Origin: Ensifer adhaerens
GTDB taxonomy: Bacteria; Pseudomonadota; Alphaproteobacteria; Rhizobiales; Rhizobiaceae
Reading direction: 5' to 3'
Length of the DNA: 64,000 bases
Assembly (NCBI RefSeq): GCF_000697965.2
Contig: NZ_CP015880.1
Coordinates: 2,924,001-2,988,000, forward strand
The notes beneath the pieces were generated by a model, which did not search any database, was not told the DNA's origin, and saw only the letters and a program-made list of their open reading frames with translations. Position numbers and translations under genes: made by a program. Shown here one piece after another: positions 1 through 64,000 of the stretch. Position 1 is the stretch's first letter, and every line of letters begins with the position of its first letter.

Positions 1-47
1 AAGACGCCACGTCTGCCGCGCGGCAACGCTTCGATTACTGAGGCGAT

Positions 48-1226
48 TTAGAACCGCATGCCTGGCACGGCGAGCGGATTGTCGGACAAAGCTTGGGCGT
101 CTGGCCGGTCGATGCGCGGCTTGCCGGTGAACGCGTCGAAGAGGTCGCGGACGAAGGCCTCTTCCAACCCCTTGGTGATCAGCACCATGCGCGTGCGACG
201 GTCGTTCGGGTCCGGCCAGGCGGCGAGCCGCTCCGGCGTGTGGAAGACGTTCTGCACGCCATGCAGCACCAGCGGCCGGTCCGGCCTGTCGGCAACCGCG
301 ACGATCGCCTTCATCCGGAGCAGCTTCTCGCCATGCGCCGAGCGCAGGAGATCGATGAACATGTCGAGCGCCATAGGCTCGATCGGCCGGTCGTGCACGA
401 TGCTGAAGGAGCGGATGTCGCCGCCATGTCGCGTCACATCGTGATGGTGATGATGATCGTGCCCATGATCATGGTGGTGATCGTGGTGGTGATCGTGGTC
501 GTGATGATCGTGACCGTGGTCATGGTCATGATCATGGTGGTCGTGGTGCGCCTCGTCCTGCAGCCAGCGGCCGACATCAGCGATCTTCGACGAGGGGTCG
601 TAGAGGCCACAATCGAACAGCTCTGCGTGCCCGGCTTCGGCGCTGTCGCCATCGATCAGCGGCGCGCGCGGATTGAGCGCGCGGATCCGCGCCGTCAGCG
701 CATCACGCTCCGACGTTTCGGCAAGGCCTGTCTTGCTGATGACGATGCGATCGGCAACGGCAATCTGCTTCAGCGCTTCCTCGTGATTGGCGATCGTCTG
801 CAGGCCGTTGACGGCGTCGACGACGGTGACCACGCCATCCAGCCGGAAGTTCTGCGCAATGACCGGATTGCCGATCACCGATTGCAGCACTGGCGCCGGG
901 TCGGCAAGGCCGGTGGTTTCGATAACGACGCGCTTCAGCGGCTTGATCTTGCCGGTCTGCATGCGGTCCATGAGATCGGCAAGCGTATCGACCAGTTCGC
1001 CACGCACGGTACAGCAGAGGCAGCCGTCGGAAAGCTCGATGACCCCGTCGCTGGAGGCTTCCACCAGCAAATGATCGATCGACACGTCGCCGAACTCGTT
1101 GATGATAACGGCCGTATCCGAGAGATCGGGATCCTTCAGCAGCCGGTTGAGCAGCGTCGTCTTGCCCGCACCAAGGAAGCCGGTAAGGATCGAGACCGGC
1201 ACCGCCGACAAGGGACTAACCATCAT
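48..1226 (-). CDS. COG0523-family GTPase (CobW/ZnuA-chaperone type) with His-rich insert
   Basis: G3E-family P-loop GTPase, 392 aa. The Walker A motif GFLGAGKT is at residues 16-23, and the metal-binding GCLCC motif typical of COG0523 metal chaperones has Cys at 69, 71 and 72. An SKTG nucleotide-specificity motif follows near residue 160. Between the GTPase part and the C-terminal CobW_C domain is a run of about 40 residues made almost only of His and Asp (roughly 226-268), suited to binding zinc or another transition metal. The family delivers metals such as Zn or Co to client proteins. The start codon is only 9 nt after the stop of the carboxypeptidase gene, with GGAG just upstream, so the two are probably co-transcribed. 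The client metal and protein cannot be read from the sequence. Confidence 0.85.
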   Translation of the reverse strand: MMVSPLSAVPVSILTGFLGAGKTTLLNRLLKDPDLSDTAVIINEFGDVSIDHLLVEASSDGVIELSDGCLCCTVRGELVDTLADLMDRMQTGKIKPLKRVVIETTGLADPAPVLQSVIGNPVIAQNFRLDGVVTVVDAVNGLQTIANHEEALKQIAVADRIVISKTGLAETSERDALTARIRALNPRAPLIDGDSAEAGHAELFDCGLYDPSSKIADVGRWLQDEAHHDHHDHDHDHGHDHHDHDHHHDHHHDHGHDHHHHHDVTRHGGDIRSFSIVHDRPIEPMALDMFIDLLRSAHGEKLLRMKAIVAVADRPDRPLVLHGVQNVFHTPERLAAWPDPNDRRTRMVLITKGLEEAFVRDLFDAFTGKPRIDRPDAQALSDNPLAVPGMRF

Positions 1227-1235
1227 GCACTCCGA

Positions 1236-2354
1236 TCAGAAGGTCGGCCGCGGCACCGGGATCGGCACATTGGCGACATCGCCCTGGCCGGCCGGGTCGC
1301 CGGCAAGCTTCGGCGCTTTTTCGCCGCTGCCGGCGATCAGCCCGGCGAAGGCAAGCTTCAGTGGCCGGTTGATTTCGTGGATATAGGGCGAGAGCAGCTT
1401 CTGGCGGCCGGCTTCGTCGCGACCCTCGCTGCGAACCTTCGCGGCCGCCTTCGAGCAGATCTGCTTGCTGACATCGGCCACCATGTCGCGCGTCTCGCCA
1501 TAGGCCGGGATCTGCACCAGCGACGGCTTGCCGTTGCCGTTCGTCGTCAGTGCCATCTGCAGGAGCCGTGCGGACTCATCCGCACGCGCACCGAGGCTGT
1601 CCTCGCCGAGCACGACCGAGACGACGCTGCGCCCCTCGCGGGTGGCGGATGAAACCTGGTTGAAGCCGGAGGCGCAGATGAAGCCGGTCTTCATGCCGTC
1701 AGCGCCTTCGAAGCGGCCGATCAGCATGTTGTAGTTCGGATAATCCTTCTTGCCGGTGGTGAAACCTTCCAGCGAGAAATAGGAGGCGTATTGCGGAAAC
1801 TCGCGCTTGAGCGTGATCGCGAGTACCGCAAGGTCGCGGGCGGTCGTGTACTGGCCGGGACCAGGCAGACCGTTGGGATTGATGAAGTTCGAGGAGGTCA
1901 TGCCGATGCGGCGGGCCTCGGCATTCATCCGCTCGATGAAGGCGGGCTCCGAACCGGCGACCGTTTCGGCGATCGCGACCGCAACATCGTTTGCCGACTT
2001 CACCAGCATCATCTTCAGCGCGCTGTCGAGCGTCATCGCCTGGCCGGGCTTGTAGAACATCTTGCTCGGCGGCTCGGCGGCGGCGTTCTTGGTCATGATG
2101 ACCGGGCTCTCGAGCGTGAGCTGACCGGACTTGATGGCGCGGAAGGCCGTGTAGGCCGTCATCAGCTTGGTCAGCGACGCCGGATACCATTTCTGGAAGA
2201 TATCCTGGTGCTCGTAAACCTTCAGCGAATTGACGTCGACGACCAGCCTTGGATTGGCCGCAGCCGGCAGCGCCGCAAGAAGTGTGGCGCATGTCGCCGC
2301 CGTCACTCCGAGCGCCTTCATCTTGCCACGCGTGAAAAATCCTGCTGTCACCAC
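1236..2354 (-). CDS. D-alanyl-D-alanine carboxypeptidase (serine-type, PBP5/6-like)
   Basis: Low-molecular-weight penicillin-binding protein, peptidase family S11. It trims the terminal D-Ala from peptidoglycan stem pentapeptides in the periplasm. All three active-site motifs are visible: SxxK in PASLTKLM (near residue 60), SxN as SAND (near 120) and KTG in DGMKTGF (near 220). A signal peptide precedes mature ANPRLVV. The start given is a GTG; an in-frame ATG at 2321 (MKALG) would give a cleaner signal peptide and is a real alternative. Only 9 nt separate it from the downstream COG0523 GTPase. The length of 360-372 aa is normal for the family. Confidence 0.88.
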   Translation of the reverse strand: MVTAGFFTRGKMKALGVTAATCATLLAALPAAANPRLVVDVNSLKVYEHQDIFQKWYPASLTKLMTAYTAFRAIKSGQLTLESPVIMTKNAAAEPPSKMFYKPGQAMTLDSALKMMLVKSANDVAVAIAETVAGSEPAFIERMNAEARRIGMTSSNFINPNGLPGPGQYTTARDLAVLAITLKREFPQYASYFSLEGFTTGKKDYPNYNMLIGRFEGADGMKTGFICASGFNQVSSATREGRSVVSVVLGEDSLGARADESARLLQMALTTNGNGKPSLVQIPAYGETRDMVADVSKQICSKAAAKVRSEGRDEAGRQKLLSPYIHEINRPLKLAFAGLIAGSGEKAPKLAGDPAGQGDVANVPIPVPRPTF

Positions 2355-2507
2355 GATAGGACCTCGAAAATCCGCTGTTGCCTCGTCTCGTCCGGCTATT
2401 TAGCCTATATGGCGAGGAGATGGCAAAGCCCATTCACGGGCAGTCGTGCCAATCCACACCGATACGCAGATACAATTAGTGATCGAACAGACCGACAGGA
2501 CGAAACG

Positions 2508-3671
2508 ATGCCGATACTTAACCGTGCCGCCGAGCTCCAGAATGAAGTCACCGAATGGCGGCGCCACCTGCACAGGAATCCGGAGCTCCTGTTCGCGGTC
2601 GAAAATACGGCAGCCTTCGTCGAAAAGAAACTGAAGGAGTTCGGCGTTGACGAAATCGTGACGGGGCTTGGCCGCACCGGCGTCGTCGGCCTCATCCGCG
2701 GCAATCTCGGCGCGGGCCGCACCATCGGTCTGCGCGCCGACATGGACGCGCTGCCGATCACCGAGACGAGCGGCAAGGACTGGGCCTCTGAGACATCCGG
2801 CAAGATGCATGCCTGCGGCCACGACGGCCACACGGCCATGCTTCTCGGCGCGGCGAAGTATCTCGCCGAAACCCGCAACTTCGCCGGCCAAGTCGCGGTC
2901 ATCTTCCAGCCTGCAGAAGAAGGCGGCGGCGGCGGCAACGAGATGGTCAAGGACGGCATGATGGAGCGCTTTGCCATTGCCGAAGTCTACGGCATGCACA
3001 ACATGCCGGGCATGCCCGTCGGCCAGTTCGGCAGCCGCGTCGGCCCGATCATGGCCTCGACCGACGAGTTCACCATCACCATCAAGGGCCGCGGCGGCCA
3101 TGCGGCCCAGCCGCACAAGACGATCGACCCGATCATCGTCGGAACGCAGATCGTGACCGCCTTGCAGACGATTGCGTCGCGCACAGTCGATCCGCTCGCC
3201 TCCGTCGTCGTCTCCGTCACCAAGTTCAATGCCGGTTTCGCCCACAACGTCATTCCGCAGGAAGCCGTGCTTGGCGGCACCGTGCGCACCCTCATGCCTG
3301 AGGTGCGCGAGATCGGCGAAAGCCGCATCCGCACGATTGCCGAGGGTGTTGCCCAGATCTACGGCGCGACCGTCCAGGTCTCCTACAACCGCAACTATCC
3401 GGTAACTGTGAACCATGCCGACGAGACCGGTTATGCCTTGCAGGCGGCAGCCGAGATTGCCGGTGCCGGCAATGTCCAGCCGTCGCTCGATCCGATGATG
3501 GGCGGTGAGGATTTCTCCTACATGCTGCTTGCCCGCCCCGGCGCCTTTATCTTCATGGGCAACGGTGACACCGCCGGGCTGCATCACCCGGCCTATGACT
3601 TCAACGACGAGGCGATCCCGCACGGCATTTCCTACTGGGTGAAGCTCGCGGAAACGCGGCTTGCCGCCTGA
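2508..3671 (+). CDS. M20 family amidohydrolase (hippurate hydrolase-like)
   Basis: Peptidase M20D / amidohydrolase of 387 aa. Such enzymes hydrolyse N-acyl or N-carbamoyl amino acids such as hippurate, using two metal ions in the cytoplasm. The metal-site motifs are present: HACGHDGH near residue 100, a QPAEEGGGG acidic motif near 135, and a late GGEDFSYM followed by HHP near the C terminus. The ATG at 2508 is preceded by AGGA at a good distance; the reading frame is open far upstream, but that part overlaps the carboxypeptidase on the other strand and is not coding. An Lrp-type regulator follows after 19 nt, which suggests amino-acid-responsive control. The natural substrate is not determinable. 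Confidence 0.88.
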   Translation: MPILNRAAELQNEVTEWRRHLHRNPELLFAVENTAAFVEKKLKEFGVDEIVTGLGRTGVVGLIRGNLGAGRTIGLRADMDALPITETSGKDWASETSGKMHACGHDGHTAMLLGAAKYLAETRNFAGQVAVIFQPAEEGGGGGNEMVKDGMMERFAIAEVYGMHNMPGMPVGQFGSRVGPIMASTDEFTITIKGRGGHAAQPHKTIDPIIVGTQIVTALQTIASRTVDPLASVVVSVTKFNAGFAHNVIPQEAVLGGTVRTLMPEVREIGESRIRTIAEGVAQIYGATVQVSYNRNYPVTVNHADETGYALQAAAEIAGAGNVQPSLDPMMGGEDFSYMLLARPGAFIFMGNGDTAGLHHPAYDFNDEAIPHGISYWVKLAETRLAA

Positions 3672-3690
3672 GGCACGGTTGGGAGGCACG

Positions 3691-4155
3691 ATGCATCAGA
3701 TCGACAAGATTGACCGACGAATTCTCAACATTCTCCAGGCGGACGGCCGCATCACCAATCTGGAGCTTGCCGATCGCATCGGCCTGTCGCCGACCGCGAC
3801 CAGCGAACGTCTGCGCCGGCTGTTGAAGGAAGGATACGTCTCGGGCTTCGGCGCGCGATTGGACCCGCAGAAGCTCGGCTTCGGGCTGCTGGTCTTCATC
3901 GAGGTCATGCTCGACAAGACGACGCCCGACGTCTTCGACCAGTTCGCCGCCGCCGTCAAACAGGCGCCGGCCGTGCTCGAATGTCACATGGTGGCAGGCG
4001 GCTTCGACTATCTGGTCAAGACGCGGTTCGAGGACATGGCGGCCTACCGCAACTTCCTCGGCCAGGTTCTCTGGACGCTCCCGGGCGTCAAGGAGACCCG
4101 CACCTATGCTGTCATGGAAGAGATCAAGAACGACGGGCCGCTGCCGCTGGTGTGA
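3691..4155 (+). CDS. Lrp/AsnC-family transcriptional regulator
   Basis: Protein of 154 aa with the two expected domains: an N-terminal AsnC-type helix-turn-helix (IDRRILNILQADGR, with recognition helix around residues 30-50) and a C-terminal RAM/AsnC ligand-binding domain. These proteins bind small amino-acid effectors and regulate nearby catabolic genes. The start is fixed by GGGAGG immediately upstream of the ATG. It lies 19 nt after the amidohydrolase and is probably in the same operon. The N-terminal part resembles PutR-type regulators of proline catabolism, but putA is not in the window, so I give no symbol. Confidence 0.88.
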   Translation: MHQIDKIDRRILNILQADGRITNLELADRIGLSPTATSERLRRLLKEGYVSGFGARLDPQKLGFGLLVFIEVMLDKTTPDVFDQFAAAVKQAPAVLECHMVAGGFDYLVKTRFEDMAAYRNFLGQVLWTLPGVKETRTYAVMEEIKNDGPLPLV

Positions 4156-4180
4156 GCCTCTGTCGCAGAAAAATAAAAGA

Positions 4181-4212
4181 ACGGCCCGGGATCTACACAG
4201 ATCCCGGGCCGT
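4181..4212. terminator. Bidirectional terminator between convergent genes
   Basis: Perfect 14-bp inverted repeat (4181-4194 and 4199-4212) with a 4-nt loop, lying between the convergent Lrp regulator and alcohol dehydrogenase genes. An A-rich run to its left supplies the U tract for the minus-strand gene, and a short T-rich run lies to its right. Confidence 0.85.
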
Positions 4213-4223
4213 CTGCTTTCAGC

Positions 4224-5276
4224 TTAGGCGGCGTCCTGCAGCGATGCCATGTCGATGACAAATCGATAACGCACGTCGCTCTTGACGACGCGTTCATAGG
4301 CTTCGTTGATCTCTTGGATGCGGATCGTTTCGATTTCCGAGACGATGTTGTGCTCGCCGCAGAAGTCGAGCATTTCCTGGGTCTCCTTGATCGAGCCGAT
4401 CATCGAGCCGGAAATGCTGCGGCGCGCCGGCACCAGCGAGAAGGCATGCACCGGCACGGCGTTCTCCGGAATGCCGACCAGCACCAGATCGCCATCGACC
4501 TTGAGCAGGTTGAGGTGGGCGTTCCAGTCGATCTCGGCGGCAACCGTGCAGATGATCAGGTCAAACGTGCCCGCCAGCGCCGTGAAGGTCTCGGGGTCGT
4601 TGGTGGCATAGTAGTGATCGGCGCCGAGCTTCAGCCCGTCTTCCTTTTTGGAAAGCGTCTGGCTGAGAACGGTCACGTCTGCGCCCATGGCATGCGCCAG
4701 CTTGACGCCCATATGTCCGAGACCGCCCATGCCGACGATCGCGACCTTCTTGCCGGGACCGGCCTTCCAGTGGCGCAGCGGCGAATAGAGCGTGATGCCG
4801 GCGCAAAGCAGCGGTGCCGCAGCGTCGAGCGGCAGGTTCTCGGGGATCGACAGAACGTAGCCTTCCTTGACGACGATGCTGTCGCAGTAGCCGCCCTGGG
4901 TCGGTGTCTTGCCGTCGGCTTCGACGCCGTTATAGGTCACGACCAGGCCGGGCATGTAGTGTTCCAGATCCAGATCGCGGGTAGCGCAGGTGGTGCAGGA
5001 ATCGACGAAGCAGCCGACGCCGGCGCGGTCGCCGACCTTGAACTTGGTCACCTTGGAGCCGACCGCCGTGACGATGCCGACGATCTCGTGGCCCGGAACC
5101 ATCGGGAAGGCCGAGTTGCCCCATTCGTTGCGGGCCTGGTGGATGTCCGAGTGGCAGACGCCGCAATATTTGATCTCGATCACCACGTCGTCGTCGCGCG
5201 GTTCGCGGCGTTCGAAGGTGAAGGGCGTCAGCGGCTTCGACGCATCGGTCGCCGCATATCCTCTTGCAATGGCCAT
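4224..5276 (-). CDS. NAD(P)-dependent zinc alcohol dehydrogenase (YahK/CAD type)
   Basis: Medium-chain dehydrogenase/reductase, 350 aa, that interconverts alcohols and aldehydes. The catalytic zinc site is visible as CGVCHSD (near 39-45) and PGHE (near 63). The Rossmann motif is GMGGLGHMG (near 180), and the family pattern GGYCDSIVV is also present. The structural zinc lobe is unusual: where classical members have four Cys, the sequence reads [16 protein letters not shown], with the third and fourth Cys replaced by Arg and Met. I recall the same pattern in related bacterial proteins, so it is probably a subgroup trait and not damage. The gene is divergent from an AraC-type regulator that is the natural candidate for its control. 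Confidence 0.9.
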
Positions 5277-5371
5277 CAGTCTGTCCTCATTTTGGGAAAG
5301 GGTGCAGGTCCGGAGGGAGCCCGGCCTGACGCATCAGAACTATGAGGGTGCGCACGCTGCAAGCGTTAGAG

Positions 5372-5403
5372 CGATCCTGCAAAGTTTTTGCACGATCCTA
5401 CAA
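5372..5403. promoter_or_regulatory. Candidate AraC-type operator (two direct repeats)
   Basis: The 11-base word CGATCCTRCAA occurs at 5372-5382 and again at 5393-5403, 21 bp start to start, i.e. two helical turns on the same face. Direct repeats with this spacing are how AraC/XylS monomers usually bind. The site lies between the divergent dehydrogenase (starts 5276) and AraC-family regulator (starts 5494). Assignment to that regulator is inference. Confidence 0.5.
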
Positions 5404-5493
5404 GATTGACAGCGACATCCTGGAGATGGCACGTCGAGACCCTATCTGAGCGTTGCCTCGCACAACGCTAAGCCGCTGGAAAGACCTGAGATT

Positions 5494-6432
5494 ATGACAG
5501 CCACGCGACAGACCGCCCGTCCCGAGATGATCGACGTCATTGCCCGGTTTGCCAAAACCGACGGTGATCACATGACGCAGATTGCCGGCCTGAGCCTGCA
5601 CCGCCACGGCGGCGACGCCCCGGTCAACTGCTCCGCCTACAGGCCGAGTTTGGCGATCATCGTGCAAGGAGCAAAGCGCGTGGTGCTCGGCGAAGAGACG
5701 CTGATCTACGGCGCCTCGGATTATCTGCTGACGTCGATCGACCTGCCGGTTCTGTCCCAAGTCTGCCAGGCCTCTGCAGACGAGCCCTATCTCAGCATGG
5801 CCTTCACGCTCGATCCCGGTAAGATCCAGGCGCTGCTTGCGTCCCTGTCGCAGCTGCCGACACCCGCCGCCTCCGTGCGCGGCATGAGCGTCAGCAAGAT
5901 CACTGTCGAACTCGAAGATGCCGCACTTCGCTTGCTGCGTCTGCTCGAGCGGCCGGACGATATCCCTGCGCTGCTGCCACTGATCGAGCAGGAAATCCTC
6001 TACCGGCTTTTGACCGGGCCGCACGGCCATCGCCTCAGACAGATGGCGACGACCGACAGCCAGCCGCATCAGGTCGGCCGCGCAGTCGCCTGGCTGAAGG
6101 AACACTATTCGCGGCCCTTGCGGATCGACGATCTCGCCAACCGTGTTTCCATGAGCGTCTCGTCGCTACACCATCACTTCAAGGCGATCACCGCGATGAG
6201 CCCCCTGCAATACCAGAAACAGCTTCGGTTGCAGGAGGCCCGGCGGCTGATGCTGGAGGAGAGTCTCGACGCCGGCGATGCCGGCCATCAGGTGGGTTAT
6301 GAAAGCCAGTCGCAGTTCAGTCGCGAATATGCCCGCCATTTCGGCGAGCCACCGATGCGCGACATCGGCCGCGTGCGCCGCTCGCTGCTCGAACGGCTTG
6401 CTCCGCAAGCGGAGATGCTGAGCGAGGGCTGA
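5494..6432 (+). CDS. AraC-family transcriptional regulator (AraC_N type)
   Basis: Protein of 312 aa. The N-terminal half (about 20-180) matches the AraC_N cupin-like domain (CSAYRPSLAIIVQGAKRVVLG). The C-terminal about 100 residues carry the double helix-turn-helix of the AraC/XylS family (DDLANRVSMSVSSLHHHFK, then GYESQSQFSREYARHFG). Members with this N-terminal domain often sit next to an alcohol dehydrogenase or aldo-keto reductase gene and regulate it, as the divergent arrangement here suggests. Two direct repeats in the shared intergenic region are the likely binding site. Confidence 0.88.
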   Translation: MTATRQTARPEMIDVIARFAKTDGDHMTQIAGLSLHRHGGDAPVNCSAYRPSLAIIVQGAKRVVLGEETLIYGASDYLLTSIDLPVLSQVCQASADEPYLSMAFTLDPGKIQALLASLSQLPTPAASVRGMSVSKITVELEDAALRLLRLLERPDDIPALLPLIEQEILYRLLTGPHGHRLRQMATTDSQPHQVGRAVAWLKEHYSRPLRIDDLANRVSMSVSSLHHHFKAITAMSPLQYQKQLRLQEARRLMLEESLDAGDAGHQVGYESQSQFSREYARHFGEPPMRDIGRVRRSLLERLAPQAEMLSEG

Positions 6433-6462
6433 CGAGGCGCCCTCGGTTCCGCTGGCGGCGTA

Positions 6463-6897
6463 TCAGCTTCGCTCGATATCCCGCCTAAGCACGATCGAGG
6501 TGGTCAGATCCTCGACATTGTCCATCGTCGCCACCTCGTTGCGCAGCTCGTTGAGCGCATTGATCGAGCCGACCTCGACCTCGACGACGAGATCCAGCTG
6601 GCCGCTGACGGAGGACACCTTGCGGACCGCAGAGAAACCGGCAAGCCGGTCGAGCACGCCGATCGATGGCGTGCGCTTCAGCGTCACCAGCAGAAAGGCC
6701 TGAATCGTGCCCTCGTCCAGCTGGCCGATATCGGCGCGATAGCCGCGAATGACGCCGGCCTTTTCCAGTCGCGTGACCCTCTCGGTCGTCGCGCTTCTGG
6801 AGAGCCCGATCCGGCCCGCCAGCGACTTCATCGGGATCCGCGCCTCCTGCGACAGAATGCTGAGGATGGTGCGGTCGATCGCGTCGATGTCCTGCAT
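6463..6897 (-). CDS. Lrp/AsnC-family transcriptional regulator
   Basis: Protein of 144 aa with an N-terminal AsnC helix-turn-helix (IDRTILSILSQEAR; recognition helix near LSRSATTERV) and a C-terminal RAM domain. The start is at the ATG preceded by GGAGGAGGG. The reading frame continues upstream, but that part overlaps the promoter and coding region of the opposite gene. It is divergent from the large kinase/PLP fusion at 7024, and two palindromic elements lie in the 126 bp between them, so it probably controls that gene in response to an amino acid or amine. Confidence 0.88.
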   Translation of the reverse strand: MQDIDAIDRTILSILSQEARIPMKSLAGRIGLSRSATTERVTRLEKAGVIRGYRADIGQLDEGTIQAFLLVTLKRTPSIGVLDRLAGFSAVRKVSSVSGQLDLVVEVEVGSINALNELRNEVATMDNVEDLTTSIVLRRDIERS

Positions 6898-6946
6898 GTC
6901 CCCTCCTCCGTGCCTGCCGACAAGATGACGGTTATTATAAACATAG

Positions 6947-6981
6947 TGCCGGTGCAACCGGCATATTGCCGGATGCATCGG
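6947..6981. promoter_or_regulatory. Candidate Lrp-type operator (tandem palindromes)
   Basis: A palindrome with perfect 7-bp arms TGCCGGT/ACCGGCA around GCA (6947-6963) is followed 20 bp later by a degraded copy TGCCGGATGCATCGG (6967-6981). The pair lies between the divergent Lrp regulator and the fusion-protein gene, next to an AT-rich TTATTATAAA stretch that could be a -10 region. Two sites two turns apart suit an Lrp-family oligomer. Binding is inferred. Confidence 0.45.
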
Positions 6982-7023
6982 AGCACAGCCCATGCAAATC
7001 TCGTCATCGAGATGAGGATCCCC

Positions 7024-10000
7024 ATGAACGATATGCTGAAGACCACGCCCGACTTTTCGACCGAAGCGGCAGCCGCCTTGCTGAAGGAGCATTACGGCCT
7101 CTCCGCTACGCTGTCGCTGCTTGCCAGCGAACGCGATCAGAACTTCAAGGTCGAGGCTGAGGACGGCAGCATCTCCATTCTGAAGATCATCAATGGTGCC
7201 GAGCCCGAGGTCGAAAGCGATTTCCAGACCGCACTGCTCAGCCACGTCGGCGCCCATGCCGCCGACCTGCCGGTGCCGCATATCCGCCCGACGCTGTCAG
7301 GCGCGAGCCTTGCTTCGACCACGAGCACGCGCGGCGTCACCCACCGCCTGCGGCTCGTCAGCTGGGTCGAGGGCCTGCCGCTTGCCGAAACCGGGCGCAA
7401 CGATGCGGCGCTACAGTCGCTCGGACGGATGCTCGGCCGCTTCGATGCCTCGCTCAAGGGCTTCATGCATCCGGGCGCGCTACGCGATCTCGACTGGGAT
7501 ATCCGCCATGCCGGCCGCTCGACCGACCGGCTGCACCACGTCACCTCGGCCGAAGACCGTGCCTTGCTCGAACGCTTCCTTGTCCGCTTCGAAAAGTCCG
7601 TGGCGCCACGGCTTGCAACCCTCCGCGCCGCCGTCATTCACAACGACGCCAACGATTGGAACGTCCTGGTCGATAAAGTCGATCACGACACCATTTCCGG
7701 CCTCATCGATTTCGGCGACGCCCTGCATGCGCCCGTGATTGCAGAGGTGGCGATCGCCGCCGCCTATGCCGGGCTCGACCATCCCGATCCGATCGGCGCC
7801 GCTGCGGCAATCGCCCGCGGCTTCCATGCGGAGTATCCGCTGGCGGAAGAAGAGGTCGATCTGCTCTTCGATCTCATCGCCATGCGCCTCGTCACGTCGG
7901 TCACGATCTCGGCGTCCCGTCGCGCCCATACCGACGACAATCCCTATCTCGCCATCAGCGAACGGCCGGCCTGGACGCTTTTGCGCAAGCTCGACCGGAT
8001 GAATCCGCGTTTCGCCACCGCCATCCTGCGGCATGCCTGCGGCTTCGAGGCAACATCCGGTGCCCGCAAGGTTTCCGCCTGGATCAACGCGAACCGCAAG
8101 TCGCTGAAGCCACTGCTCGAACGCCCCGCCGCCACCTATCCGGCAGCGCTCGTCCCCTATGGCGACCCCACCCACCCGATGACGATAAAATCCGCTGGCG
8201 AACAGCCGGATGAAGCCCAGGCGATCTGGGAAGACTATTGTCGCGCGCATGGCGTCGAACTCGGCATCGGACCTTTTGGCGAGGAACGCACCGTCTATGC
8301 CGGCGAGATGTTCGTCTCGCGCTTCATCGACCACACCCGCCGCACTCGCCATCTCGGGCTCGACCTGTTCATGGCCGCCGGCACCAGGCTCTACACCCCG
8401 CTTGCCGCAACCGTCGTCAGCGTCGAGATCGAGAAGGACCCGCTCGGTTATGGCTGCCTGATAGCACTTCGCCATGAGCCCGAGGGATGCCCGCCCTTCG
8501 TCACGCTCTGGGGTCATATGGCGCACGAAGCCATGGGACGCATCAAGGCCGGCGACCGGCTTGCGGCCGGCGCGCTTGTCGGCGAGATGGGAGCGCCGAA
8601 GGAAAATGGCGGCTGGGCGCCGCATCTGCACCTGCAGCTTTCGACCGACACCGCTCTGTCGGCGACCGAAATCCTCGGCGTCGGCGAGCCGCAGTTCCTC
8701 GACGTCTGGACCGAACTCTTCCCCGATGCGCGCACTTTCGCCGGCATCGCCGAGGAGTTCTACGAGAAGAAAGGTCGTTCGCACGAGGAGATCGTCAAGC
8801 GCCGCAAGGAATTGCTCCTGCCGAACCTTTCGATCTCCTACGACAAGCCGATCAAGTTCGTGCGCGGCGAAGGCGTCTGGCTGATCGACGACAGCGGCCG
8901 CGCCTATCTCGATTGCTTCAACAACGTCTGCCACATCGGTCACGCCCATCCGGCAGTGGTCGAGGCGATGGCAAAGCAAGCGGCGATCCTCAACACCAAC
9001 ACCCGCTACTTGCACGACAACATCGTCGCCTATGCCGAGCGGCTGACGGCAACGCTGCCGAAGGAATTGACGGTCGCCGGTTTCGTCAACAGCGGTTCGG
9101 AGGCCAATAGCCTGGCGCTGAGGTTGATGCGCGCCCATACGGGCCGCGAGAATGCGATCACGCTCGACTGGTCCTATCACGGCACGACGCAGGAGCTGAT
9201 CGACATCAGCCCCTACAAGTTCCGCCGCAAGGGCGGCAAGGGTCCGAAGCCGCATGTGCATGTGGCAACCATTCCCGACAGTTACCATGCGCCGGCCGAC
9301 TGGCCGGCCGAGGAACACGGCAAGCGTTTTGCCGAAAGCGTCGCCGAACTGATCCAGGCCATGAAGGCCAAGGGCGAAGGCCCGGGCTTCTTCATCGCGG
9401 AATCGATCCCGAGCGTCGCCGGCCAGGTGTTCCTGCCGGAGGGCTACCTGAAGGAAGTCTATCGCCTCGTACGCGAGGCCGGCGGCGTCTGCATCGCAGA
9501 CGAAGTGCAGGTCGGTTTCGGCCGCGTCGGCAGCCATTGGTGGGCCTTCGAGACCCAAGGCGTCGTGCCTGACGTCGTCACCATGGGCAAACCGATCGGC
9601 GACGGCCATCCGCTCGCAGCCGTCGTCACCACCCGCGAGGTGACCGACAGCTTCAACAACGGCATGGAGTATTTCAATACCTTCGGCGGCAACCCGGTCT
9701 CCTGCGCCGTCGGTCTCGCGGTGCTTGACGTGATCGAAGGGCAGGATCTGCGCGGCAATGCGCTTTCGGTCGGCAACTATCTGATAGATGCCTTCCGCGC
9801 CATGCAGACCCGCTACGAGGTGATCGGCGATGTGCGCGGCATGGGTCTCTTCCTCGGCATCGAACTTGTCACCGACCGCAAGACCAAAGCACCGTCAACC
9901 GAATTCGCCCGCGCCGTCTCCAACGGCGCCCGCCGCCGCGGCGTGCTGATGGGCACCGAAGGCCCGCATGACAACATCTTGAAGATGCGCCCGCCGATGA

Positions 10001-10080
10001 TCTTCTCGAAACGCGATGCCGATCACCTGCTCGCCGTGCTCGAAGAGACTTTTGCGGACGTCGCAAGGACGCTCGGTTAA
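7024..10080 (+). CDS. Trifunctional fusion: APH-type kinase + M23-like domain + class-III PLP phospho-lyase/aminotransferase
   Basis: Protein of 1018 aa. Residues about 20-330 form an aminoglycoside-phosphotransferase/choline-kinase fold with catalytic loop HNDANDWN (H206, D208, N213) and DFGD (229-232). Residues about 395-560 form an M23/LytM-like domain that keeps all zinc ligands: HxxxD (H443, D447) and HxH (H534, H536). Residues about 590-1018 are a class-III PLP enzyme with Schiff-base Lys856 in MGKPIGDG. The PLP part is of the kind found in ethanolamine-phosphate and phosphohydroxylysine phospho-lyases, and the kinase resembles hydroxylysine-kinase-type proteins. The fusion may therefore phosphorylate an amino alcohol or hydroxy-amino acid and eliminate phosphate and ammonia. 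The ATG at 7024 has GAGG upstream; the frame is open to 6910, through the operator region. Substrate unknown. Confidence 0.85.
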
Positions 10081-10186
10081 GGCCGGGTCGAACAGCAGAA
10101 AAACCAAACGCAATGACCGGGATGCCCGACACGCATCCCGGCACGAAGACGCATGCCCTAAAAACATCAATGAGGAGAACAGGACA

Positions 10187-11209
10187 ATGAAACTTGGAAT
10201 GAAACTTGGAGTTCTGGCACTGGCGAGCACGGCATTTCTTGCCGGCACCGCCGCCAACGCCGGCATGCTCGACGTCATCAAGGAACGCGGCGAACTTCGC
10301 TGCGGTGTCAGCCAGGGCGTGCTCGGCTTTTCCGCGCCCAACGACAAGGGCGAATGGACCGGTTTCGACATCGACTTCTGCCGCGCTGTGGCTGCCGCAG
10401 CGCTCGGCAATCCCGACAAGGTGAAATACGTACCGCTGTCGACCAAGGAGCGCTTCACCGCCCTTCAGTCGGGCGAGGCCGACCTTCTTTCGCGCCAGAC
10501 CACCTGGACGCTGTCGCGCGACACCGATCTCGGCATGAGCTTCGTCGGCGTCAACTACTATGACGGCCAGGCCTTCATGGTGCGCAACGACCTCGGCGTG
10601 AAGAGCGTCAAGGAACTCTCGGGCGCCTCCGTCTGCACCGAGACCGGCACGACGACCGAACAGAACATGGCCGACTATTTCGGCGCCAACAACATCCAGT
10701 ACCAGGTCGTCGCCTTCGAAAAGGCCGACCAAACGATCCAGGCCTTCAACACCGCCCGCTGCGACGTCTATTCGACCGACGCTTCTGCGCTTTATGCCCA
10801 GCGCCTGACGCTGAACGACCCCAATCGTTTCGTCGTGCTGCCGGAAGTCATCTCCAAGGAGCCGCTCGGTCCGGCCGTCCGCCAGGGTGACGATCAGTGG
10901 TTCAAGATCGTGCGCTGGACGCTGTTCGCGCTGACCGAAGCCGAAGAACTCGGCATCACCAAGGACAATGCCGCAAAGCTTCTCGAAAGCGGCACGAACG
11001 CCCAGAAGCGCTTCCTCGGCATCGAGAACGAAGCCGGCAAGTCGCTGGGGCTCGATCCGAAGTGGGCCTACCAGGTGGTTTCCGCCGTCGGCAACTATGG
11101 CGAAGTCTTCGAACGCCACCTCGGCAAGGACAGCCCGCTGAAGATCGATCGCGGTCTCAACAAACTCTGGAGCCAGGGCGGCCTGATGTACGCCCCGCCG
11201 GCACGCTGA
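10187..11209 (+). CDS. Periplasmic amino-acid-binding protein (AapJ/BztA-like)
   Basis: Solute-binding protein family 3, 340 aa, with an N-terminal signal peptide ending around AANAG. The family pattern after it (LDVIKERGELRCGVSQGV, then GFDIDFCRAVAAA) is that of the general L-amino-acid binding protein AapJ. The protein would capture amino acids in the periplasm for an ABC permease. No permease or ATPase gene accompanies it here: it stands alone between the two large fusion genes, 106 nt after the first. GAGGAG precedes the start. It may feed a permease encoded elsewhere, and its position suggests its ligand is the substrate of the fusion enzymes (inference). Confidence 0.88.
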   Translation: MKLGMKLGVLALASTAFLAGTAANAGMLDVIKERGELRCGVSQGVLGFSAPNDKGEWTGFDIDFCRAVAAAALGNPDKVKYVPLSTKERFTALQSGEADLLSRQTTWTLSRDTDLGMSFVGVNYYDGQAFMVRNDLGVKSVKELSGASVCTETGTTTEQNMADYFGANNIQYQVVAFEKADQTIQAFNTARCDVYSTDASALYAQRLTLNDPNRFVVLPEVISKEPLGPAVRQGDDQWFKIVRWTLFALTEAEELGITKDNAAKLLESGTNAQKRFLGIENEAGKSLGLDPKWAYQVVSAVGNYGEVFERHLGKDSPLKIDRGLNKLWSQGGLMYAPPAR

Positions 11210-11277
11210 TCTCCCAGGAGCAGTTCCGGCAAAGTCTCCCGTTTGGAATTGCTCATCCAAGGAAAAGCGCCAACGAG

Positions 11278-11304
11278 ACGCCGCGGCCCTCCCCGCGGCG
11301 TTTT
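11278..11304 (+). terminator. Rho-independent terminator
   Basis: A 9-bp GC-rich stem (11278-11286 with 11293-11301) is followed by TTTT. It lies just after the amino-acid-binding protein and before the convergent minus-strand fusion gene. Confidence 0.75.
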
Positions 11305-11309
11305 CGCCT

Positions 11310-14234
11310 TTACCAGCCTTCCTCCAGCACCCGGCCCAGCATGTCGGCGAAAAAGTCGGCGCTCTCGCAGGATAGGCAGAGCGGCGGCTTGATCTTCAGC
11401 ACGTTCAGGTGGTCGCCGGTCGGCTGCATGATGACGCCGAGATCGAGCAGGCGGTCGCAGATCGCCGCCGTCTCCTCGGTCGCCGGCGACAGGGTCTCCC
11501 GATCGCGCACGAATTCGACGCCGAGATAGAGTCCCATGCCATGCACCGCGCCGATCAGCGGGAAGTGCTGCCCTAGCGCTTCGAGCCGCGCCTTCAGATA
11601 GCCGCCGACCACCTGTGCGTTTTCCGGCAACCGTTCTTCGGTCAGGATATCCAGGACCACCTGCCCGACGACGGAGCTCACCGGGCTGCCGCCCGAGGAC
11701 GAGAAGAAGTACCCCTCCTTCTCCAGCGCATCGGCGATCTCGCGGCGGGTGATGACGGCGCCGAGCGGATGGCCGTTACCCATGCCCTTGGCGACGGTAA
11801 TGATATCGGGCACGACGCCCTGCTCCTCGAAGCCCCAAAAATAGTCTCCGAGGCGACCATAACCGACCTGCACCTCGTCGGCGATGCAGACGCCGCCGCG
11901 GGCCCGCACCATGGCATAGACCGCGTCGAGATAGCCCTTCGGCAGCGGAATACCGCCGGCATTGCCGTAGACCGGTTCGCAGATGAAGCCCGCGAGCTTC
12001 TCGTCCGCCGCGTCCAGCTCGGTCAGTTTCTTGACGACGGAGCGCACATAGCTGTCGGTCGTGTCGGCGCCGCGGAACTCGCCGCGATAGGTGTTGGGCG
12101 CGGTGACCGGATGCACCCAGGCCGGGCGGGTTTCGAGCGCCTGCGGATTGTCGGCGATCGAGGTCGACACTGCGTCGCTCGCGACCGTCCAGCCGTGATA
12201 GGCCTCGAGCAGGCTCACGATGTTGCGCGCGCCGGAATAGGCCCAGGCGAGCCGCAGTGCCAGATCGTTCGCCTCCGAGCCGCTGTTGACCAGAAACACC
12301 GTGTCGAGCCCATCCGGCGCGAGCGCTGCAAGCCGCGTCGAGAGTTCGGCGACGGAGGCATAGTGAAAACGCGAATTGGTGTTGAGCAGTGACCATTGCC
12401 GCCCCACCGCGGCTGCAAGCCGCGGATGCCCATGGCCGAGAATGGTCACGTTGTTGACCATGTCGAGATAGCTGCGGCCCTCGATGTCGAACAAATGGTC
12501 CTTCCAGCCGCGCTCGATCTGCGGTGGTTTCAGGTAGTAGTTCTTCTGCGGCCTGGCGAAGTGCTGCTGGCGGCGGGCAAGCAGTGTTTCGCTGTGCGGC
12601 TCCGGCCCATCGCATTCGAAGCCGAGGACGCCGGCCGGCGACGGGCACAAGTGCTTCCACGCCGCCGCCTGACGCGGCACGACGAAAAGCGGAGGCACGA
12701 GACCATGCTCGCGGCAAAGCTGGACGCGGATCAGGCCGTAGGAGTGCTGTTCACCAGAGACGACGCCCAGCACGGCACCAGCAACGATCGTCTCCTCGAG
12801 GTCGGCACCGGCTCCCACGCCCTCGAGAAACAGGCTGGCTTCGGCCCCTTCGAGCACCAGCAGCCCGTCCTGCCGGACGATACGGGCGGCAAAGGGAGCG
12901 ACAATCTCGCGACCGGCCTCCAGGCAGATGTCGACATGCAGTGCGAAGGTGGCATCGGGCTTCGGTGACCGCAGCTGGGTCTCCGTCATCCGGTATTCGC
13001 CATAGCGCGTCGTCGCGATGCCGATTGCATGGGCGGCGTGTTGCAGCAGCGAGATCGGCAATCCCTGGTGCTGCCAGCGCTCCTCTGGCAACAGCGGGCT
13101 CAGGATCGAGAGGTCGATCTGGCGCACGTCAGTGGGGCCGAGCCCCTGGATCAGGCTCTCACCGGTCACTCGGGCCGAGTCCGGTGCGAAGCCGACGGCC
13201 GAAAGAATGGCGTGCTCCATCAATGCCGAAGGCACCGACGACGCGACCTCGAAGATCTCCCGCTCATGCGCGGCATTGCCCTCGACGTAAGCATTGTCGG
13301 GCTCGCGGGAGAGCTGGTGTTCGGAGCTTGCGACCAGCACCGCAGCGCGCGCGACGATCAGCGGCCAAAGCGCCTTCAGTTCCACCTCGGTCAACGGGCA
13401 TGCCGCATGAAACGCCTTGACCGCGGGTAGGATGAACCAGGGGTCTCCATCCGCATGATGCAGCAGCGAGGCGCAGGTAACAGCGAGTTCTGCAACCAGC
13501 CAGCCATTGAGGATATCGCCGAAGTCGATGACGCCGTCCGGCATCGCCCGGCCGGCCACGTCGAGCCGGCTGACCACATTGTCGTCGGTGACGTCATGGT
13601 GGATCGCCTGGGTTCTGAGCTCAGGGGTAAGCGGCTGCAACCGCCGCATGGCACCGACCATCAGTTCAGCGATGCGCTTCTTGCGCTGCTGGTCCGCCAT
13701 ATCGGTAAGCAGATGCAGGACGACGGGGCCGGCGCGCCTCAGATCCCATTGCAGTTCCCGCTCGAGCCCCGGATGCTCGAAGTCCTCCAATGCCGACGCG
13801 AGCTGACCCGCCAGGCCGCCGAGAGCAGCCACGGCTTCGCGCGACAGATGTTTGCGCCGGGTGAGCGGTTCGCCTTCGAGATAGGTGAGCAAGCGGATGC
13901 GATAATCCGCGCCGCGGACGGCAACGCTCTCGATCGCCTCGCCCTTGAGAGAGGGCACGACCTCAGCAACGCGTGCCGTCGGCAGACGTTTGCCAAGGTG
14001 CCGCAAGGCCGCATTCTGCGCTTCCAGTTCCAGCGGTTCGTATTCCGCCCGGCAGATCTTCAGCACATAGCGCCGCTCGCCGGTGTCGAGACGGTAGTTG
14101 CGGTCCTGCTGGCTGCCGAGCTCGCTGATCGTGCCCGACAGGCCATAGTGTTCGGCGAGCAGCGAACGCGCCTCCTCGGCGCCGACATCGGGTCTCGGGA
14201 GCTCGGTGCGAAGCTTCAGCGGGTCCTCAACCAT
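11310..14234 (-). CDS. Second fusion: APH-type kinase + degenerate M23-like domain + class-III PLP enzyme
   Basis: Protein of 974 aa with the same three-part layout as the fusion at 7024, but diverged. The kinase part has catalytic loop HHDVTDDN (H212, D214, N219) and DFGD (237-240). The middle region (about 400-530) aligns with the M23 domain, but the zinc ligands are lost: HLGLD becomes ALHVD (A431, D435) and HLHLQL becomes LIRVQL (L501, R503). The C-terminal PLP enzyme keeps Schiff-base Lys816 in AKGMGNGHPLG. Kinase and PLP sites look intact, so a phosphorylate-then-eliminate reaction is possible here too, probably on a different substrate. The gene is convergent with the amino-acid-binding protein and lies 115 nt downstream of hutC on the same strand, so read-through from hutC is possible. 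Confidence 0.85.
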   Translation of the reverse strand: MVEDPLKLRTELPRPDVGAEEARSLLAEHYGLSGTISELGSQQDRNYRLDTGERRYVLKICRAEYEPLELEAQNAALRHLGKRLPTARVAEVVPSLKGEAIESVAVRGADYRIRLLTYLEGEPLTRRKHLSREAVAALGGLAGQLASALEDFEHPGLERELQWDLRRAGPVVLHLLTDMADQQRKKRIAELMVGAMRRLQPLTPELRTQAIHHDVTDDNVVSRLDVAGRAMPDGVIDFGDILNGWLVAELAVTCASLLHHADGDPWFILPAVKAFHAACPLTEVELKALWPLIVARAAVLVASSEHQLSREPDNAYVEGNAAHEREIFEVASSVPSALMEHAILSAVGFAPDSARVTGESLIQGLGPTDVRQIDLSILSPLLPEERWQHQGLPISLLQHAAHAIGIATTRYGEYRMTETQLRSPKPDATFALHVDICLEAGREIVAPFAARIVRQDGLLVLEGAEASLFLEGVGAGADLEETIVAGAVLGVVSGEQHSYGLIRVQLCREHGLVPPLFVVPRQAAAWKHLCPSPAGVLGFECDGPEPHSETLLARRQQHFARPQKNYYLKPPQIERGWKDHLFDIEGRSYLDMVNNVTILGHGHPRLAAAVGRQWSLLNTNSRFHYASVAELSTRLAALAPDGLDTVFLVNSGSEANDLALRLAWAYSGARNIVSLLEAYHGWTVASDAVSTSIADNPQALETRPAWVHPVTAPNTYRGEFRGADTTDSYVRSVVKKLTELDAADEKLAGFICEPVYGNAGGIPLPKGYLDAVYAMVRARGGVCIADEVQVGYGRLGDYFWGFEEQGVVPDIITVAKGMGNGHPLGAVITRREIADALEKEGYFFSSSGGSPVSSVVGQVVLDILTEERLPENAQVVGGYLKARLEALGQHFPLIGAVHGMGLYLGVEFVRDRETLSPATEETAAICDRLLDLGVIMQPTGDHLNVLKIKPPLCLSCESADFFADMLGRVLEEGW

Positions 14235-14349
14235 GATCTCGTCATCCTCCCCTTAGGCGGTCGATCCTCCGAATCGACCGGAATGTTGTCGAGAATAGAG
14301 CGGGATCAAGGAAAAGATGTGCGGTTTCCCGATTACACCCACCCGCAAC

Positions 14350-15096
14350 CTACTGCGACATGCCTTCGAGCCGATAGCGCGTGCCGGGATAGAGCAGCCG
14401 CGCCGTCGTCACATTGCCTGCGTCCGACCACGTGCGGCGCCGGATCATCAGGCACGGTTCGTTGCGGTCGATGCCGAGCAACTTGCATTCCCAGAGCTGC
14501 GGTGCGACCGCTTCGACGATCTGCTCAGTGCGGGTGATCGGCGCCATCGCCGTCAGATAGGCGTTCGGCGTCATCGCCTGGAAATCCTGTTCCAGATAGC
14601 GCGGGCAGATCGCCGGATTGACGAAACGATCCTCGATCTGGATCGGCAGGCCGTTTTCCGAGTGCACCATGATCGAATGGAAGACGCGGGCGCCGGTGGC
14701 AAGCCCGAGTGCATAGCCGATGTCAGGCGTCGCGACCTCTTCCTTGAGCAGCGTCATCAACGACGTATGGGCGTGGCCACGTTCATGGATCTCGTCGGCG
14801 ATGTTGCGGACTTCGAGCAGCGCAGTGCTACCCTTGTGCGCGGCGACGAAAGAACCGACGCCCTGCACCCGCGTGATCGCGCCTTCGGTTGCCAGTTCCC
14901 TCAGCGCCCGGTTGGCGGTCATGCGGCTGACGCCGAGGTCGGCAACGATCTCGTTTTCCGAGGGGATCCGATGATGAGCGGGCCATTCACCGCTCTCGAT
15001 GCGGCTGCGGATGAACTGCTTGACCGCCTCGTAGCGCGGCATCGGGCCGTCTTCGAAAGCGATTGTCTCGTTCCGTTTTCCCAGTGCCGTCATCAA
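14350..15096 (-). CDS. hutC: Histidine utilisation repressor HutC (GntR family)
   Basis: Protein of 248 aa with an N-terminal GntR winged helix (about 20-90: YEAVKQFIRSRIESGEW, then PSENEIVADLGVSRMTANRAL) and a C-terminal UTRA ligand-binding domain of the HutC subfamily (QIEDRFVNP, TARLLYPGTRYRLEG). HutC represses hut genes and is released by urocanate. It is divergent from hutF, with a candidate operator between them, which fits local regulation. An in-frame ATG at residue 19 is an alternative start. Confidence 0.9.
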   Translation of the reverse strand: MMTALGKRNETIAFEDGPMPRYEAVKQFIRSRIESGEWPAHHRIPSENEIVADLGVSRMTANRALRELATEGAITRVQGVGSFVAAHKGSTALLEVRNIADEIHERGHAHTSLMTLLKEEVATPDIGYALGLATGARVFHSIMVHSENGLPIQIEDRFVNPAICPRYLEQDFQAMTPNAYLTAMAPITRTEQIVEAVAPQLWECKLLGIDRNEPCLMIRRRTWSDAGNVTTARLLYPGTRYRLEGMSQ

Positions 15097-15196
15097 CTCA
15101 AGCCCCGCCTTTCCGCGCCGCCGAACAAATCATGCGCATTCGCCCTCGAATCTTTTCGTTCATTTCACGCTTGCGCGCCAGCGTAAAATATCTATA

Positions 15197-15210
15197 GTTC
15201 CATATACAAC
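15197..15210. promoter_or_regulatory. Candidate HutC operator
   Basis: The imperfect palindrome GTTCCATATACAAC lies between divergent hutC and hutF. One half matches the TTGTATA-type half-site expected for HutC-like GntR regulators, and 10 of 14 positions are symmetric. It sits about 20 bp before the hutF start, where a bound repressor would block transcription. Inference from motif and position only. Confidence 0.4.
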
Positions 15211-15229
15211 TACGTACAGGAAAATGCAC

Positions 15230-16606
15230 ATGGCTAGTTTTCCCGTCAACCGGATCTTTGCAGAACGGGCTCTCCTGCCCGGCGGCTGGGCCGAAAACGT
15301 CGCGATTTCGCTCGACGCTTCCGGTCGCATCGCAGCGATCGAAACCGGCAGCGCCGCCGCTAGCAGCGACGAGCGCACGGCCGGGCCGCTGATCCCGGCG
15401 ATCGCCAACCTTCACTCCCACGCCTTCCAGCGCGCCATGGCCGGCCTTGCCGAAGTGGCGGGCAGCGGCGACGACAGCTTCTGGACCTGGCGCGAGGAAA
15501 TGTATCGCACCGTCGGGCTGGTAAACCCTGACGACGTCGAGGCGATCGCCGCCAAGCTCTACATGGAAATGCTGAAGGGTGGTTTCGGCCACGTCGCCGA
15601 GTTTCACTATCTGCACCACCAGGCCGACGGCACCCCCTATGCCGACCCGGCCGAAATGTCGCTGCGCATTCTCGCTGCCGCCCGCACGACCGGCATCGGC
15701 CTCACGCATTTGCCTGTCTTCTACGCCCACGCCAATTTCGGCGGCGTCGCGCCCAATCCCGGCCAGCGGCCGTTCCTGCACGATCCTGATCATTTCCTCG
15801 CACTGCTTGAGCGGCTCGCGCCGCTCTGCCGCGACGCCGGCCATACGCTCGGCTACGCCATCCATTCGCTGCGCGCCGCAACGCCCGAGGAGATGCGCAT
15901 CATCCTCGATGCCGCACCCGTTGCCGGTCCGATCCACATCCATGTGGCCGAGCAGACCAAGGAAGTCGACGACAGCCTCGCCTGGAGCGGCCGCCGCCCG
16001 GTCGAGTGGCTGCTCGATGAAATGCCCGTCGACGCACGCTGGTGCGCAATCCACGCAACGCATCTGACGGAAAGCGAACGGCAGCGTCTGGCGCGTTCGG
16101 GCGCCGTTGCCGGACTCTGCCCGGCGACCGAGGCCAATCTCGGCGACGGCATTTTCCCGGCGGTCGATTTCATGGCCGAAGGCGGCGTCATCGGCGTCGG
16201 CACCGACAGCCACGTGGCGACCAGCGTCGCCGAGGAACTGCGGCTGCTCGAATACGGCCAGCGCCTGCGCGACCGCCGCCGCAACCGGCTGGCCACCGGG
16301 CCGGGCGCCTCGATCGGCCGAACCATCTTCGACGCGGCGCTCAAGGGCGGCGCCCAGGCCGCCGGTCAGAAGGCGGCCGGCATCACCGTCGGCGCGCGCG
16401 CAGATTTCGTCGTGCTTGACGGCAGCAATCCCTACATCGCCGCCGCCACCGACAACCAGATCCTCGACCGCTGGCTCTTTGCACTCGGCGGCGAGACTGT
16501 CCGCGACGTCATGGTCGCGGGCGCGTGGAAGATCCGGAACGGACGCCACGACCGGGAGGACGATATCGACCGCGCCTTTGCGCGGGTGCTGATGAAACTG
16601 AAGTAA
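15230..16606 (+). CDS. hutF: Formimidoylglutamate deiminase HutF
   Basis: Amidohydrolase-superfamily enzyme of about 458 aa. It converts N-formimino-L-glutamate to N-formylglutamate and ammonia, the fourth step of the five-step histidine pathway used by pseudomonads and rhizobia. Metal-site motifs are NLHSHAFQRAMAG (near 57), HIHVAEQ (near 235), HATHL (near 275) and GTDSHV (near 325). Two in-frame ATGs exist: 15224 is only 2 nt after AGGA, whereas 15230 is 8 nt after it and is preferred. It is the first gene of a probable hutF-hutX-hutW-hutV-hutH-hutD transcription unit. Confidence 0.92.
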   Translation: MASFPVNRIFAERALLPGGWAENVAISLDASGRIAAIETGSAAASSDERTAGPLIPAIANLHSHAFQRAMAGLAEVAGSGDDSFWTWREEMYRTVGLVNPDDVEAIAAKLYMEMLKGGFGHVAEFHYLHHQADGTPYADPAEMSLRILAAARTTGIGLTHLPVFYAHANFGGVAPNPGQRPFLHDPDHFLALLERLAPLCRDAGHTLGYAIHSLRAATPEEMRIILDAAPVAGPIHIHVAEQTKEVDDSLAWSGRRPVEWLLDEMPVDARWCAIHATHLTESERQRLARSGAVAGLCPATEANLGDGIFPAVDFMAEGGVIGVGTDSHVATSVAEELRLLEYGQRLRDRRRNRLATGPGASIGRTIFDAALKGGAQAAGQKAAGITVGARADFVVLDGSNPYIAAATDNQILDRWLFALGGETVRDVMVAGAWKIRNGRHDREDDIDRAFARVLMKLK

Positions 16607-16642
16607 TCGTCAAAGCCAAAAATCAAATCAGGGAACAGCTTA

Positions 16643-17677
16643 ATGTCGATCAACAAATTGAAACTCACCCTGGCCGCAACCGGCCTCGTGCTCGCGGCCT
16701 CCACCGGCAGCGCCAGCGCTTCGTATTGCGGCGACGGCAAGACCGTCATGTTCGCCGGCATCGATTGGGAAAGCGGCGCCTTCATCACCGAAGTGATGAA
16801 GACCATTCTTGCCAAGGGCTACGACTGCCAGGTGGATTCGATCCCCGGCAACTCGGTGACGCTGGAACAGGCAACCGCCAACAACGACGTCCAGATCTTC
16901 GCCGAGGAATGGCTCGGCCGTTCGGACGTCTGGAACAAGGCGGTCGAGGAAAAGAAGGTCGTCGCCGTCGGCAAGACCTTCGTCGGCGCCAGCGAAGGCT
17001 GGTTCGTGCCGGAATACGTCATCAAGGGCGATGCGTCGCGCAGCCTTGAAGCCAAGGCGCCGGACCTGAAGAGCGTGTCGCAGCTCTCCGACCCCAAGAT
17101 CGTCGAGCTCTTCGCCGATCCGGAAGAGCCCAGCAAGGGCCGCTTCCTCAACTGCCCCTCGGGTTGGACCTGCGAGGGCGTCAGCTCCGCCAAGCTCGAA
17201 GCCTACAAGCTCGGCGAAACCTATGTGAACTTCCGCCCGGGCACCGGCACGGCGCTCGATTCCGCCATCACGTCCGCTTACCTCCAGGGCGAACCGATCC
17301 TCTTCTACTACTGGTCGCCGACGGCGATCATGGGCAAGTTCAAGCTCGTGCAACTCGAAGAGCCGGCCTATAGCGAAGAGTGCTGGAAGGAGCTTTCGAG
17401 CGCCAACGGCAAGCGCGAGCAGGGCTGCGCCTTCCCGTCGGTCGACGTCTCCTACGGCGTCAACAGCACCTTCGCGCAGGAAGCCCCTGAAATCATCGCC
17501 ATCCTCGAAAAGGCGACTTTCCCGCTCGACGCCGTCAACGGCAGCCTCGCCTACATGGCCGACAACAAGGTCGACGCGACGGCAGCGGCCGCCGAGTTCC
17601 TGAAAACCAAGGCCGATGTCTGGGGCAAGTGGGTTTCGGACGAAGCCCGCGGCAAGATCGAAGCCAGCCTCAAGTAA
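16643..17677 (+). CDS. hutX: Histidine/betaine ABC transporter substrate-binding protein HutX
   Basis: Periplasmic binding protein of 344 aa in the glycine betaine/proline (OpuAC/ProX) family, with a signal peptide cleaved near SASAS. It lies 36 nt after hutF and is followed by the matching permease and ATPase. In Sinorhizobium meliloti the HutXWV system has been described as a histidine transporter that also takes betaines and proline. The position inside a hut region supports the same role here. Confidence 0.88.
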   Translation: MSINKLKLTLAATGLVLAASTGSASASYCGDGKTVMFAGIDWESGAFITEVMKTILAKGYDCQVDSIPGNSVTLEQATANNDVQIFAEEWLGRSDVWNKAVEEKKVVAVGKTFVGASEGWFVPEYVIKGDASRSLEAKAPDLKSVSQLSDPKIVELFADPEEPSKGRFLNCPSGWTCEGVSSAKLEAYKLGETYVNFRPGTGTALDSAITSAYLQGEPILFYYWSPTAIMGKFKLVQLEEPAYSEECWKELSSANGKREQGCAFPSVDVSYGVNSTFAQEAPEIIAILEKATFPLDAVNGSLAYMADNKVDATAAAAEFLKTKADVWGKWVSDEARGKIEASLK

Positions 17678-17701
17678 TCGCGACCAGCCGCTGACTTGGG
17701 C

Positions 17702-17730
17702 TTCATCGCCGCGTCTAGCGCGGCGATGAA
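17702..17730 (+). other. Intergenic hairpin between hutX and hutW
   Basis: Perfect 12-bp stem (17702-17713 with 17719-17730) and a 5-nt loop, 25 nt after the hutX stop, with no T tract. Such hairpins after binding-protein genes often protect the upstream mRNA or cause partial termination, giving more binding protein than permease. Confidence 0.6.
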
Positions 17731-17820
17731 TCCTGATCCGGCGGCCGGCCACATACCCGTGGCAAGTGCCGCCGGCGGCCGATCTGTGTCCGCTGGCAGC
17801 CCGAGCAAGGAACGCATCCG

Positions 17821-18678
17821 ATGTTTCCGGATTCTCTCAATCTCTCCATTCGCGGGCCGGTGAACGATTTCATCCAGGCGCTGGTCAGCGGTTATGGCTG
17901 GGTCTTCAAGGCGATCAGCGCCGTCATTCTGAAAGCCGTTCTATTCATCGAATGGATCCTGCGCGGCCTGCCCTGGTGGGTCGTCATCCTGATCTTCATG
18001 GCGCTCGCCTGGCAAAGCTCGAAGCGCTGGACCCTGACGGTCGCCGTCGGCGTGCTGCTGTTCTTCGTCGGCGTGCTCGGCCTCTGGGACCTGACGATGC
18101 AGACGCTCGCCCTGATGCTGATGGCAACGATCGTCTCCGTCGTCATCGGCGTGCCGATGGGCATCTTCGTCGCCAAGAGCCGGACCGTGCGCAGCATCAC
18201 CCTGCCGGTGCTCGACGTCATGCAGACGATGCCGAGCTTCGTCTACCTGATCCCGGCCTTGATGCTCTTCGGCCTCGGCAAGGTCCCGGCGATCCTCGCC
18301 ACCATCATCTATGCCGTGCCGCCACTCATTCGCCTTACCGATCTTGGCATCCGCCAGGTCGACCATGAAGTGGTGGAAGCAGCGACCGCTTTCGGCGGCA
18401 GCCCCAACCAGATCCTCTTCGGTGTCGAGCTGCCACTCGCTACGCCGACAATCATGGCCGGCCTCAACCAGACGATCATGATGGCGCTGTCGATGGTGGT
18501 CGTCGCCTCGATGATCGGCGCCCGCGGCCTCGGCGAGCAGGTGCTGAACGGCATCCAGACGCTCGACGTCGGCAAGGGGCTGGAAGCCGGTATCGGCATC
18601 GTCATTCTCGCGATCGTTCTCGACCGCATCACGCAAGGCTTCGGCAAGAGCCGGACGGAGGATCCCCGCAATGGCTGA
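17821..18678 (+). CDS. hutW: Histidine/betaine ABC transporter permease HutW
   Basis: Inner-membrane permease, 285 aa, of the glycine betaine/proline transporter family (ProW/OpuAB). It has about six membrane segments and a BPD_transp_1 domain in which the coupling-helix region reads EAATAFGGSPNQILFGVELPLATPTI (near 190-215). Its stop overlaps the hutV start by 8 bp, indicating translational coupling. It forms the channel of HutXWV. Confidence 0.9.
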   Translation: MFPDSLNLSIRGPVNDFIQALVSGYGWVFKAISAVILKAVLFIEWILRGLPWWVVILIFMALAWQSSKRWTLTVAVGVLLFFVGVLGLWDLTMQTLALMLMATIVSVVIGVPMGIFVAKSRTVRSITLPVLDVMQTMPSFVYLIPALMLFGLGKVPAILATIIYAVPPLIRLTDLGIRQVDHEVVEAATAFGGSPNQILFGVELPLATPTIMAGLNQTIMMALSMVVVASMIGARGLGEQVLNGIQTLDVGKGLEAGIGIVILAIVLDRITQGFGKSRTEDPRNG

Positions 18679-19498
18679 TATCGAGATCCGCAACGTCTAC
18701 AAGATCTTCGGGCAGGACGCGAAAGCCGCACTCGCCATGGCCAAGGAAGGGCTCAACAAGTCCGAAATCCTCGCCCGCTCCGGTTGCAGCGTCGGTCTCA
18801 ACAATGTCAGCCTGACGATCGGCGCCGGCAAGATCTTTGTAATCATGGGGCTTTCCGGCTCCGGCAAGTCGACGCTGGTGCGCCATATCAACCGGCTGAT
18901 CGAGCCGACCAGCGGCGAAGTGGCCTTCGACGGCAGCAACATCCTGGACCTCGACGCCAAAGCGCTGCGCACCTTCCGGATGCACCGCGTGAGCATGGTG
19001 TTCCAAAGCTTCGCGCTGATGCCGCATCGCACCGTGCTGCAGAACGTCATCTACGGCCAGCGCGTGCGCGGCCTGCCCAAGGCCGAGGCCCGCGACATCG
19101 GCATGAAATGGATCGAGACCGTCGGCCTTGCCGGCTACGACGCCAAGTACCCGCATCAGCTTTCCGGCGGCATGAAGCAGCGCGTCGGCTTGGCTAGGGC
19201 GCTGGCCGCCGATACCGATGTGATCCTGATGGACGAGGCCTTCTCGGCACTCGACCCCTTGATCCGCGCCGACATGCAGGACCAGTTGCTGCAGTTGCAG
19301 CAGAACCTTTCAAAGACCATCGTCTTCATCACCCATGATCTCGACGAGGCGCTGCGCATCGGTTCGGAAATCGCCATCCTCAAGGACGGCCAGGTGGTGC
19401 AGGTCGGCACGCCGGACGATATTCTGGAACGGCCGGCCAACGATTACGTTGCCCGCTTCGTGCAACGCCGACAGGGACGACCGGAAGCCCATGAGTGA
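18671..19498 (+). CDS. hutV: Histidine/betaine ABC transporter ATP-binding protein HutV
   Basis: ABC ATPase of 275 aa. Walker A is GLSGSGKST (near 60), the signature is LSGGMKQRVGLARAL (near 162-176), and Walker B is VILMDEAFSALDP (near 184-196). It belongs to the ProV/OpuAA family but ends soon after the ATPase domain and has no room for the C-terminal CBS domains of ProV. It overlaps hutW by 8 bp at its start and the HutH-like gene by 8 bp at its end. Confidence 0.9.
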   Translation: MADIEIRNVYKIFGQDAKAALAMAKEGLNKSEILARSGCSVGLNNVSLTIGAGKIFVIMGLSGSGKSTLVRHINRLIEPTSGEVAFDGSNILDLDAKALRTFRMHRVSMVFQSFALMPHRTVLQNVIYGQRVRGLPKAEARDIGMKWIETVGLAGYDAKYPHQLSGGMKQRVGLARALAADTDVILMDEAFSALDPLIRADMQDQLLQLQQNLSKTIVFITHDLDEALRIGSEIAILKDGQVVQVGTPDDILERPANDYVARFVQRRQGRPEAHE

Positions 19499-20972
19499 GA
19501 ATGTAGTCCTCGATGCACCACTGACCTGGAAGCAAATCGCAGCGGTCGCCAATGGCGCACCGCTCGCGCTTTCCGATGCAGCACGCCAGCGCATCGTCCA
19601 CGCTCGCCGGGTCGTCGACGCTCTGGTCGAGCGCGGCATCCGCGGCTACGGCATCAACACCGGTGTCGGCGCGCTCTGCGACGTCGTCATCGACCGCGAG
19701 AACCAGCAGGCGCTATCGCGCAACATCATCCTCAGCCATTCCTGCGGCGTTGGCGAACCGCTCGCCCGGCCCGAAGCCCGGGCGGTGATGGCCGCCCAGA
19801 TCGCCAACTTCGCCCACGGCTATTCCGGCGTGCGCATCGAGACAGTCGAGGCGCTGCTGGCACTGCTCAACGCCAACCTCATCCCCGACATCCCCTCGCG
19901 CGGCTCGGTCGGCTATCTCACCCATGCGGCCGCGATCGGCCTCGTGCTGATCGGCCACGGCACCGTCGATGACGGCAAGGGCAAGATCAGCGGCGTCGAG
20001 GCGCTCGCGCGGATCGGCCTCAAGCCGCTCAGGCTCGAAGCCAAGGAGGGCCTGAGCCTTGTCAACGGCACGCCCTGCGCCACCGGCCTTGCGGCATTGG
20101 CACTGTCGCGCGCTACGCACCTCTTCGACTGGGCGGATGCCGCCGCCGCGATGACCTATGAAAACCTCGGCAGCCAGGCGAATGCCTTTGCCGCCGGTCC
20201 ATTGGCGCTTCGCCGCTCCAAGGGGCTGGATGAGGTCGGAGCATCCTTGCGCGATTTTCTTGCCGGCAGCCCGATGCTCGCCGAGACCGCCGGCACCCGC
20301 ACGCAGGATCCTTTAAGCCTTCGTGCCGTGCCGCATGTGCATGGCGCTGCCCGCGATGCACTGGCCCACGTCGCCGAAGTCGTTGACCGCGAGCTTGCAA
20401 GCCTCACCGACAACCCGGCCGTGTCGGGCACGCCCGAAGCGCCGGAGGTGCATTCGCAGGCCCATGCGGTGGGCGCTGCACTCGGCCTTGCCATGGACAG
20501 CCTGGCCGTCGCCGTTGCCGAAGTCGCTGCCATCTCCGAGCGCCGCATCGACCGGCTCGTCAATCCGCTGGTGAGCCGCCTGCCGGCCTTCCTCGCCGGC
20601 GATAGCGGTGTTGCCTCCGGCTTGATGATCGCCCAGTACACCGCCGCCTCACTTGCCGCTGAAAACCGGCGCCTCGCGGCCCCCGCCAGCCTCGATGGCG
20701 GCATCACCTCGGCGCTGCAGGAGGACATCCTGACGCATGCGACGCCGGCCGCCTGGAAGGCACTTGCCATCGCCGACAACCTCGAAACGATCCTTTCGAT
20801 CGAACTGCTTGCGGCGTCGCAGGCCTATGACCTGCAGCCGCGTGGCCGCGCCGCACGCACCGACGCGCTTTACCGGCGCATTCGCTCGGAAATCCCCACC
20901 TATGCCGACGACCGGCCGCTCAACGGCGACTTCGCCCGCATGCGCACACTGATCGAAGGAGGCACGCCATGA
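19491..20972 (+). CDS. HutH-family aromatic amino acid lyase homologue lacking the MIO triad
   Basis: Protein of 493 aa, clearly homologous to histidine ammonia-lyase along its length (YGINTGVGAL near 50; EGLSLVNGT near 190; QED near 405). The segment that normally reads GSVGASGDLAPLAH reads GSVGYLTHAA at residues 138-147: exactly the three residues Ala-Ser-Gly that cyclise into the MIO electrophile are absent, and the flanking sequence aligns without other gaps. The active-site Tyr of the DPYSLR motif is also replaced, giving DPLSLR (Leu275). A normal MIO-dependent deamination of histidine is therefore not expected. It overlaps hutV by 8 bp and hutD by 4 bp, so it is a well-kept member of the operon. 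Annotation pipelines will probably call it hutH. Confidence 0.88.
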   Translation: MSENVVLDAPLTWKQIAAVANGAPLALSDAARQRIVHARRVVDALVERGIRGYGINTGVGALCDVVIDRENQQALSRNIILSHSCGVGEPLARPEARAVMAAQIANFAHGYSGVRIETVEALLALLNANLIPDIPSRGSVGYLTHAAAIGLVLIGHGTVDDGKGKISGVEALARIGLKPLRLEAKEGLSLVNGTPCATGLAALALSRATHLFDWADAAAAMTYENLGSQANAFAAGPLALRRSKGLDEVGASLRDFLAGSPMLAETAGTRTQDPLSLRAVPHVHGAARDALAHVAEVVDRELASLTDNPAVSGTPEAPEVHSQAHAVGAALGLAMDSLAVAVAEVAAISERRIDRLVNPLVSRLPAFLAGDSGVASGLMIAQYTAASLAAENRRLAAPASLDGGITSALQEDILTHATPAAWKALAIADNLETILSIELLAASQAYDLQPRGRAARTDALYRRIRSEIPTYADDRPLNGDFARMRTLIEGGTP

Positions 20973-21550
20973 AGCTGCTTTGCGCGAAAGACTACAAGCG
21001 CATGCCCTGGAAGAACGGCGGCGGTGAGACGGTGGAGATCGCCATTTTCCCCGAGAAGGCGTCGCTTGCCGATTTCGACTGGCGCGTCAGCATGGCGACC
21101 GTCGCCACCGATGGCCCCTTCTCCAGCTTCCCCGGTATCGACCGCACGCTGTCGATCCTTCAGGGCAAGGGTATGCGGCTGATGATCGAGGGTCGCAAGC
21201 CCGCTTTGTTGACCGGCGAGACGGCGCCGCTCCCCTTCCCGGCCGACGTCGCGACATCAGCGACCCTCGTCGACGGTCCGATCGTCGACCTCAACGTCAT
21301 GACACGGCGCGGCAGGCTCACGCACTCGGTTCAGCGACTGGCACTCGATCATCCGCACAGGGCAGAAAGCCTGGGGGGCACGACCCTCGTGCTTTGCCAC
21401 GGCGGCGCCGTGCGGTTGACCGCAAGTGACGCCACGGCCGAACTGGCAGCGGGCGACACGGCCGTGCTGACGGGTGCAGCCTCCTTAACCATCGAACCGG
21501 CGGCCTCTGCCGTCCTCTTCCTGATCACCATCGACAAGCCGGCCGCCTGA
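20969..21550 (+). CDS. hutD: HutD-family cupin protein
   Basis: Protein of 193 aa of the HutD/Ves family. It opens with the family pattern MPWKNGGGET (residues 12-21), continues with DFDWRVSMATV and FPGIDRTLSILQG, and has a bicupin fold. In Pseudomonas fluorescens HutD is thought to set an upper limit on hut expression, possibly by binding formylglutamate; its exact role is unsettled. The start overlaps the HutH-like stop as ATGA. Last gene of the hut run. Confidence 0.88.
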   Translation: MKLLCAKDYKRMPWKNGGGETVEIAIFPEKASLADFDWRVSMATVATDGPFSSFPGIDRTLSILQGKGMRLMIEGRKPALLTGETAPLPFPADVATSATLVDGPIVDLNVMTRRGRLTHSVQRLALDHPHRAESLGGTTLVLCHGGAVRLTASDATAELAAGDTAVLTGAASLTIEPAASAVLFLITIDKPAA

Positions 21551-21571
21551 TCGGGCGCCGTCTCGCGTCGT

Positions 21572-22012
21572 TCAGCCGCGCCTCAGATGCAGCAGGGGAT
21601 AGGGCCGGCCTGCATCGTCGACAGGCGAACGCCCGACCACCTCAAAACCCATTCGCCGATAGAAACCGGCGCCGGACACATTCTGCTCGTTGACGTCAAC
21701 CGTCAGCACCGGATGCAGGCTCATCGCATGCTCGACAAGCCGCCGACCGACGCCAGCGCCGCGCGCCTCGGCCTGGACGAAGAGCGAGTCGATCTGCGCC
21801 CCACTCATGCCCATTAAACCGAGCGCCAGGTCATTTTCATCCGCGGCGATCCAGAACTCGGCGGCCGGCAGATACTGGTCGCGCACCAGCACCTCGATCG
21901 CAGCAAAATCCTCCGGCGTCAGGAAATCATGGGTGGCGACAACGGCGCTGCGCCAGATCTCGAAGGTGCGCGGAAAATCGGATGGACGGGAGGGGCGGAT
22001 GGAGATGGTCAT
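21572..22012 (-). CDS. GNAT-family N-acetyltransferase
   Basis: Protein of 146 aa with the acetyl-CoA binding pattern VQAEARGAGVGRRLVEHA (about 82-99) and a C-terminal NVSGAGFYRRMGFEVVGR segment typical of GNAT enzymes. The ATG at 22012 (MTISIRP) starts right before the conserved N terminus; the frame is open further upstream without support. It is convergent with hutD, 21 bp apart. Substrate unknown. Confidence 0.85.
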   Translation of the reverse strand: MTISIRPSRPSDFPRTFEIWRSAVVATHDFLTPEDFAAIEVLVRDQYLPAAEFWIAADENDLALGLMGMSGAQIDSLFVQAEARGAGVGRRLVEHAMSLHPVLTVDVNEQNVSGAGFYRRMGFEVVGRSPVDDAGRPYPLLHLRRG

Positions 22013-22323
22013 GATGCAATCGCTTCTGAAAATGTGGCAGCGCGAGGCGTGCCGCGCGTCCGGCTGTGGCCAACGCGACTCTGCGAGGGCGTCAGCCTGT
22101 GAAGATGTCCGGTCCTGATCCGGTCCCGGACCGCGCACCTTATCCGCAGCCCCGACGATCGCAAGCGATCTCCGCACCTGCGGTTTTCAGGCCACGCCGG
22201 TTAAGAATTCAGCAACCATATTCCATGTTCCCCGGGGAACAGCACGATTGACGCCACACGATAGTCTCCATGTCACGGTTCTTAGCCACACATCAACGAA
22301 CGCAGGGACTGGAGGACAAGGAC
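22013..22323. other. Intergenic region with a perfect 16-bp palindrome
   Basis: This 311-bp gap holds the perfect palindrome TGTTCCCCGGGGAACA at 22226-22241, about 85 bp before the small membrane-protein gene at 22324. It could be an operator. I see no other gene in the gap. Confidence 0.4.
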
Positions 22324-22482
22324 ATGATCAAAACCGCTTTCGGCGTCAACGTCACCGTACTGGTCTTCTCGATCACCGTGATCGCCATCATGCACTTCGC
22401 CCTGTCCCAATATCGCGCAGCCGAAATCGCCAACATCGACCTGCCGGACTACACGACGATCACTTCGTCGATTCATCGCTGA
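22324..22482 (+). CDS. Small single-span membrane protein
   Basis: Protein of 52 aa with one hydrophobic helix (residues about 7-27, NVTVLVFSITVIAIMHFAL) and a polar tail ending in SSIHR. The ATG at 22324 has GGAGGA upstream at suitable spacing. The reading frame could begin at 22270, but the strong ribosome site favours this start. Function unknown. Confidence 0.6.
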   Translation: MIKTAFGVNVTVLVFSITVIAIMHFALSQYRAAEIANIDLPDYTTITSSIHR

Positions 22483-22698
22483 AGCGACCTACCCCGCGGC
22501 GGCAGCCGGGCAGCATGCCTGACTGGTTTCTACGCACACCCTCTCAAGCCGCATCTGCAGGCGCTGCGATCGACGATGGCGGCGCCTTTTTGCATCGATC
22601 ATCAGCCCCATGTATGGCCAGAGGGATTATGATAGGGGACGCTGACTGAACGAATCGCCGCTCAAGACAGCGTAGCAACATATCCAGGAAGGCCCGAA

Positions 22699-23064
22699 AT
22701 GACGGATCCGCAAAACGAACTGAAACTCAGCGCGTTCAAGTTCCACGAGCAGGCCGTCCGCGCCTCCGTCGGCGGAAAACCGCTCGCACTCGATGCGTTG
22801 GAACTCGGCGGCGAAATCCTGGTGGTACTGACCTGGCTCGGCAATTCCGAAAGAGGCCTGCGCAAGCCGGAATACGTCCTGCCCCTGAGCGCCGTGGCGC
22901 ATCAGGCGCTGAGCAACGATCAGGACGCCAAATACAAATGGGCCATCGGCGCCCCGCTGCCGCAATCGCTCTTTGACGGCAGCGCGTCAAGGCAGTTCCG
23001 CAGACAGTTCGGGGTCAAGAGCGGACCGGCGCTGACATTGCCCTTGAAGCCGCCGCACCATTGA
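22699..23064 (+). CDS. Hypothetical protein
   Basis: Protein of 121 aa with AGGA upstream of the ATG. It is soluble and mixed alpha/beta in composition, with no signal peptide or membrane segment. I do not recognise the family. It marks the last apparent host gene before the Mu-like remnant. Confidence 0.55.
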   Translation: MTDPQNELKLSAFKFHEQAVRASVGGKPLALDALELGGEILVVLTWLGNSERGLRKPEYVLPLSAVAHQALSNDQDAKYKWAIGAPLPQSLFDGSASRQFRRQFGVKSGPALTLPLKPPHH

Positions 23065-23193
23065 CGGCGATTGTGCGTGCCTCAGACGAGCGCTTTCGCG
23101 TCAGATCTACCTCATCAATCATTGCAATCTTAAAATCGTTAGAGATTGATGCCGTAACCGGCCAGCCACGAGCAGTCATCTCCAGATTGCGGA

Positions 23194-23637
23194 ATGGAAC
23201 CGTCCCTTGAAGCACTACTTGCTCAGGAGTACGGAGCATCGAAAGGCGGCGCTAAAGGCAACAAGACCTTCATGACCTTCGACGGCCTGATGAAGGTTCA
23301 AGTACAAGTGCAGGACGCGGTGGATTTCGGACCTCAGCTCCAAATCGCCAAGGGTCTCGTCGACGAGTGCTTGAACGAATGGTCAGCTGATAGTCGGCCG
23401 GAGATACGCGCGATCGTGACGCGGGCGTTCAACACTGACAGAGCCGGCCAGATCAACCGGGCCGAGATCTTCATGCTGCTCCGCTTGGAAATCGAGGATG
23501 AGCGCTGGAAGCGGGCCATGGATGCGATCCGCGATGCCATGCGCGTCGTCGGTTCCAAGACGTATGTGCGATGCTACGAGCGATCGTCGATCGCGGCCAA
23601 TTGGCAGGCCGTCACAATCGATCTAGCGAGGGCCTAA
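23194..23637 (+). pseudogene. DUF3164 protein, N-terminally truncated (Mu-like phage)
   Basis: The 147-aa product matches the C-terminal two-thirds of DUF3164 proteins from Mu-like phages (KKGN/KGNKTFMTFDG region, then LVDECLNEW, INRAEIFMLLRLEI, RWKRAMDAI, VVGSKTYVRCYER). Full-length relatives are about 200 aa, and the first 60 or so residues are missing: an in-frame stop lies at 23155 and no further homology is seen upstream. It overlaps the convergent membrane-protein gene by 26 bp. Role in the phage is unknown. Confidence 0.65.
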
Positions 23638-24361
23638 TATGGCTTACTTTCACGCCGTATTGAGCGCCGACCGTCTCCAACCCCTCCAACAGCGACGGGA
23701 TCAAGTTTCGGCAGTACTTCACATAATCGTAGAGCTTCGCTTCGATGCCGTGATCATCAAGCCAGCAACTGAATTCCCACTCTTCTTTGTCCGACTTAGG
23801 CATCGGGTCATTAAAGAACCGATAGCAGTTGTCTACCGGTCCGGAAATGTTCTCGGTCCACCTCTGCATGTCCAGGACGCGGTGCGCCAGGTCTCCGCCA
23901 AAAAGTTCGGCGCCGGCGATGAACTGCGTGCGGCTGAGGATATCAGCAATCCCTCGCTGAAGATGAAATATGTCCCAATAAACTTTCGCGAGATCCGAAG
24001 TTTCTGTGCGTCGCTGAAGCTCGGGGAGCTTCCCGTGCCAAGCGCCCAGCTCAAAACCCTGAGGGTTAAGCGCCCGTTCAATCCTAAGTCTGTCACCTCG
24101 CAGACCGAGTTCCATCGCCTGCTCGTGTCGCCGGTTAACTTTGACGTCCGCAATTTGCATCGTGTGCACGGTCCACCAGGCGGCCCCAAGCGCAAGAACG
24201 CCGGTAATCAGCGTCTGGAAATCGTACAGGACGTTCCGGAAAAAATTATCCGAGGATCCATCGAGCGTTCGAGCCTCGCCGGTAAAGATCAACACAAAAA
24301 CCGCTGTGGCGATAACAATCGCGAGCGCCACGAAATACGCCCGGTAGCCAGCCGACATCAT
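23612..24361 (-). CDS. Membrane protein of unknown function, paralogue 1
   Basis: About 249 aa. There are two membrane helices at the N terminus (YFVALAIVIATAVFVLIF, and FQTLITGVLALGAAWW near 45-60), then a charged, largely helical cytoplasmic region of about 180 residues. The helix-2 region and the following linker resemble the next gene upstream (shared FQTL-TG-LA-GAA, then a charged RH-E pattern), so the two are paralogues. GAGAGG precedes ATGs at 24361 and 24358. It lies inside the phage remnant on the strand opposite to the phage genes, which is typical of accessory cargo. An exclusion or defence role is conceivable but unproven. Confidence 0.6.
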   Translation of the reverse strand: MMSAGYRAYFVALAIVIATAVFVLIFTGEARTLDGSSDNFFRNVLYDFQTLITGVLALGAAWWTVHTMQIADVKVNRRHEQAMELGLRGDRLRIERALNPQGFELGAWHGKLPELQRRTETSDLAKVYWDIFHLQRGIADILSRTQFIAGAELFGGDLAHRVLDMQRWTENISGPVDNCYRFFNDPMPKSDKEEWEFSCWLDDHGIEAKLYDYVKYCRNLIPSLLEGLETVGAQYGVKVSHIRPSLDRL

Positions 24362-24454
24362 AAACCTCTCGGGACAATTGCCGATTGCAGAATGCACAGG
24401 ATTGCTTTCGAGACGGTGAAAGGTAGCCGGTCGGCTGGCCGAACTAGCTTGGGT

Positions 24455-25222
24455 TCAGCCGTCAGTCGGCTTCTTAGGAAATACGGCATCCATGGGGATC
24501 ATCCAACCCGACCTGTCTGGCGCCTTCCGAGGCGGCAAATGAAATTGCTCCGCCCATTCATCGATTTCGTCGGCAAGCACTCCGGCCGAGTGGCTCATGA
24601 CCTCCAGGTAAGCATAGAGGCCGCGATTGTACCATGCCGGCCGGGCAGGCACTTCCTCCTCAGCAAGGATTGGCATGGCGAAGTCATCCGGCAGACGCGC
24701 GAGAAGACTACCACTCCAGCCACGAAGCTCTTCGAGGTTTTGCATGACGTCGTGATCGAAGAGGTAGTGACAAGAGGTGACCCGCTCGCTCAACAAATCT
24801 TTGCGAAGATTGTGAGCACTCATGCACGCCCGGATGACCTGCCTGACGCTTTCTTTGTCCCAGGCAGGTTGCAATGTATCTTTGTCCAAAAGCTCACTGA
24901 ACAAGCGAAATTGCTCGCAGTAGTGCCGAAGGCTTTTAGGCAGATATTCGGCGACCCTCGCGACAGCGAGTTTCGATGGAAGCATGGAGATCTCGACCAT
25001 TTCTCGATGTCGTTGCTCTTGCTTGGCATCACTCTTGATCATCTCGCTGATCGTGTACGCCGCGGCGCCCACTGCCAACAAGCCTGTCAGCAGCGTCTGA
25101 AATTCTTTGAGAAACTCGAAGTACCCGTCGCCAGGTTCCCCAAACATTGCCACGGGCAACGTGGCGGCAAGTATTATCACCACCACATGCGTAACCACTC
25201 TCGATCCGCGATCGGCGCTCAT
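24455..25222 (-). CDS. Membrane protein of unknown function, paralogue 2
   Basis: About 255 aa, with two N-terminal membrane helices (HVVVIILAATLPVAMFG and FQTLLTGLLAVGAAAYT) and a long soluble C-terminal region rich in Leu, Glu and Arg. It shares the FQTLxTGxLAxGAA helix with the neighbour at 23612. The ATG at 25222 has AAGGGGGA upstream; the longer in-frame start at 25288 lacks this and overlaps the GemA promoter. It is probably co-transcribed with paralogue 1, 93 nt downstream. No recognised domain. Confidence 0.6.
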   Translation of the reverse strand: MSADRGSRVVTHVVVIILAATLPVAMFGEPGDGYFEFLKEFQTLLTGLLAVGAAAYTISEMIKSDAKQEQRHREMVEISMLPSKLAVARVAEYLPKSLRHYCEQFRLFSELLDKDTLQPAWDKESVRQVIRACMSAHNLRKDLLSERVTSCHYLFDHDVMQNLEELRGWSGSLLARLPDDFAMPILAEEEVPARPAWYNRGLYAYLEVMSHSAGVLADEIDEWAEQFHLPPRKAPDRSGWMIPMDAVFPKKPTDG

Positions 25223-25317
25223 CGCTTCCCCCTTCCCCGTAGAATAACCCCTAGCTGCAAAAATAAGGCATGCGGCAGTGCAAGTCACGACTGCTGCGCT
25301 CTGGTGGGAGGTGTCAG

Positions 25318-25791
25318 ATGAGCAGTTCCCTTGCTGCCATTCATGTCGCCAAGAAGAAACTCGGCCTGGACGATGACACCTACCGTGCCAAGCTCACTCA
25401 CATCACCGGCAAGGCCTCGACCAAAGACATGACAGAGCAAGAACGTCAGAGAGTGCTCGCCGTCTTCCGAAACGAAGGTTTCCAACCGGCGCCGAGCGCT
25501 TCTCGGCCGAACGGTCGTGCCAAGCTCACTGGTCGCTTTGCCAGCAAGCTGCAGTCGCTCTGGATCGCCTGCTACAATCTCGGCATCGTCGCGAACCGCG
25601 ACGACGCGGCAGTGGCTTTTTTGACAGCTTTAGCGGAATTTACGTTTTTCCGGTTTTGGGTGTCAAAATTCCGGAAAATCGCGGCGAGCTACAGCCGTAC
25701 AAGCAAACTATTATCGATTCCTTCGGGAACGAATGGTAGCGGAGGAGGGATTCGAACCCCCGACACAAGGATTATGATTCCTCTGCTCTAA
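25318..25791 (+). pseudogene. GemA/Mu gp16-like regulatory protein, C-terminally disrupted
   Basis: The first 100 residues match phage regulatory protein GemA (DUF1018): AIHVAKKKLGLDDDTYRAKLTHITGKAS, then MTEQERQRVL and LQSLWIACYNLGIV. GGGAGG precedes the ATG. Homology stops near codon 100 (about 25620) and the frame then runs through AT-rich non-homologous sequence into the tRNA gene, so the C-terminal third has been replaced. In phage Mu, GemA alters host gene expression and DNA supercoiling. Confidence 0.65.
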
Positions 25792-25810
25792 CCTACTGAG
25801 CTACTCCGCC
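25734..25810 (-). tRNA. tRNA-Met (CAU), elongator type
   Basis: 77-nt cloverleaf including an encoded CCA. The acceptor stem GGCGGAG pairs with CTCCGCT (one G-U), with a standard D arm, anticodon loop ATCATAA (anticodon CAT) and T arm GGGGG-TTCGAAT-CCCTC. It has a normal paired first base and no GGG/CCC anticodon stem, so it is not the initiator. A lysidine-modified tRNA-Ile is possible with this anticodon but less likely from the overall sequence. Confidence 0.92.
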
Positions 25811-25945
25811 GGGTACCGCGTCAGGGCTTCGAAGTGGAAGCCGTCTTGACTGGACGGGCGGCTTATACGGCCCGCTTCCGCCCACTGTCAACCCAAGTCT
25901 CCGGGAAAATGTGAAGTTTTCACAACAGCCCGGAAATCAAGGGCT

Positions 25946-27142
25946 TCAGGCGGCTGCCTGCGCCGAAAGCAGCGCCTTCAGCGCGGCTTCTGCGCCGGCT
26001 TCGCGTTCCGATTTGCGAATAAATCCGCCGCCATAAACGCGCGCATCCTCGCCGACGCCGGAATAGAGCGCGCAGGCTTGGCCGGGTGCAATACCGGCTT
26101 CGCCTTCCGCAAGCTCCACATAGATGCCCTCTTCGTCCATCGCGAGCACGGCAGGCGCCGGCTGGCGGGTGGAGCGCACCTTGGCGAAACATTCAAAGCC
26201 CCGCGCAGCGGCCACTTCGACGTCCTCATCACCCAGCCAGTTGACGTCGCGCAGGTAGACGCGGCGCGTTTCCAGCGCCTCCTTGGGGCCGACGATGACG
26301 CGGCGCGAGCGGGCGTCGAGATAGACGACGTAGAGCGGCTCGCCGGTCGCAACGCCGATGCCGCGGCGCTGGCCGATCGTGTAGTGCAGGATGCCCTCAT
26401 GCGTGCCGAGCACGCGGCCGTCGAGATGCACGATCTCGCCGGAAAGCGCTGCATTCGGCTTCAGCTTCGACACGATGTCGCTGTACTTGCCCTGGGGCAC
26501 GAAACAGATGTCCTGGCTGTCTGCCTTCTGGGCGACGACGAGGCCCATCTCCTCGGCGAGCTTGCGGGTCTCGGCCTTGGAGAGATGCCCCAAGGGGAAG
26601 CGCAGATAGTCGATCTGCTCCTGCGTCGTTGCAAAGAGGAAGTAGCTCTGGTCGCGATCGGCATCCGTCGGCCGGTAGAGCGCCCGCTGGCCGGCATAGC
26701 GCGGTTTCGGGCTCGGGCGCGAGCGGATGTAGTGGCCGGTCGCCAGCGCATCGGCGCCAAGCTCCTTGGCGGTCAAAAGCAGGTCGGCAAACTTGACCGT
26801 CTGGTTACAGGCAACGCAAGGGATCGGCGTTTCGCCGGCGATATAGCTTTCGGCGAAGGGATTGATCACCGTTTCGCGGAAGCGCGCTTCGTAGTCGAGC
26901 ACGTAGTGGGGAATGCCGAGGGTTTCGCAGACGCGGCGTGCATCGTCGATGTCCTGGCCGGCACAGCAGGAGCCGGCACGGTGCACGGCGGCGCCGTGAT
27001 CGTAGAGCTGCAGCGTGATGCCGAGAACGTCGTAGCCCTCGCGTTTGAGCAGGCCGGCAACGACGGAACTATCGACGCCACCGGACATGGCAACGACGAC
27101 ACGCGTATCTTCGGGCTTGCGGTCAAAATCGAGACTGTTCAC
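25946..27142 (-). CDS. mnmA: tRNA-specific 2-thiouridylase MnmA
   Basis: ATP-dependent enzyme of 398 aa that puts sulfur on U34 of tRNA-Lys, -Glu and -Gln. The PP-loop is [13 protein letters not shown] (near 19), the first Cys lies in [11 protein letters not shown], and the second is in [10 protein letters not shown]. The most likely start is the GTG at 27142 (NSLDFDRKP follows), which gives the usual length for alphaproteobacterial MnmA; an ATG at 27199 is in frame but adds a poorly conserved extension. Monocistronic, downstream of nothing on its strand nearby. Confidence 0.92.
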
Positions 27143-27366
27143 GGGATCCAATCCGGCCTTCGGGCGGCAACCTTGCGCCTGCCCTGTTTCACGCTTCATG
27201 CGATGCTTTGCCGAGGAACTCTCGGCCCACGGCATCTTCGGCTCCGCGGCGGCCGGCATCAATCGGATGCATAGAGCGCGTCGCGGCACTTTCAGTTCCG
27301 CGACATATAGAAACTTGTCCGTCCGGCGGCAAGGCCGGCCGCTGCCGCTGCCCGGCCTTAAAGGCG

Positions 27367-28116
27367 TCAGATCAGCTTCAATCGCATGGCGCGGGCAATC
27401 GCCTGCATGCGGTTGACGGCATCGAGCTTGCGGGTCGCGCTCTTGAAGTAGCTGCTGACCGTGTAGGTCGAGATCCCCAGGATGATGCCGATCTCGTCGC
27501 TGCTCTTGCCGGCAGCCGCCCAGCGCAGACATTCCAACTCGCGGCTCGAGAGTTTTTCACGTGCCGTATTGCCGGTGTCGAAGGTGCGCTCCAGGCATTC
27601 GAAAAGCTGGACCAGCGTGAGATACAGCGTCGCCCGCTCGACGCCGGCAGGTGCCTCGCGGCGGCCCGAAAGCATGGCGATGAAGGGATCGCCGCCACTC
27701 GTGTGCAGCAGCACCGCGAAATGGCGCGCCATCTCCGGATGGGCCAGCAGGCGGTGCACCATGGCCTCGTCCGCGGGCTTGGCCGCAACATCGAGCAGCT
27801 CGGCCCCGCCGGTCACCGGCAGCTTGGTGAACCGCAACTTTTCGACCAGCCCGCTCGACTGGAAAGTCTCGCAGGCGTCGTACTGGCGCACCAGTTCGGA
27901 CGGCCAGTTGCTGAGCACCAGCCGCTCGGAAAAGCGCTGCTGTTCGGCCAGCGGCATGCGCGCGATCATGAAATGGCCGAAGCCATAGCGCGCGATCAAC
28001 CGCCGCATGAGATGCAGAAGTTCGTACTCGGTGCGGACGGTGGCCGTATCGATGTCCGAAAACATCTCCACCGTTTCAGCCTCGCGCAGCAAGGCCGGTT
28101 CATGCGATTCCTTCAT
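27367..28116 (-). CDS. LuxR-family transcriptional regulator with autoinducer-binding-type domain
   Basis: Protein of 249 aa. The N-terminal 165 residues have the look of the autoinducer-binding domain ([10 protein letters not shown], then [13 protein letters not shown]). The C-terminal 65 residues are a GerE/LuxR helix-turn-helix ([43 protein letters not shown]). No luxI-type synthase gene is near, so this is either an orphan (solo) LuxR or a non-AHL sensor. The family has several members in Sinorhizobium and the sequence alone does not tell which one this is. Confidence 0.8.
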
Positions 28117-28594
28117 CTGCGATCACCACATCCCCGGCGCCACCGCACCGGTCGAGAGAAATACAAACAACGCCCCACATCTTCAGGAGCATGAAATTCA
28201 CCCGACAGGCGAAATAAAACTGCCGCTCCCGGCCTGCCCGCGAAAGAAACGCGCCCGGTTGTGAAAACTATGACGATGCACCAAGAATGAATGCGGGAGC
28301 GTACATACGACGCTCATCCTTATTTCGGGGCTTCGTTACCAAAAATTTTAGTTAAAGTGAAATGTGGTATTTGCATGGCTCCCATGTCAATTCCGGGAGA
28401 ATCCGGATTGTTCTCAAGCGTTTCCACAAGTCGGGGAAATATTGCCCCAAGATCTAAGGGGCGCCACACGCGGATAAAAGCCCGCCGGAAGTGTCTCAAA
28501 TTATGAGCAAATTGTTACTTGACGCTTAGGCAAATGTTAAATGTGGCAGGCTAAGGTCACGGTCATATGGTCTTGAGTTTGTGTAGAGAGTCCC
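28117..28594. promoter_or_regulatory. Intergenic control region of the luxR-type gene and sciP
   Basis: 478 bp without a convincing gene. It is AT-rich near sciP and contains TTGACG at 28519-28524 as a possible -35 element, plus two similar words GTTAAA...ATGTGG (around 28351) and GTTAAATGTGG (around 28536) whose TTAA cores resemble CtrA half-sites. sciP expression depends on CtrA in Caulobacter, so CtrA control is plausible. A 71-codon open frame at 28291 has no support. Confidence 0.35.
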
Positions 28595-28870
28595 ATGACC
28601 GAAATGATGCGACCACGCGTGAAATATGTCATCGGCCCCGATGGCAGCCCTCTGACGATTGCGGATCTGCCGCCGGCTAATACCCGGCGCTGGGTGATCC
28701 GCAGGAAGGCTGAGGTTGTTGCCGCCGTGCGCGGTGGCCTGTTGAGCCTGGAAGAGGCGTGCGAACGCTATACCCTTACCGTCGAGGAGTTCCTGTCCTG
28801 GCAGTCCTCGATCAACGATCACGGTCTCGCCGGCCTGCGCACCACTCGCATCCAGCAGTATCGCCACTAG
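28595..28870 (+). CDS. sciP: CtrA inhibitor SciP (DUF1153)
   Basis: Protein of 91 aa with the conserved core GPDGSPLTIADLPP...RWVIRRKAEVVAAVRGGLLSLEEACERYTLTVEEFLSWQ, a trihelical helix-turn-helix. In Caulobacter SciP binds CtrA and blocks its recruitment of RNA polymerase in G1 cells. It sits 1.6 kb from ctrA, as part of a conserved cell-cycle block. A second ATG four codons in (MMRPR) is an alternative start. Confidence 0.92.
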   Translation: MTEMMRPRVKYVIGPDGSPLTIADLPPANTRRWVIRRKAEVVAAVRGGLLSLEEACERYTLTVEEFLSWQSSINDHGLAGLRTTRIQQYRH

Positions 28871-29076
28871 TTCGCCCATCACAGGGCCATAGGTCGCGCG
28901 GCGGCTCCGGGTTTCCCGGGGCCGCCGCCGTCGTTTTTCCAGGTCCCGCGCGCACCGGCATTGGTTGCGTTTAACGAACGCTCTGTCCTCCGGCGATGGC
29001 GGGGCAGGCGATTCCGATTTGCGGAAAACTGCGCTAGCTTCCACGCAGACAAACCCGTTCATCAAGGAAGGCTGCC

Positions 29077-29358
29077 ATGGAAATTATGCACGAGGAAACC
29101 GGATCGCACGGCCGCTATTCGACATCAGTCGAAGGCCATACCGGTGAAATGACCTATTCGCGCACCTCGCCTCAACTGATCATCGTCGATCATACGCTCG
29201 TTCCGGATGCTCTGCGCGGCAAGGGTGTCGGCCAGGCGCTGGCCAAGCATGCGATCGAGGAAGCCCGCAGGGGCGGCTGGAAGATCATTCCGCTCTGCCC
29301 TTTCATGAAGGCCCAGGCGATGCGACATCCCGAATGGCAGGATGTCATCCAGGGTTGA
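29077..29358 (+). CDS. Small GNAT-like acetyltransferase (NATD1/YjdJ type)
   Basis: Compact protein of 93 aa of the GNAT-related family with the pattern LVPDALRGKGVGQALAKHAIEEARRGGWKIIPLCPFM (about 43-80), i.e. acetyl-CoA pyrophosphate loop and the Cys-Pro-Phe motif of this family. AGGAAGG precedes the ATG. Substrate unknown; the family includes minimal single-domain acetyltransferases. Confidence 0.85.
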   Translation: MEIMHEETGSHGRYSTSVEGHTGEMTYSRTSPQLIIVDHTLVPDALRGKGVGQALAKHAIEEARRGGWKIIPLCPFMKAQAMRHPEWQDVIQG

Positions 29359-29686
29359 GACAACCGCGGCAGCCACCGCACAAATCTTAAATCGAAATCG
29401 CGACCTTGGCGCGTCTTGAAAGAGGCGCGGCCCTGCAGGCCCCAAAATGAGAAGACCCGCCCGGATGCCGAGGCATCGGGCGGGTCTTTTTGTCTTGTCA
29501 CGATCGTGCCGGATCGGATCATGCCAGCCGCATGATCCGTCAAGGATGGAACCATCTGCTCCGAAACGGGCAATCGGCCCGTCCAACGGACAAATCCCCC
29601 TTGCCGGATCCGGCTCGGGGTTCAAATCACCCTTTGGAACAAGGCGTTACGGCCCGCTGCGCCGGATTTTGGCGCAGGAGCCGCAG
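29359..29686. other. Intergenic region with a terminator only
   Basis: 328 bp between the small acetyltransferase and fliJ (convergent). Apart from the terminator at 29453-29491 I see no gene or clear site. Confidence 0.5.
29453..29491 (+). terminator. Rho-independent terminator
   Basis: Long GC-rich stem AGACCCGCCC(G)GATGCC / GGCATCGGGCGGGTCT with one bulged base, followed by TTTTT. It lies 95 nt after the small acetyltransferase gene and reads on the plus strand. Confidence 0.85.
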
Positions 29687-30037
29687 CTATGCCCGCAGGC
29701 GGGTCGACGTGTCCCGCTCTTCGAGGGCCGCCGCCTTCGCGTATTCAGCCTGCACTTCTTCGAGCGCGAGTTCGGCAGCATCCTGCTGCGTCTTCAGTTC
29801 GCGAATGGAAACCTGAAGATTGTCGGCTCTTTGACGTGCGGCCTTGGCGAAGGTGGGATAGGCGAAGTGCTGGGGATCGGAGATACCCGACTTCTTCTCC
29901 TCGAAAATAATCTGATTTTCCAGATCCTTGGTCATCCGTTCGAACTCAGCCATCATCATCTGAAGCTGGTTCAGCTGACGCTGCTTCTCCCGGACCTGAA
30001 ATTCCTTCAGGCGGACAAGGCTCTCACGTGCTTTCAT
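29687..30037 (-). CDS. fliJ: Flagellar export protein FliJ
   Basis: Protein of 116 aa that is a continuous coiled coil rich in Gln, Glu, Arg and Ala (LVRLKEFQVREKQRQLNQLQ near the start), as in FliJ, the central stalk/chaperone-escort component of the flagellar export ATPase. The start is at the internal ATG (MKARESL); the upstream open frame lies in the promoter region. It is divergent from ctrA, consistent with CtrA control of flagellar genes. Confidence 0.8.
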   Translation of the reverse strand: MKARESLVRLKEFQVREKQRQLNQLQMMMAEFERMTKDLENQIIFEEKKSGISDPQHFAYPTFAKAARQRADNLQVSIRELKTQQDAAELALEEVQAEYAKAAALEERDTSTRLRA

Positions 30038-30478
30038 ACGCAATACTCCCGTGGATAACGAGACCCCGGTTACTGATTTGCCCGCGAGCCGGCCCGAACA
30101 GGGCCGGAAACGAAAAATCTTCAGCGATATTAACAAAAGCCTACCGCTGGTAACCTTTCGTTTACGGGCATCGTTAATCATAGGCGTGATGATTTAAGGC
30201 TCCGTAAATGCTGAGGCACGAAATGTGACCGCCCCGGCATTAACGAGTCAGAAGAGTCAGATAACGGCATTTCCTCATGTTTCACATGAGATTAGCCGTT
30301 CTGGATTCACGTTTGAAATCAGGAGACTGCTAAAAATATTTAACAAACTCGATACACCTTGCCAGAGGGAATCAGAATTTGTTAACCATTTGGTGGCAGC
30401 CTCCAAATCAGGCAACGACTGGATCCGTATCGCGTAAGGGTGCCACGACAACCTTGGGCGGCGGAAAAGGGGAAGAAT
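30038..30478. promoter_or_regulatory. fliJ-ctrA promoter region with CcrM sites and CtrA half-sites
   Basis: 441-bp control region. Four GANTC methylation sites of CcrM lie within 130 bp (30245-30249, 30254-30258, 30304-30308, 30369-30373). A perfect CtrA half-site TTAACCAT lies at 30382-30389, a near match TTAATCAT at 30174-30181, and further TTAAC words at 30240 and 30341. In Caulobacter ctrA transcription depends on the methylation state of a GANTC site and on CtrA autoregulation, and the same logic is readable here. Confidence 0.65.
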
Positions 30479-31180
30479 ATGCGGGTTCTATTAATTGAAG
30501 ACGACAGTGCAACGGCTCAGAGCATTGAGCTGATGCTCAAGTCCGAGAGTTTCAACGTCTACACCACCGATCTCGGTGAAGAAGGCGTCGATCTCGGCAA
30601 ACTTTATGACTATGACATCATCCTTCTCGACCTCAATCTGCCGGACATGTCCGGCTACGAAGTCTTGAGAACGCTGCGTCTTTCCAAGGTGAAGACACCC
30701 ATCCTGATTCTTTCGGGTATGGCCGGCATCGAAGACAAGGTTCGCGGCCTGGGCTTCGGCGCAGACGACTACATGACCAAGCCGTTCCACAAGGACGAAC
30801 TGGTCGCTCGCATTCATGCGATCGTCCGCCGCTCCAAGGGCCACGCCCAGTCGGTCATCTCCACCGGCGAGCTCATCGTCAACCTGGATGCCAAGACGGT
30901 TGAAGTCGGCGGACAGCGCGTCCACCTGACCGGCAAGGAATACCAGATGCTCGAGCTGCTCTCGCTGCGCAAGGGCACGACGCTCACCAAGGAAATGTTC
31001 CTGAACCACCTCTACGGCGGCATGGACGAGCCGGAACTGAAGATCATCGACGTCTTCATCTGCAAGCTGCGCAAGAAGCTTGCAAACGCCGCCGGCGGCG
31101 CCAACTACATCGAAACCGTCTGGGGCCGCGGCTATGTGCTGCGCGAGCCGGATGGTGCCGAATACGCCGAAACTGCCTGA
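30479..31180 (+). CDS. ctrA: Cell cycle master response regulator CtrA
   Basis: OmpR-type response regulator of 233 aa. The receiver domain (1-120) has acidic pair ED at 8-9 (LIEDDS), phospho-acceptor Asp in [14 protein letters not shown] (near 51), and Lys in [19 protein letters not shown]. The C-terminal winged helix (about 128-225) carries [31 protein letters not shown], the near-invariant CtrA signature. It controls replication, division and flagellar genes in alphaproteobacteria. A GGAAAAGGGGAAG site precedes the ATG. The C terminus (GAEYAETA) ends in small residues as expected for ClpXP-dependent turnover. Confidence 0.95.
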
Positions 31181-31240
31181 TTCCCCGCCAGGGCTTGCAC
31201 CGATCCCCGCATGATGCGGGCCCGACATTCAAGAGTTTCG

Positions 31241-31272
31241 CAAAACCCGCCTATGAGGCGGGTTTTGTTTTG
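31241..31272 (+). terminator. ctrA terminator
   Basis: Perfect 12-bp stem CAAAACCCGCCT / AGGCGGGTTTTG (31241-31252, 31256-31267) with loop ATG, continuing into TTT. It lies 60 nt after the ctrA stop. Confidence 0.85.
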
Positions 31273-31391
31273 CGCGCAAACGACCACGCTTGCCGGTCCT
31301 GCAATGCCCGGCGGATGCCAGGGTTGCGCGCGCCTGCACCCTCCCCTTCCCCGACGCTCGAAAATCTGATCCGCTCGCCCGCTCCGCACAC

Positions 31392-31421
31392 AACAAAAAG
31401 CCGCGGCAAACGCCACGGCTT
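31392..31421 (-). terminator. Terminator of the receiver-domain gene
   Basis: 9-bp stem (31398-31406 with 31413-31421, one G-U pair). Read on the minus strand it is followed by a run of five T. It lies just downstream of the single-domain response regulator. Confidence 0.7.
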
Positions 31422-31454
31422 GATTTTGCTGCAAACAGATCAGGATAAGGCGGC

Positions 31455-31823
31455 TCAGGCCGCCATCGACTGGCTCGCGAAAACGCTGGTCAGGATCTTG
31501 CGGTCGAAAGGCTTCAGCAGGAAGTCGTCCGCGCCAGCGCGCTTGCCGGCCATCATCTTCTTCAGGTCTGCCTCGACGACGCAGTAATAGATCCGCACCG
31601 AAGGGCCGTTCGGCAACCGCCGAATATTGCCGATGAGCTCGAGCGCGCCTTCGAGGCCCGCGTCGATGATCAGGATGTTCGGGAGTTCCGCTTCGCAGCG
31701 CACAAGCGCCTCGAGGCTGTTCGACGCCTCGTAAACCATGAAGCCCATGCCGGAGAGGATACGTTTTCCAACTTTCCGCACGACATCCGAGCCGTCGGCA
31801 ATCATCAAACGTCGCATGTCCAA
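31455..31823 (-). CDS. Single-domain response regulator (receiver), partly degenerate
   Basis: A 122-aa receiver domain without an output domain. The phospho-acceptor position is LIIDAG (Asp near 54) and the conserved Lys is in DDFLLKPFD (near 105). Two usual features are weak: the N-terminal acidic pair reads ADG, with a single acid, and the Thr/Ser switch position falls in IYYCVVEAD, with Cys/Val instead. It lies between ctrA and chpT, so a role in the CtrA phosphorelay is likely, but it is neither CpdR nor DivK by sequence. Confidence 0.8.
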   Translation of the reverse strand: MDMRRLMIADGSDVVRKVGKRILSGMGFMVYEASNSLEALVRCEAELPNILIIDAGLEGALELIGNIRRLPNGPSVRIYYCVVEADLKKMMAGKRAGADDFLLKPFDRKILTSVFASQSMAA

Positions 31824-32070
31824 CTCCCTTCGCCACTTACCTATACGCGTATCGGCATTCTTGAAACAACTCTATACAAATTTGGGAAAGATTTCGTTAC
31901 GGAGTTTGCTTAACGAAGCTTTTCCGAGCAGGATCAACACGCTGAAAACATTAAATTTTCCAGAATACGAGCGAGATCGAAACGCATATGGCAGATACGT
32001 TTCCGCCGGATGCGATGGCACCCGGCGGCTGTCGAGAAGTCACGAAATCGGAATACCTGGCGCCGCCGAA

Positions 32071-32721
32071 TTAAACCTCAGGCTGCATTTTGGCCGTAAA
32101 GATGATTTCCTCGCCGGTCGAGGTAACGGCGATTTCCATGCGCGCCTCCTCGCCGAGAAGCACGGTGTAATAGGGCTGGATCGAATGGGCATCGACCGCC
32201 TCTTCCGGCGTGCCGGACAGGAGTTCCACCAGCCTCGGCGGTACCCGCATCATCCGGCCCTTCGCAACGAGCGTGAACGCGGCGTCGAATTCCGGATTTT
32301 CGAGCGTCACGTCGATCGAGCCGCCGCGCGGAATGGCGCCGTAGGCAATCAAGAAGAGGTTCAGAAGCAGCTTGACCCGGTTCTTGGCGATGATCGCCCG
32401 CGGGCCGTGCCAATTGACCTCGGTCTTCTTCTCGGCAGCGGCAAAATCCTTGGCGGCCTTTTCCGCTTCGCCGGTGTCGATCGACGCGCCGACCGAACCC
32501 GAGGCACCGAAGGCAAGGCGCGCAAACTTCAGCCGGACAGAGGCGTTGAGCGCGCTCGTGCGGATGAGGTCCATCGCATCGGCATCGGCGCCGCCCTCGT
32601 CGAGCAGTTCCAGGCCGTTGTTGATGGCGCCGACCGGGGAAATGATGTCGTGGCAAACCCGGCTGCACAGAAGCGCGGCCAGATCGGGTCCCGTCAATGT
32701 CAGGTTCGGATTCGTTGCCAT
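32071..32721 (-). CDS. chpT: Histidine phosphotransferase ChpT
   Basis: Protein of 216 aa of the HPTransfase family. The phosphorylated His is in SRVCHDIISPVGAINNGLELL (near 23), followed by a degenerate HATPase-like domain (KNRVKLLLNLFLIAYGAIPRGG). ChpT passes phosphate from the CckA kinase to CtrA and CpdR. The ATG at 32721 has AAGGAA upstream. Placement beside ctrA fits its partner role. Confidence 0.92.
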   Translation of the reverse strand: MATNPNLTLTGPDLAALLCSRVCHDIISPVGAINNGLELLDEGGADADAMDLIRTSALNASVRLKFARLAFGASGSVGASIDTGEAEKAAKDFAAAEKKTEVNWHGPRAIIAKNRVKLLLNLFLIAYGAIPRGGSIDVTLENPEFDAAFTLVAKGRMMRVPPRLVELLSGTPEEAVDAHSIQPYYTVLLGEEARMEIAVTSTGEEIIFTAKMQPEV

Positions 32722-32995
32722 CTTAGTTCCTTGTTTGGTGCCATCGGCCGTCGCCTGGAGCACGCGCCGTGGTCACGCCGGTAAACCCTCACGCGTGAAG
32801 ACGCAAGTCATGAGCTGCCCGGCGCAGCCGTTCATCAGTGGAACATAATGACACCACATTTGGTAAACCGATTGTTAAGACCATCAGTTCAAATTGCATG
32901 GCATTGGTCCAGACCCCAACTGGCCGAGCAGTGATCTGACTGTCGGCCACTGCAAACCCGCAAGCGAGCAATTTTCGCGCCTGACGGAGGATATG

Positions 32996-33589
32996 ATGCA
33001 TCAGATCATGAAGGCAGCCACATCGGCTGGCCGTGTTGTCCTGGCCACGATGTTTCTGGTCGCCGGCGCCCTGTCCGCTGCGCACGCCCAGTCGGCGAAC
33101 AACAACAGCCAATACACAATGCAGGAAATCGTCGATGCCGGTCACGGCTTCTTCGGCGAAACCTCGGGCGGCCTTGCCAAGGTCGTCGAACGTGCCTTTG
33201 AACGCTACGGCCTGCCGAACGGCTACATTCTCGGGCAGGAAGGCTCAGGCGCGTTCATCGCCGGCCTCACCTATGGCGAAGGCGAGCTCAACACCAAGAA
33301 TGCCGGACAGCACAGCGTCTTCTGGCAGGGTCCGTCGCTCGGCATCGACTGGGGTGGCCAGGGCAGCCGCGCCATGATGCTCGTCTACAATCTGCCGAGC
33401 GTGCCGGCGCTCTACAAGCGCTTCGGCGGCGTCTCCGGCTCGGCCTATGTGGTTGCCGGCGTCGGCATGACGGTGCTGACCGACGAGAACATCGTCGTGG
33501 TGCCGATCCGCACCGGCATCGGCGCGCGCCTCGGCGTCAATGTCGGCTACCTCAAGATGACCCAGACCCCCACCTGGAATCCCTTCTAA
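32996..33589 (+). CDS. eipA: Envelope integrity protein EipA (DUF1134)
   Basis: Periplasmic protein of about 197 aa with a signal peptide ending at SAAHAQS, then the DUF1134 domain (IVDAGHGFFGETSGGLAKVVERAFERYG, PNGYILGQEGSGAFIAGLTYGEG, GPSLGIDWGGQGSRAMMLVYNLP). EipA is needed for cell-envelope integrity in Brucella and other alphaproteobacteria. GGAGG precedes three possible ATGs at 32993, 32996 and 33008; 32996 has good spacing. The open frame upstream to 32894 is not supported. Confidence 0.88.
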   Translation: MHQIMKAATSAGRVVLATMFLVAGALSAAHAQSANNNSQYTMQEIVDAGHGFFGETSGGLAKVVERAFERYGLPNGYILGQEGSGAFIAGLTYGEGELNTKNAGQHSVFWQGPSLGIDWGGQGSRAMMLVYNLPSVPALYKRFGGVSGSAYVVAGVGMTVLTDENIVVVPIRTGIGARLGVNVGYLKMTQTPTWNPF

Positions 33590-33690
33590 GACCGTTGCCG
33601 GACCTGCCTGTCGCAAAATCCGGCACCATAGACTTGCAGCGCACGAAACGTCATGTTTAGTGCAAGGAAGCGGAAGATGGAGCGCCTGCC

Positions 33691-34914
33691 GTGCCCTTTG
33701 TGGCCGGGCAGGCGGTTCGGTTTCCGGTCCAGTTTCGAAACGGCCAGCTCGTGATCCAATTCTCGCTTCTCTTTGCCCTGGGCTTTCTGACGGCGATCAT
33801 CATCGGTCTCCTGGTCGCACCGGCGATCCATCGCCGGATCGTGCGTTTCGCCGAGGACCGGCTGAAAGCGACGATGCCGCTCAGCCCTCAGGAGGTGCGC
33901 GCGCAAAAGGATACTGCCCGCGCCGCCTTTGCCGCCGAGAATGCCCGCACGCTTCAGGCCCTGAAGCGCGAACGGGACAAGGGCGTCTCACTGATGCTCA
34001 CAAATGAGAAGAGCCTGCAGGAAGCCCGTCGCCTCAGTGGCGAAAACGCCGATCTGCACGCCCAGCTGGCCGACATGAACGTTGAGGCGGCAGACATGCG
34101 CTCGGCCATCCGCCAGTTCGAACAGCGGCTGGAACGCATGAAGGCGACCCTCGACAGCGTCGAGCGGGACAACGCCGGCAAGGCTGACGAGATCAGAAAG
34201 CGCGACGCCCAGCTCGCCCAGGATGCGGCCCAGACCGACAACCTGCGGATCGATCTGGCTGCGCGCGAGACCGAGGTCGAGCATCTGAAGAGCCGGATTG
34301 CCACGCTGCGCGACGAGCGCGAAGCCCTGCGCAGCGACTTGAAGACCGAGACCACCCATGCAAAGGAAATGGAGCTCCGGCTGTCGCGCGACGGGACCCG
34401 CCTGCACCGGTTGGAAGACAAGCTTGCGCGCGAAATGGCGACCAGCGCCGATCGCGAGAGCGCGCTCGAAAGGCGCGCCGGGGAAATCGAGAGATTGAAA
34501 GCCAAGGTCAAGGACACCAACCAGGAAATGCGTGACGCCGCCAAGGCTCTCCGCGCCGCGGGCGTCGCCTTTCCCCTGCGCCGCGACCGCAAGCCGGCAT
34601 CCGAACCGGCCGCCAACGGCGCCGCGGAACCGGCCCAATCCGTAGGAGGGGAGCCCGGCTCCATCGTCGCCGCCGACGACCTGCGCAATCGCGCCACCGC
34701 CCTTTCGGAGCGCCTGACCAACTCCAAGTCCGCAGCCCATGACGAGGCGCTTCGTGATGAAGTCGCGGCAATCGCCGCGGGCATGGTCGCACTGACGGCG
34801 ACGAACGAAGGCGCCGCCTCCCCCATCCTCGGCCTGCTCTCGGGCGAGGAAGAAGGCACCGGTAACAGGAAAAGCCTGGCAAAGCGCGTCAAGGACATCC
34901 TGCCGCGCGAGTAG
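33691..34914 (+). CDS. Membrane-anchored coiled-coil protein, unknown function
   Basis: Protein of 407 aa (GTG start; another in-frame GTG at 33751). One membrane helix (residues about 24-45, FSLLFALGFLTAIIIGLLVAP) is followed by about 240 residues of heptad-type coiled coil rich in Arg, Glu, Leu and Ala. An Ala/Pro-rich linker and a conserved-looking C-terminal tail with DDLRNRATALSERL complete it. I do not recognise a named family; similar proteins are common next to eipA in rhizobia as far as I recall. Possibly an envelope scaffolding protein. Confidence 0.75.
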   Translation: MPFVAGQAVRFPVQFRNGQLVIQFSLLFALGFLTAIIIGLLVAPAIHRRIVRFAEDRLKATMPLSPQEVRAQKDTARAAFAAENARTLQALKRERDKGVSLMLTNEKSLQEARRLSGENADLHAQLADMNVEAADMRSAIRQFEQRLERMKATLDSVERDNAGKADEIRKRDAQLAQDAAQTDNLRIDLAARETEVEHLKSRIATLRDEREALRSDLKTETTHAKEMELRLSRDGTRLHRLEDKLAREMATSADRESALERRAGEIERLKAKVKDTNQEMRDAAKALRAAGVAFPLRRDRKPASEPAANGAAEPAQSVGGEPGSIVAADDLRNRATALSERLTNSKSAAHDEALRDEVAAIAAGMVALTATNEGAASPILGLLSGEEEGTGNRKSLAKRVKDILPRE

Positions 34915-34960
34915 TGCGCGCAGCGGTCGGAATCACCTGCCCTTACACCAGTGCGAACCG

Positions 34961-35797
34961 TCAGATCCGGCCGTTGATCAATGCCACCTGGTGCAATGCG
35001 ATGCCCGCCGCGGTCGACACATTGAGGCTGTCGAGCCCAGGACGCTGGCGGATGCGCGCCGTCTGGATCGCCGTCATCACCGATTGCGGCAGCCCCTCGC
35101 CCTCGGTCCCCATCAGAAGCGCCGTGCGCTGTGCCGCCGGGATCGCCCCGATGTCGATCGTTCCCGCCGGCGACAGGCCCCAGATTGCAAAGCCCGCATC
35201 CTGCAGCTGCTGCAGCATGACGGCAACGGACCCTTCGCGGGCAAAAGGCACCGTCAGCACGGAACCGACGGAAACGCGGATCGCCTTGCGGTACATCGGA
35301 TCGCAGCTCGTCTCGTCCATCAGCACCGCATCGACCCCGAAAGCCGCGGCGTTTCGGAAAAGCGCACCCATATTGTCGTGGTTGGAGATGCCGCAGGCCG
35401 CCAGCACCAGGCTCGACGCGGGTAGCGACGCGATCAGCGCGTCGCGATCCGGCTCGCCTTCGCGGCGCCCGAGTGCCAGCACGCCGCGATGCATGTTGAA
35501 GCCGGCGATCGCGTCGAACACCTGCGCATTCGCCACATAGACCGGCACGTCAGGCGGGAAACGCCGAAGAATGTCGCCAACGCCCTCCAGACGGTTTTCC
35601 AGAAGCAGGAGGGCCTCGGCCGCAAAGCCACGGCCGGTCTCGTGCGCGGCAGCCAGCATGCGCAGCACCACGGTGCCTTCGGCGATGAAGCGACCCTGCC
35701 GCCCCGTCAGATCGCGCTCCTTGATCGAGACGAAACCGGCGATCCGGGGATCGGCGGGATCGTCGATGCGCAAGACGGGCGGGAGGGCGCCTGGCAT
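34961..35797 (-). CDS. TrmH/SpoU-family RNA methyltransferase
   Basis: SPOUT methyltransferase of 278 aa that 2'-O-methylates rRNA or tRNA. An N-terminal substrate-binding region is followed by the SpoU knot domain with its three motifs: NHDNMGALFRNAAAFG (near 145), LLMGTEGEGLP (near 230) and the late IRQRPGLDSLNVSTAAGIALHQ (near 250-272). Start at the ATG 35797; the upstream frame overlaps the next gene. It lies 4 nt after the small membrane-protein gene, so the two form an operon. The target nucleotide is unknown. Confidence 0.88.
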   Translation of the reverse strand: MPGALPPVLRIDDPADPRIAGFVSIKERDLTGRQGRFIAEGTVVLRMLAAAHETGRGFAAEALLLLENRLEGVGDILRRFPPDVPVYVANAQVFDAIAGFNMHRGVLALGRREGEPDRDALIASLPASSLVLAACGISNHDNMGALFRNAAAFGVDAVLMDETSCDPMYRKAIRVSVGSVLTVPFAREGSVAVMLQQLQDAGFAIWGLSPAGTIDIGAIPAAQRTALLMGTEGEGLPQSVMTAIQTARIRQRPGLDSLNVSTAAGIALHQVALINGRI

Positions 35798-35801
35798 GCC
35801 G

Positions 35802-36185
35802 TCAGTTCGTCCGAACGGTAATATCCGCAACGATGCGGCCGGTGCCGATGTCGAAGACGATGGCGCGCGGCTCGGCGCCGGGCAGGTTGCCGTAGAACAG
35901 CACCTGCGAGCCCGAAAGCGCGACATTCGTCACGGTGAAGCCTGCGGGCAGCGCGGCAACGGCGTTGAGCGGTGCCTCGCTCGGGACGACGGCAGCGGAC
36001 GTCTGGGCCGGCGCTTTCTCATCCGTGCGTGTCAGCTTGTAGACAATCGTTCCAAGGACAGCCATAAGCATGACCAACATGACGCCGGCCGAGACGAGCT
36101 GCAGCTTCACCATCTTGCGGCGGACATTTTCCATCGCCGGATCTAGCGGCTTGTCTTCCTGGTCGTCGGGCTCGATTGCGGTCAT
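35802..36185 (-). CDS. Small membrane-anchored protein (possibly DUF6476)
   Basis: Protein of 127 aa with a charged N-terminal 25 residues, one membrane helix (VSAGVMLVMLMAVLGTIVYKL, about 32-52), then a periplasmic domain with the pattern LPAGFTVTNVALSGSQVLFYGN. I think it belongs to a small alphaproteobacterial family of unknown function (DUF6476), but cannot confirm. It is divergent from rluD and upstream of the SpoU gene. Confidence 0.7.
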   Translation of the reverse strand: MTAIEPDDQEDKPLDPAMENVRRKMVKLQLVSAGVMLVMLMAVLGTIVYKLTRTDEKAPAQTSAAVVPSEAPLNAVAALPAGFTVTNVALSGSQVLFYGNLPGAEPRAIVFDIGTGRIVADITVRTN

Positions 36186-36214
36186 GGCTGGCCTTTTTTC
36201 GGATATTTAGCGGA

Positions 36215-37243
36215 ATGAACGACCCCTTTAAACAAGCAACGGCCAATAGGAAAGTCCTGACGGCGGGCGAGGATGCCGCAGGGCGGCTCGATTCCTTCCT
36301 GACGGACGCACTTTCGGGTGAATTCTCCCGCAACCGCATCAAGGCCCTGATCGAACAGGGTGCGGTGTCAGTCAACGGCAAGCCGGTGAACGAACCGAAA
36401 AAGAAGGTACAACCGGGCGACGTTTTCGAGATCGACCTGCCCGAGCCGGAAGATCCCGAGCCGAAGGGCGAGAACATTCCCCTCGACGTGCTCTATGAGG
36501 ACAGCGACCTGATCGTGCTGTGCAAGCCGGCCGGCCTTGTCGTGCATCCGGGCGCCGGCAACTGGACCGGCACGCTGGTCAACGCCCTGATCCACCATTG
36601 CGGCAGCAGCCTGTCGGGCATCGGCGGCGTCAAGCGCCCCGGCATCGTCCATCGCCTCGACAAGGAGACGAGCGGCGTCATGGTCGTCGCCAAGAACGAT
36701 GCGGCCCATCGCCATCTCTCGGACCAGTTTGCCGACCACGGCCGCACCGGCCCGCTCGAGCGCGCCTACCGGGCGGTCGTCTGGGGGCGGCCACGGCAAC
36801 TGAAGGGTACGATCGACGCGCCGCTCGGCCGCGCCGGTGACCGGACGAAGCGCGCGGTCAAGCGCGAGGACAGCGACGACGCCCGCGAGGCGATTACCCA
36901 TTACGAGGTGGTCGAGCGCTATCTCGAAAAGCCCGACGGCACCTCGCTCGCCTCGACCATCGAATGCCACCTGGAAACGGGCCGGACCCACCAGATCCGC
37001 GTGCACATGGCTCATATCGGCCACCCGCTGATCGGCGACCCCGAATACGGCGCCGCCTTCAGAACCAAGGCGAACCTTCTGCCGGAGGCCGCCAAGACCG
37101 TCGTCAACCAGTTTCACCGCCAGGCGCTGCATGCCTTCATGCTGCAGTTCGAACACCCCTCGACCGGCGAGACCATGCATTTCGAAGCACCGATGCCGGC
37201 CGACATGGCAGCGCTGATCGACGCGCTGCGCAGCGGGGAGTGA
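36215..37243 (+). CDS. RluA-family 23S rRNA pseudouridine synthase (RluD type)
   Basis: Enzyme of 342 aa. The N-terminal S4 RNA-binding domain (about 15-80, RLDSFLTDAL...NRIKALIEQGAVSVNG) precedes the PseudoU_synth_2 domain with catalytic motif HRLDKETSGVMVVAK (Asp near 150) and the later GRTHQIRVHMAHIGHPLIGDPEYG. RluD modifies helix 69 of 23S rRNA (positions 1911, 1915, 1917 in E. coli). The start at 36215 is chosen because the conserved region begins here; upstream frame is promoter. Confidence 0.88.
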   Translation: MNDPFKQATANRKVLTAGEDAAGRLDSFLTDALSGEFSRNRIKALIEQGAVSVNGKPVNEPKKKVQPGDVFEIDLPEPEDPEPKGENIPLDVLYEDSDLIVLCKPAGLVVHPGAGNWTGTLVNALIHHCGSSLSGIGGVKRPGIVHRLDKETSGVMVVAKNDAAHRHLSDQFADHGRTGPLERAYRAVVWGRPRQLKGTIDAPLGRAGDRTKRAVKREDSDDAREAITHYEVVERYLEKPDGTSLASTIECHLETGRTHQIRVHMAHIGHPLIGDPEYGAAFRTKANLLPEAAKTVVNQFHRQALHAFMLQFEHPSTGETMHFEAPMPADMAALIDALRSGE

Positions 37244-37379
37244 CCGCCCCTTGAAATCCGGCGAAAGAATTCCGATTTAAGGCGAGCCTCTATTCGTGAC
37301 ATTTCCGTCGCTCCGGCGTCACATGCTTGTGAACCGGACTCCTTGAATCATGCTTTCGCCGTACTTATTTTCTACGTTC

Positions 37380-37402
37380 GTGGGGTCTTGACGAAGACCC
37401 AC
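37380..37402 (+). promoter_or_regulatory. 5' leader hairpin of rpoH
   Basis: GTGGGGTCTT / AAGACCCAC stem with one bulge and a GACG loop, 50 nt before the rpoH start. Structure in the leader of rpoH mRNA controls translation by temperature in E. coli, but this hairpin does not obviously cover the ribosome site (AAAAGGGGGG at about 37436). Confidence 0.3.
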
Positions 37403-37453
37403 ATGCCCGGCTTGCCGACCGGAGGCCGGAGACTAAAAAGGGGGGTGCTTCAT

Positions 37454-38359
37454 ATGGCCCGAAACAATTTGCCGTCCATTGCCGCTGGAGAAGGCGGCCT
37501 CAATCGTTACCTCGACGAAATTCGCAAGTTCCCGATGCTGGAGCCGCAGGAAGAGTACATGCTCGCCAAGCGGTACCAGGAACATGACGACCGCAAAGCG
37601 GCCCACAAGCTCGTCACCAGCCACCTTCGCCTCGTCGCCAAGATCGCAATGGGTTATCGCGGCTACGGCCTGCCGATCGGCGAAGTCGTGTCGGAGGGCA
37701 ACGTCGGCCTGATGCAGGCCGTGAAGAAGTTCGAACCCGATCGCGGCTTCCGTCTCGCCACCTACGCAATGTGGTGGATCAAGGCGGCGATCCAGGAGTA
37801 CATCCTGCGCTCGTGGTCGCTGGTCAAGATGGGCACGACCGCCAACCAGAAGCGGCTGTTCTTCAACCTGCGCCGCCTCAAGGGCAAGATCCAGGCACTC
37901 GATGAGGGTGACCTGAAGCCGGAGCAGGTCAAGGAAATCGCCACCACGCTCAAGGTGAGCGAGGACGAAGTCGTGTCGATGAACCGCCGCCTGTCCGGCG
38001 ACGCCTCGCTCAATGCGCCGATCAAGGCGAGCGAAGGCGATTCCGGCCAATGGCAGGACTGGCTCGTCGACGATCACGACAACCAGGAAGAAATCCTGAT
38101 CGAGCAGGACGAGCTCGAAAGCCGCAGGGCGCTGCTAGCGAACGCGATGAAGGTGCTCAACGACCGTGAGCGTCGCATCTTCGAAGCACGCCGTCTGACC
38201 GAAGATCCGCTGACACTTGAGGATCTTTCGGCCGAGTTCGACATCAGCCGCGAGCGCGTCCGACAGATCGAGGTTCGCGCCTTCGAAAAGGTTCAGGATG
38301 CCGTGCGCAAGGCAGCGCTGGAGCGCGCCAATTCCCTGCGCGTCGTCGAAGGCGCCTGA
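37454..38359 (+). CDS. rpoH: RNA polymerase sigma factor RpoH (sigma-32)
   Basis: Protein of 301 aa. Region 1.2 begins LPSIAAGEGGLNRYLDEIRKFPML, region 2 includes LATYAMWWIKAAIQEYILRSWSLVKMGTT, the RpoH box reads NQKRLFFNLRRLKG, and region 4 ends with ISRERVRQIEVRAFEKVQ. It directs heat-shock transcription. The ATG at 37454 has a G-rich ribosome site; the frame upstream is leader. Rhizobia often have two or more rpoH genes; this N terminus resembles RpoH1. Confidence 0.93.
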   Translation: MARNNLPSIAAGEGGLNRYLDEIRKFPMLEPQEEYMLAKRYQEHDDRKAAHKLVTSHLRLVAKIAMGYRGYGLPIGEVVSEGNVGLMQAVKKFEPDRGFRLATYAMWWIKAAIQEYILRSWSLVKMGTTANQKRLFFNLRRLKGKIQALDEGDLKPEQVKEIATTLKVSEDEVVSMNRRLSGDASLNAPIKASEGDSGQWQDWLVDDHDNQEEILIEQDELESRRALLANAMKVLNDRERRIFEARRLTEDPLTLEDLSAEFDISRERVRQIEVRAFEKVQDAVRKAALERANSLRVVEGA

Positions 38360-38413
38360 GGCGACTGCAGCACTTCAACAAAGGTTCTGCTTCAAGAGCG
38401 CGAAAACCAACAA

Positions 38414-38445
38414 AAAACCCGGCGGTTGCTTCCGCCGGGTTTTCT
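38414..38445. terminator. Bidirectional terminator between rpoH and the convergent gene
   Basis: Perfect 12-bp stem AAAACCCGGCGG / CCGCCGGGTTTT (38414-38425, 38432-38443) with A and T tracts on both sides. Confidence 0.88.
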
Positions 38446-38467
38446 GTATCTACCGCTCTTATCGAGC

Positions 38468-40813
38468 TTACTGGCTGTTGCTTTCGGCAGCCGTTCCCGT
38501 CGTCGACCAGGCGCGCATCGCCTGGTTGAAGGCATCCGTACCGCTCTGCCCCTTTTCAAGCGTCAGCAGCGCGCGGCGGCCGTTGCGATAGGTGAGCGGA
38601 ATATCGATCCAGCTGCGGCTACGCAGCAGTTCGGTGTTGTTGCCGATGGCGTCCGTCGCATCGTTCAGCGCGATCATGTGGAAATCGTCGGTGATCTTGG
38701 CCGGAACCGCGATCAAGGCGTCTCCCCGGTCCTGCTCGGTCCGCTTCATCGATACGCGCTGTACGCTGTCGATAGCGCCGCCTTCGAAGTTCGACGGCAG
38801 CGAGAACACGAATTCGATGACGTGACTTGCCGGCAGCGACGGATCCGCATTCCGCTTGATCGTCATCAGCGCGGTGAGGCCACGGTCGGGAACGGTGATC
38901 TGGGCCTGGATTGCCGGTTCGGGCTTGGCGTCGCCGCCAGGCGACTCCTCCTTCACCGTCCATGCCACGGTTCCCGGAACGGCCGTGGGCGAAGACTGGC
39001 CAAGACGCTCCTCGTAGAGGAACATCTTCTCGCCGGTCGCAAGCGCGACTTCAGGCTGGTTCGGCTGGCCCGCCGGCTGGCCTGTCGCAGGCGCTCCGGC
39101 CTGGCCGGCCGTGCCGCCCTGCCCGGCGGCCGCTTCGACAGGCTTGCCTGCCTCCGTCTGCGGCGCCACGGACTTGCCTTCCTGCGCCGCGCTCTCGCCG
39201 GTTGGGTTGGCCGGGCCGTCGTCGGTCTCCGATCCGTCCGCCATCAGGCGCTGCGTGAACTTGGTCGAGCTGTTGTCCGGAGCGACGGTATCGTCGTGCG
39301 CAGCCGGTTCCTGCGTGGCGGTTTCGCCAGCGGGCTGCGGCGGCGTGCTTTGTTCTGCCGGCGCTCCGCCGATGTTTGACACCACCGAGGTTATCGACGC
39401 CACCATGCCGGAGATCCAGGCATTGCCGGCCTCGCGGTTCTGCCAGTAGGCAAACCCGCCGCCGCCAAGCGCCAGCAGGGCGACGCCCGCAATCGCGAGA
39501 CGCTTAATGCTGAAGCGCGACGGCTTCGGCGTGGCCCGGTAAGATGTCGGCCTCGGCGCCACCGGGCTTGCTTCGCCAGCCCGTTCCGGCTCGCGTGCTG
39601 CGGCCGCAGCTCCGGCTCCCGCCGCAGCAGTATTGGCCGCGTCCTCGAAACCGAGCAGGTCGTCGATATGATCCCAGGCGGTACCAGCGCGTTCCTGCTG
39701 GTTCTGTGCCGCCGGTGCGGCAGTAGCCTGAACTGGCTTTTCGACCGGCCATGACCAGTCGCTGATCTCCGGTTCGGAAGTCTTCTCGGCCCGCCGCTCT
39801 TCGATCGCCGCGAAGGGGTCATTGTCGTCGAACGACCAGCCGCGCACCGGGTCCGCCTTGGGCGTCGCCTCAGGCGCATGTTGGTCCGGCTCGGTAACCG
39901 GGTGCATCCCCAGGAGCTCGGGCGCGTTATCCGGTTCGTGGGCCTCGGCGGCACGCTCGTCGCTGAAGTGTTCGGCAACCGGGGCGACGGTCGAAGTCGG
40001 ACCAACGGTCTCCCACTCGGGCAGGTCCCACTCCGAGAGTGCAGGCTTCTGCTCGGCGCTTGCCGCCGGCGCTTCCTCCCAGGCCGGCTCATGCGCGGCA
40101 TGGTGCTGCGCCTCGACCGACGGGGAAGGCTCCGATGTGTCCTGCGTTTCTGCCACCGGCTCCGAATACTCGGGCACTTCGTAGGCTGGCGCGTCTTCGT
40201 GCGGCAGAGCCACGACGGGATTTTCGTCCAGCGGCGCCGCAACGGCTTCGGCAGGCTCAACGACCGGTTCGTATTCTACCGGCTCGACCGGACTTTCCTC
40301 GGCCAGTTCAGCATGAGGCTCGACGACATGCGTCGGTTCCTCATAAGCCTCGACATGGTGGTAGGGCTCGGCGGCGCTTTCCGGTTCCGCGGCCGGCTGT
40401 TCGACCTCTTCGGCAACGGCCACCGGTTCGCTTTCGGCAACCGGCGCAGACTGAGCTTCCGGTTCCGGTTCCGGTTCCGGTTCCGGTTCCGGTTCCGGTT
40501 CCGGTTCCGGTTCCGGAACGGGCTCGTCTACTGCAGCGTCCGAGGCAACCGGTTCGACGGTCTCCGCCTCGGCTACCTCCGGCTCGTCGAGCGCCGGCAG
40601 GGCCTCGGCATGTTCGCTGTCGACCTCGGCGATCGCATTTTCGAGCTTCGCCAGCTGGCGATTGATCATGTCGTCCGACGGACGCGGGTTCATGTTTTCG
40701 AGTTGGCGGCGCACGGCCGCGCGCGCCTTCTCGTATACCCTGTCCCGCATTTCAGGTGTGTTTTCCGACAGGCCGTCAACGGTCCTGCGAATAACTGCAA
40801 CAAAGTCCGCCAT
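38468..40813 (-). CDS. Large acidic membrane protein with Pro-Glu repeats, unknown function
   Basis: Protein of 781 aa. The N-terminal 75 residues are a conserved-looking helical domain (ADFVAVIRRTVDGL...RQLENMNPRPSDDMINRQLAKLENAI). Then come about 340 residues of low-complexity Glu/Pro/Ala sequence, including an uninterrupted run of Pro-Glu dipeptides, one membrane helix (LAIAGVALLALGGGGFAYW, near 435-455), and a C-terminal periplasmic domain of about 170 residues (VAWTVKEES...RSWIDIPLTYRNGRRALLTLEKG). The order suggests a cytoplasmic sensor/scaffold arm and an envelope domain. I do not recognise a named family. It is convergent with rpoH. Confidence 0.75.
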   Translation of the reverse strand: MADFVAVIRRTVDGLSENTPEMRDRVYEKARAAVRRQLENMNPRPSDDMINRQLAKLENAIAEVDSEHAEALPALDEPEVAEAETVEPVASDAAVDEPVPEPEPEPEPEPEPEPEPEPEAQSAPVAESEPVAVAEEVEQPAAEPESAAEPYHHVEAYEEPTHVVEPHAELAEESPVEPVEYEPVVEPAEAVAAPLDENPVVALPHEDAPAYEVPEYSEPVAETQDTSEPSPSVEAQHHAAHEPAWEEAPAASAEQKPALSEWDLPEWETVGPTSTVAPVAEHFSDERAAEAHEPDNAPELLGMHPVTEPDQHAPEATPKADPVRGWSFDDNDPFAAIEERRAEKTSEPEISDWSWPVEKPVQATAAPAAQNQQERAGTAWDHIDDLLGFEDAANTAAAGAGAAAAAREPERAGEASPVAPRPTSYRATPKPSRFSIKRLAIAGVALLALGGGGFAYWQNREAGNAWISGMVASITSVVSNIGGAPAEQSTPPQPAGETATQEPAAHDDTVAPDNSSTKFTQRLMADGSETDDGPANPTGESAAQEGKSVAPQTEAGKPVEAAAGQGGTAGQAGAPATGQPAGQPNQPEVALATGEKMFLYEERLGQSSPTAVPGTVAWTVKEESPGGDAKPEPAIQAQITVPDRGLTALMTIKRNADPSLPASHVIEFVFSLPSNFEGGAIDSVQRVSMKRTEQDRGDALIAVPAKITDDFHMIALNDATDAIGNNTELLRSRSWIDIPLTYRNGRRALLTLEKGQSGTDAFNQAMRAWSTTGTAAESNSQ
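40457..40516 (-). repeat. Hexanucleotide tandem repeat (TTCCGG) inside a coding region
   Basis: About ten head-to-tail copies of TTCCGG, read on the minus strand as Pro-Glu codons. Because the unit is six bases, changes in copy number lengthen or shorten the protein without a frameshift. Confidence 0.9.
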
Positions 40814-40876
40814 TAGTACTTTCTCATACGCCCAGGTATGTCTTTGCGATCACGACGCAATGTCAGTTCGCCGACA

Positions 40877-42175
<1,299 letters not shown>

Positions 42176-42379
42176 AATTCTCTTCCTGTTCAGGCGCGCA
42201 ACCGAGGCTGCGCTGTTCTCAAACCCGCGCATCTATACTGTGTTGTCATCTGGAAAGCGACCCCGTTATGTCGGGCGTTCCGCCCTTTTTGCATGACAAG
42301 GCCGGGATTTAGAGCCTATATCTTGCGCTCTCCCGCCATCGCGACAGCCGGTCGCCATCCCCATGCAGGTCTGAGCATC

Positions 42380-43261
42380 GTGAATTCCAGGGCCTACTTC
42401 TATCTGTGCATCACCGCTCTCTTCTGGGGCGGCAACTCCGTCGCCGGAAAGATGGCCGTTGGCCATGTGAGCCCAATGATGCTGACGACCCTGCGCTGGG
42501 TCTTCGCGCTCATCGTCATCCTGGTGCTGATGACGCCGCAGATCCGCCGCGACTGGGACAAGATCCGCAAGCACTGGCTGCAACTTCTTGCCTATGGCGC
42601 GATCGGCTTCACCACCTTCAATGCCCTGCTCTACTCGGCGCTCAAATATACGAGCGCCATCAATGCCGTCATTCTGCAGGCCGGCATCCCGATGCTGATC
42701 TTTCTCTTCAACTTCGTGCTCTTCCGCACCAAGGCGTCGATCGCCCAAGTGATCGGCTTTACCGTCACCCTCGTCGGCGTGCTGGTGACGGCGGCCCATG
42801 GCGACGTCACCAGCCTGCTGTCGCTCGAATTCAACTTCGGCGATGCGCTGATGATCGCGGCCTGCATCGTTTATGCCGGCTACACCGTGGCGCTGCGCTA
42901 CAAGCCGACCATGCACTGGCAGAGCTTCATCGCCGCCCCCGCCTTCGGCGCGCTGTTGAGCGCCATCCCGCTGTTGTTCTGGGAGATCGGCACAGGCACG
43001 GCGATAGTCCCAGATACCACGGGCTGGGTCATCGTTCTCTATGCCGCGATCTTCCCGTCGCTGATGTCGCAGGTGCTTTATGTGCGCGGTGTCGAGATGA
43101 TCGGCGCCAACCGCGCCGGCCTGTTCATCAACGCCATTCCCGTTTTCGGCACGCTGCTGTCGGTGATGCTGATCGGCGAGACCTTCCACCTCTTCCACCT
43201 CGTCGCCCTGCTCTTGGTGCTCGGCGGGATCGCGATCGCCGAAAAAGGTCGCCCGCGCTAG
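42380..43261 (+). CDS. EamA/DMT-family transporter
   Basis: Inner-membrane protein of about 293 aa with ten predicted helices in two EamA repeats (ALFWGGNSVAGKMA at the start; second repeat from near 150 with GDALMIAACIVYAGYTVALRY). Such proteins export metabolites or amino acids; substrate unknown. The most likely start is the GTG at 42380 (followed by NSRAYFYLC) with AGG upstream; an ATG at 42292 is in frame. Confidence 0.85.
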   Translation: MNSRAYFYLCITALFWGGNSVAGKMAVGHVSPMMLTTLRWVFALIVILVLMTPQIRRDWDKIRKHWLQLLAYGAIGFTTFNALLYSALKYTSAINAVILQAGIPMLIFLFNFVLFRTKASIAQVIGFTVTLVGVLVTAAHGDVTSLLSLEFNFGDALMIAACIVYAGYTVALRYKPTMHWQSFIAAPAFGALLSAIPLLFWEIGTGTAIVPDTTGWVIVLYAAIFPSLMSQVLYVRGVEMIGANRAGLFINAIPVFGTLLSVMLIGETFHLFHLVALLLVLGGIAIAEKGRPR

Positions 43262-43341
43262 AGAAGTCTCGCGCCTGCCGGGCAAGTTTCGGGCGATGCA
43301 ATCGCTAGAACTCGGGAGGCGACTTAAGGCTTGATTAGCAG

Positions 43342-45201
43342 ATGGGTGTTTCTGTCGCCGCCAGGATTTTCCTTGGGGCTAAGGCAGTGAAAAATATTAG
43401 AATTTCGACACGTATCTACTTATTGACGGCGATGGCGCTGGTCTTCATGGCAGCCGCCATGGCCTACAAGACTCAAGTCGCCAACTCGGAAGTCAGCGAC
43501 GAGCGCCGGCAGATGCTGCGCAACGTCACCGAAGCGGCGATCTCGACGATCGCAAGCTTCGAGGAGCAGGAGCGCAATGGCACGCTCTCGCATGAGGAAG
43601 CCCAGAGCCGCGCTATTTCCGCCGTTATGGCCATGCGCTTCGGCCAGGACGGCTACTTCTTCATCAACGGCTTCGACGGCATGATGATCGCCCACCCGCT
43701 CGCCAAGAAGCTCGTCGGCACCGACGTGCGCGGCCTCAAGGATACCAACGGCAAAGCCTTTAACGTCGAGCTCATCGCGTTGGCGCAGAACCCCGGCAGC
43801 GGCATCGTCAACTACTATTGGGACAAGCCCGGCCACGAGGAGCCGGTCGAGAAGTACTCCTACATTCAGGGCTTCAAACCCTGGGGTTGGGGCGTCGGCA
43901 CCGGTGTCTATGCCGACGATCTCGCCGCCAAGTACAATGCGTCTCTGCTGATGACGATCATCACCACGGCGATCGCCGCGATCGCGACGCTTGCTGCCGC
44001 CATGGCGATCGGCCGCTCGATCAGCCGGCCGATCAACCGGCTGAAAGACGTGATGCTCGAAGTATCGAACAACGACACCCGTTCGGAAGTTCCGGATACC
44101 GACCGCCGCGACGAGATCGGCCACATGGCCGATGCCCTCGTCGTGCTGCGCGCCTCGGTGATCGAGCGCAACGCGCTCGAAGTTCGCCAGCGCGAACAGC
44201 AGGTGGCGCTCGACGGCGAGCGCAGCGCCAACGAGGAAATGCAGCAGGCGACCGCCCGCGTGCAAGCCCATGTCGTCAGCACGATCGGCGGTGCGCTCGA
44301 GCGGCTCGCGAGCGGCGACCTGACGACCCATGTCCCCGATCTCGGCGCCGACTACGAAAAGCTGCGCCAGGACTTCAACACCGCCGTCGCCGCACTTCGC
44401 TCGACGGTGAGCGCGATCGCCGATTCCACCTCAGTTGTCACCGGCAATGCCAATGAGATCAGCAGGGCAGCCAACGACCTGTCGCAGCGCACCGAGCAGC
44501 AGGCAGCGTCGCTCGAAGAAACCGCAGCCGCCCTCGACGAGATCACCTCAGCAGTTCAGAACTCCACCAACCGCGCCGAGGAGGCGACCCGCATGGTCGC
44601 GGAGGCCCGCAAGGGTGCGGCCACCTCGAGCGAGGTCGTTCGCGACGCAATCACCGCCATGGGCCGCATCGAAAACTCGTCTTCGAAGATCGGCGAGATC
44701 ATCGGCGTCATCGACGACATCGCCTTCCAGACGAACCTCCTGGCGCTGAACGCCGGCGTCGAGGCGGCACGCGCCGGTGATGCCGGCAAGGGCTTTGCCG
44801 TTGTCGCGCAGGAGGTGCGGGAACTGGCGCAGCGTTCGGCAACGGCGGCCAAGGAGATCAAGGGGCTCATTACCGCGTCGGGTGTCGAGGTTTCGGCCGG
44901 CGTGCGTCTGGTCGAGGCGACCGGCTCGGCGCTCGGCGACATCGAGCGGCGGGTCAACGAGATCAACGACCGCATCGTCGCCATTGCGACGGCCGCCCGC
45001 GAACAGTCGGTCGGGCTGCGGGAGATCAACACCGCCGTCAACCAGATGGACCAGATGACCCAGCAAAACGCCGCCATGGTCGAGCAGACCTCGGCCGCAA
45101 GCCAGGCGCTCGCCGGCGAAAGCAACGTGCTATCCGGTCGGCTCGCCCAGTTTACCGTCGAGGAGAAGGTATGGCGGTCCGCTGCGCAGCGCGCAGCTTG
45201 A
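43342..45201 (+). CDS. Methyl-accepting chemotaxis protein with sCache domain
   Basis: Chemoreceptor of about 619 aa. There is one membrane helix near 25-42, a periplasmic single-Cache domain (about 50-190: FGQDGYFFINGFDGMMIAHP...PWGWGVGTGVYADD), a second helix near 205, a HAMP domain (RSISRPINRL) and a signalling domain with the conserved hairpin IIGVIDDIAFQTNLLALNAGVEAARAGDAGKGFAVVAQEVRELAQRSA. There is no CheR/CheB pentapeptide at the C terminus. An in-frame GTG at 43387 (VKNIRISTR) is an alternative start and fits the usual N terminus better. Confidence 0.9.
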   Translation: MGVSVAARIFLGAKAVKNIRISTRIYLLTAMALVFMAAAMAYKTQVANSEVSDERRQMLRNVTEAAISTIASFEEQERNGTLSHEEAQSRAISAVMAMRFGQDGYFFINGFDGMMIAHPLAKKLVGTDVRGLKDTNGKAFNVELIALAQNPGSGIVNYYWDKPGHEEPVEKYSYIQGFKPWGWGVGTGVYADDLAAKYNASLLMTIITTAIAAIATLAAAMAIGRSISRPINRLKDVMLEVSNNDTRSEVPDTDRRDEIGHMADALVVLRASVIERNALEVRQREQQVALDGERSANEEMQQATARVQAHVVSTIGGALERLASGDLTTHVPDLGADYEKLRQDFNTAVAALRSTVSAIADSTSVVTGNANEISRAANDLSQRTEQQAASLEETAAALDEITSAVQNSTNRAEEATRMVAEARKGAATSSEVVRDAITAMGRIENSSSKIGEIIGVIDDIAFQTNLLALNAGVEAARAGDAGKGFAVVAQEVRELAQRSATAAKEIKGLITASGVEVSAGVRLVEATGSALGDIERRVNEINDRIVAIATAAREQSVGLREINTAVNQMDQMTQQNAAMVEQTSAASQALAGESNVLSGRLAQFTVEEKVWRSAAQRAA

Positions 45202-45214
45202 TCCATCCCGAGAC

Positions 45215-45244
45215 GAAAATGGCGCCAATCGGCGCCATTTTCAT
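45215..45244. terminator. Bidirectional terminator
   Basis: Perfect 11-12-bp stem GAAAATGGCGCC / GGCGCCATTTTC with loop AATC, between the convergent chemoreceptor and GNAT genes. Confidence 0.85.
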
Positions 45245-45751
45245 TCAGACGAGATGCCGCTCCATATAGAGCGCATCATCGCCATAACTTGAAAGCTTCT
45301 GCACCAGCCGTTCGTCCATGCGAACCTCGAAGCCCTGTCGCTCCCAGAAGCGGCGGGATCCGTTGACGGAAACGAGCGACATCGACCGGAACCCTTCCGT
45401 CCGTGCAACATCGGCAAGCATCGGCAACACGCCGCCCCCTGCCCCGGAGCCACGCATTTCGGGCAGAAGGGCGAGGTCATGGATGTACCAGGTATCGGCA
45501 GCCTCAGGGATTTCGCCAAGCATGCTGTTCAGCGACGGCGGCGCACCGCGAAGCCAGGGGTGGCTCAACACATAGCCGCGCGACAGGCCCTTTGAGTCCA
45601 GCATGAAAAAACCGGCAGGGCTGAGCGCGATGCGGTCGGCGAGCACGGCGTCATCCTCGGGAAAGGCCTGGTGAACCACGAGCTGGATCTCCGATACGGA
45701 TGCGAGGTCGGGCAGGCTTGCCTCACGCCAGCGGAATGTCATTTCGGTCAT
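45245..45751 (-). CDS. GNAT-family N-acetyltransferase
   Basis: Protein of 168 aa. The acetyl-CoA loop region reads LALLPEMRGSGAGGGVLPMLADVARTEGF (about 92-121), and SVNGSRRFWERQGFEVR near 128-144 is the second GNAT signature. It is convergent with the chemoreceptor and downstream of serA. Substrate unknown. Confidence 0.85.
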   Translation of the reverse strand: MTEMTFRWREASLPDLASVSEIQLVVHQAFPEDDAVLADRIALSPAGFFMLDSKGLSRGYVLSHPWLRGAPPSLNSMLGEIPEAADTWYIHDLALLPEMRGSGAGGGVLPMLADVARTEGFRSMSLVSVNGSRRFWERQGFEVRMDERLVQKLSSYGDDALYMERHLV

Positions 45752-45776
45752 ATCTCGTCACATGCGTTCGAAACAG

Positions 45777-45805
45777 GAAAACGCACCGGCGGTCGGCCGG
45801 TGCGT
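45777..45805 (-). terminator. serA terminator
   Basis: 10-bp GC-rich stem (45781-45790 with 45796-45805); on the minus strand it runs into TTTT. A second hairpin (AAGTGGCA / TGCCACTT, 45834-45857) lies between it and the serA stop. Confidence 0.65.
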
Positions 45806-45870
45806 CCTCGATATGTCCCGCGAGTGGGTCGGCAAAGTGGCAGACCGTGCTGCCACTTGCTGGGCTGGTA

Positions 45871-47466
45871 TCAATCGATGTTGAAGACCAGCGGCTTTGC
45901 CTGGCGAATTGCCGGATTGGCACGCAGCTTGTCAAGCACGGCCTCGGAAACAGCGCCATCGACGTAGAGCAGCGCGATCGCGTCACCGGCTTCCTTCTCG
46001 CGGCCGAGCTGGAAGTTCGCGATGTTGACGCCCGCATCGCCGAGCGTCATGCCGATGAAGCCGATCATGCCGGGAACGTCGGTGTTGGTGATGTAGACCA
46101 TGTGGTTGCCGACATCCGCATCGAGGTTGATGCCCTTGATCTGGATGAAACGCGGCTTGCCGTCCGAGAACACCGTGCCGGCGACCGACCGCGTCTGGTT
46201 CGCCGTCTTCACCGTCAGCTTGATGTAGCCGTCGAAGACGCCGGTCTTGTCGCGCTTGACCTCGGACAGGATGATGCCCTTTTCCTTGATCATGACCGGC
46301 GCCGAAACCATGTTGACGTCGGCGACCTGCGGCCGGATCAGACCGGCAAGCACAGCACTCGTCAGCGCCTTGGTGTTCATGCCGGCGGTCGAGCCGTCAT
46401 AGAGGATCTCGATTTCCTTGATCGCGCTTTCGGTCACCTGACCGACGAAGGCGCCGAGAACATCGGCAAGCCGGATGAACGGCTTGAGGATCGGCGCTTC
46501 CTCAGCGGTGATCGACGGCATGTTGATGGCGTTGGAGACCGCACCCTTGACCAGGTAGTCCGACATCTGTTCGGCCACCTGCAGCGCGACGTTCTCCTGG
46601 GCTTCCGTGGTCGAAGCGCCGAGATGCGGCGTGCAGACGACGTTCGGCAGGCCGAAGAGCGGGCTTTCGGTTGCGGGTTCGACCTCGAAAACGTCGAAAC
46701 CGGCGCCGGCGACATGGCCCGACTTGATCGCTTCTGCAAGCGCCTTCTCGTCGACGAGACCACCGCGGGCGCAGTTGACGATGCGCACGCCGGGCTTGGC
46801 CTTGGCAAGCGCTTCGGCGCTCAGGATGTTGCGGGTCTTGTCGGTCAGCGGCACGTGCAGGGTGATGAAGTCAGCCTGGGCGAGCAGTTCGTCGAGTTCG
46901 ACCTTGGTGACGCCCATTTCCTCGGCGCGCTCCTTGGAGAGGAACGGGTCGTAGGCAAGCACATGCATCTTCAGGCCAATGGCGCGCGAGCAGACGATCG
47001 AGCCGATGTTGCCGGCGCCGATGACGCCGAGCGTCTTGCCGGTGATTTCGACACCCATGAAGCGGGACTTCTCCCACTTGCCTGCCTGCGTCGAGGTGTC
47101 GGCAGCCGGAAGCTGGCGGGCAACGGCAAAGAGCAGCGCAATCGCGTGTTCGGCGGTCGTGATCGAGTTGCCGAAGGGCGTGTTCATCACGATGATACCG
47201 CGGCGCGAAGCGGCCGGGATGTCGACATTGTCGACGCCGATGCCGGCGCGGCCGATGACCTTGAGGTTGGTCGCAGCGGCGATCAGCTTTTCCGTCGCCT
47301 TGGTGGCGGAACGGATGGCAAGACCGTCATAGTTACCGATGATTTCGGCGAGCTTGTCCTTGTCCTTGCCGAGCTTCGGCTGGAAATCGACTTCGACGCC
47401 GCGGTCGCGGAAGATCTGGACGGCGGTTTCCGACAGTTCGTCGGATACGAGAACACGAGGTGCCAT
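45871..47466 (-). CDS. serA: D-3-phosphoglycerate dehydrogenase SerA
   Basis: First enzyme of serine synthesis, 531 aa, the long form. The Rossmann motif is GVIGAGNIGS (near 145). Catalytic motifs are NCARGGLVDE (near 230), VEPATESPLF, and CTPHLGAST (His near 280). A C-terminal intervening domain and an ACT domain (from near 455, VPGMIGFIGMTLGDAGVNIANFQLG) follow and usually mediate feedback by serine. It follows serC by 132 nt and is probably co-transcribed with it. Confidence 0.95.
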   Translation of the reverse strand: MAPRVLVSDELSETAVQIFRDRGVEVDFQPKLGKDKDKLAEIIGNYDGLAIRSATKATEKLIAAATNLKVIGRAGIGVDNVDIPAASRRGIIVMNTPFGNSITTAEHAIALLFAVARQLPAADTSTQAGKWEKSRFMGVEITGKTLGVIGAGNIGSIVCSRAIGLKMHVLAYDPFLSKERAEEMGVTKVELDELLAQADFITLHVPLTDKTRNILSAEALAKAKPGVRIVNCARGGLVDEKALAEAIKSGHVAGAGFDVFEVEPATESPLFGLPNVVCTPHLGASTTEAQENVALQVAEQMSDYLVKGAVSNAINMPSITAEEAPILKPFIRLADVLGAFVGQVTESAIKEIEILYDGSTAGMNTKALTSAVLAGLIRPQVADVNMVSAPVMIKEKGIILSEVKRDKTGVFDGYIKLTVKTANQTRSVAGTVFSDGKPRFIQIKGINLDADVGNHMVYITNTDVPGMIGFIGMTLGDAGVNIANFQLGREKEAGDAIALLYVDGAVSEAVLDKLRANPAIRQAKPLVFNID

Positions 47467-47598
47467 GGGAGGCCTCCTTAAAGATCAGGTCTGAATGGGA
47501 ATGCGGGTAGCCAGGCCTCGCTCCCATGGGGAGCGAAGCGGATCACTCAAATCAGTGTGAGATGCGGGCGAAGTTCATTGTCCTCACCCTTTGTCCGA

Positions 47599-48777
47599 TC
47601 AGGCCGCGGCCTGTGCCAGCGTTGCCTTCTGGCTCTCGAAAGCCCAGGTTAGCCATGGCATCAGCGCCGTCATGTCGGCGGCCTCGATCGTGGCGCCGGC
47701 CCAGATGCGAAGACCGGACGGGGCATCGCGGTAATGGCCGATGTCGAAGGCGACGCCTTCCTTTTCGAGGAGCGCAACCACGCCCTTGGCAAAGGCCGCC
47801 TGTCCGTCGGCGTCGAGCGCGAGCACGTCCTTGTCGACGATCTTCAAGCAGACCGAGGTGTTGGAGCGGGTCTCGTCCTTGACCGCCAGGTTTGCGATCC
47901 AATCGTTGGCGGCGACGAAATCGAAGATTGCCTGCGCATTGGCATCAGCCCGGGCCATCAGGCCCTTGAGCCCGCCGACCTGCTGCGCCCAAAGCAGCGC
48001 ATCGATGTAATCTTCGACGCAAAGCATCGACGGCGTGTTGATGGTTTCGCCGGTAAAGATGCCTTCAATCAGCTTTCCGCCCGAGGTCATGCGGAAGATC
48101 TTCGGCAGCGGCCAGGCCGGCACGTAGGTCAGCAGCCGTTCGACGGCGCGCGGCGACAGGATTATGACGCCATGGGCGCCCTCTCCGCCAAGAACCTTCT
48201 GCCAGGAGAAAGTGACGACGTCGAGCTTGGCGAAATCGAGGTTCTGCGCAAACGCGGCAGAGGTCGCATCGCAGATCGTCAGGCCCTTGCGGTCAGCCGG
48301 GATGAAGTCGCCGTTGGGCACACGCACGCCCGAGGTCGTGCCGTTCCAGGTGAAGACCACGTCGCGGTCGAAATCGACCTTCGAAAGGTCGGGAAGTTCG
48401 CCGTAACCGGCTTCGAACTTGCGTACGTCGGCGAGCTTCAGCTGCTTGACCACGTCGGTCACCCAGCCGGCGCCAAAGCTTTCCCAGGCGACCATGTCGA
48501 CGCCGCGCGGACCGAGCAGCGACCAGAGCGCCATTTCGACGGCGCCGGTGTCGGAAGCGGGCACGATACCGATACGGTAGTCGGCCGGCACTTCAAGAAT
48601 GTCACGGGTAAGATCGATGGCCTGCTTCAGCTTCGTCTTGCCGATCTTGGCGCGGTGCGAACGACCGAGCGGAGCATCGGAGAGAGCGTCGAGCGTCCAA
48701 CCGGGGCGCTTCGAGCAAGGGCCAGAAGAGAAATGGGTATTGTTCGGACGGAGGTCCGGCTGTGCAGGCTTTGCCAT
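47599..48777 (-). CDS. serC: Phosphoserine aminotransferase SerC
   Basis: Class-V PLP aminotransferase of 392 aa that makes 3-phosphoserine from 3-phosphohydroxypyruvate. The opening [18 protein letters not shown] and the PLP site [13 protein letters not shown] (Lys near 197) are the alphaproteobacterial SerC type. The ribosome site GGAAGGA lies inside a hairpin of the leader directly upstream. Second gene of the pathway, together with serA downstream. Confidence 0.95.
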
Positions 48778-48779
48778 GT

Positions 48780-48818
48780 GCTATCCTTCCAGATAGATAG
48801 CCCTTCGTTGGGGAAGGG
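48780..48818 (-). ncRNA. serC leader RNA (serC motif)
   Basis: Immediately before the serC ATG (48777) the minus-strand transcript can form two adjacent hairpins. The first is CCCTTC-CCCAAC-GAAGGG (48801-48818). The second is GCTATC...GATAGC (48780-48801), which contains the ribosome-binding sequence GGAAGGA. A conserved two-hairpin element upstream of serC-serA operons is known from Rhizobiales as the serC motif, and position and layout match. The ligand or mechanism of that element is unknown. Confidence 0.6.
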
Positions 48819-48967
48819 TGTCCCGCCGCTGTAGCTACTGGAAAGCCCGGAATTCCGCAATAGCCAAAATGAAAGCCCTGCAAGTTTGAACAGAAGTCGT
48901 CAGAACGATTCCAGAACGTGTCAGCCGGATTGGCACAAAATTGACACACCCGAGTCCTGATTCGTTC

Positions 48968-49246
48968 TCATCCCTCCTTCTTATAATTATCGACGGCCTT
49001 GCGGATGAGCCCCATAGCAGACCAGCTCACGAATGAGGCAGTGCAGAAGGCAGCCACAACGTTGTCGTACTGAACCTGCCAATCCATGAAGTCGAGGACC
49101 ATTGGGCCGAAGATGTAGCCGAAGACGATGGAAGCAGCGAAGCGGCGGGCGAACCCTGAGCGGGTACGAGGTGGATCGAAGACGAGGGCGAGGAATGCCC
49201 CTGAGAAGACACCCAGGAGCTTAGGAACGAGACCGTCGTCCATCAT
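48968..49246 (-). CDS. Phage membrane protein (DUF6107-like)
   Basis: Protein of 92 aa with two or three hydrophobic segments (LGVFSGAFLALVF near 11-23; ASIVFGYIFGPMVL near 38-51; ASFVSWSAMGLI near 69-80). It is the last gene of the prophage block and overlaps its neighbour. I recall similar proteins (DUF6107) in rhizobial prophages next to lysis genes. A holin-like role is possible but unproven. Confidence 0.6.
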   Translation of the reverse strand: MMDDGLVPKLLGVFSGAFLALVFDPPRTRSGFARRFAASIVFGYIFGPMVLDFMDWQVQYDNVVAAFCTASFVSWSAMGLIRKAVDNYKKEG

Positions 49247-49740
49247 TAGCTCTTATGCCACGGATGCGAGCGGCGAGACGCGCGTAGAGCAATGTGAGAG
49301 CGATGAAGATTAGCCCACCTGCGATCATGAGGGTTGCCCGCATTGCCCTTGATCCTATCCCAGATGGCCGTCCCGCCAATCGTTAGCAGAGCAGCCCAAT
49401 TGAGTAGTTCAAGAGATACGATATACAACCAATGGTCGGCAATGACATTTGACATGTAGAGAAGGCTAATAAGCACCGATAGTTGGAAAATGTTGTAAAT
49501 TCTCTCTTCCCAGCGCTCCCGAGCCCAAGCGTATACCGCCAGGCACACCGAAGCATCGCAAACGAGGGTGAATGCGGGGTAATATGGCAGCCCGTATCGG
49601 GTGTAGGCCGTCGAGGCCGCGAACGATACGAAACCGGCCGCAATCCATCTCCACGCCCTCGGGAGGTGGAAGGAGATGATCGCAGTGATAAGCGCCCCGA
49701 TCAGGAGCGCTAGCTGGAAATCATTGATCATAGGGATCAC
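49246..49740 (-). CDS. Phage polytopic membrane protein, unknown
   Basis: Protein of 164 aa with about four membrane helices (FQLALLIGALITAIISF; WIAAGFVSFAASTAYT; FQLSVLISLLYMSNVIA; LELLNWAALLTIGGTAIW) and a basic His-rich tail. It overlaps both neighbours by a few bases. Function unknown; it lies in the lysis cluster. Confidence 0.55.
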   Translation of the reverse strand: MIPMINDFQLALLIGALITAIISFHLPRAWRWIAAGFVSFAASTAYTRYGLPYYPAFTLVCDASVCLAVYAWARERWEERIYNIFQLSVLISLLYMSNVIADHWLYIVSLELLNWAALLTIGGTAIWDRIKGNAGNPHDRRWANLHRSHIALRASRRSHPWHKS

Positions 49741-50057
49741 CTATCGCCGCCACCAAACACCACTACGCCGCCTACTGACGTGACCGGGGGAATATCGCAC
49801 CCATTTTCGGCACAAACCATAGTCTGTTCTTTGTGAAGCACAGCGAAGGCGTAAGCCGCTGAGGATACGGCACCAGTGGCAGCGCGAGCCTGGGAAAGGA
49901 GGACCTTGCCGCGGATGGGCTTTACCATGCCGAGTTCTATTCCGCGTTCTGTGACCTCTTCGAGCCGGCGAGCGGCCTTGATGGCTTTTGTCAGGAGCTT
50001 GTCGAGATCGGTTTGAGCCTTAGCGCCTTCGATGGCTACTTCAAAGATATCCTTCAT
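49737..50057 (-). CDS. Phage hypothetical protein
   Basis: Protein of 106 aa. The first 80 residues are predicted helical (AKAQTDLDKLLTKAIKAARRLEEVTERGIELG...LSQARAATGAVSSAAYAFAVLH), followed by a short tail with two Cys. Its ATG overlaps nothing upstream but the gene ends over the next start by 4 bp. No recognised family. Confidence 0.55.
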   Translation of the reverse strand: MKDIFEVAIEGAKAQTDLDKLLTKAIKAARRLEEVTERGIELGMVKPIRGKVLLSQARAATGAVSSAAYAFAVLHKEQTMVCAENGCDIPPVTSVGGVVVFGGGDR

Positions 50058-50067
50058 TGCATGTCCT

Positions 50068-50154
50068 TTAGATGGTGAGGAGAACGAGACCGGCTAGGCA
50101 TATGATGAGCAGGCCGATCAGGATGGGGAGGATGATGCGAGCGGGCTTGATCAT
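50068..50154 (-). CDS. Tiny phage membrane protein (28 aa)
   Basis: 28 aa, almost entirely one membrane helix after a short basic start (MIKPARIILPILIGLLIICL). Its ATG overlaps the stop of the holin-like gene as ATGA, so translation is probably coupled, and the next gene starts 10 nt after its stop. This fits a real tiny lysis-cassette gene, which automatic annotation would miss. Confidence 0.5.
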   Translation of the reverse strand: MIKPARIILPILIGLLIICLAGLVLLTI

Positions 50155-50522
50155 CGACGCAGGCCCTTGAGGATCGTTTCGCCAGCCTTCCCGATGAACA
50201 GAGAGCCGATGATAGCGCCAATCCAGGGGTCCAGAGATGGAGGAAGGGCAGCGATCGACCAGTCTTGCGGGAAAGCACATGAGCGGCACCATAGGACGCT
50301 GTAGACGCATACCGAGGCGAACCAGAAGCCGACAGGGATATAGAAGAGCAAAGGCGCCCATCCCCATTGCGATGTCTGCACCCGGGCCAGCTGCTCGACG
50401 TAGGCCGAAACCGTCTTGTTGCGGATCTCCTCGCGCGCCGTCTCGTTGTCCACCTTGTTATCGATCGTCGAGAGGATGCGGTCGAGCGGGCCAGAGAGGA
50501 ACGACAGGAGGAGCTTGAACAT
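50151..50522 (-). CDS. Holin-like protein (3TM family)
   Basis: Protein of 123 aa resembling the 3-TM holin family of gene transfer agents and phages. An amphipathic N terminus (SGPLDRILSTIDNKVDNETAREEI) is followed by helices at about 55-75 and 95-115. It would permeabilise the inner membrane to release the endolysin encoded 0.2 kb upstream. Its start overlaps the previous gene as TAATG. Confidence 0.65.
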   Translation of the reverse strand: MFKLLLSFLSGPLDRILSTIDNKVDNETAREEIRNKTVSAYVEQLARVQTSQWGWAPLLFYIPVGFWFASVCVYSVLWCRSCAFPQDWSIAALPPSLDPWIGAIIGSLFIGKAGETILKGLRR

Positions 50523-50692
50523 TACTGTCGGCTCTTATTCGGTATGGCAAAAACAAGGATGGACGTGATCGCGCCGACAAGGGCCGTCATGGTCGATTCA
50601 TCAAGACCGAGGTCGATGTTGTAAGTGACGCGGATCCATTCAAGGACGGCCATGGAGAGGGCCACGATGAATTTGTTATAAGACGCGAGCAT
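50522..50692 (-). CDS. Small phage membrane protein (56 aa)
   Basis: 56-aa open frame with a hydrophobic helix in the C-terminal half (MTALVGAITSILVFAIP) and a short N-terminal helix. The ATG is 6 nt from the endolysin stop with GAGG upstream, and its stop overlaps the holin start as TAATG. The family pattern DLGLDE followed by a helix and PN is one I recall from other rhizobial prophages. Possible holin partner. Confidence 0.6.
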   Translation of the reverse strand: MLASYNKFIVALSMAVLEWIRVTYNIDLGLDESTMTALVGAITSILVFAIPNKSRQ

Positions 50693-50697
50693 GAGGG

Positions 50698-51504
50698 CTA
50701 TTTCCTCTTGAAGAGAGCTGCGAGGGCTTGGAGGAGACGCGCTAGCCAGTGCGTTTCGGTAGTAGGAGGCTCTGAATTGGCAGGCGAGACGGGCTTAGGC
50801 GGCGCTAAAGTCGGTTCAGCGCCGGGTGAAGCCGGTTGATAACGCGCCTCAGTGAGGGCGCTTTCGAATGCCTTACCGTATTTGTCGATGTCCCCGCCGT
50901 TCGCAGCCAGATCTCCGTTGATGATGGCGCGGGAGGCGTAATACTTGAATGCAGGCTTCGGGGGCTGGACGAACAGCATATAGTCGTAGTCGGACAGCTT
51001 GCGGCCGGTGAACAGACCCTTCTCCATGCCGTCGAAAAGGATGCGGACGGCGGTTGCCATGTCCTTCGCGGCATCAGGGTTGCCGGCGATCCCGAACTTG
51101 GCATAGTTCGTCTTGCCGGTAATCTGAGCGAGGCCCCTGCCCCGATATGTCCAACCGTCATCCGGGCCGTCATTCCCAAGCCTGCCGCCATAGACCTTAT
51201 TGGCAAGCCGTCGCGGGTTGTTGGCATATGGCTTGGCGCTGGCGACGGTCGGGAACCGGTTCGGCCATACCTGCGTCATGCGCTGTGCCGAATAGTTCAG
51301 GTTCTCCTCTACGGGCTGCATTGCGCCGCCCGTCTCGTGATAGGCTTCAGCTAGAATAGCCGCGAGGTGAAAGAGGCTTGTGCCGCGCTTCTCAGCCTCG
51401 TCGAGGATGGCATTGACGCCATCGACCTGTTTTTGGCTGAGAGAGGTTCCGAATACGCCTGACGTGCGTCCGCGCAGTGCTGCGTAAAACGCGGCTCTGT
51501 TCAT
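50698..51504 (-). CDS. Phage endolysin, GH19 chitinase/lysozyme-like
   Basis: Protein of 268 aa. The catalytic domain (1-195) is of glycoside hydrolase family 19 type: ILAEAYHETGGAMQPVEENLNYSAQRM carries the first catalytic Glu (near 55), and TYRGRGLAQITGKTNYAKFG is the substrate-site motif. A Pro-rich linker (PASPGAEPTLAPPKPVSP) leads to an amphipathic C-terminal helix ending in KRK that could touch the membrane. It cleaves peptidoglycan during host lysis. Confidence 0.85.
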   Translation of the reverse strand: MNRAAFYAALRGRTSGVFGTSLSQKQVDGVNAILDEAEKRGTSLFHLAAILAEAYHETGGAMQPVEENLNYSAQRMTQVWPNRFPTVASAKPYANNPRRLANKVYGGRLGNDGPDDGWTYRGRGLAQITGKTNYAKFGIAGNPDAAKDMATAVRILFDGMEKGLFTGRKLSDYDYMLFVQPPKPAFKYYASRAIINGDLAANGGDIDKYGKAFESALTEARYQPASPGAEPTLAPPKPVSPANSEPPTTETHWLARLLQALAALFKRK

Positions 51505-51526
51505 GAGTTCACCTTTTTCTGGATAC

Positions 51527-51553
51527 GAAAAAACCCCGCTCGATGGCGGGGCT
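51527..51553 (-). terminator. Terminator after the FkbM gene
   Basis: On the minus strand AGCCCCGC-CATCGA-GCGGGGTT (8 bp including one G-U) followed by a run of T. It separates the tail/FkbM genes from the lysis cluster. Confidence 0.75.
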
Positions 51554-51582
51554 CTTGGAGGCGGCTTGGTCTGGTTATTTCG

Positions 51583-52293
51583 TCAGATGGCTCTGGACGA
51601 GAAGAGAGGGCTGTCGGCCTTTACGAAGAGGCAATCCCAGAACATGTGCACGCGCCATACTGGGTTTAGCGTTTCGATGATCTCGAACCCGTTCTCGCGC
51701 ATGAACATGACAATATCGCTGAAGCGGTAGCCGCCCTCGAAGCGAGTCTTGATCGACACTTCGGCAAGCACAAACTCGGTGCGCTTCAGTGTTTCCGTCG
51801 CACCGGAAAGCACCTCCAGCTCAAAACCTTCAGTGTCGATCTTGAAGCCTACCTTGCCGGCGAAGTCCTTCGCGATGTCGTCGATCGTTCGGATATCGAC
51901 CTCCACCTCTTTGGCGGTGTTCTGCCCTTGGATGCGGGTCGGCTCTGCCAGGGTGGACTTACTGGCGTTGTCAGACTGCACCTTTAGAGAGGCTTTCCCT
52001 GGTTCGCGACCGGCTGCGCAGTGGAAAAATTCGAAATCGTACTTGGCGCCGAATTTGCGCTTGATGTTTGCTTCGAAGTCCGGAAGCGGATCAACCAGAA
52101 GCGTCTTGGCCTTCGGGAAAAGCTCATACAGAAAGTCGCTGCCCCTCGAAACGCCTACGTCGATAACGACATCAGGGGAAAATGCGAACCGCTTCAGATA
52201 GCCCGCTGTCATTTTGTCTGGAAGGACATACACCCCGCGACGTGCGTGGGCCTTCAGTTTTTCCTCAGTCAGGTCTTCCGGTTCGAAAATCAT
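51583..52293 (-). CDS. FkbM-family methyltransferase (prophage cargo)
   Basis: SAM-dependent methyltransferase of 236 aa. It has motif I VVIDVGVSRGSDFLYELFP (near 41-59), the acidic end of strand 2 (LLVDPLP), and the FkbM signature VGFKIDTEGFELEVLSGA (near 145-162). FkbM enzymes O-methylate sugars or other small hydroxyl groups. It sits between the tail spike and endolysin, followed by its own terminator. In this place a likely role is modifying surface polysaccharide to change receptor availability, but this is inference. Confidence 0.8.
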   Translation of the reverse strand: MIFEPEDLTEEKLKAHARRGVYVLPDKMTAGYLKRFAFSPDVVIDVGVSRGSDFLYELFPKAKTLLVDPLPDFEANIKRKFGAKYDFEFFHCAAGREPGKASLKVQSDNASKSTLAEPTRIQGQNTAKEVEVDIRTIDDIAKDFAGKVGFKIDTEGFELEVLSGATETLKRTEFVLAEVSIKTRFEGGYRFSDIVMFMRENGFEIIETLNPVWRVHMFWDCLFVKADSPLFSSRAI

Positions 52294-52348
52294 TGGTTGG
52301 TTGTCTCCCTTGCCACGCCTTTTAAGCAGATGCGTGGCAAGGTTGCAA

Positions 52349-54379
52349 TCAGGTGTCGACCACTATGGTTTTCACGGTTCCATCTCCGAACTTGATCTTC
52401 AGATCTCCATCGGCGGAATCCACATACAACACCGCATGGCCCGTAACTGTGGCCGGAGCCGTGATGCCATCGACCAGAACGAACTGGTTGGAATACACGG
52501 CTCGATAGCGCAAAGTGGTCGAGCCAAAATCGTAGGCCACGTCAGAAACAGGCAGCATAGCAGAGCTGAAGATATCAAGCGCGGGGACGTTGCGCGTCGT
52601 CGATGAGCTGGCGGCAATGCGCCAGTAAGAGCCAGCCCCAGTGCTCGTCTGAGGGATGAGCGTCCACGAGCCGGCAATCCCGACCCCGCCGCCAGATACG
52701 TCAGCAGTGAGCGCAGTGAGCCTGTAGAACCACTCAGATCCGTCAGTCGCCCATGTACCGTTCTTGCGCGAGTAAGTTGCCTGGAAAGGGTTCGTATCGG
52801 AAATAAATTGCGCAACCTTGACCGCGCTTTGCGCCACCGGGATGTCGCGGCCGCGGATCTGCGGGGCTATCCAAGTGATTTCGATCGCTGCGCTATTGGT
52901 CCCGCCGACGATATACGAACTGTCGGTGCCCGTTAGGTCGGCAGAAAGGTTGATGATAGCCAGTTCAACACGTGTGAGAGTGCCGCCGCTGTCGAATACG
53001 CTGATAGGTGAATATCCAGCTCCGGTTGTCCGTGCCGGCCTGTCCAGAGAACAGCCAATCAGTTTTATCCCATACATCGGGCCTTCACCGAAGAACTGCA
53101 AGCCGTCACGTTGGCAAGGGCCGAAGGACCCAATAAACGTTAGGTCCCGCGTCGGGTTCGCCGTGGAAGTGGCGACCTGAACGCAGTTGTTCGGCATTCT
53201 GCTTGCCGCGCCCTCAAGGATGCCGCCAACTCTGGCGCCGATGACGGTGGAGTTGCGCGAACCGGCATGAAGCTTCAGAACGGTTGCCGAGGTCGCCCCG
53301 ATATTCGAGTTGTTGGCGTCATAGGTGCTGTCAACCAAGCAGCCCTCAAACGGGCAGCCGCCGATGTCGCCCAGATTCCCCTTCATCATGATGGCGCGAA
53401 CGTATTGCTTGTTGGTCCCGGTGTTCGTCACCCAGGTTGCAGTGCCGTGGAAAAGGCAGTCCTCGATGACATAGGAACGCCATGCCGTTTCCTGAAGGTC
53501 GTTGCTTTCGCCGTTCGGCACCCAGCTTGCGGGAACGTCGATCGCAATGCCGCGCGTAAGGTTGCCAAACTCGCATTTGAAGACATGAAGGCCGCGACCG
53601 ACGACGGTGCACCCCAAAGTGATACCGCCTTCGAACGCGCAATTGAAAACGCGGCAGTCAACGTCGGAAGCGGAACCGCTTGGTCTCTGAAAAAGAAGGG
53701 GTTCTGCCGTGGTCGCGCCATTGCTGGTGAACTTGATGCCAGAGACGACAACGTTAGTCCCGGTAAAGTGGAAGGCGTAGTCAAGGCTGCCATTGTCGAT
53801 GAGGATGGTTGCCGACCGAGCGGCATCGCTGCCCACTCGCGGGTAACCTTGAGCAAATATGTCTTGGTCAGAAACGGCAGACGTGATTTTCGACGTTATG
53901 CGATAAATGCCCCAGCTGAGATCGACATTGAAGCCAGAAGCGATTGCCGCCGAGATTTCGGCTGTGTCATCGGCAACACCGTCGCCAATGGCTCCATACC
54001 ACTGAGGCCGAACCGTGCCGTTAAAGTCCCGCACCCAGGCGCCAGACGTAGCAGCGATGGCATCAGCCTTGATGTACACGCCCTCTTGCGTATCCGCGGC
54101 GATCTCCGCTGAATAGTCGCCAGACCTCCAAAGGAACGTTCCTTCCCGACCGTCTTCGCGCAAATATGCGGTCGTGACTTTGGTCGAATCAACGGCCTTT
54201 AACGCTGTTCTGGTCGCAACATTCGAGCCCTCCATAAATCCGGCCTTTGCCTGGGCCATGAGGGTTCGGAACGCACCATCAAAGCCGGAGACCACGGCTG
54301 TCCCGAGAATGCTGATACCAGCAATATCCTGGTTCTGAGAGGGCGTTTCCGACCAATCAGCAACGCTGTTCTTAGCCAT
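52349..54379 (-). CDS. Tail spike protein with pectate-lyase-like beta-helix
   Basis: Protein of 676 aa. The first about 45 residues are an anchor shared with the neighbouring fibre (DIAGI, GT, FD-A-RTLMAQ). Then comes the typical spike opening RPQWYGAIGDGVADDTAEISAAIASG (near 122-148) of right-handed beta-helix proteins, followed by about 400 residues of Asn/Gly/Thr-rich beta repeats. The C terminus ends VDSADGDLKIKFGDGTVKTI, a trimerisation-type tail. Such spikes bind and often degrade capsular or O-polysaccharide. Confidence 0.8.
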   Translation of the reverse strand: MAKNSVADWSETPSQNQDIAGISILGTAVVSGFDGAFRTLMAQAKAGFMEGSNVATRTALKAVDSTKVTTAYLREDGREGTFLWRSGDYSAEIAADTQEGVYIKADAIAATSGAWVRDFNGTVRPQWYGAIGDGVADDTAEISAAIASGFNVDLSWGIYRITSKITSAVSDQDIFAQGYPRVGSDAARSATILIDNGSLDYAFHFTGTNVVVSGIKFTSNGATTAEPLLFQRPSGSASDVDCRVFNCAFEGGITLGCTVVGRGLHVFKCEFGNLTRGIAIDVPASWVPNGESNDLQETAWRSYVIEDCLFHGTATWVTNTGTNKQYVRAIMMKGNLGDIGGCPFEGCLVDSTYDANNSNIGATSATVLKLHAGSRNSTVIGARVGGILEGAASRMPNNCVQVATSTANPTRDLTFIGSFGPCQRDGLQFFGEGPMYGIKLIGCSLDRPARTTGAGYSPISVFDSGGTLTRVELAIINLSADLTGTDSSYIVGGTNSAAIEITWIAPQIRGRDIPVAQSAVKVAQFISDTNPFQATYSRKNGTWATDGSEWFYRLTALTADVSGGGVGIAGSWTLIPQTSTGAGSYWRIAASSSTTRNVPALDIFSSAMLPVSDVAYDFGSTTLRYRAVYSNQFVLVDGITAPATVTGHAVLYVDSADGDLKIKFGDGTVKTIVVDT

Positions 54380-54405
54380 TCAATTCAACCCTGGAATAGA
54401 GACGA

Positions 54406-55686
54406 TCAGGCGGATTCGAGGGCCGCAATGCGGGCCCTGAGAGATTTGATTTCCGCCACGAGGTAGGGGATCATGGGCGTCCACGAGCCTGACCATTGCT
54501 CGAACCCCTCATCTCCGGGGCGCTTGCTCGAGTCGCTGTCGCCGACGTTGACGCATTCGGGGAGGATTTTGGCAACTTCCTGCGCGATAAAGCCGACTCC
54601 CTCGATATCGCCGGGGACGTGGTTCCATACGTACTTTTTCGGCTGCAAAGCGTCGATGACGGCGCCTGGATCTACGAAACTCTCCAACGGCACCTGATTG
54701 CTTTTCAGTCGTCCGTCTGAGGTGGTGTTATAGGTGGTCGCCGTGGCAGTAACCGAGACATCGCCGACCTGCGTCGTTGCGCGGAACCACAATAGAGCCG
54801 TTCCGTTGCTGGTGTTTCTCTGAATCGCGGCGGCGGGGCCACCACCGCGGGAAAAACCGGAAGCGCTGGCGTTATCCCCGAGGAAGTGACCTGCAGTGGA
54901 AGAGACCGCAAAATCTGTCGGAGCCGACAGGCCAGACGAAAGGACTGTCGTAGACGATTTCAGCGTAGGAGCGGACATATCGACGCTGAAAGTTGCCGTG
55001 GTTTCGCCGATGGAAAGTTTGTTGGTGTTCCGTACCTGAAGGATAACCTGAGGAGCAGAGCCTACAGACGTAGAATCCGCGTTTAGTGCCACACTCCCGA
55101 CGCTGCTGGCTGCGCTCAACTGCGAAACGGCGGACGTATCCGTGTCGGTCAGAGAAAGGACGGGAGAGGAATTGCTGATGGCCGGGTTCGCTGAAAACGT
55201 CTGCGTTGCCGACCATGCCTGAGCCAGACCGAGCAGCGCAAGCGTCCCCGAAGCATCCGGTAAGGTGTACGTGCGTGTCGTGGCGGTGGTGATGCCAGAG
55301 CACTCGAACTGAGCGAGTTTTGTCGCATCCGCATTATCCGCGAACTTCGTTACGTTGTCGGTAAAGGTCTTGTTCGTGAGCGTCTGCGTTGTATCGGCCC
55401 CGACAAGCGTCAGATTCGCATTTGGTATGGTGACAACGCGAGTGGTAGCGGCCCCAATGCCGCCGGCATCAAATCGGAAGATTTTTGTGGGGTCGGCGGG
55501 GTCGCAAAAGCTCCAAGTGTCGTTGACCGGGGCGACTCCCCCATCAACGTCGGCGATCTGGGCCATGAGTGTACGCAGGGCATTGTCAAAGTTGTTGACC
55601 TGATTGGTGCCCTGGATGCCAATTCCGGCGATGTCAGTATTGTCTGCCGCGGTGGAATCCCAATCGCGAACCGTATTCTTAGGCAT
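54406..55686 (-). CDS. Tail fibre protein with S74 intramolecular chaperone
   Basis: Protein of 426 aa. The N-terminal anchor (about 1-45) matches that of the tail spike next door. The middle is Ser/Thr/Ala-rich beta structure (NKTFTDNVTKF, TRTYTLPDASGTLALL). The C-terminal about 110 residues are a peptidase_S74 domain: TSDGRLKSN holds the Ser-Lys pair used for self-cleavage, followed by GVGFIAQEV and a terminal coiled coil. The domain helps trimer folding and is then released. It is 9 nt from the lysin gene and 26 nt from the spike. Confidence 0.85.
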   Translation of the reverse strand: MPKNTVRDWDSTAADNTDIAGIGIQGTNQVNNFDNALRTLMAQIADVDGGVAPVNDTWSFCDPADPTKIFRFDAGGIGAATTRVVTIPNANLTLVGADTTQTLTNKTFTDNVTKFADNADATKLAQFECSGITTATTRTYTLPDASGTLALLGLAQAWSATQTFSANPAISNSSPVLSLTDTDTSAVSQLSAASSVGSVALNADSTSVGSAPQVILQVRNTNKLSIGETTATFSVDMSAPTLKSSTTVLSSGLSAPTDFAVSSTAGHFLGDNASASGFSRGGGPAAAIQRNTSNGTALLWFRATTQVGDVSVTATATTYNTTSDGRLKSNQVPLESFVDPGAVIDALQPKKYVWNHVPGDIEGVGFIAQEVAKILPECVNVGDSDSSKRPGDEGFEQWSGSWTPMIPYLVAEIKSLRARIAALESA

Positions 55687-55694
55687 GTTTCACC

Positions 55695-56855
55695 TCACCA
55701 AAGGCCTGAGGAACCGGAGCGAACAGCCCGGTCGAATTGTCCGCTTTCGCGCTGCACTTGCCGCCCATAGTCGGTCAGACGCCCGTCGCCCTTGGGCGTG
55801 TTCTGGGGGGCTGCTGGGAAGTTCGGGGATTGCGTGACGGAATTGAGAATTGTCGGCCCGAGAAGGCCACCAGCGACCGCGCCAAGCGGACCGAGAAGCA
55901 TCCCGCCGAGAAGACCGCCGCCGAATGCGCCGAGACCCTTTTTAGCCGCCTTGGCGAGCTGTGCGTTTCGGTTCGGGCCCATTCCGGCAACACGAGCCTG
56001 CTGCGCGGCCATCATTTCTTGCTCTTGAGGAGACAGAAGGCCCTGATTGCCCATGACCGAATTGAACGGCGAAGCATCTGCTTGTGGGGCCTGATCGTAG
56101 GCGGTTACGACCGGAGAGCCAGCAGCGCCTTCGACGCCGACCGTTGCCACGGGGGCCTCCGGGAGGGCTTCGAGCAAGCCACCGGGAGCGGGAGCCGTCG
56201 CCATCTCATAAGCCTTGTTTCGTGCGATCAGATCTCGCTTCAACTGGCCCATAGGGTCTTGAGCGGCTACGTCCTGCCGCAACAGACCAATATCGCGGGC
56301 TGCCGTTCGGCCTGCGTCATACAGGCCGTATTGCTCGGCCAAGCTCATAGGTCTTGCCATGGGTGTTGCACTCGCTGGAGGGTTGACGGCTGACATGATG
56401 CCGGTAGTGGCTGAGGCCTGAGGGCCGTACTTCGCGTCGATCGCGCGGAGCTTCGAGCCGTACTTACGATCGGTGGCATAGCCGCCCTGACGCCCGTAAT
56501 TCAGCCCTTCGACGGCTTCGTTGAAGGTCGGGGCGGTAAAGGCATCGCTCCATTTCCGGCTGACAGTGCGCGCCCAATCGCCAAAGGCATTGACCGGGCT
56601 CTCATAGGAGCGGAAACGAGCCCGCTCGCGGACAGGGCCATTCGCAGTGTCTTCCCAGGTGCCTGCCGTGACAGTCGGTCCATTCCAGGACGACCCGGCT
56701 TTAATGCCGAAGTAGTTGTTGCCAACGACACTGCGCCCATAGCCGGTCTCTAGCGAAGCCTGAGAGGCGGCAAGACGCGCCTGGGCATCGTTCAAGCCTG
56801 CCTGCCGTGCCTGGCTATAGGCCTCGTTGTAAAAGCGCTCACGCCGTGACGCCAT
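55695..56855 (-). CDS. Virion-associated peptidoglycan hydrolase (glucosaminidase)
   Basis: Protein of 386 aa. Residues about 5-140 form a glucosaminidase domain like FlgJ/LytG: AAASQASLETGYGRSVVGNNYFGIKAG (catalytic Glu near 37), FRSYESPVNAFGDWA, and a YATDRKYGSKL repeat. The rest is disordered and Ala/Gly-rich with a hydrophobic patch (GGGLLGGMLLGPLGAVAGGLLG). The position among virion genes suggests a lysin that opens the cell wall during DNA injection. Confidence 0.8.
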   Translation of the reverse strand: MASRRERFYNEAYSQARQAGLNDAQARLAASQASLETGYGRSVVGNNYFGIKAGSSWNGPTVTAGTWEDTANGPVRERARFRSYESPVNAFGDWARTVSRKWSDAFTAPTFNEAVEGLNYGRQGGYATDRKYGSKLRAIDAKYGPQASATTGIMSAVNPPASATPMARPMSLAEQYGLYDAGRTAARDIGLLRQDVAAQDPMGQLKRDLIARNKAYEMATAPAPGGLLEALPEAPVATVGVEGAAGSPVVTAYDQAPQADASPFNSVMGNQGLLSPQEQEMMAAQQARVAGMGPNRNAQLAKAAKKGLGAFGGGLLGGMLLGPLGAVAGGLLGPTILNSVTQSPNFPAAPQNTPKGDGRLTDYGRQVQRESGQFDRAVRSGSSGLW

Positions 56856-56894
56856 GGCTGTTCACTTCCTTGTGCACTCGTGTATGTTGAGGGG

Positions 56895-57032
56895 ATGAAC
56901 GAAACACCCGACGCTCTCACGACCATCAGCTACCTGATCGCCGCCGCCCTTCTTTTGCCGCTCGGTTGGTGGTTGAAAGCCAACTACGCCTCAGATGTCG
57001 GCGGCTTCATCCTGTCGTTCTTCGGCTACTGA
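56895..57032 (+). CDS. Possible small membrane protein on the opposite strand (45 aa)
   Basis: 45-codon plus-strand frame with GAGGGG just before the ATG and one hydrophobic helix (YLIAAALLLPLGWWL). It is in the only sizeable gap of the prophage block (56856-57025). It is opposite to all other phage genes here and could be chance. Confidence 0.3.
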   Translation: MNETPDALTTISYLIAAALLLPLGWWLKANYASDVGGFILSFFGY

Positions 57033-59095
57033 GCCGTAGCAAGAGCCCCAGACCTAGCCGGGACTGCCAAGGCGTTCGACAACCGGTCGAGAGCCTGCAT
57101 GTACGATGGATTGCGCGCGGCCAACTGGACTGCACCTCGCAGCGCCCCCGGGTTATCCTGAGACAGGAGGCGGGCTATATTTTCCATTACGCGAGCATCG
57201 GCGCGCTGACCGACCATTCGCGTTCCACGCGCCAGAAGGGCGCCTGTGATGCCTCCCGATATATCTCCGGTATAGGCATAGCCCGCACCAGCACCCAGCC
57301 CGAGTTCCACAAGCTGCCGCGCGGTCGTCGAGTTCCCCATTGAACCGCGCAAGCGGTCGGCCAGATCCTCAACGCGCACGTAGGCTTCGATCTGACGCAT
57401 GCGCTGCGGGCCAAACACCATCTCCATGCTCTCACGAGACGCCTGATTACGGAAAATCGTGCTGATGACGTTCGTCCGATCGGGAGAAGCGCGAATCTTG
57501 TCGATCAACTCCGAAGCGTATCCGGTTGCAAACGCCTGGCGCTCTGTCGGGTTGAAGCCTCGCCAAGCCCTTTGTGCCTCTGGAATGCCGCGGGGTGTAT
57601 TGGCAAAATTCCGACCTGCATCAACGGCGTCGTCAGCGCCGAAGAAGCCAGCAGCCCCTTGGCGCGCGCGCTGGAATGCAGGAACGGCAGTGTCAAGGTC
57701 GCCGTTGAGCGCCTGCCTCAGTGCCGTGATCTCGGAAGCCGTCGTGTTGTCGCCGGCCCTTGCGGCCTTGTCGGAGAAGCTGCGAAGGTTGCGCTGCACA
57801 TGGTCCCAAAACTCGAGATTTGGCGAGACAAGCGTCCCATCAGCCCTCTGTCTTAGAACGTATTGGCCTTGGCTGTTCTGGGTGAAGGGGTTCGGGATCT
57901 CGCGGGCACCAGATACCGCGCCACGATCGGCGCTCTTCCGCGGCACCATATCAACAGCTCGGCGGAACGTCGGCGACTGCATTAGTTGCTGGATGCGAGG
58001 CGTAAAAACCTGCTGCGCGGCCGGATCGCGGTAGGCAGCGTTGTAGGCTGGAGCATTAGTAGCACGTGCCGTCTGCCGAAGGTTCTCCTGAAAGGCAAGG
58101 TCATCAGCATTCCCACCAGTAAGGCGGCGAACGAAGTTCATGGCGCGCTGGCTCTGCGCCCCGAAACGATCACTTGCCGTGTTCTCGATGATGGCACGTG
58201 CCTCGGGCGACTGGTTTGCAACAGACCGAGCAAGAGCCCGCGTCGTCTCGCCGCCCCGATCGGCATTCACGAGCGGGATGTTATTTGCGCGCGCTGCTGC
58301 CTCGTCGGCCTGATTGAGGATCATGGTCGGGTTTGCGCTCACATCGCGCGTGATGGCCGCACCGACGCGCCTCTCTGCCTCTTGGGCAGGGTTGCGAACC
58401 GCATTGATGAACGGAGATATTTGCTCACCAGCGGCTTGTCCAAGACGGCGAAGACCTGCACCAACAATCGGGATAGCCCCGCCAATGCCGCCGCCGATCG
58501 CTGCGCTACCGACAATTTCCTTTGCGTCACCACCACGAGCCGCCGTGTCAGCGCCCGAGATCAACGCCGAAGAGGCCAATGATGCCCCGGCTCGCGTTCC
58601 AAGGCTTCGGCCAGTGATGCCGAGCGCACGAGCCCCAAGAGCCGTAGACCCGCCCGCAGCCATAGAGCCAACGTTCCCGGCAAGCTGACCAGCGAAATTG
58701 ATGCGCGGGTGCTTTTCCTTCGCGGCTTCAGAGATCCGCTGCGCTTCCTTCACGTTCTCGTCGTAGTCGCTGCCCTCGATTGCCGACGTGAGAGCCGCAG
58801 CGCCTCGCTGAGTGCCGCCGAGCAACATGGGCCCGAGGACCGGAACGCCTTCAAGCATGCCGGTCAGGCCTGCGCCTACGCGGCCACTGGCGGATCCCAG
58901 GTCTTCCTTCTCAAGCTCTTTCAATCCCTCCTCATAGGAGAGATGACGGCCAGCGGCGGGCTTATCCTGTGGCTGGGAACCGGCCGGCAGAGATGCCGCG
59001 ATTTCTTCCACCGTGGCGTTCTGCTGCTCGGGCGTCATCTGAAGGAAACCGTCGTCAACAGTGACGCGGCGACCGTTGATGTTGAGTGTCGCCAT
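57026..59095 (-). CDS. Internal virion (ejection) protein, putative
   Basis: Protein of 689 aa. An N-terminal small domain (TLNINGRRVTVDDGFLQMTPEQQNATVEEIA) typical of phage injection proteins is followed by Gly/Ala-rich hydrophobic stretches near 85-105 and 140-215 that could insert into membranes. A long helical region with SANPTMILNQADEAAARANNIPLVNADRGGETTRALAR follows, and again a Gly-rich patch near 600. Size, composition and position match internal core/ejection proteins of podoviruses. Assignment is by analogy. Confidence 0.65.
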   Translation of the reverse strand: MATLNINGRRVTVDDGFLQMTPEQQNATVEEIAASLPAGSQPQDKPAAGRHLSYEEGLKELEKEDLGSASGRVGAGLTGMLEGVPVLGPMLLGGTQRGAAALTSAIEGSDYDENVKEAQRISEAAKEKHPRINFAGQLAGNVGSMAAGGSTALGARALGITGRSLGTRAGASLASSALISGADTAARGGDAKEIVGSAAIGGGIGGAIPIVGAGLRRLGQAAGEQISPFINAVRNPAQEAERRVGAAITRDVSANPTMILNQADEAAARANNIPLVNADRGGETTRALARSVANQSPEARAIIENTASDRFGAQSQRAMNFVRRLTGGNADDLAFQENLRQTARATNAPAYNAAYRDPAAQQVFTPRIQQLMQSPTFRRAVDMVPRKSADRGAVSGAREIPNPFTQNSQGQYVLRQRADGTLVSPNLEFWDHVQRNLRSFSDKAARAGDNTTASEITALRQALNGDLDTAVPAFQRARQGAAGFFGADDAVDAGRNFANTPRGIPEAQRAWRGFNPTERQAFATGYASELIDKIRASPDRTNVISTIFRNQASRESMEMVFGPQRMRQIEAYVRVEDLADRLRGSMGNSTTARQLVELGLGAGAGYAYTGDISGGITGALLARGTRMVGQRADARVMENIARLLSQDNPGALRGAVQLAARNPSYMQALDRLSNALAVPARSGALATAQ

Positions 59096-60150
59096 TATTC
59101 AACGCTCCACTTCACGCCGTTTCCTGTTGTTCCGCCAAGGCGAGCGCCTTGAGTGGCCGCAGGGGCGCTGGATCCGCCTTGAAGGCGCGACTGTGCCCTG
59201 GCAATGCCTTGGTCGATGATCTTTTCATAATCGTTCAAGGCCTCGACGAACGCCTCTTCAGAGGTCGCCGTATCCATGCGGGTGACCGCCTTCGTTGCCG
59301 CATCGCCTTCAGCGTTCGAAAGGGCGCCGAGGCCGCGCATCTGCTGAATGGCCGTGAGGAACGCGCCGGATTTCGCCTGATTGACCTTGTTCTGGTAGTC
59401 GTAGCCGGGAGTAGCCGGAACGCTGTTGAACGCCCACCCGCTCCAACCGGTGCCAGCCTGCCGGTTGGGATCGGTCTTCAGCTGCGTGATGATATCCTTG
59501 GCGTTCCTGCCGGCCTGAAGGTCACCCGGTGCAGCGGCGATGTTCTTGCCTTCCGCAGTTCCGATTTCCTTCTGGCGTTCGGCGCCTGCGAGATCCTTCG
59601 GGACTTGCTGGATGATCGCGCCGCTCTTGTTGTCGCGGATGCCGATCGAAGTTCCAAGATCAACCGACGACGTGCCGGGGGTAAGCCTGACGCCTTCCGG
59701 GACATCAACACGACGCAGACCGCCACTCTTCAATGGCTGGAAGCCGACCGTGTTCCCTTCAGTGTCTTGACCGTAAACGAGGTTGAGACCGGCTTCCACA
59801 TCATCACCGCCGACACCTGCCGGTGGCGTGACCCACTGGCCCGTTTCAGCGTTGTAGAGGTTCTTGCCGACTGCCATGAAGTTGTTCTTCGGCTTGGCCG
59901 CTTCAAGCTTCTGCGTATAGGCCATCTTCCATGCATCCCCCGGAGACATGGCCCCCGACTGCACCGCCTGCGCGAGATCGGGATACGACTTCGCCAAGAA
60001 CTGCATCGTCTTGTTCGTATTGATCCCCTGAGCAAGCCCTTGAGCGCCAAGCGCGGCCTGCTGCTGGGCGTTTTGGCCCGAGAGGAGGCCAAGCCCGAGC
60101 TGGGTGAGCGCCATATTGTTCGTGCGCAGGAAGTCCATCGGTCCAGCCAT
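59095..60150 (-). CDS. Phage structural/internal virion protein, putative
   Basis: Protein of 351 aa. The N-terminal 60 residues are Gln/Ala-rich helical (LGLGLLSGQNAQQQAALGAQGLAQG), then a mixed domain, and a helical C-terminal part (YDYQNKVNQAKSGAFLTAIQQMRGLGALSNAEGDAATKAVTRMD). The stop overlaps the next start as TAATG. No named family recognised; it lies between other virion components. Confidence 0.6.
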   Translation of the reverse strand: MAGPMDFLRTNNMALTQLGLGLLSGQNAQQQAALGAQGLAQGINTNKTMQFLAKSYPDLAQAVQSGAMSPGDAWKMAYTQKLEAAKPKNNFMAVGKNLYNAETGQWVTPPAGVGGDDVEAGLNLVYGQDTEGNTVGFQPLKSGGLRRVDVPEGVRLTPGTSSVDLGTSIGIRDNKSGAIIQQVPKDLAGAERQKEIGTAEGKNIAAAPGDLQAGRNAKDIITQLKTDPNRQAGTGWSGWAFNSVPATPGYDYQNKVNQAKSGAFLTAIQQMRGLGALSNAEGDAATKAVTRMDTATSEEAFVEALNDYEKIIDQGIARAQSRLQGGSSAPAATQGARLGGTTGNGVKWSVE

Positions 60151-60160
60151 CGTCTACCCC

Positions 60161-61018
60161 TTAAAAGAGCCCGCCAAGGAGGCCTAGGCCTGTCGTGCCG
60201 TACCCGAGCGCGGTCAAGAACGGATTCTGACCCGGCTGAGATTGCGTCTGACTGCCACCGAGTGCACCGGCACCCGATGCGATGGCGTTAAGCCGCCCGA
60301 GCTGGTTCCAGCCAGCATTGTTCTTGTCATTGAAGATGCGCAGTTTGTCGTTCATCTGTCTGGTTGCCAGATCCTCGTTCATCGCCCCGATCTGCATCAA
60401 ATCCTGCGCCGGCTGCCTTAGCCCCTGATAGGCTGTCCCGAGGTTGCCAATGCCCTGCTGGCCCATGTTGAAAAGGTTCGAGTTCGCAGCGTCACGGCGG
60501 TTCTGCCAGTTCTGGTATTCAGAGCCCACCATTCGCGATGTCAGGTCGCCGACTTCGCTGGCAAGGTTCCCTTGGTGCACCCCGGACCCGTAGCGGCCCG
60601 CTCCACCCGCAGAGAGATTGACGGAATCGCGCGCAGCACTCTGAGCCTGCTGCAACACCTGCTGGAACGCTGGGTTGGCGTTGATGTCGAAGTTGGAATT
60701 TGCGGTGGCCTGCGTGTTGTTGAGAGCGGCCTTCTGCGCGTCGTTGAACCCGCCTTGATTGATGATATCGCGGTACTCGCCAGACGTGCCTCTTCCCCCG
60801 GCATTTCCGAAAGCGATGTTTTCCATGCCTCCCATTGCCTGTTTGGTCTGCTGCGACCAAGGGACGACGGTAGACCCGGTGTAAACGCTCTTCTGGCCGG
60901 TCGGGTCTTGATTGAACAGCTTTTGCGCCTGGTTGAGGCCGAGTTGCAGCGCGGGCTGCGCGGCCTTCCAGGGGGCGTTGTTTGTCGTGGTAGTCTGCTG
61001 TTTGCTTCCACCGGACAT
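60161..61018 (-). CDS. Phage virion protein, Gln/Asn/Gly-rich
   Basis: Protein of 285 aa, rich in Gln, Asn, Gly and Ala (APWKAAQPALQLGLNQAQKLFNQ; ALNNTQATANSNFDINANPAFQQVLQQAQ), with a hydrophobic C terminus (GYGTTGLGLLGGLF). This composition is common in podovirus DNA-ejection proteins. No specific family recognised. Confidence 0.6.
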   Translation of the reverse strand: MSGGSKQQTTTTNNAPWKAAQPALQLGLNQAQKLFNQDPTGQKSVYTGSTVVPWSQQTKQAMGGMENIAFGNAGGRGTSGEYRDIINQGGFNDAQKAALNNTQATANSNFDINANPAFQQVLQQAQSAARDSVNLSAGGAGRYGSGVHQGNLASEVGDLTSRMVGSEYQNWQNRRDAANSNLFNMGQQGIGNLGTAYQGLRQPAQDLMQIGAMNEDLATRQMNDKLRIFNDKNNAGWNQLGRLNAIASGAGALGGSQTQSQPGQNPFLTALGYGTTGLGLLGGLF

Positions 61019-61021
61019 TGG

Positions 61022-61429
61022 CTATACCTCGATTTCGTAAGTGACGCGCAGCCTCTTGGCGCCTGGGAAAACTCGGGCCCACCCTTCGCGACCATCCGCC
61101 ACGAGGCAGGATGCGCCGTTTTCTCGGGCCATCTTTGAAGCGAATTCCATTGCCTGAGGGAGCCAGAAGCTCATCTCCTCTCCGGCGATCGACAGACAAC
61201 GCAGCACGCTCTTCCCGCTCCAGTTCTGGAACTGGAGGATGATTGTCGCGATAGGCTGGCCCTCATCATCGAGGACAGCGACCAGAAAGGCGCTGCCAGA
61301 GCGGCACATCTGCCAGAGATCCCCGCTGGACATATCGCCCCCAGTTTTGCTGCACGAGTCCTGAACGCGAGTGGCAACTTTAGGCCAAAGCGCATCGACT
61401 TCAGCCGCGTTCGCAATACCAATCCTCAT
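61022..61429 (-). CDS. Phage GNAT-like protein, putative
   Basis: Protein of 135 aa whose core (SGSAFLVAVLDDEGQPIATIILQFQNWSGKSVLRCLSIAGEEM, then WLPQAMEFASKMARENGASCLVADGREGW) looks like the acetyltransferase-like proteins encoded among head-tail genes of many phages. Its ATG overlaps the upstream stop as ATGA. Whether it is an active enzyme is not clear. Confidence 0.55.
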   Translation of the reverse strand: MRIGIANAAEVDALWPKVATRVQDSCSKTGGDMSSGDLWQMCRSGSAFLVAVLDDEGQPIATIILQFQNWSGKSVLRCLSIAGEEMSFWLPQAMEFASKMARENGASCLVADGREGWARVFPGAKRLRVTYEIEV

Positions 61430-61776
61430 CGGGTCAACGCGAAGTTGAGCATGAAAATAAGAGTGACGTGCACGGAGGAATTGCCCACCACTCGGATTTC
61501 GTCGCCTTCCCGAAGTCGCAGAGGAAGGCTTTCGACAACCTCCGTCGCGTCCGTCGCAACCGGCTTCTGCCAGATAAGGTGTTCCGTCGTGTTCGCAGCG
61601 TCGTACCAATAAAGCTGACAGACCACGGCAGAGGCGTTGTCATTGCAAAAGGCGAAACTGGCGAGCGTCAGCGTGTCGTCGTCCATCGCCGTTCCAACGG
61701 CAATTTTCGTCGTGTTGGCAAGCGTCTGGCAGATCGGAACGTAGACGTTGCCGGCGTAATTACCTGTGACCGCCAT
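61426..61776 (-). CDS. Phage hypothetical protein (beta-rich)
   Basis: Protein of 116 aa, predicted all-beta (VYVPICQTLANTTKIAV, LTLASFAFCNDNASAVVCQLYWYDAANTTEHLIWQ, IRVVGNSSVHVTLIFMLNF). It overlaps both neighbours. It is likely a small tail or head-decoration component; the function is not known. Confidence 0.6.
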   Translation of the reverse strand: MAVTGNYAGNVYVPICQTLANTTKIAVGTAMDDDTLTLASFAFCNDNASAVVCQLYWYDAANTTEHLIWQKPVATDATEVVESLPLRLREGDEIRVVGNSSVHVTLIFMLNFALTR

Positions 61777-63227
61777 TATTGCTCACCACTCGGCTGCGCG
61801 TTGGCGTTCACGGCGCTTGCAATGCTCCATGTCGTGCCATCGGAGATGACAAGACGGAACTTGTGCAATCGGCCGTCTGAGCGGAACGGTACGAGGCCAG
61901 CGCGGTTCGCCGCATTGGCCGTTGACCACGTGACCGAATCCCCATGGTATCCATACGCGCCGTCAGCCAGCGTGAAGCCAGTAGCGTCGGTGATGACCCG
62001 AGCCCCGTTGACGAACGCCCGCGCCATGCCATCGATCTCCACCACAGCCGTGTCGATCGTGGCTTCGAGGTTCGGACCGGTGAAATAAGCCAGCTTGTTG
62101 TCGCTCGTGAACGTCGCAAACGTAGGACGACCCCCGGAAAACAATCGGCTGTCGAAGGGCTCGATTGCGGCGTCTATGTTCGCATAGAATGCGTCAAGAC
62201 CATCCCAGGTGATTGCCGGGGTAGCAAGCGCCACCATCTCACCCACCTGAAGGTCAGTCGTGCACCACCGGTCAAGCTGCCAGTCGTAGCCGAGCCGGTA
62301 ATAGTCCCCGTTCGCCACCCGGTATTTCCACCAAACGATCTTTTCAAACGGGTCTGCCACGCCTTGCACGTCTGCCAGATAGGTCTGGTCGATCTGGTCT
62401 AGAAACCACCGGTCAACGCGTTCTGCGCCGATTGGCTTGCGATCAACGCCACCGAAAAACCCATCTTCCGACAGGTAGAAAAACAGCCCCGGCCCCATGG
62501 AGACGATGGATCTAGGCGCAAGCGTGCCCTGCTTTGGGTTGAGAACCTGACGGGTGAAGGTGAAGCCAGAGGACGGCGCAAAGGGGAAGAATTGCATGGC
62601 GTTGCGCTGGATGACCGTAAAACCACCCTGTTCGCCAAATCCGCCCATGATTTCGTCGCCTTCCGGCAACTCCTGAACGTCCGAACCTTTCTTGCCGATT
62701 ACCCAATGCTCAATATCGTTGATGCCAGACCAGCGGATTGTCTTTTCCCCGGCCGCGCCTTCGAGATAGCCGAGAACGAGGAAGTCACCAGACACCCACG
62801 AGTATTTTGCCCTCGGGGGGCTGCCGGCCAAGTCTGCGAACGTGCCACCAGCTTCAATGTCAAAGACCTGAATGGCGTCAGTGAGATTATGCGCCACCAA
62901 TTTGTCGCCAAAGCGGGTGAAGGTCCAGGAATCCTGCAATGGGACAGCATACGGAGCAGACGGGCCGGAAATGTCCGTCCACGAAAAATCAGTGGTGTCC
63001 AACTGGTAAAGACCGGTCTCTGTGCCGGCGATAATGATGTAGTTGCCGGCTGCCGTGCGCACATAAACGGCGCCGCGGCACTCGTCGGAAAGGGCCTGCG
63101 TGATTTCAGTCAGCCCTGGCATCGGCCCCCAGCCATCGGCGACAGGCAGCGCATTAACCACGTTGTCACTGCTGGCAATATCAAACGGGCTCTTGTCGGG
63201 CTCGAAGGGAGGAAAAGGGATGTTCAC
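61776..63227 (-). CDS. Head-tail stabilisation protein (P22 gp10-like), putative
   Basis: Protein of 483 aa with repeated beta-propeller-like blades (YNYIIIAGTETGLYQLD, WTFTRFGDKLVAHNL, YSWVSGDFLVLGYLE, GFTVIQRNAMQFFPF, FFYLSEDGFFGG). The order and the query-like pattern FTVIQRNAMQFF followed by a final lectin-like part are like packaged-DNA stabilisation protein gp10 of P22, which closes the portal channel. It overlaps its neighbours by 1 and 4 bp. Confidence 0.65.
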   Translation of the reverse strand: MNIPFPPFEPDKSPFDIASSDNVVNALPVADGWGPMPGLTEITQALSDECRGAVYVRTAAGNYIIIAGTETGLYQLDTTDFSWTDISGPSAPYAVPLQDSWTFTRFGDKLVAHNLTDAIQVFDIEAGGTFADLAGSPPRAKYSWVSGDFLVLGYLEGAAGEKTIRWSGINDIEHWVIGKKGSDVQELPEGDEIMGGFGEQGGFTVIQRNAMQFFPFAPSSGFTFTRQVLNPKQGTLAPRSIVSMGPGLFFYLSEDGFFGGVDRKPIGAERVDRWFLDQIDQTYLADVQGVADPFEKIVWWKYRVANGDYYRLGYDWQLDRWCTTDLQVGEMVALATPAITWDGLDAFYANIDAAIEPFDSRLFSGGRPTFATFTSDNKLAYFTGPNLEATIDTAVVEIDGMARAFVNGARVITDATGFTLADGAYGYHGDSVTWSTANAANRAGLVPFRSDGRLHKFRLVISDGTTWSIASAVNANAQPSGEQ

Positions 63228-63871
63228 GCTTCAGAATCCCTGCCAATGCTGTAGCGAAGGCGTCCGATTACCCCCAATGCTGGATCTACAGTCAGTTGAG
63301 ACCGCTTCTTGCGCGAATTCTCGTGCGCGACCTCTGCCGTGAATTCGTCAAGCATCTGCTTCCACATTGCAGCCTGCGGCAGATCCTTGGTGTAGACAGA
63401 GCCCCAGACGATCGAGGAGGCCATATACAGGTCAGGATTATTCGTCAGAAACTCGTTGGTCGGGGCGGCGTCGGAGAGCGCAAATCGGCCGAGATAGACG
63501 AAGCGGAAAGAATAGGCCTCATCAAGCTCCCGATCTAGCGTTATGGTTTGGTTCTCGATGGCCCATATGGAAGGCAATCCGGCAACGGTGCTGATTGAAT
63601 ACGTGCCGAGTGCACGCGGAGTGAGATAAAATTCCTCCTCGCCGCTGGTGACATAGAGGTTTTGCGGCTCCTGCACTGAGAGTGAGGAAATGTCGATGGT
63701 TTTGCTGCCGATCGTGCCCGTGAGGGGCGCTGTCGTCGCGACAGGGTCAAGCAGACGGTTTAAACGGGCCTCGCCGAGCGTAATGAAGTCGGCAGCACTA
63801 CCGCTTACGTCAGAACGAGCCATCCAGTCGGCGATTGCGGCCTGCAACTCAGTGTAATTGCTGATTGCCAT
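63224..63871 (-). CDS. Head-tail adaptor (gp4/p63-like), putative
   Basis: Protein of 215 aa. It starts YTELQAAIADWMARSD and has FITLGEARLNRLLDP, the pattern of phage adaptor proteins that attach to the portal (SU10-type adaptor). The middle is beta-rich and the end helical with MASSIVWGSVYTKDLPQAAMWKQML. It precedes the stabilisation protein gene, as in many podoviruses. Confidence 0.7.
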   Translation of the reverse strand: MAISNYTELQAAIADWMARSDVSGSAADFITLGEARLNRLLDPVATTAPLTGTIGSKTIDISSLSVQEPQNLYVTSGEEEFYLTPRALGTYSISTVAGLPSIWAIENQTITLDRELDEAYSFRFVYLGRFALSDAAPTNEFLTNNPDLYMASSIVWGSVYTKDLPQAAMWKQMLDEFTAEVAHENSRKKRSQLTVDPALGVIGRLRYSIGRDSEA

Positions 63872-64000
63872 TGCCCAAGCTCTCCATGATGGCGCGGGAG
63901 ACCTTCAAGACCTCATAATCACCGTGTTCGATCAGCGCCGGCAGAAAGCCGCGCCCTCGCACATTGATGAAAAAGGGAAGTGCTCTCGCGATTTCCGCGA
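63849..64000 (-). CDS. Phage protein, C-terminal part only (cut by window edge)
   Basis: Open frame entering from beyond 64000 and ending at 63849. The last about 50 codons read ARALPFFINVRGRGFLPALI then EHGDYEVLKVSRAIMES. It overlaps the adaptor start by 23 bp. The fragment is too short to identify; a portal-proximal or small structural protein is likely from position. Confidence 0.5.
   Translation of the reverse strand, partial: AEIARALPFFINVRGRGFLPALIEHGDYEVLKVSRAIMESLGNGNQQLH

What the first reader, a model, noticed from the sequence alone, without database searches (positions are those of the whole stretch)
19491..20972. HutH-family protein in a hut operon without the MIO-forming Ala-Ser-Gly triad
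Seen: residues 138-147 read GSVGYLTHAA where HutH/PAL/TAL enzymes have GSVGASGDLAPLAH; exactly three residues (ASG) are missing and the rest aligns. The DPYSLR Tyr is Leu275. Known: ammonia-lyases of this family need MIO, made from ASG. Inference: this is not an ordinary histidine ammonia-lyase. It may be a non-catalytic partner of a canonical HutH elsewhere, a binding protein, or an enzyme with different chemistry. The intact frame, 4-8 bp overlaps with hutV and hutD, and otherwise conserved fold argue it is kept under selection.
Basis: partly seen in the sequence, partly recalled or inferred. Interest (0 to 1): 0.78.

Follow-up and report, generated by a model that had tools for sequence, protein, structure and literature searches.

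The report
Cofactor-free HutH relative, probable hercynine lyase
A gene labelled as the enzyme that strips ammonia from histidine lacks the built-in cofactor that reaction needs; it belongs to a conserved family that most likely removes trimethylamine from a methylated histidine instead, which can be tested directly.

Summary
The protein at 19491-20972 has GSVGYLTHAA where histidine ammonia-lyases have GSVGASGDLAP, and Leu275 where they have Tyr280. It is no assembly error: 71 of the 80 relatives kept lack ASG; the clade forms one clan (100/100) and keeps six other active-site residues in 90 of 90 distinct sequences. The genome also holds a canonical HutH beside HutU, HutG and HutI on another contig, and a third, ergothionase-like lyase inside an ergothioneine-degradation cluster, so neither histidine nor ergothioneine is the obvious substrate. 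The gene overlaps the last gene of a glycine-betaine-type ABC importer and lies with hutF, hutD and hutC. Relatives sit beside BCCT betaine carriers and canonical urocanate hydratase; an Agrobacterium relative sits in an S-methyl-ergothioneine-type operon. Best reading: a MIO-independent lyase that splits hercynine (trimethylhistidine) into trimethylamine and urocanate for the Hut pathway. The reaction is inferred, not shown. Two draft genomes with no HutH-type gene keep hut genes around it, which fits this reading but also a MIO-free histidase. MIO-free trimethylamine lyases are known (ergothionase), so this is a new variant of a known kind.

The parts
19491..20972 (+). ASG-less HutH-family lyase (493 aa, P0001), the finding
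   Evidence: AF2 model mean pLDDT 92.2 with HAL fold
19902..19931 (+). codons 138-147, GSVGYLTHAA: the place where MIO would form; Tyr142 replaces ASGD
   Evidence: Tyr142 in 90 of 90 clade members
20313..20315 (+). Leu275 codon (Tyr280 of Pseudomonas HAL, numbering recalled)
   Evidence: Leu in 90 of 90 clade members, Tyr in 31 of 31 MIO-type sequences
19647..19649 (+). Tyr53 codon, conserved active-site Tyr
   Evidence: 90 of 90
20721..20723 (+). Glu411 codon (Glu414 of HAL, numbering recalled)
   Evidence: 90 of 90
18671..19498 (+). hutV, ABC ATPase of the betaine/proline/choline family (overlaps the lyase by 8 bp)
   Evidence: TIGR01186 348.7 bits, cut-off 326.6
17821..18678 (+). hutW, permease nearest to choline/glycine betaine permeases
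   Evidence: TIGR03416 295.8 bits, below its cut-off 363
16643..17677 (+). hutX, OpuAC-type (glycine betaine class) substrate-binding protein
   Evidence: PF04069 205 bits; the five PDB sequences matched are glycine betaine/proline/choline-binding proteins
15224..16606 (+). hutF, formimidoylglutamate deiminase
   Evidence: TIGR02022 710.6 bits, cut-off 413
20969..21550 (+). hutD
   Evidence: PF05962 197 bits
14350..15096 (-). hutC, histidine utilisation repressor, divergent
   Evidence: TIGR02018 293.9 bits, cut-off 220

Best explanation
The protein is a MIO-independent betaine lyase of the HutH fold. The HutXWV importer brings in hercynine (N-alpha-trimethylhistidine). The enzyme then removes a beta-proton (probably through Tyr53, with Glu411, His83 and Arg278 holding imidazole and carboxylate) and expels trimethylamine, giving urocanate. 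Trimethylamine leaves from a quaternary nitrogen without needing the MIO electrophile, so ASG is not needed; the absence of MIO, Tyr280 and Phe329 makes room for the trimethylammonium group. Urocanate goes on through HutU and HutI (from the canonical operon on contig C2), then HutF in this operon. Shown: sequence, conservation, gene neighbourhoods and fold model. Inferred: substrate, products and roles of residues.
For: (1) No MIO triad, Leu275, and Ala/Pro/Cys at the Phe329 place, with Tyr53, His83, Asn192, Gln272, Arg278 and Glu411 invariant in 90 of 90. (2) Same genome: canonical HutH with ASG (749 bits, cut-off 539) beside HutU, HutG and HutI on C2, and a separate ergothioneine cluster with thiourocanate hydratase (1056 bits, cut-off 930), thiohydantoin desulfurase, ErtD, ErtE and its own ergothionase-like lyase. 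(3) Betaine-type importer in the operon; some relatives have BCCT carriers directly upstream (L064, L065, L067, L068) or OsmF-like OpuAC systems; OpuAC or BCCT in 15 of 71 ASG-less loci against 1 of 20 canonical control loci. (4) HutU was found within about 6 kb in 23 of 71 loci, each nearer to HutU than to thiourocanate hydratase; 7 of these were tested with NCBIfam and all 7 are over the urocanate hydratase cut-off and under both thiourocanate cut-offs. (5) An A. tumefaciens clade member (64% identical) sits in an operon with S-methyl thiourocanate hydratase, S-methyl thiohydantoin desulfurase, ErtD, ErtE and an OpuAC importer, a pathway whose substrate should be a trimethylammonium betaine. 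(6) Precedent: ergothionase lacks MIO (passage in PMC13405746).
Against: No activity has been measured. The nearest solved structures by sequence and fold are true HALs, not ergothionase. In 42 of 71 relatives the nearby importer is of the lysine/arginine/histidine SBP_bac_3 type, and 18 of 71 have an N-methyltryptophan-oxidase-like neighbour, which hints at other N-methylated substrates. In Gluconobacter (2 PF00221 genes) and Salinicola (3), none is of HutH type, so the clade member could there be the histidase. The S. [quoted passage not shown] EgtD was not found in the genome (none of the 14 control genomes passed that model's cut-off either), so hercynine would have to come from outside. 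A palindrome scan found no HutC operator in front of hutF.
Confidence: 0.55

Rival explanations
1. It is a trimethylamine lyase for S-methyl-ergothioneine, ergothioneine or ergothioneine sulfonate rather than hercynine.
For: A 64% identical A. tumefaciens relative sits in an S-methyl-ergothioneine-type operon; HutX is of betaine type.
Against: The window operon has no thiourocanate hydratase or desulfurase; these are in the separate cluster with another lyase. hutU near the clade is canonical in 7 of 7 tested; thiourocanate hydratase, ErtD or thiohydantoin desulfurase was the best match of no frame in any of 71 loci (about 6 kb each side; the S-methyl variants were not among the queries).
Confidence: 0.15
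2. It acts on a mono- or dimethylated histidine or another imidazole amino acid derivative with a good leaving group.
For: N-methyl amino acid oxidase-like gene beside 18 of 71 relatives; residues held to bind imidazole and carboxylate are kept.
Against: The 18 are all of the GSAGYL subtype, not the window's GSVGYL; betaine-type importers favour a quaternary amine.
Confidence: 0.12
3. It is a histidine ammonia-lyase that works without MIO.
For: Closest fold and sequence are HALs; Gluconobacter and Salinicola drafts have no HutH-type PF00221 gene but keep hut genes round the clade member.
Against: In 6 of 8 genomes checked gene by gene an ASG-bearing HutH-type lyase is also present, as in the window's genome; [quoted passage not shown] Tyr280 and Phe329 are gone.
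Confidence: 0.09
4. It is a non-catalytic partner, regulator or histidine-binding relative of HutH.
For: It lacks the cofactor triad and lies in a hut operon.
Against: Active-site residues are invariant in 90 of 90; purifying selection; frequent neighbourhood with an importer; place in an S-methyl-ergothioneine-type operon with no other HutH-family gene annotated.
Confidence: 0.06

Closest known systems
Histidine ammonia-lyase HutH (PF00221; TIGR01225; 1b8f, 7tqr)
   Different: No ASG/MIO, Leu for Tyr280, Ala for Phe329, below both curated HutH cut-offs
Ergothionase (6s7j, Treponema denticola) and the ergothionase-like lyase of this genome (P0002)
   Different: Separate clan; active-site Asn as in HAL; no thiourocanate genes next to it; E-value to 6s7j 1.7e-48 against 1.9e-83 to HAL 7tqr
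Pseudomonas HutH1 of the hutTu-hutXWV-hutH1 insert
   Same: hutXWV followed by the ASG-less gene in unnamed f44 genomes L138 and L139
   Different: The SBW25 sequence itself was not compared; [quoted passage not shown]

Membership tests
Histidine ammonia-lyase (HutH) | PF00221 fold over full length | tested here: met
   493 bits, profile 1-465 of 466; AF2 model and fold matches
Histidine ammonia-lyase (HutH) | Ala-Ser-Gly that forms MIO | tested here: not met
   ASGD replaced by Tyr
Histidine ammonia-lyase (HutH) | Tyr280 in DPYSLR | tested here: not met
   Leu275; Leu in 90 of 90 clade members
Histidine ammonia-lyase (HutH) | Score above curated HutH models | tested here: not met
   457.8 < 539.15 and 466.6 < 524
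Histidine ammonia-lyase (HutH) | Urocanate and ammonia from histidine | not testable with these tools
   needs an assay
MIO-free trimethylamine lyase (ergothionase kind) | HAL fold without MIO | tested here: met
   that ergothionase lacks MIO is from PMC13405746 (passage)
MIO-free trimethylamine lyase (ergothionase kind) | Common clade with 6s7j | tested here: inconclusive
   own clan 100/100; together with ergothionase types one side of a branch with support only 65/71
MIO-free trimethylamine lyase (ergothionase kind) | Gene next to thiourocanate hydratase and desulfurase | tested here: not met
   in this genome they lie with P0002, about 587 kb away; met only for the A. tumefaciens relative, with the S-methyl variants
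MIO-free trimethylamine lyase (ergothionase kind) | Release of trimethylamine | not testable with these tools
   needs an assay
Hut (histidine utilisation) operon | hutC, hutF, hutD and transporter genes together | tested here: met
   HutU, HutG, HutI and canonical HutH lie on C2 instead

The most novel reading that the evidence does not exclude
The clade is a whole, so far unnamed enzyme family, hercynine trimethylamine-lyase, which makes the Hut pathway a hercynine-degradation pathway in many Alpha-, Beta- and Gammaproteobacteria annotated only for histidine. MIO-free betaine lyases may even be one old branch of the HAL fold (this clade plus the ergothionase types, support 65/71), with MIO absent there from the start rather than lost twice.
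Probability: 0.43. Interest if true: 0.72.

Novelty: new variant of a known kind. Interest (0 to 1): 0.6.

Why it matters
Many genes now labelled hutH would be something else, and the puzzle of a dispensable 'histidase' that travels with a betaine-class importer would have an answer. It would link a soil and fungal betaine, hercynine, to nitrogen and carbon supply in rhizobia and pseudomonads, add a source of trimethylamine, and show how the HAL fold does elimination without its cofactor.

Tried and rejected
Sequencing error or decayed gene: rejected, since 71 of 71 close relatives share the change and dN/dS is 0.10-0.20 (NG86, five pairs; 0.095 for the canonical HutH in one pair). Window protein as the ergothionase of this genome: disfavoured, the ergothioneine cluster with its own lyase is about 587 kb away on the same contig. 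Shared HutC operator: a palindrome scan of the hutC-hutF gap (15097-15223) and upstream of C2 hutI gave nothing. Literature: no paper describing this clade was seen in the listings of searches, in an open-licence library only. Maurer 2019, Zhang and Rainey 2007, Boncompagni 2000 and one more paper looked up by a DOI recalled from memory are not held. Yan 2022 (ergothioneine sulfonate pathway of A. radiobacter), seen only as a citation, may concern a member of this clade; I could not check. PMC12772324 calls PA5093 hutG (passages), so I make no claim on PA5093. HAL residue numbers (Tyr53, His83, Asn195, Gln277, Tyr280, Arg283, Phe329, Glu414) and their roles are recalled, except that Y280F and F329A appear in PDB titles.

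Limits of the counts. Canonical pattern: 43 of 44 genomes with a clade member match it (45 of 71 loci given, one not held), but a match is not a HutH. Of 8 genomes checked gene by gene with PF00221, 6 have an ASG-bearing lyase in the clan of canonical HutH (one of the 6, L119, also tested over the NCBIfam cut-off). Gluconobacter has none, and the ASG-bearing gene of Salinicola (L120) is not HutH (377.5 bits, cut-off 539.15) although that genome matched the pattern. Phylum sample: 34 of 398 genomes matched the ASG-less pattern (35 places); the reversed control pattern hit in 10 by my count of the table; of 30 places with loci, 22 lie in a relative of this protein and 8 do not; 5 were not inspected. 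Those 22 genomes all match the canonical pattern, against 154 of 376 others, but kinship was not corrected for, matches were not checked one by one, and at least one of the 22, G352 (its contig has the length of the Salinicola L064 contig), carries the L120 case. Importer control: the 20 control stretches come from 19 of the same genomes, two are cut by contig ends, two (L153, L162) score low (275 and 238 bits) and may be other lyases, and one (L156) also contains a clade member; 12 of the 71 case loci also hold a canonical gene.

Full report
The reading of the sequence is right. Residues 138-147 are GSVGYLTHAA, the MIO triad is absent, Leu275 stands for the usual Tyr, and the frame is intact and overlaps hutV by 8 bp and hutD by 4 bp. 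The protein is a full-length PF00221 member but falls below both curated HutH models. In the alignments ASGD is replaced by one Tyr.

It is a conserved clade. Among 90 distinct clade members, Tyr53, His83, Tyr142, Asn192, Gln272, Leu275, Arg278 and Glu411 never vary. Among 31 MIO-type sequences Tyr stands at the Leu275 place in 31 and Phe at the Phe329 place in 31, whereas the clade has Ala (71), Pro (18) or Cys (1) there. dN/dS to five relatives is 0.096-0.197. The clade is one side of a branch at 100/100 in a 49-row tree and 100/99 in a 31-row tree with aminomutases. Whether it shares its MIO-free state with ergothionase by descent is open (65/71; the ergothionase rows are long branches).

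The genome has three PF00221 genes. One, on contig C2, has GSVGASGD, scores 749 bits on the HutH model and lies in HutI-HutH-HutG-HutU order; its HutU scores 692 on the thiourocanate hydratase model, under the cut-off of 930. The third, P0002, is closest to ergothionase 6s7j in the PDB (E 7.5e-54 against 3.4e-39 for the next) and lies beside ErtD, ErtE, thiohydantoin desulfurase and thiourocanate hydratase, these four above their NCBIfam cut-offs. Histidine and ergothioneine therefore seem to have their own lyases. EgtD was not found (that search had no control genome above the cut-off), so hercynine would be taken from outside.

The window operon reads hutF-hutX-hutW-hutV-lyase-hutD with hutC divergent. 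HutXWV is of glycine betaine/choline type. In relatives the lyase lies with HutXWV, or a BCCT carrier directly upstream (L064, L065, L067, L068), or an OsmF-like OpuAC system (L044, L057, L070), or an SBP_bac_3 amino-acid system. Within about 6 kb, an OpuAC or BCCT gene was seen in 15 of 71 ASG-less loci and 1 of 20 canonical loci taken as control; an SBP_bac_3 protein in 42 of 71 against 2 of 20. The control is not a random sample; its flaws are listed under Tried and rejected. In 18 of 71 an N-methyltryptophan-oxidase-like gene lies just downstream; all 18 are of the GSAGYL subtype.

The product is probably urocanate. HutU was found in 23 of 71 loci; the seven tested are over the urocanate hydratase cut-off and below the thiourocanate cut-offs. 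In a draft Gluconobacter genome both PF00221 genes lack ASG, yet hutI, hutF, hutG and hutU lie in the locus of the clade member. In a Salinicola draft the three PF00221 genes are a clade member behind a BCCT carrier, another ASG-less type, and an ASG-bearing gene that is not HutH (377.5 bits against 539.15), while hutU, hutI and hutF lie round the clade member. Urocanate would then have to come from something other than a HutH-type lyase: hercynine, or histidine by MIO-free chemistry. By pattern alone, 43 of 44 genomes with the clade also hold an ASG-bearing lyase motif.

That the clade handles trimethylammonium betaines is best supported by a plasmid of A. tumefaciens FDAARGOS_1048. There a 64% identical member, with an OpuAC importer, lies in an operon with S-methyl thiourocanate hydratase (975.8 bits, cut-off 880), S-methyl thiohydantoin desulfurase (555.1, 450), ErtD (782.8, 600) and ErtE (576.1, 520). 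It is the only HutH-family gene annotated in the 32 kb shown. Such a pathway would be expected to start by removing trimethylamine. S-methyl-ergothioneine is hercynine with a methylthio group on an aromatic imidazole (general knowledge), so a sister enzyme acting on hercynine is a small step.

Literature, as seen: a 2026 paper states that ergothionase lacks the MIO cofactor (passages, PMC13405746). [quoted passage not shown] An S. [quoted passage not shown] I saw no paper on a hercynine lyase in the searches named under Tried and rejected; the library holds open-licence papers only.

Conclusion: an enzyme of a conserved MIO-free clade, most likely a hercynine trimethylamine-lyase feeding urocanate to the Hut pathway. 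Shown: the sequence change, its conservation, the gene neighbourhoods, and separate histidine and ergothioneine systems in the same genome. Inferred: substrate, chemistry, roles of residues.

Noticed in passing
L136 (own genome C1:2342001-2362000), 6500-14094: Ergothioneine-utilisation cluster: thiourocanate hydratase, thiohydantoin desulfurase, ErtE, ErtD and an ASG-less ergothionase-like lyase (P0002); a carnitine 3-dehydrogenase and a GbdR-like regulator lie close by.
   Followed up: partly
L172 (A. tumefaciens NZ_CP066273.1 61075-74546): S-methyl-ergothioneine-type operon that also holds a BisC-family molybdopterin S/N-oxide reductase (below its cut-off) and a glutathione S-transferase of unknown role.
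   Followed up: partly
L144 and L064 (Salinicola): Two different ASG-less lyases (GSVGYLTH and GSLGAADL types) in one hut cluster with canonical hutU, a BCCT carrier and an OsmF-like protein; no HutH-type gene among the three PF00221 genes of that draft genome.
   Followed up: partly
18 loci between L022 and L073 (cluster c8): N-methyltryptophan-oxidase-like FAD enzyme just downstream of GSAGYL-type lyases; perhaps it demethylates N-methylhistidine.
   Followed up: no
window 50698-61018: Run of genes that look like a prophage by eye (lysin-like, tail-spike-like and structural proteins); most score low or are missed by a codon-usage gene caller trained on the hut genes.
   Followed up: no
window 11310-14234 (-): 974-aa protein with a phosphotransferase (APH, PF01636) domain joined to a class III aminotransferase (PF00202).
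   Followed up: no
window 48776-48828 (-): serC leader RNA (Rfam RF00517).
   Followed up: no
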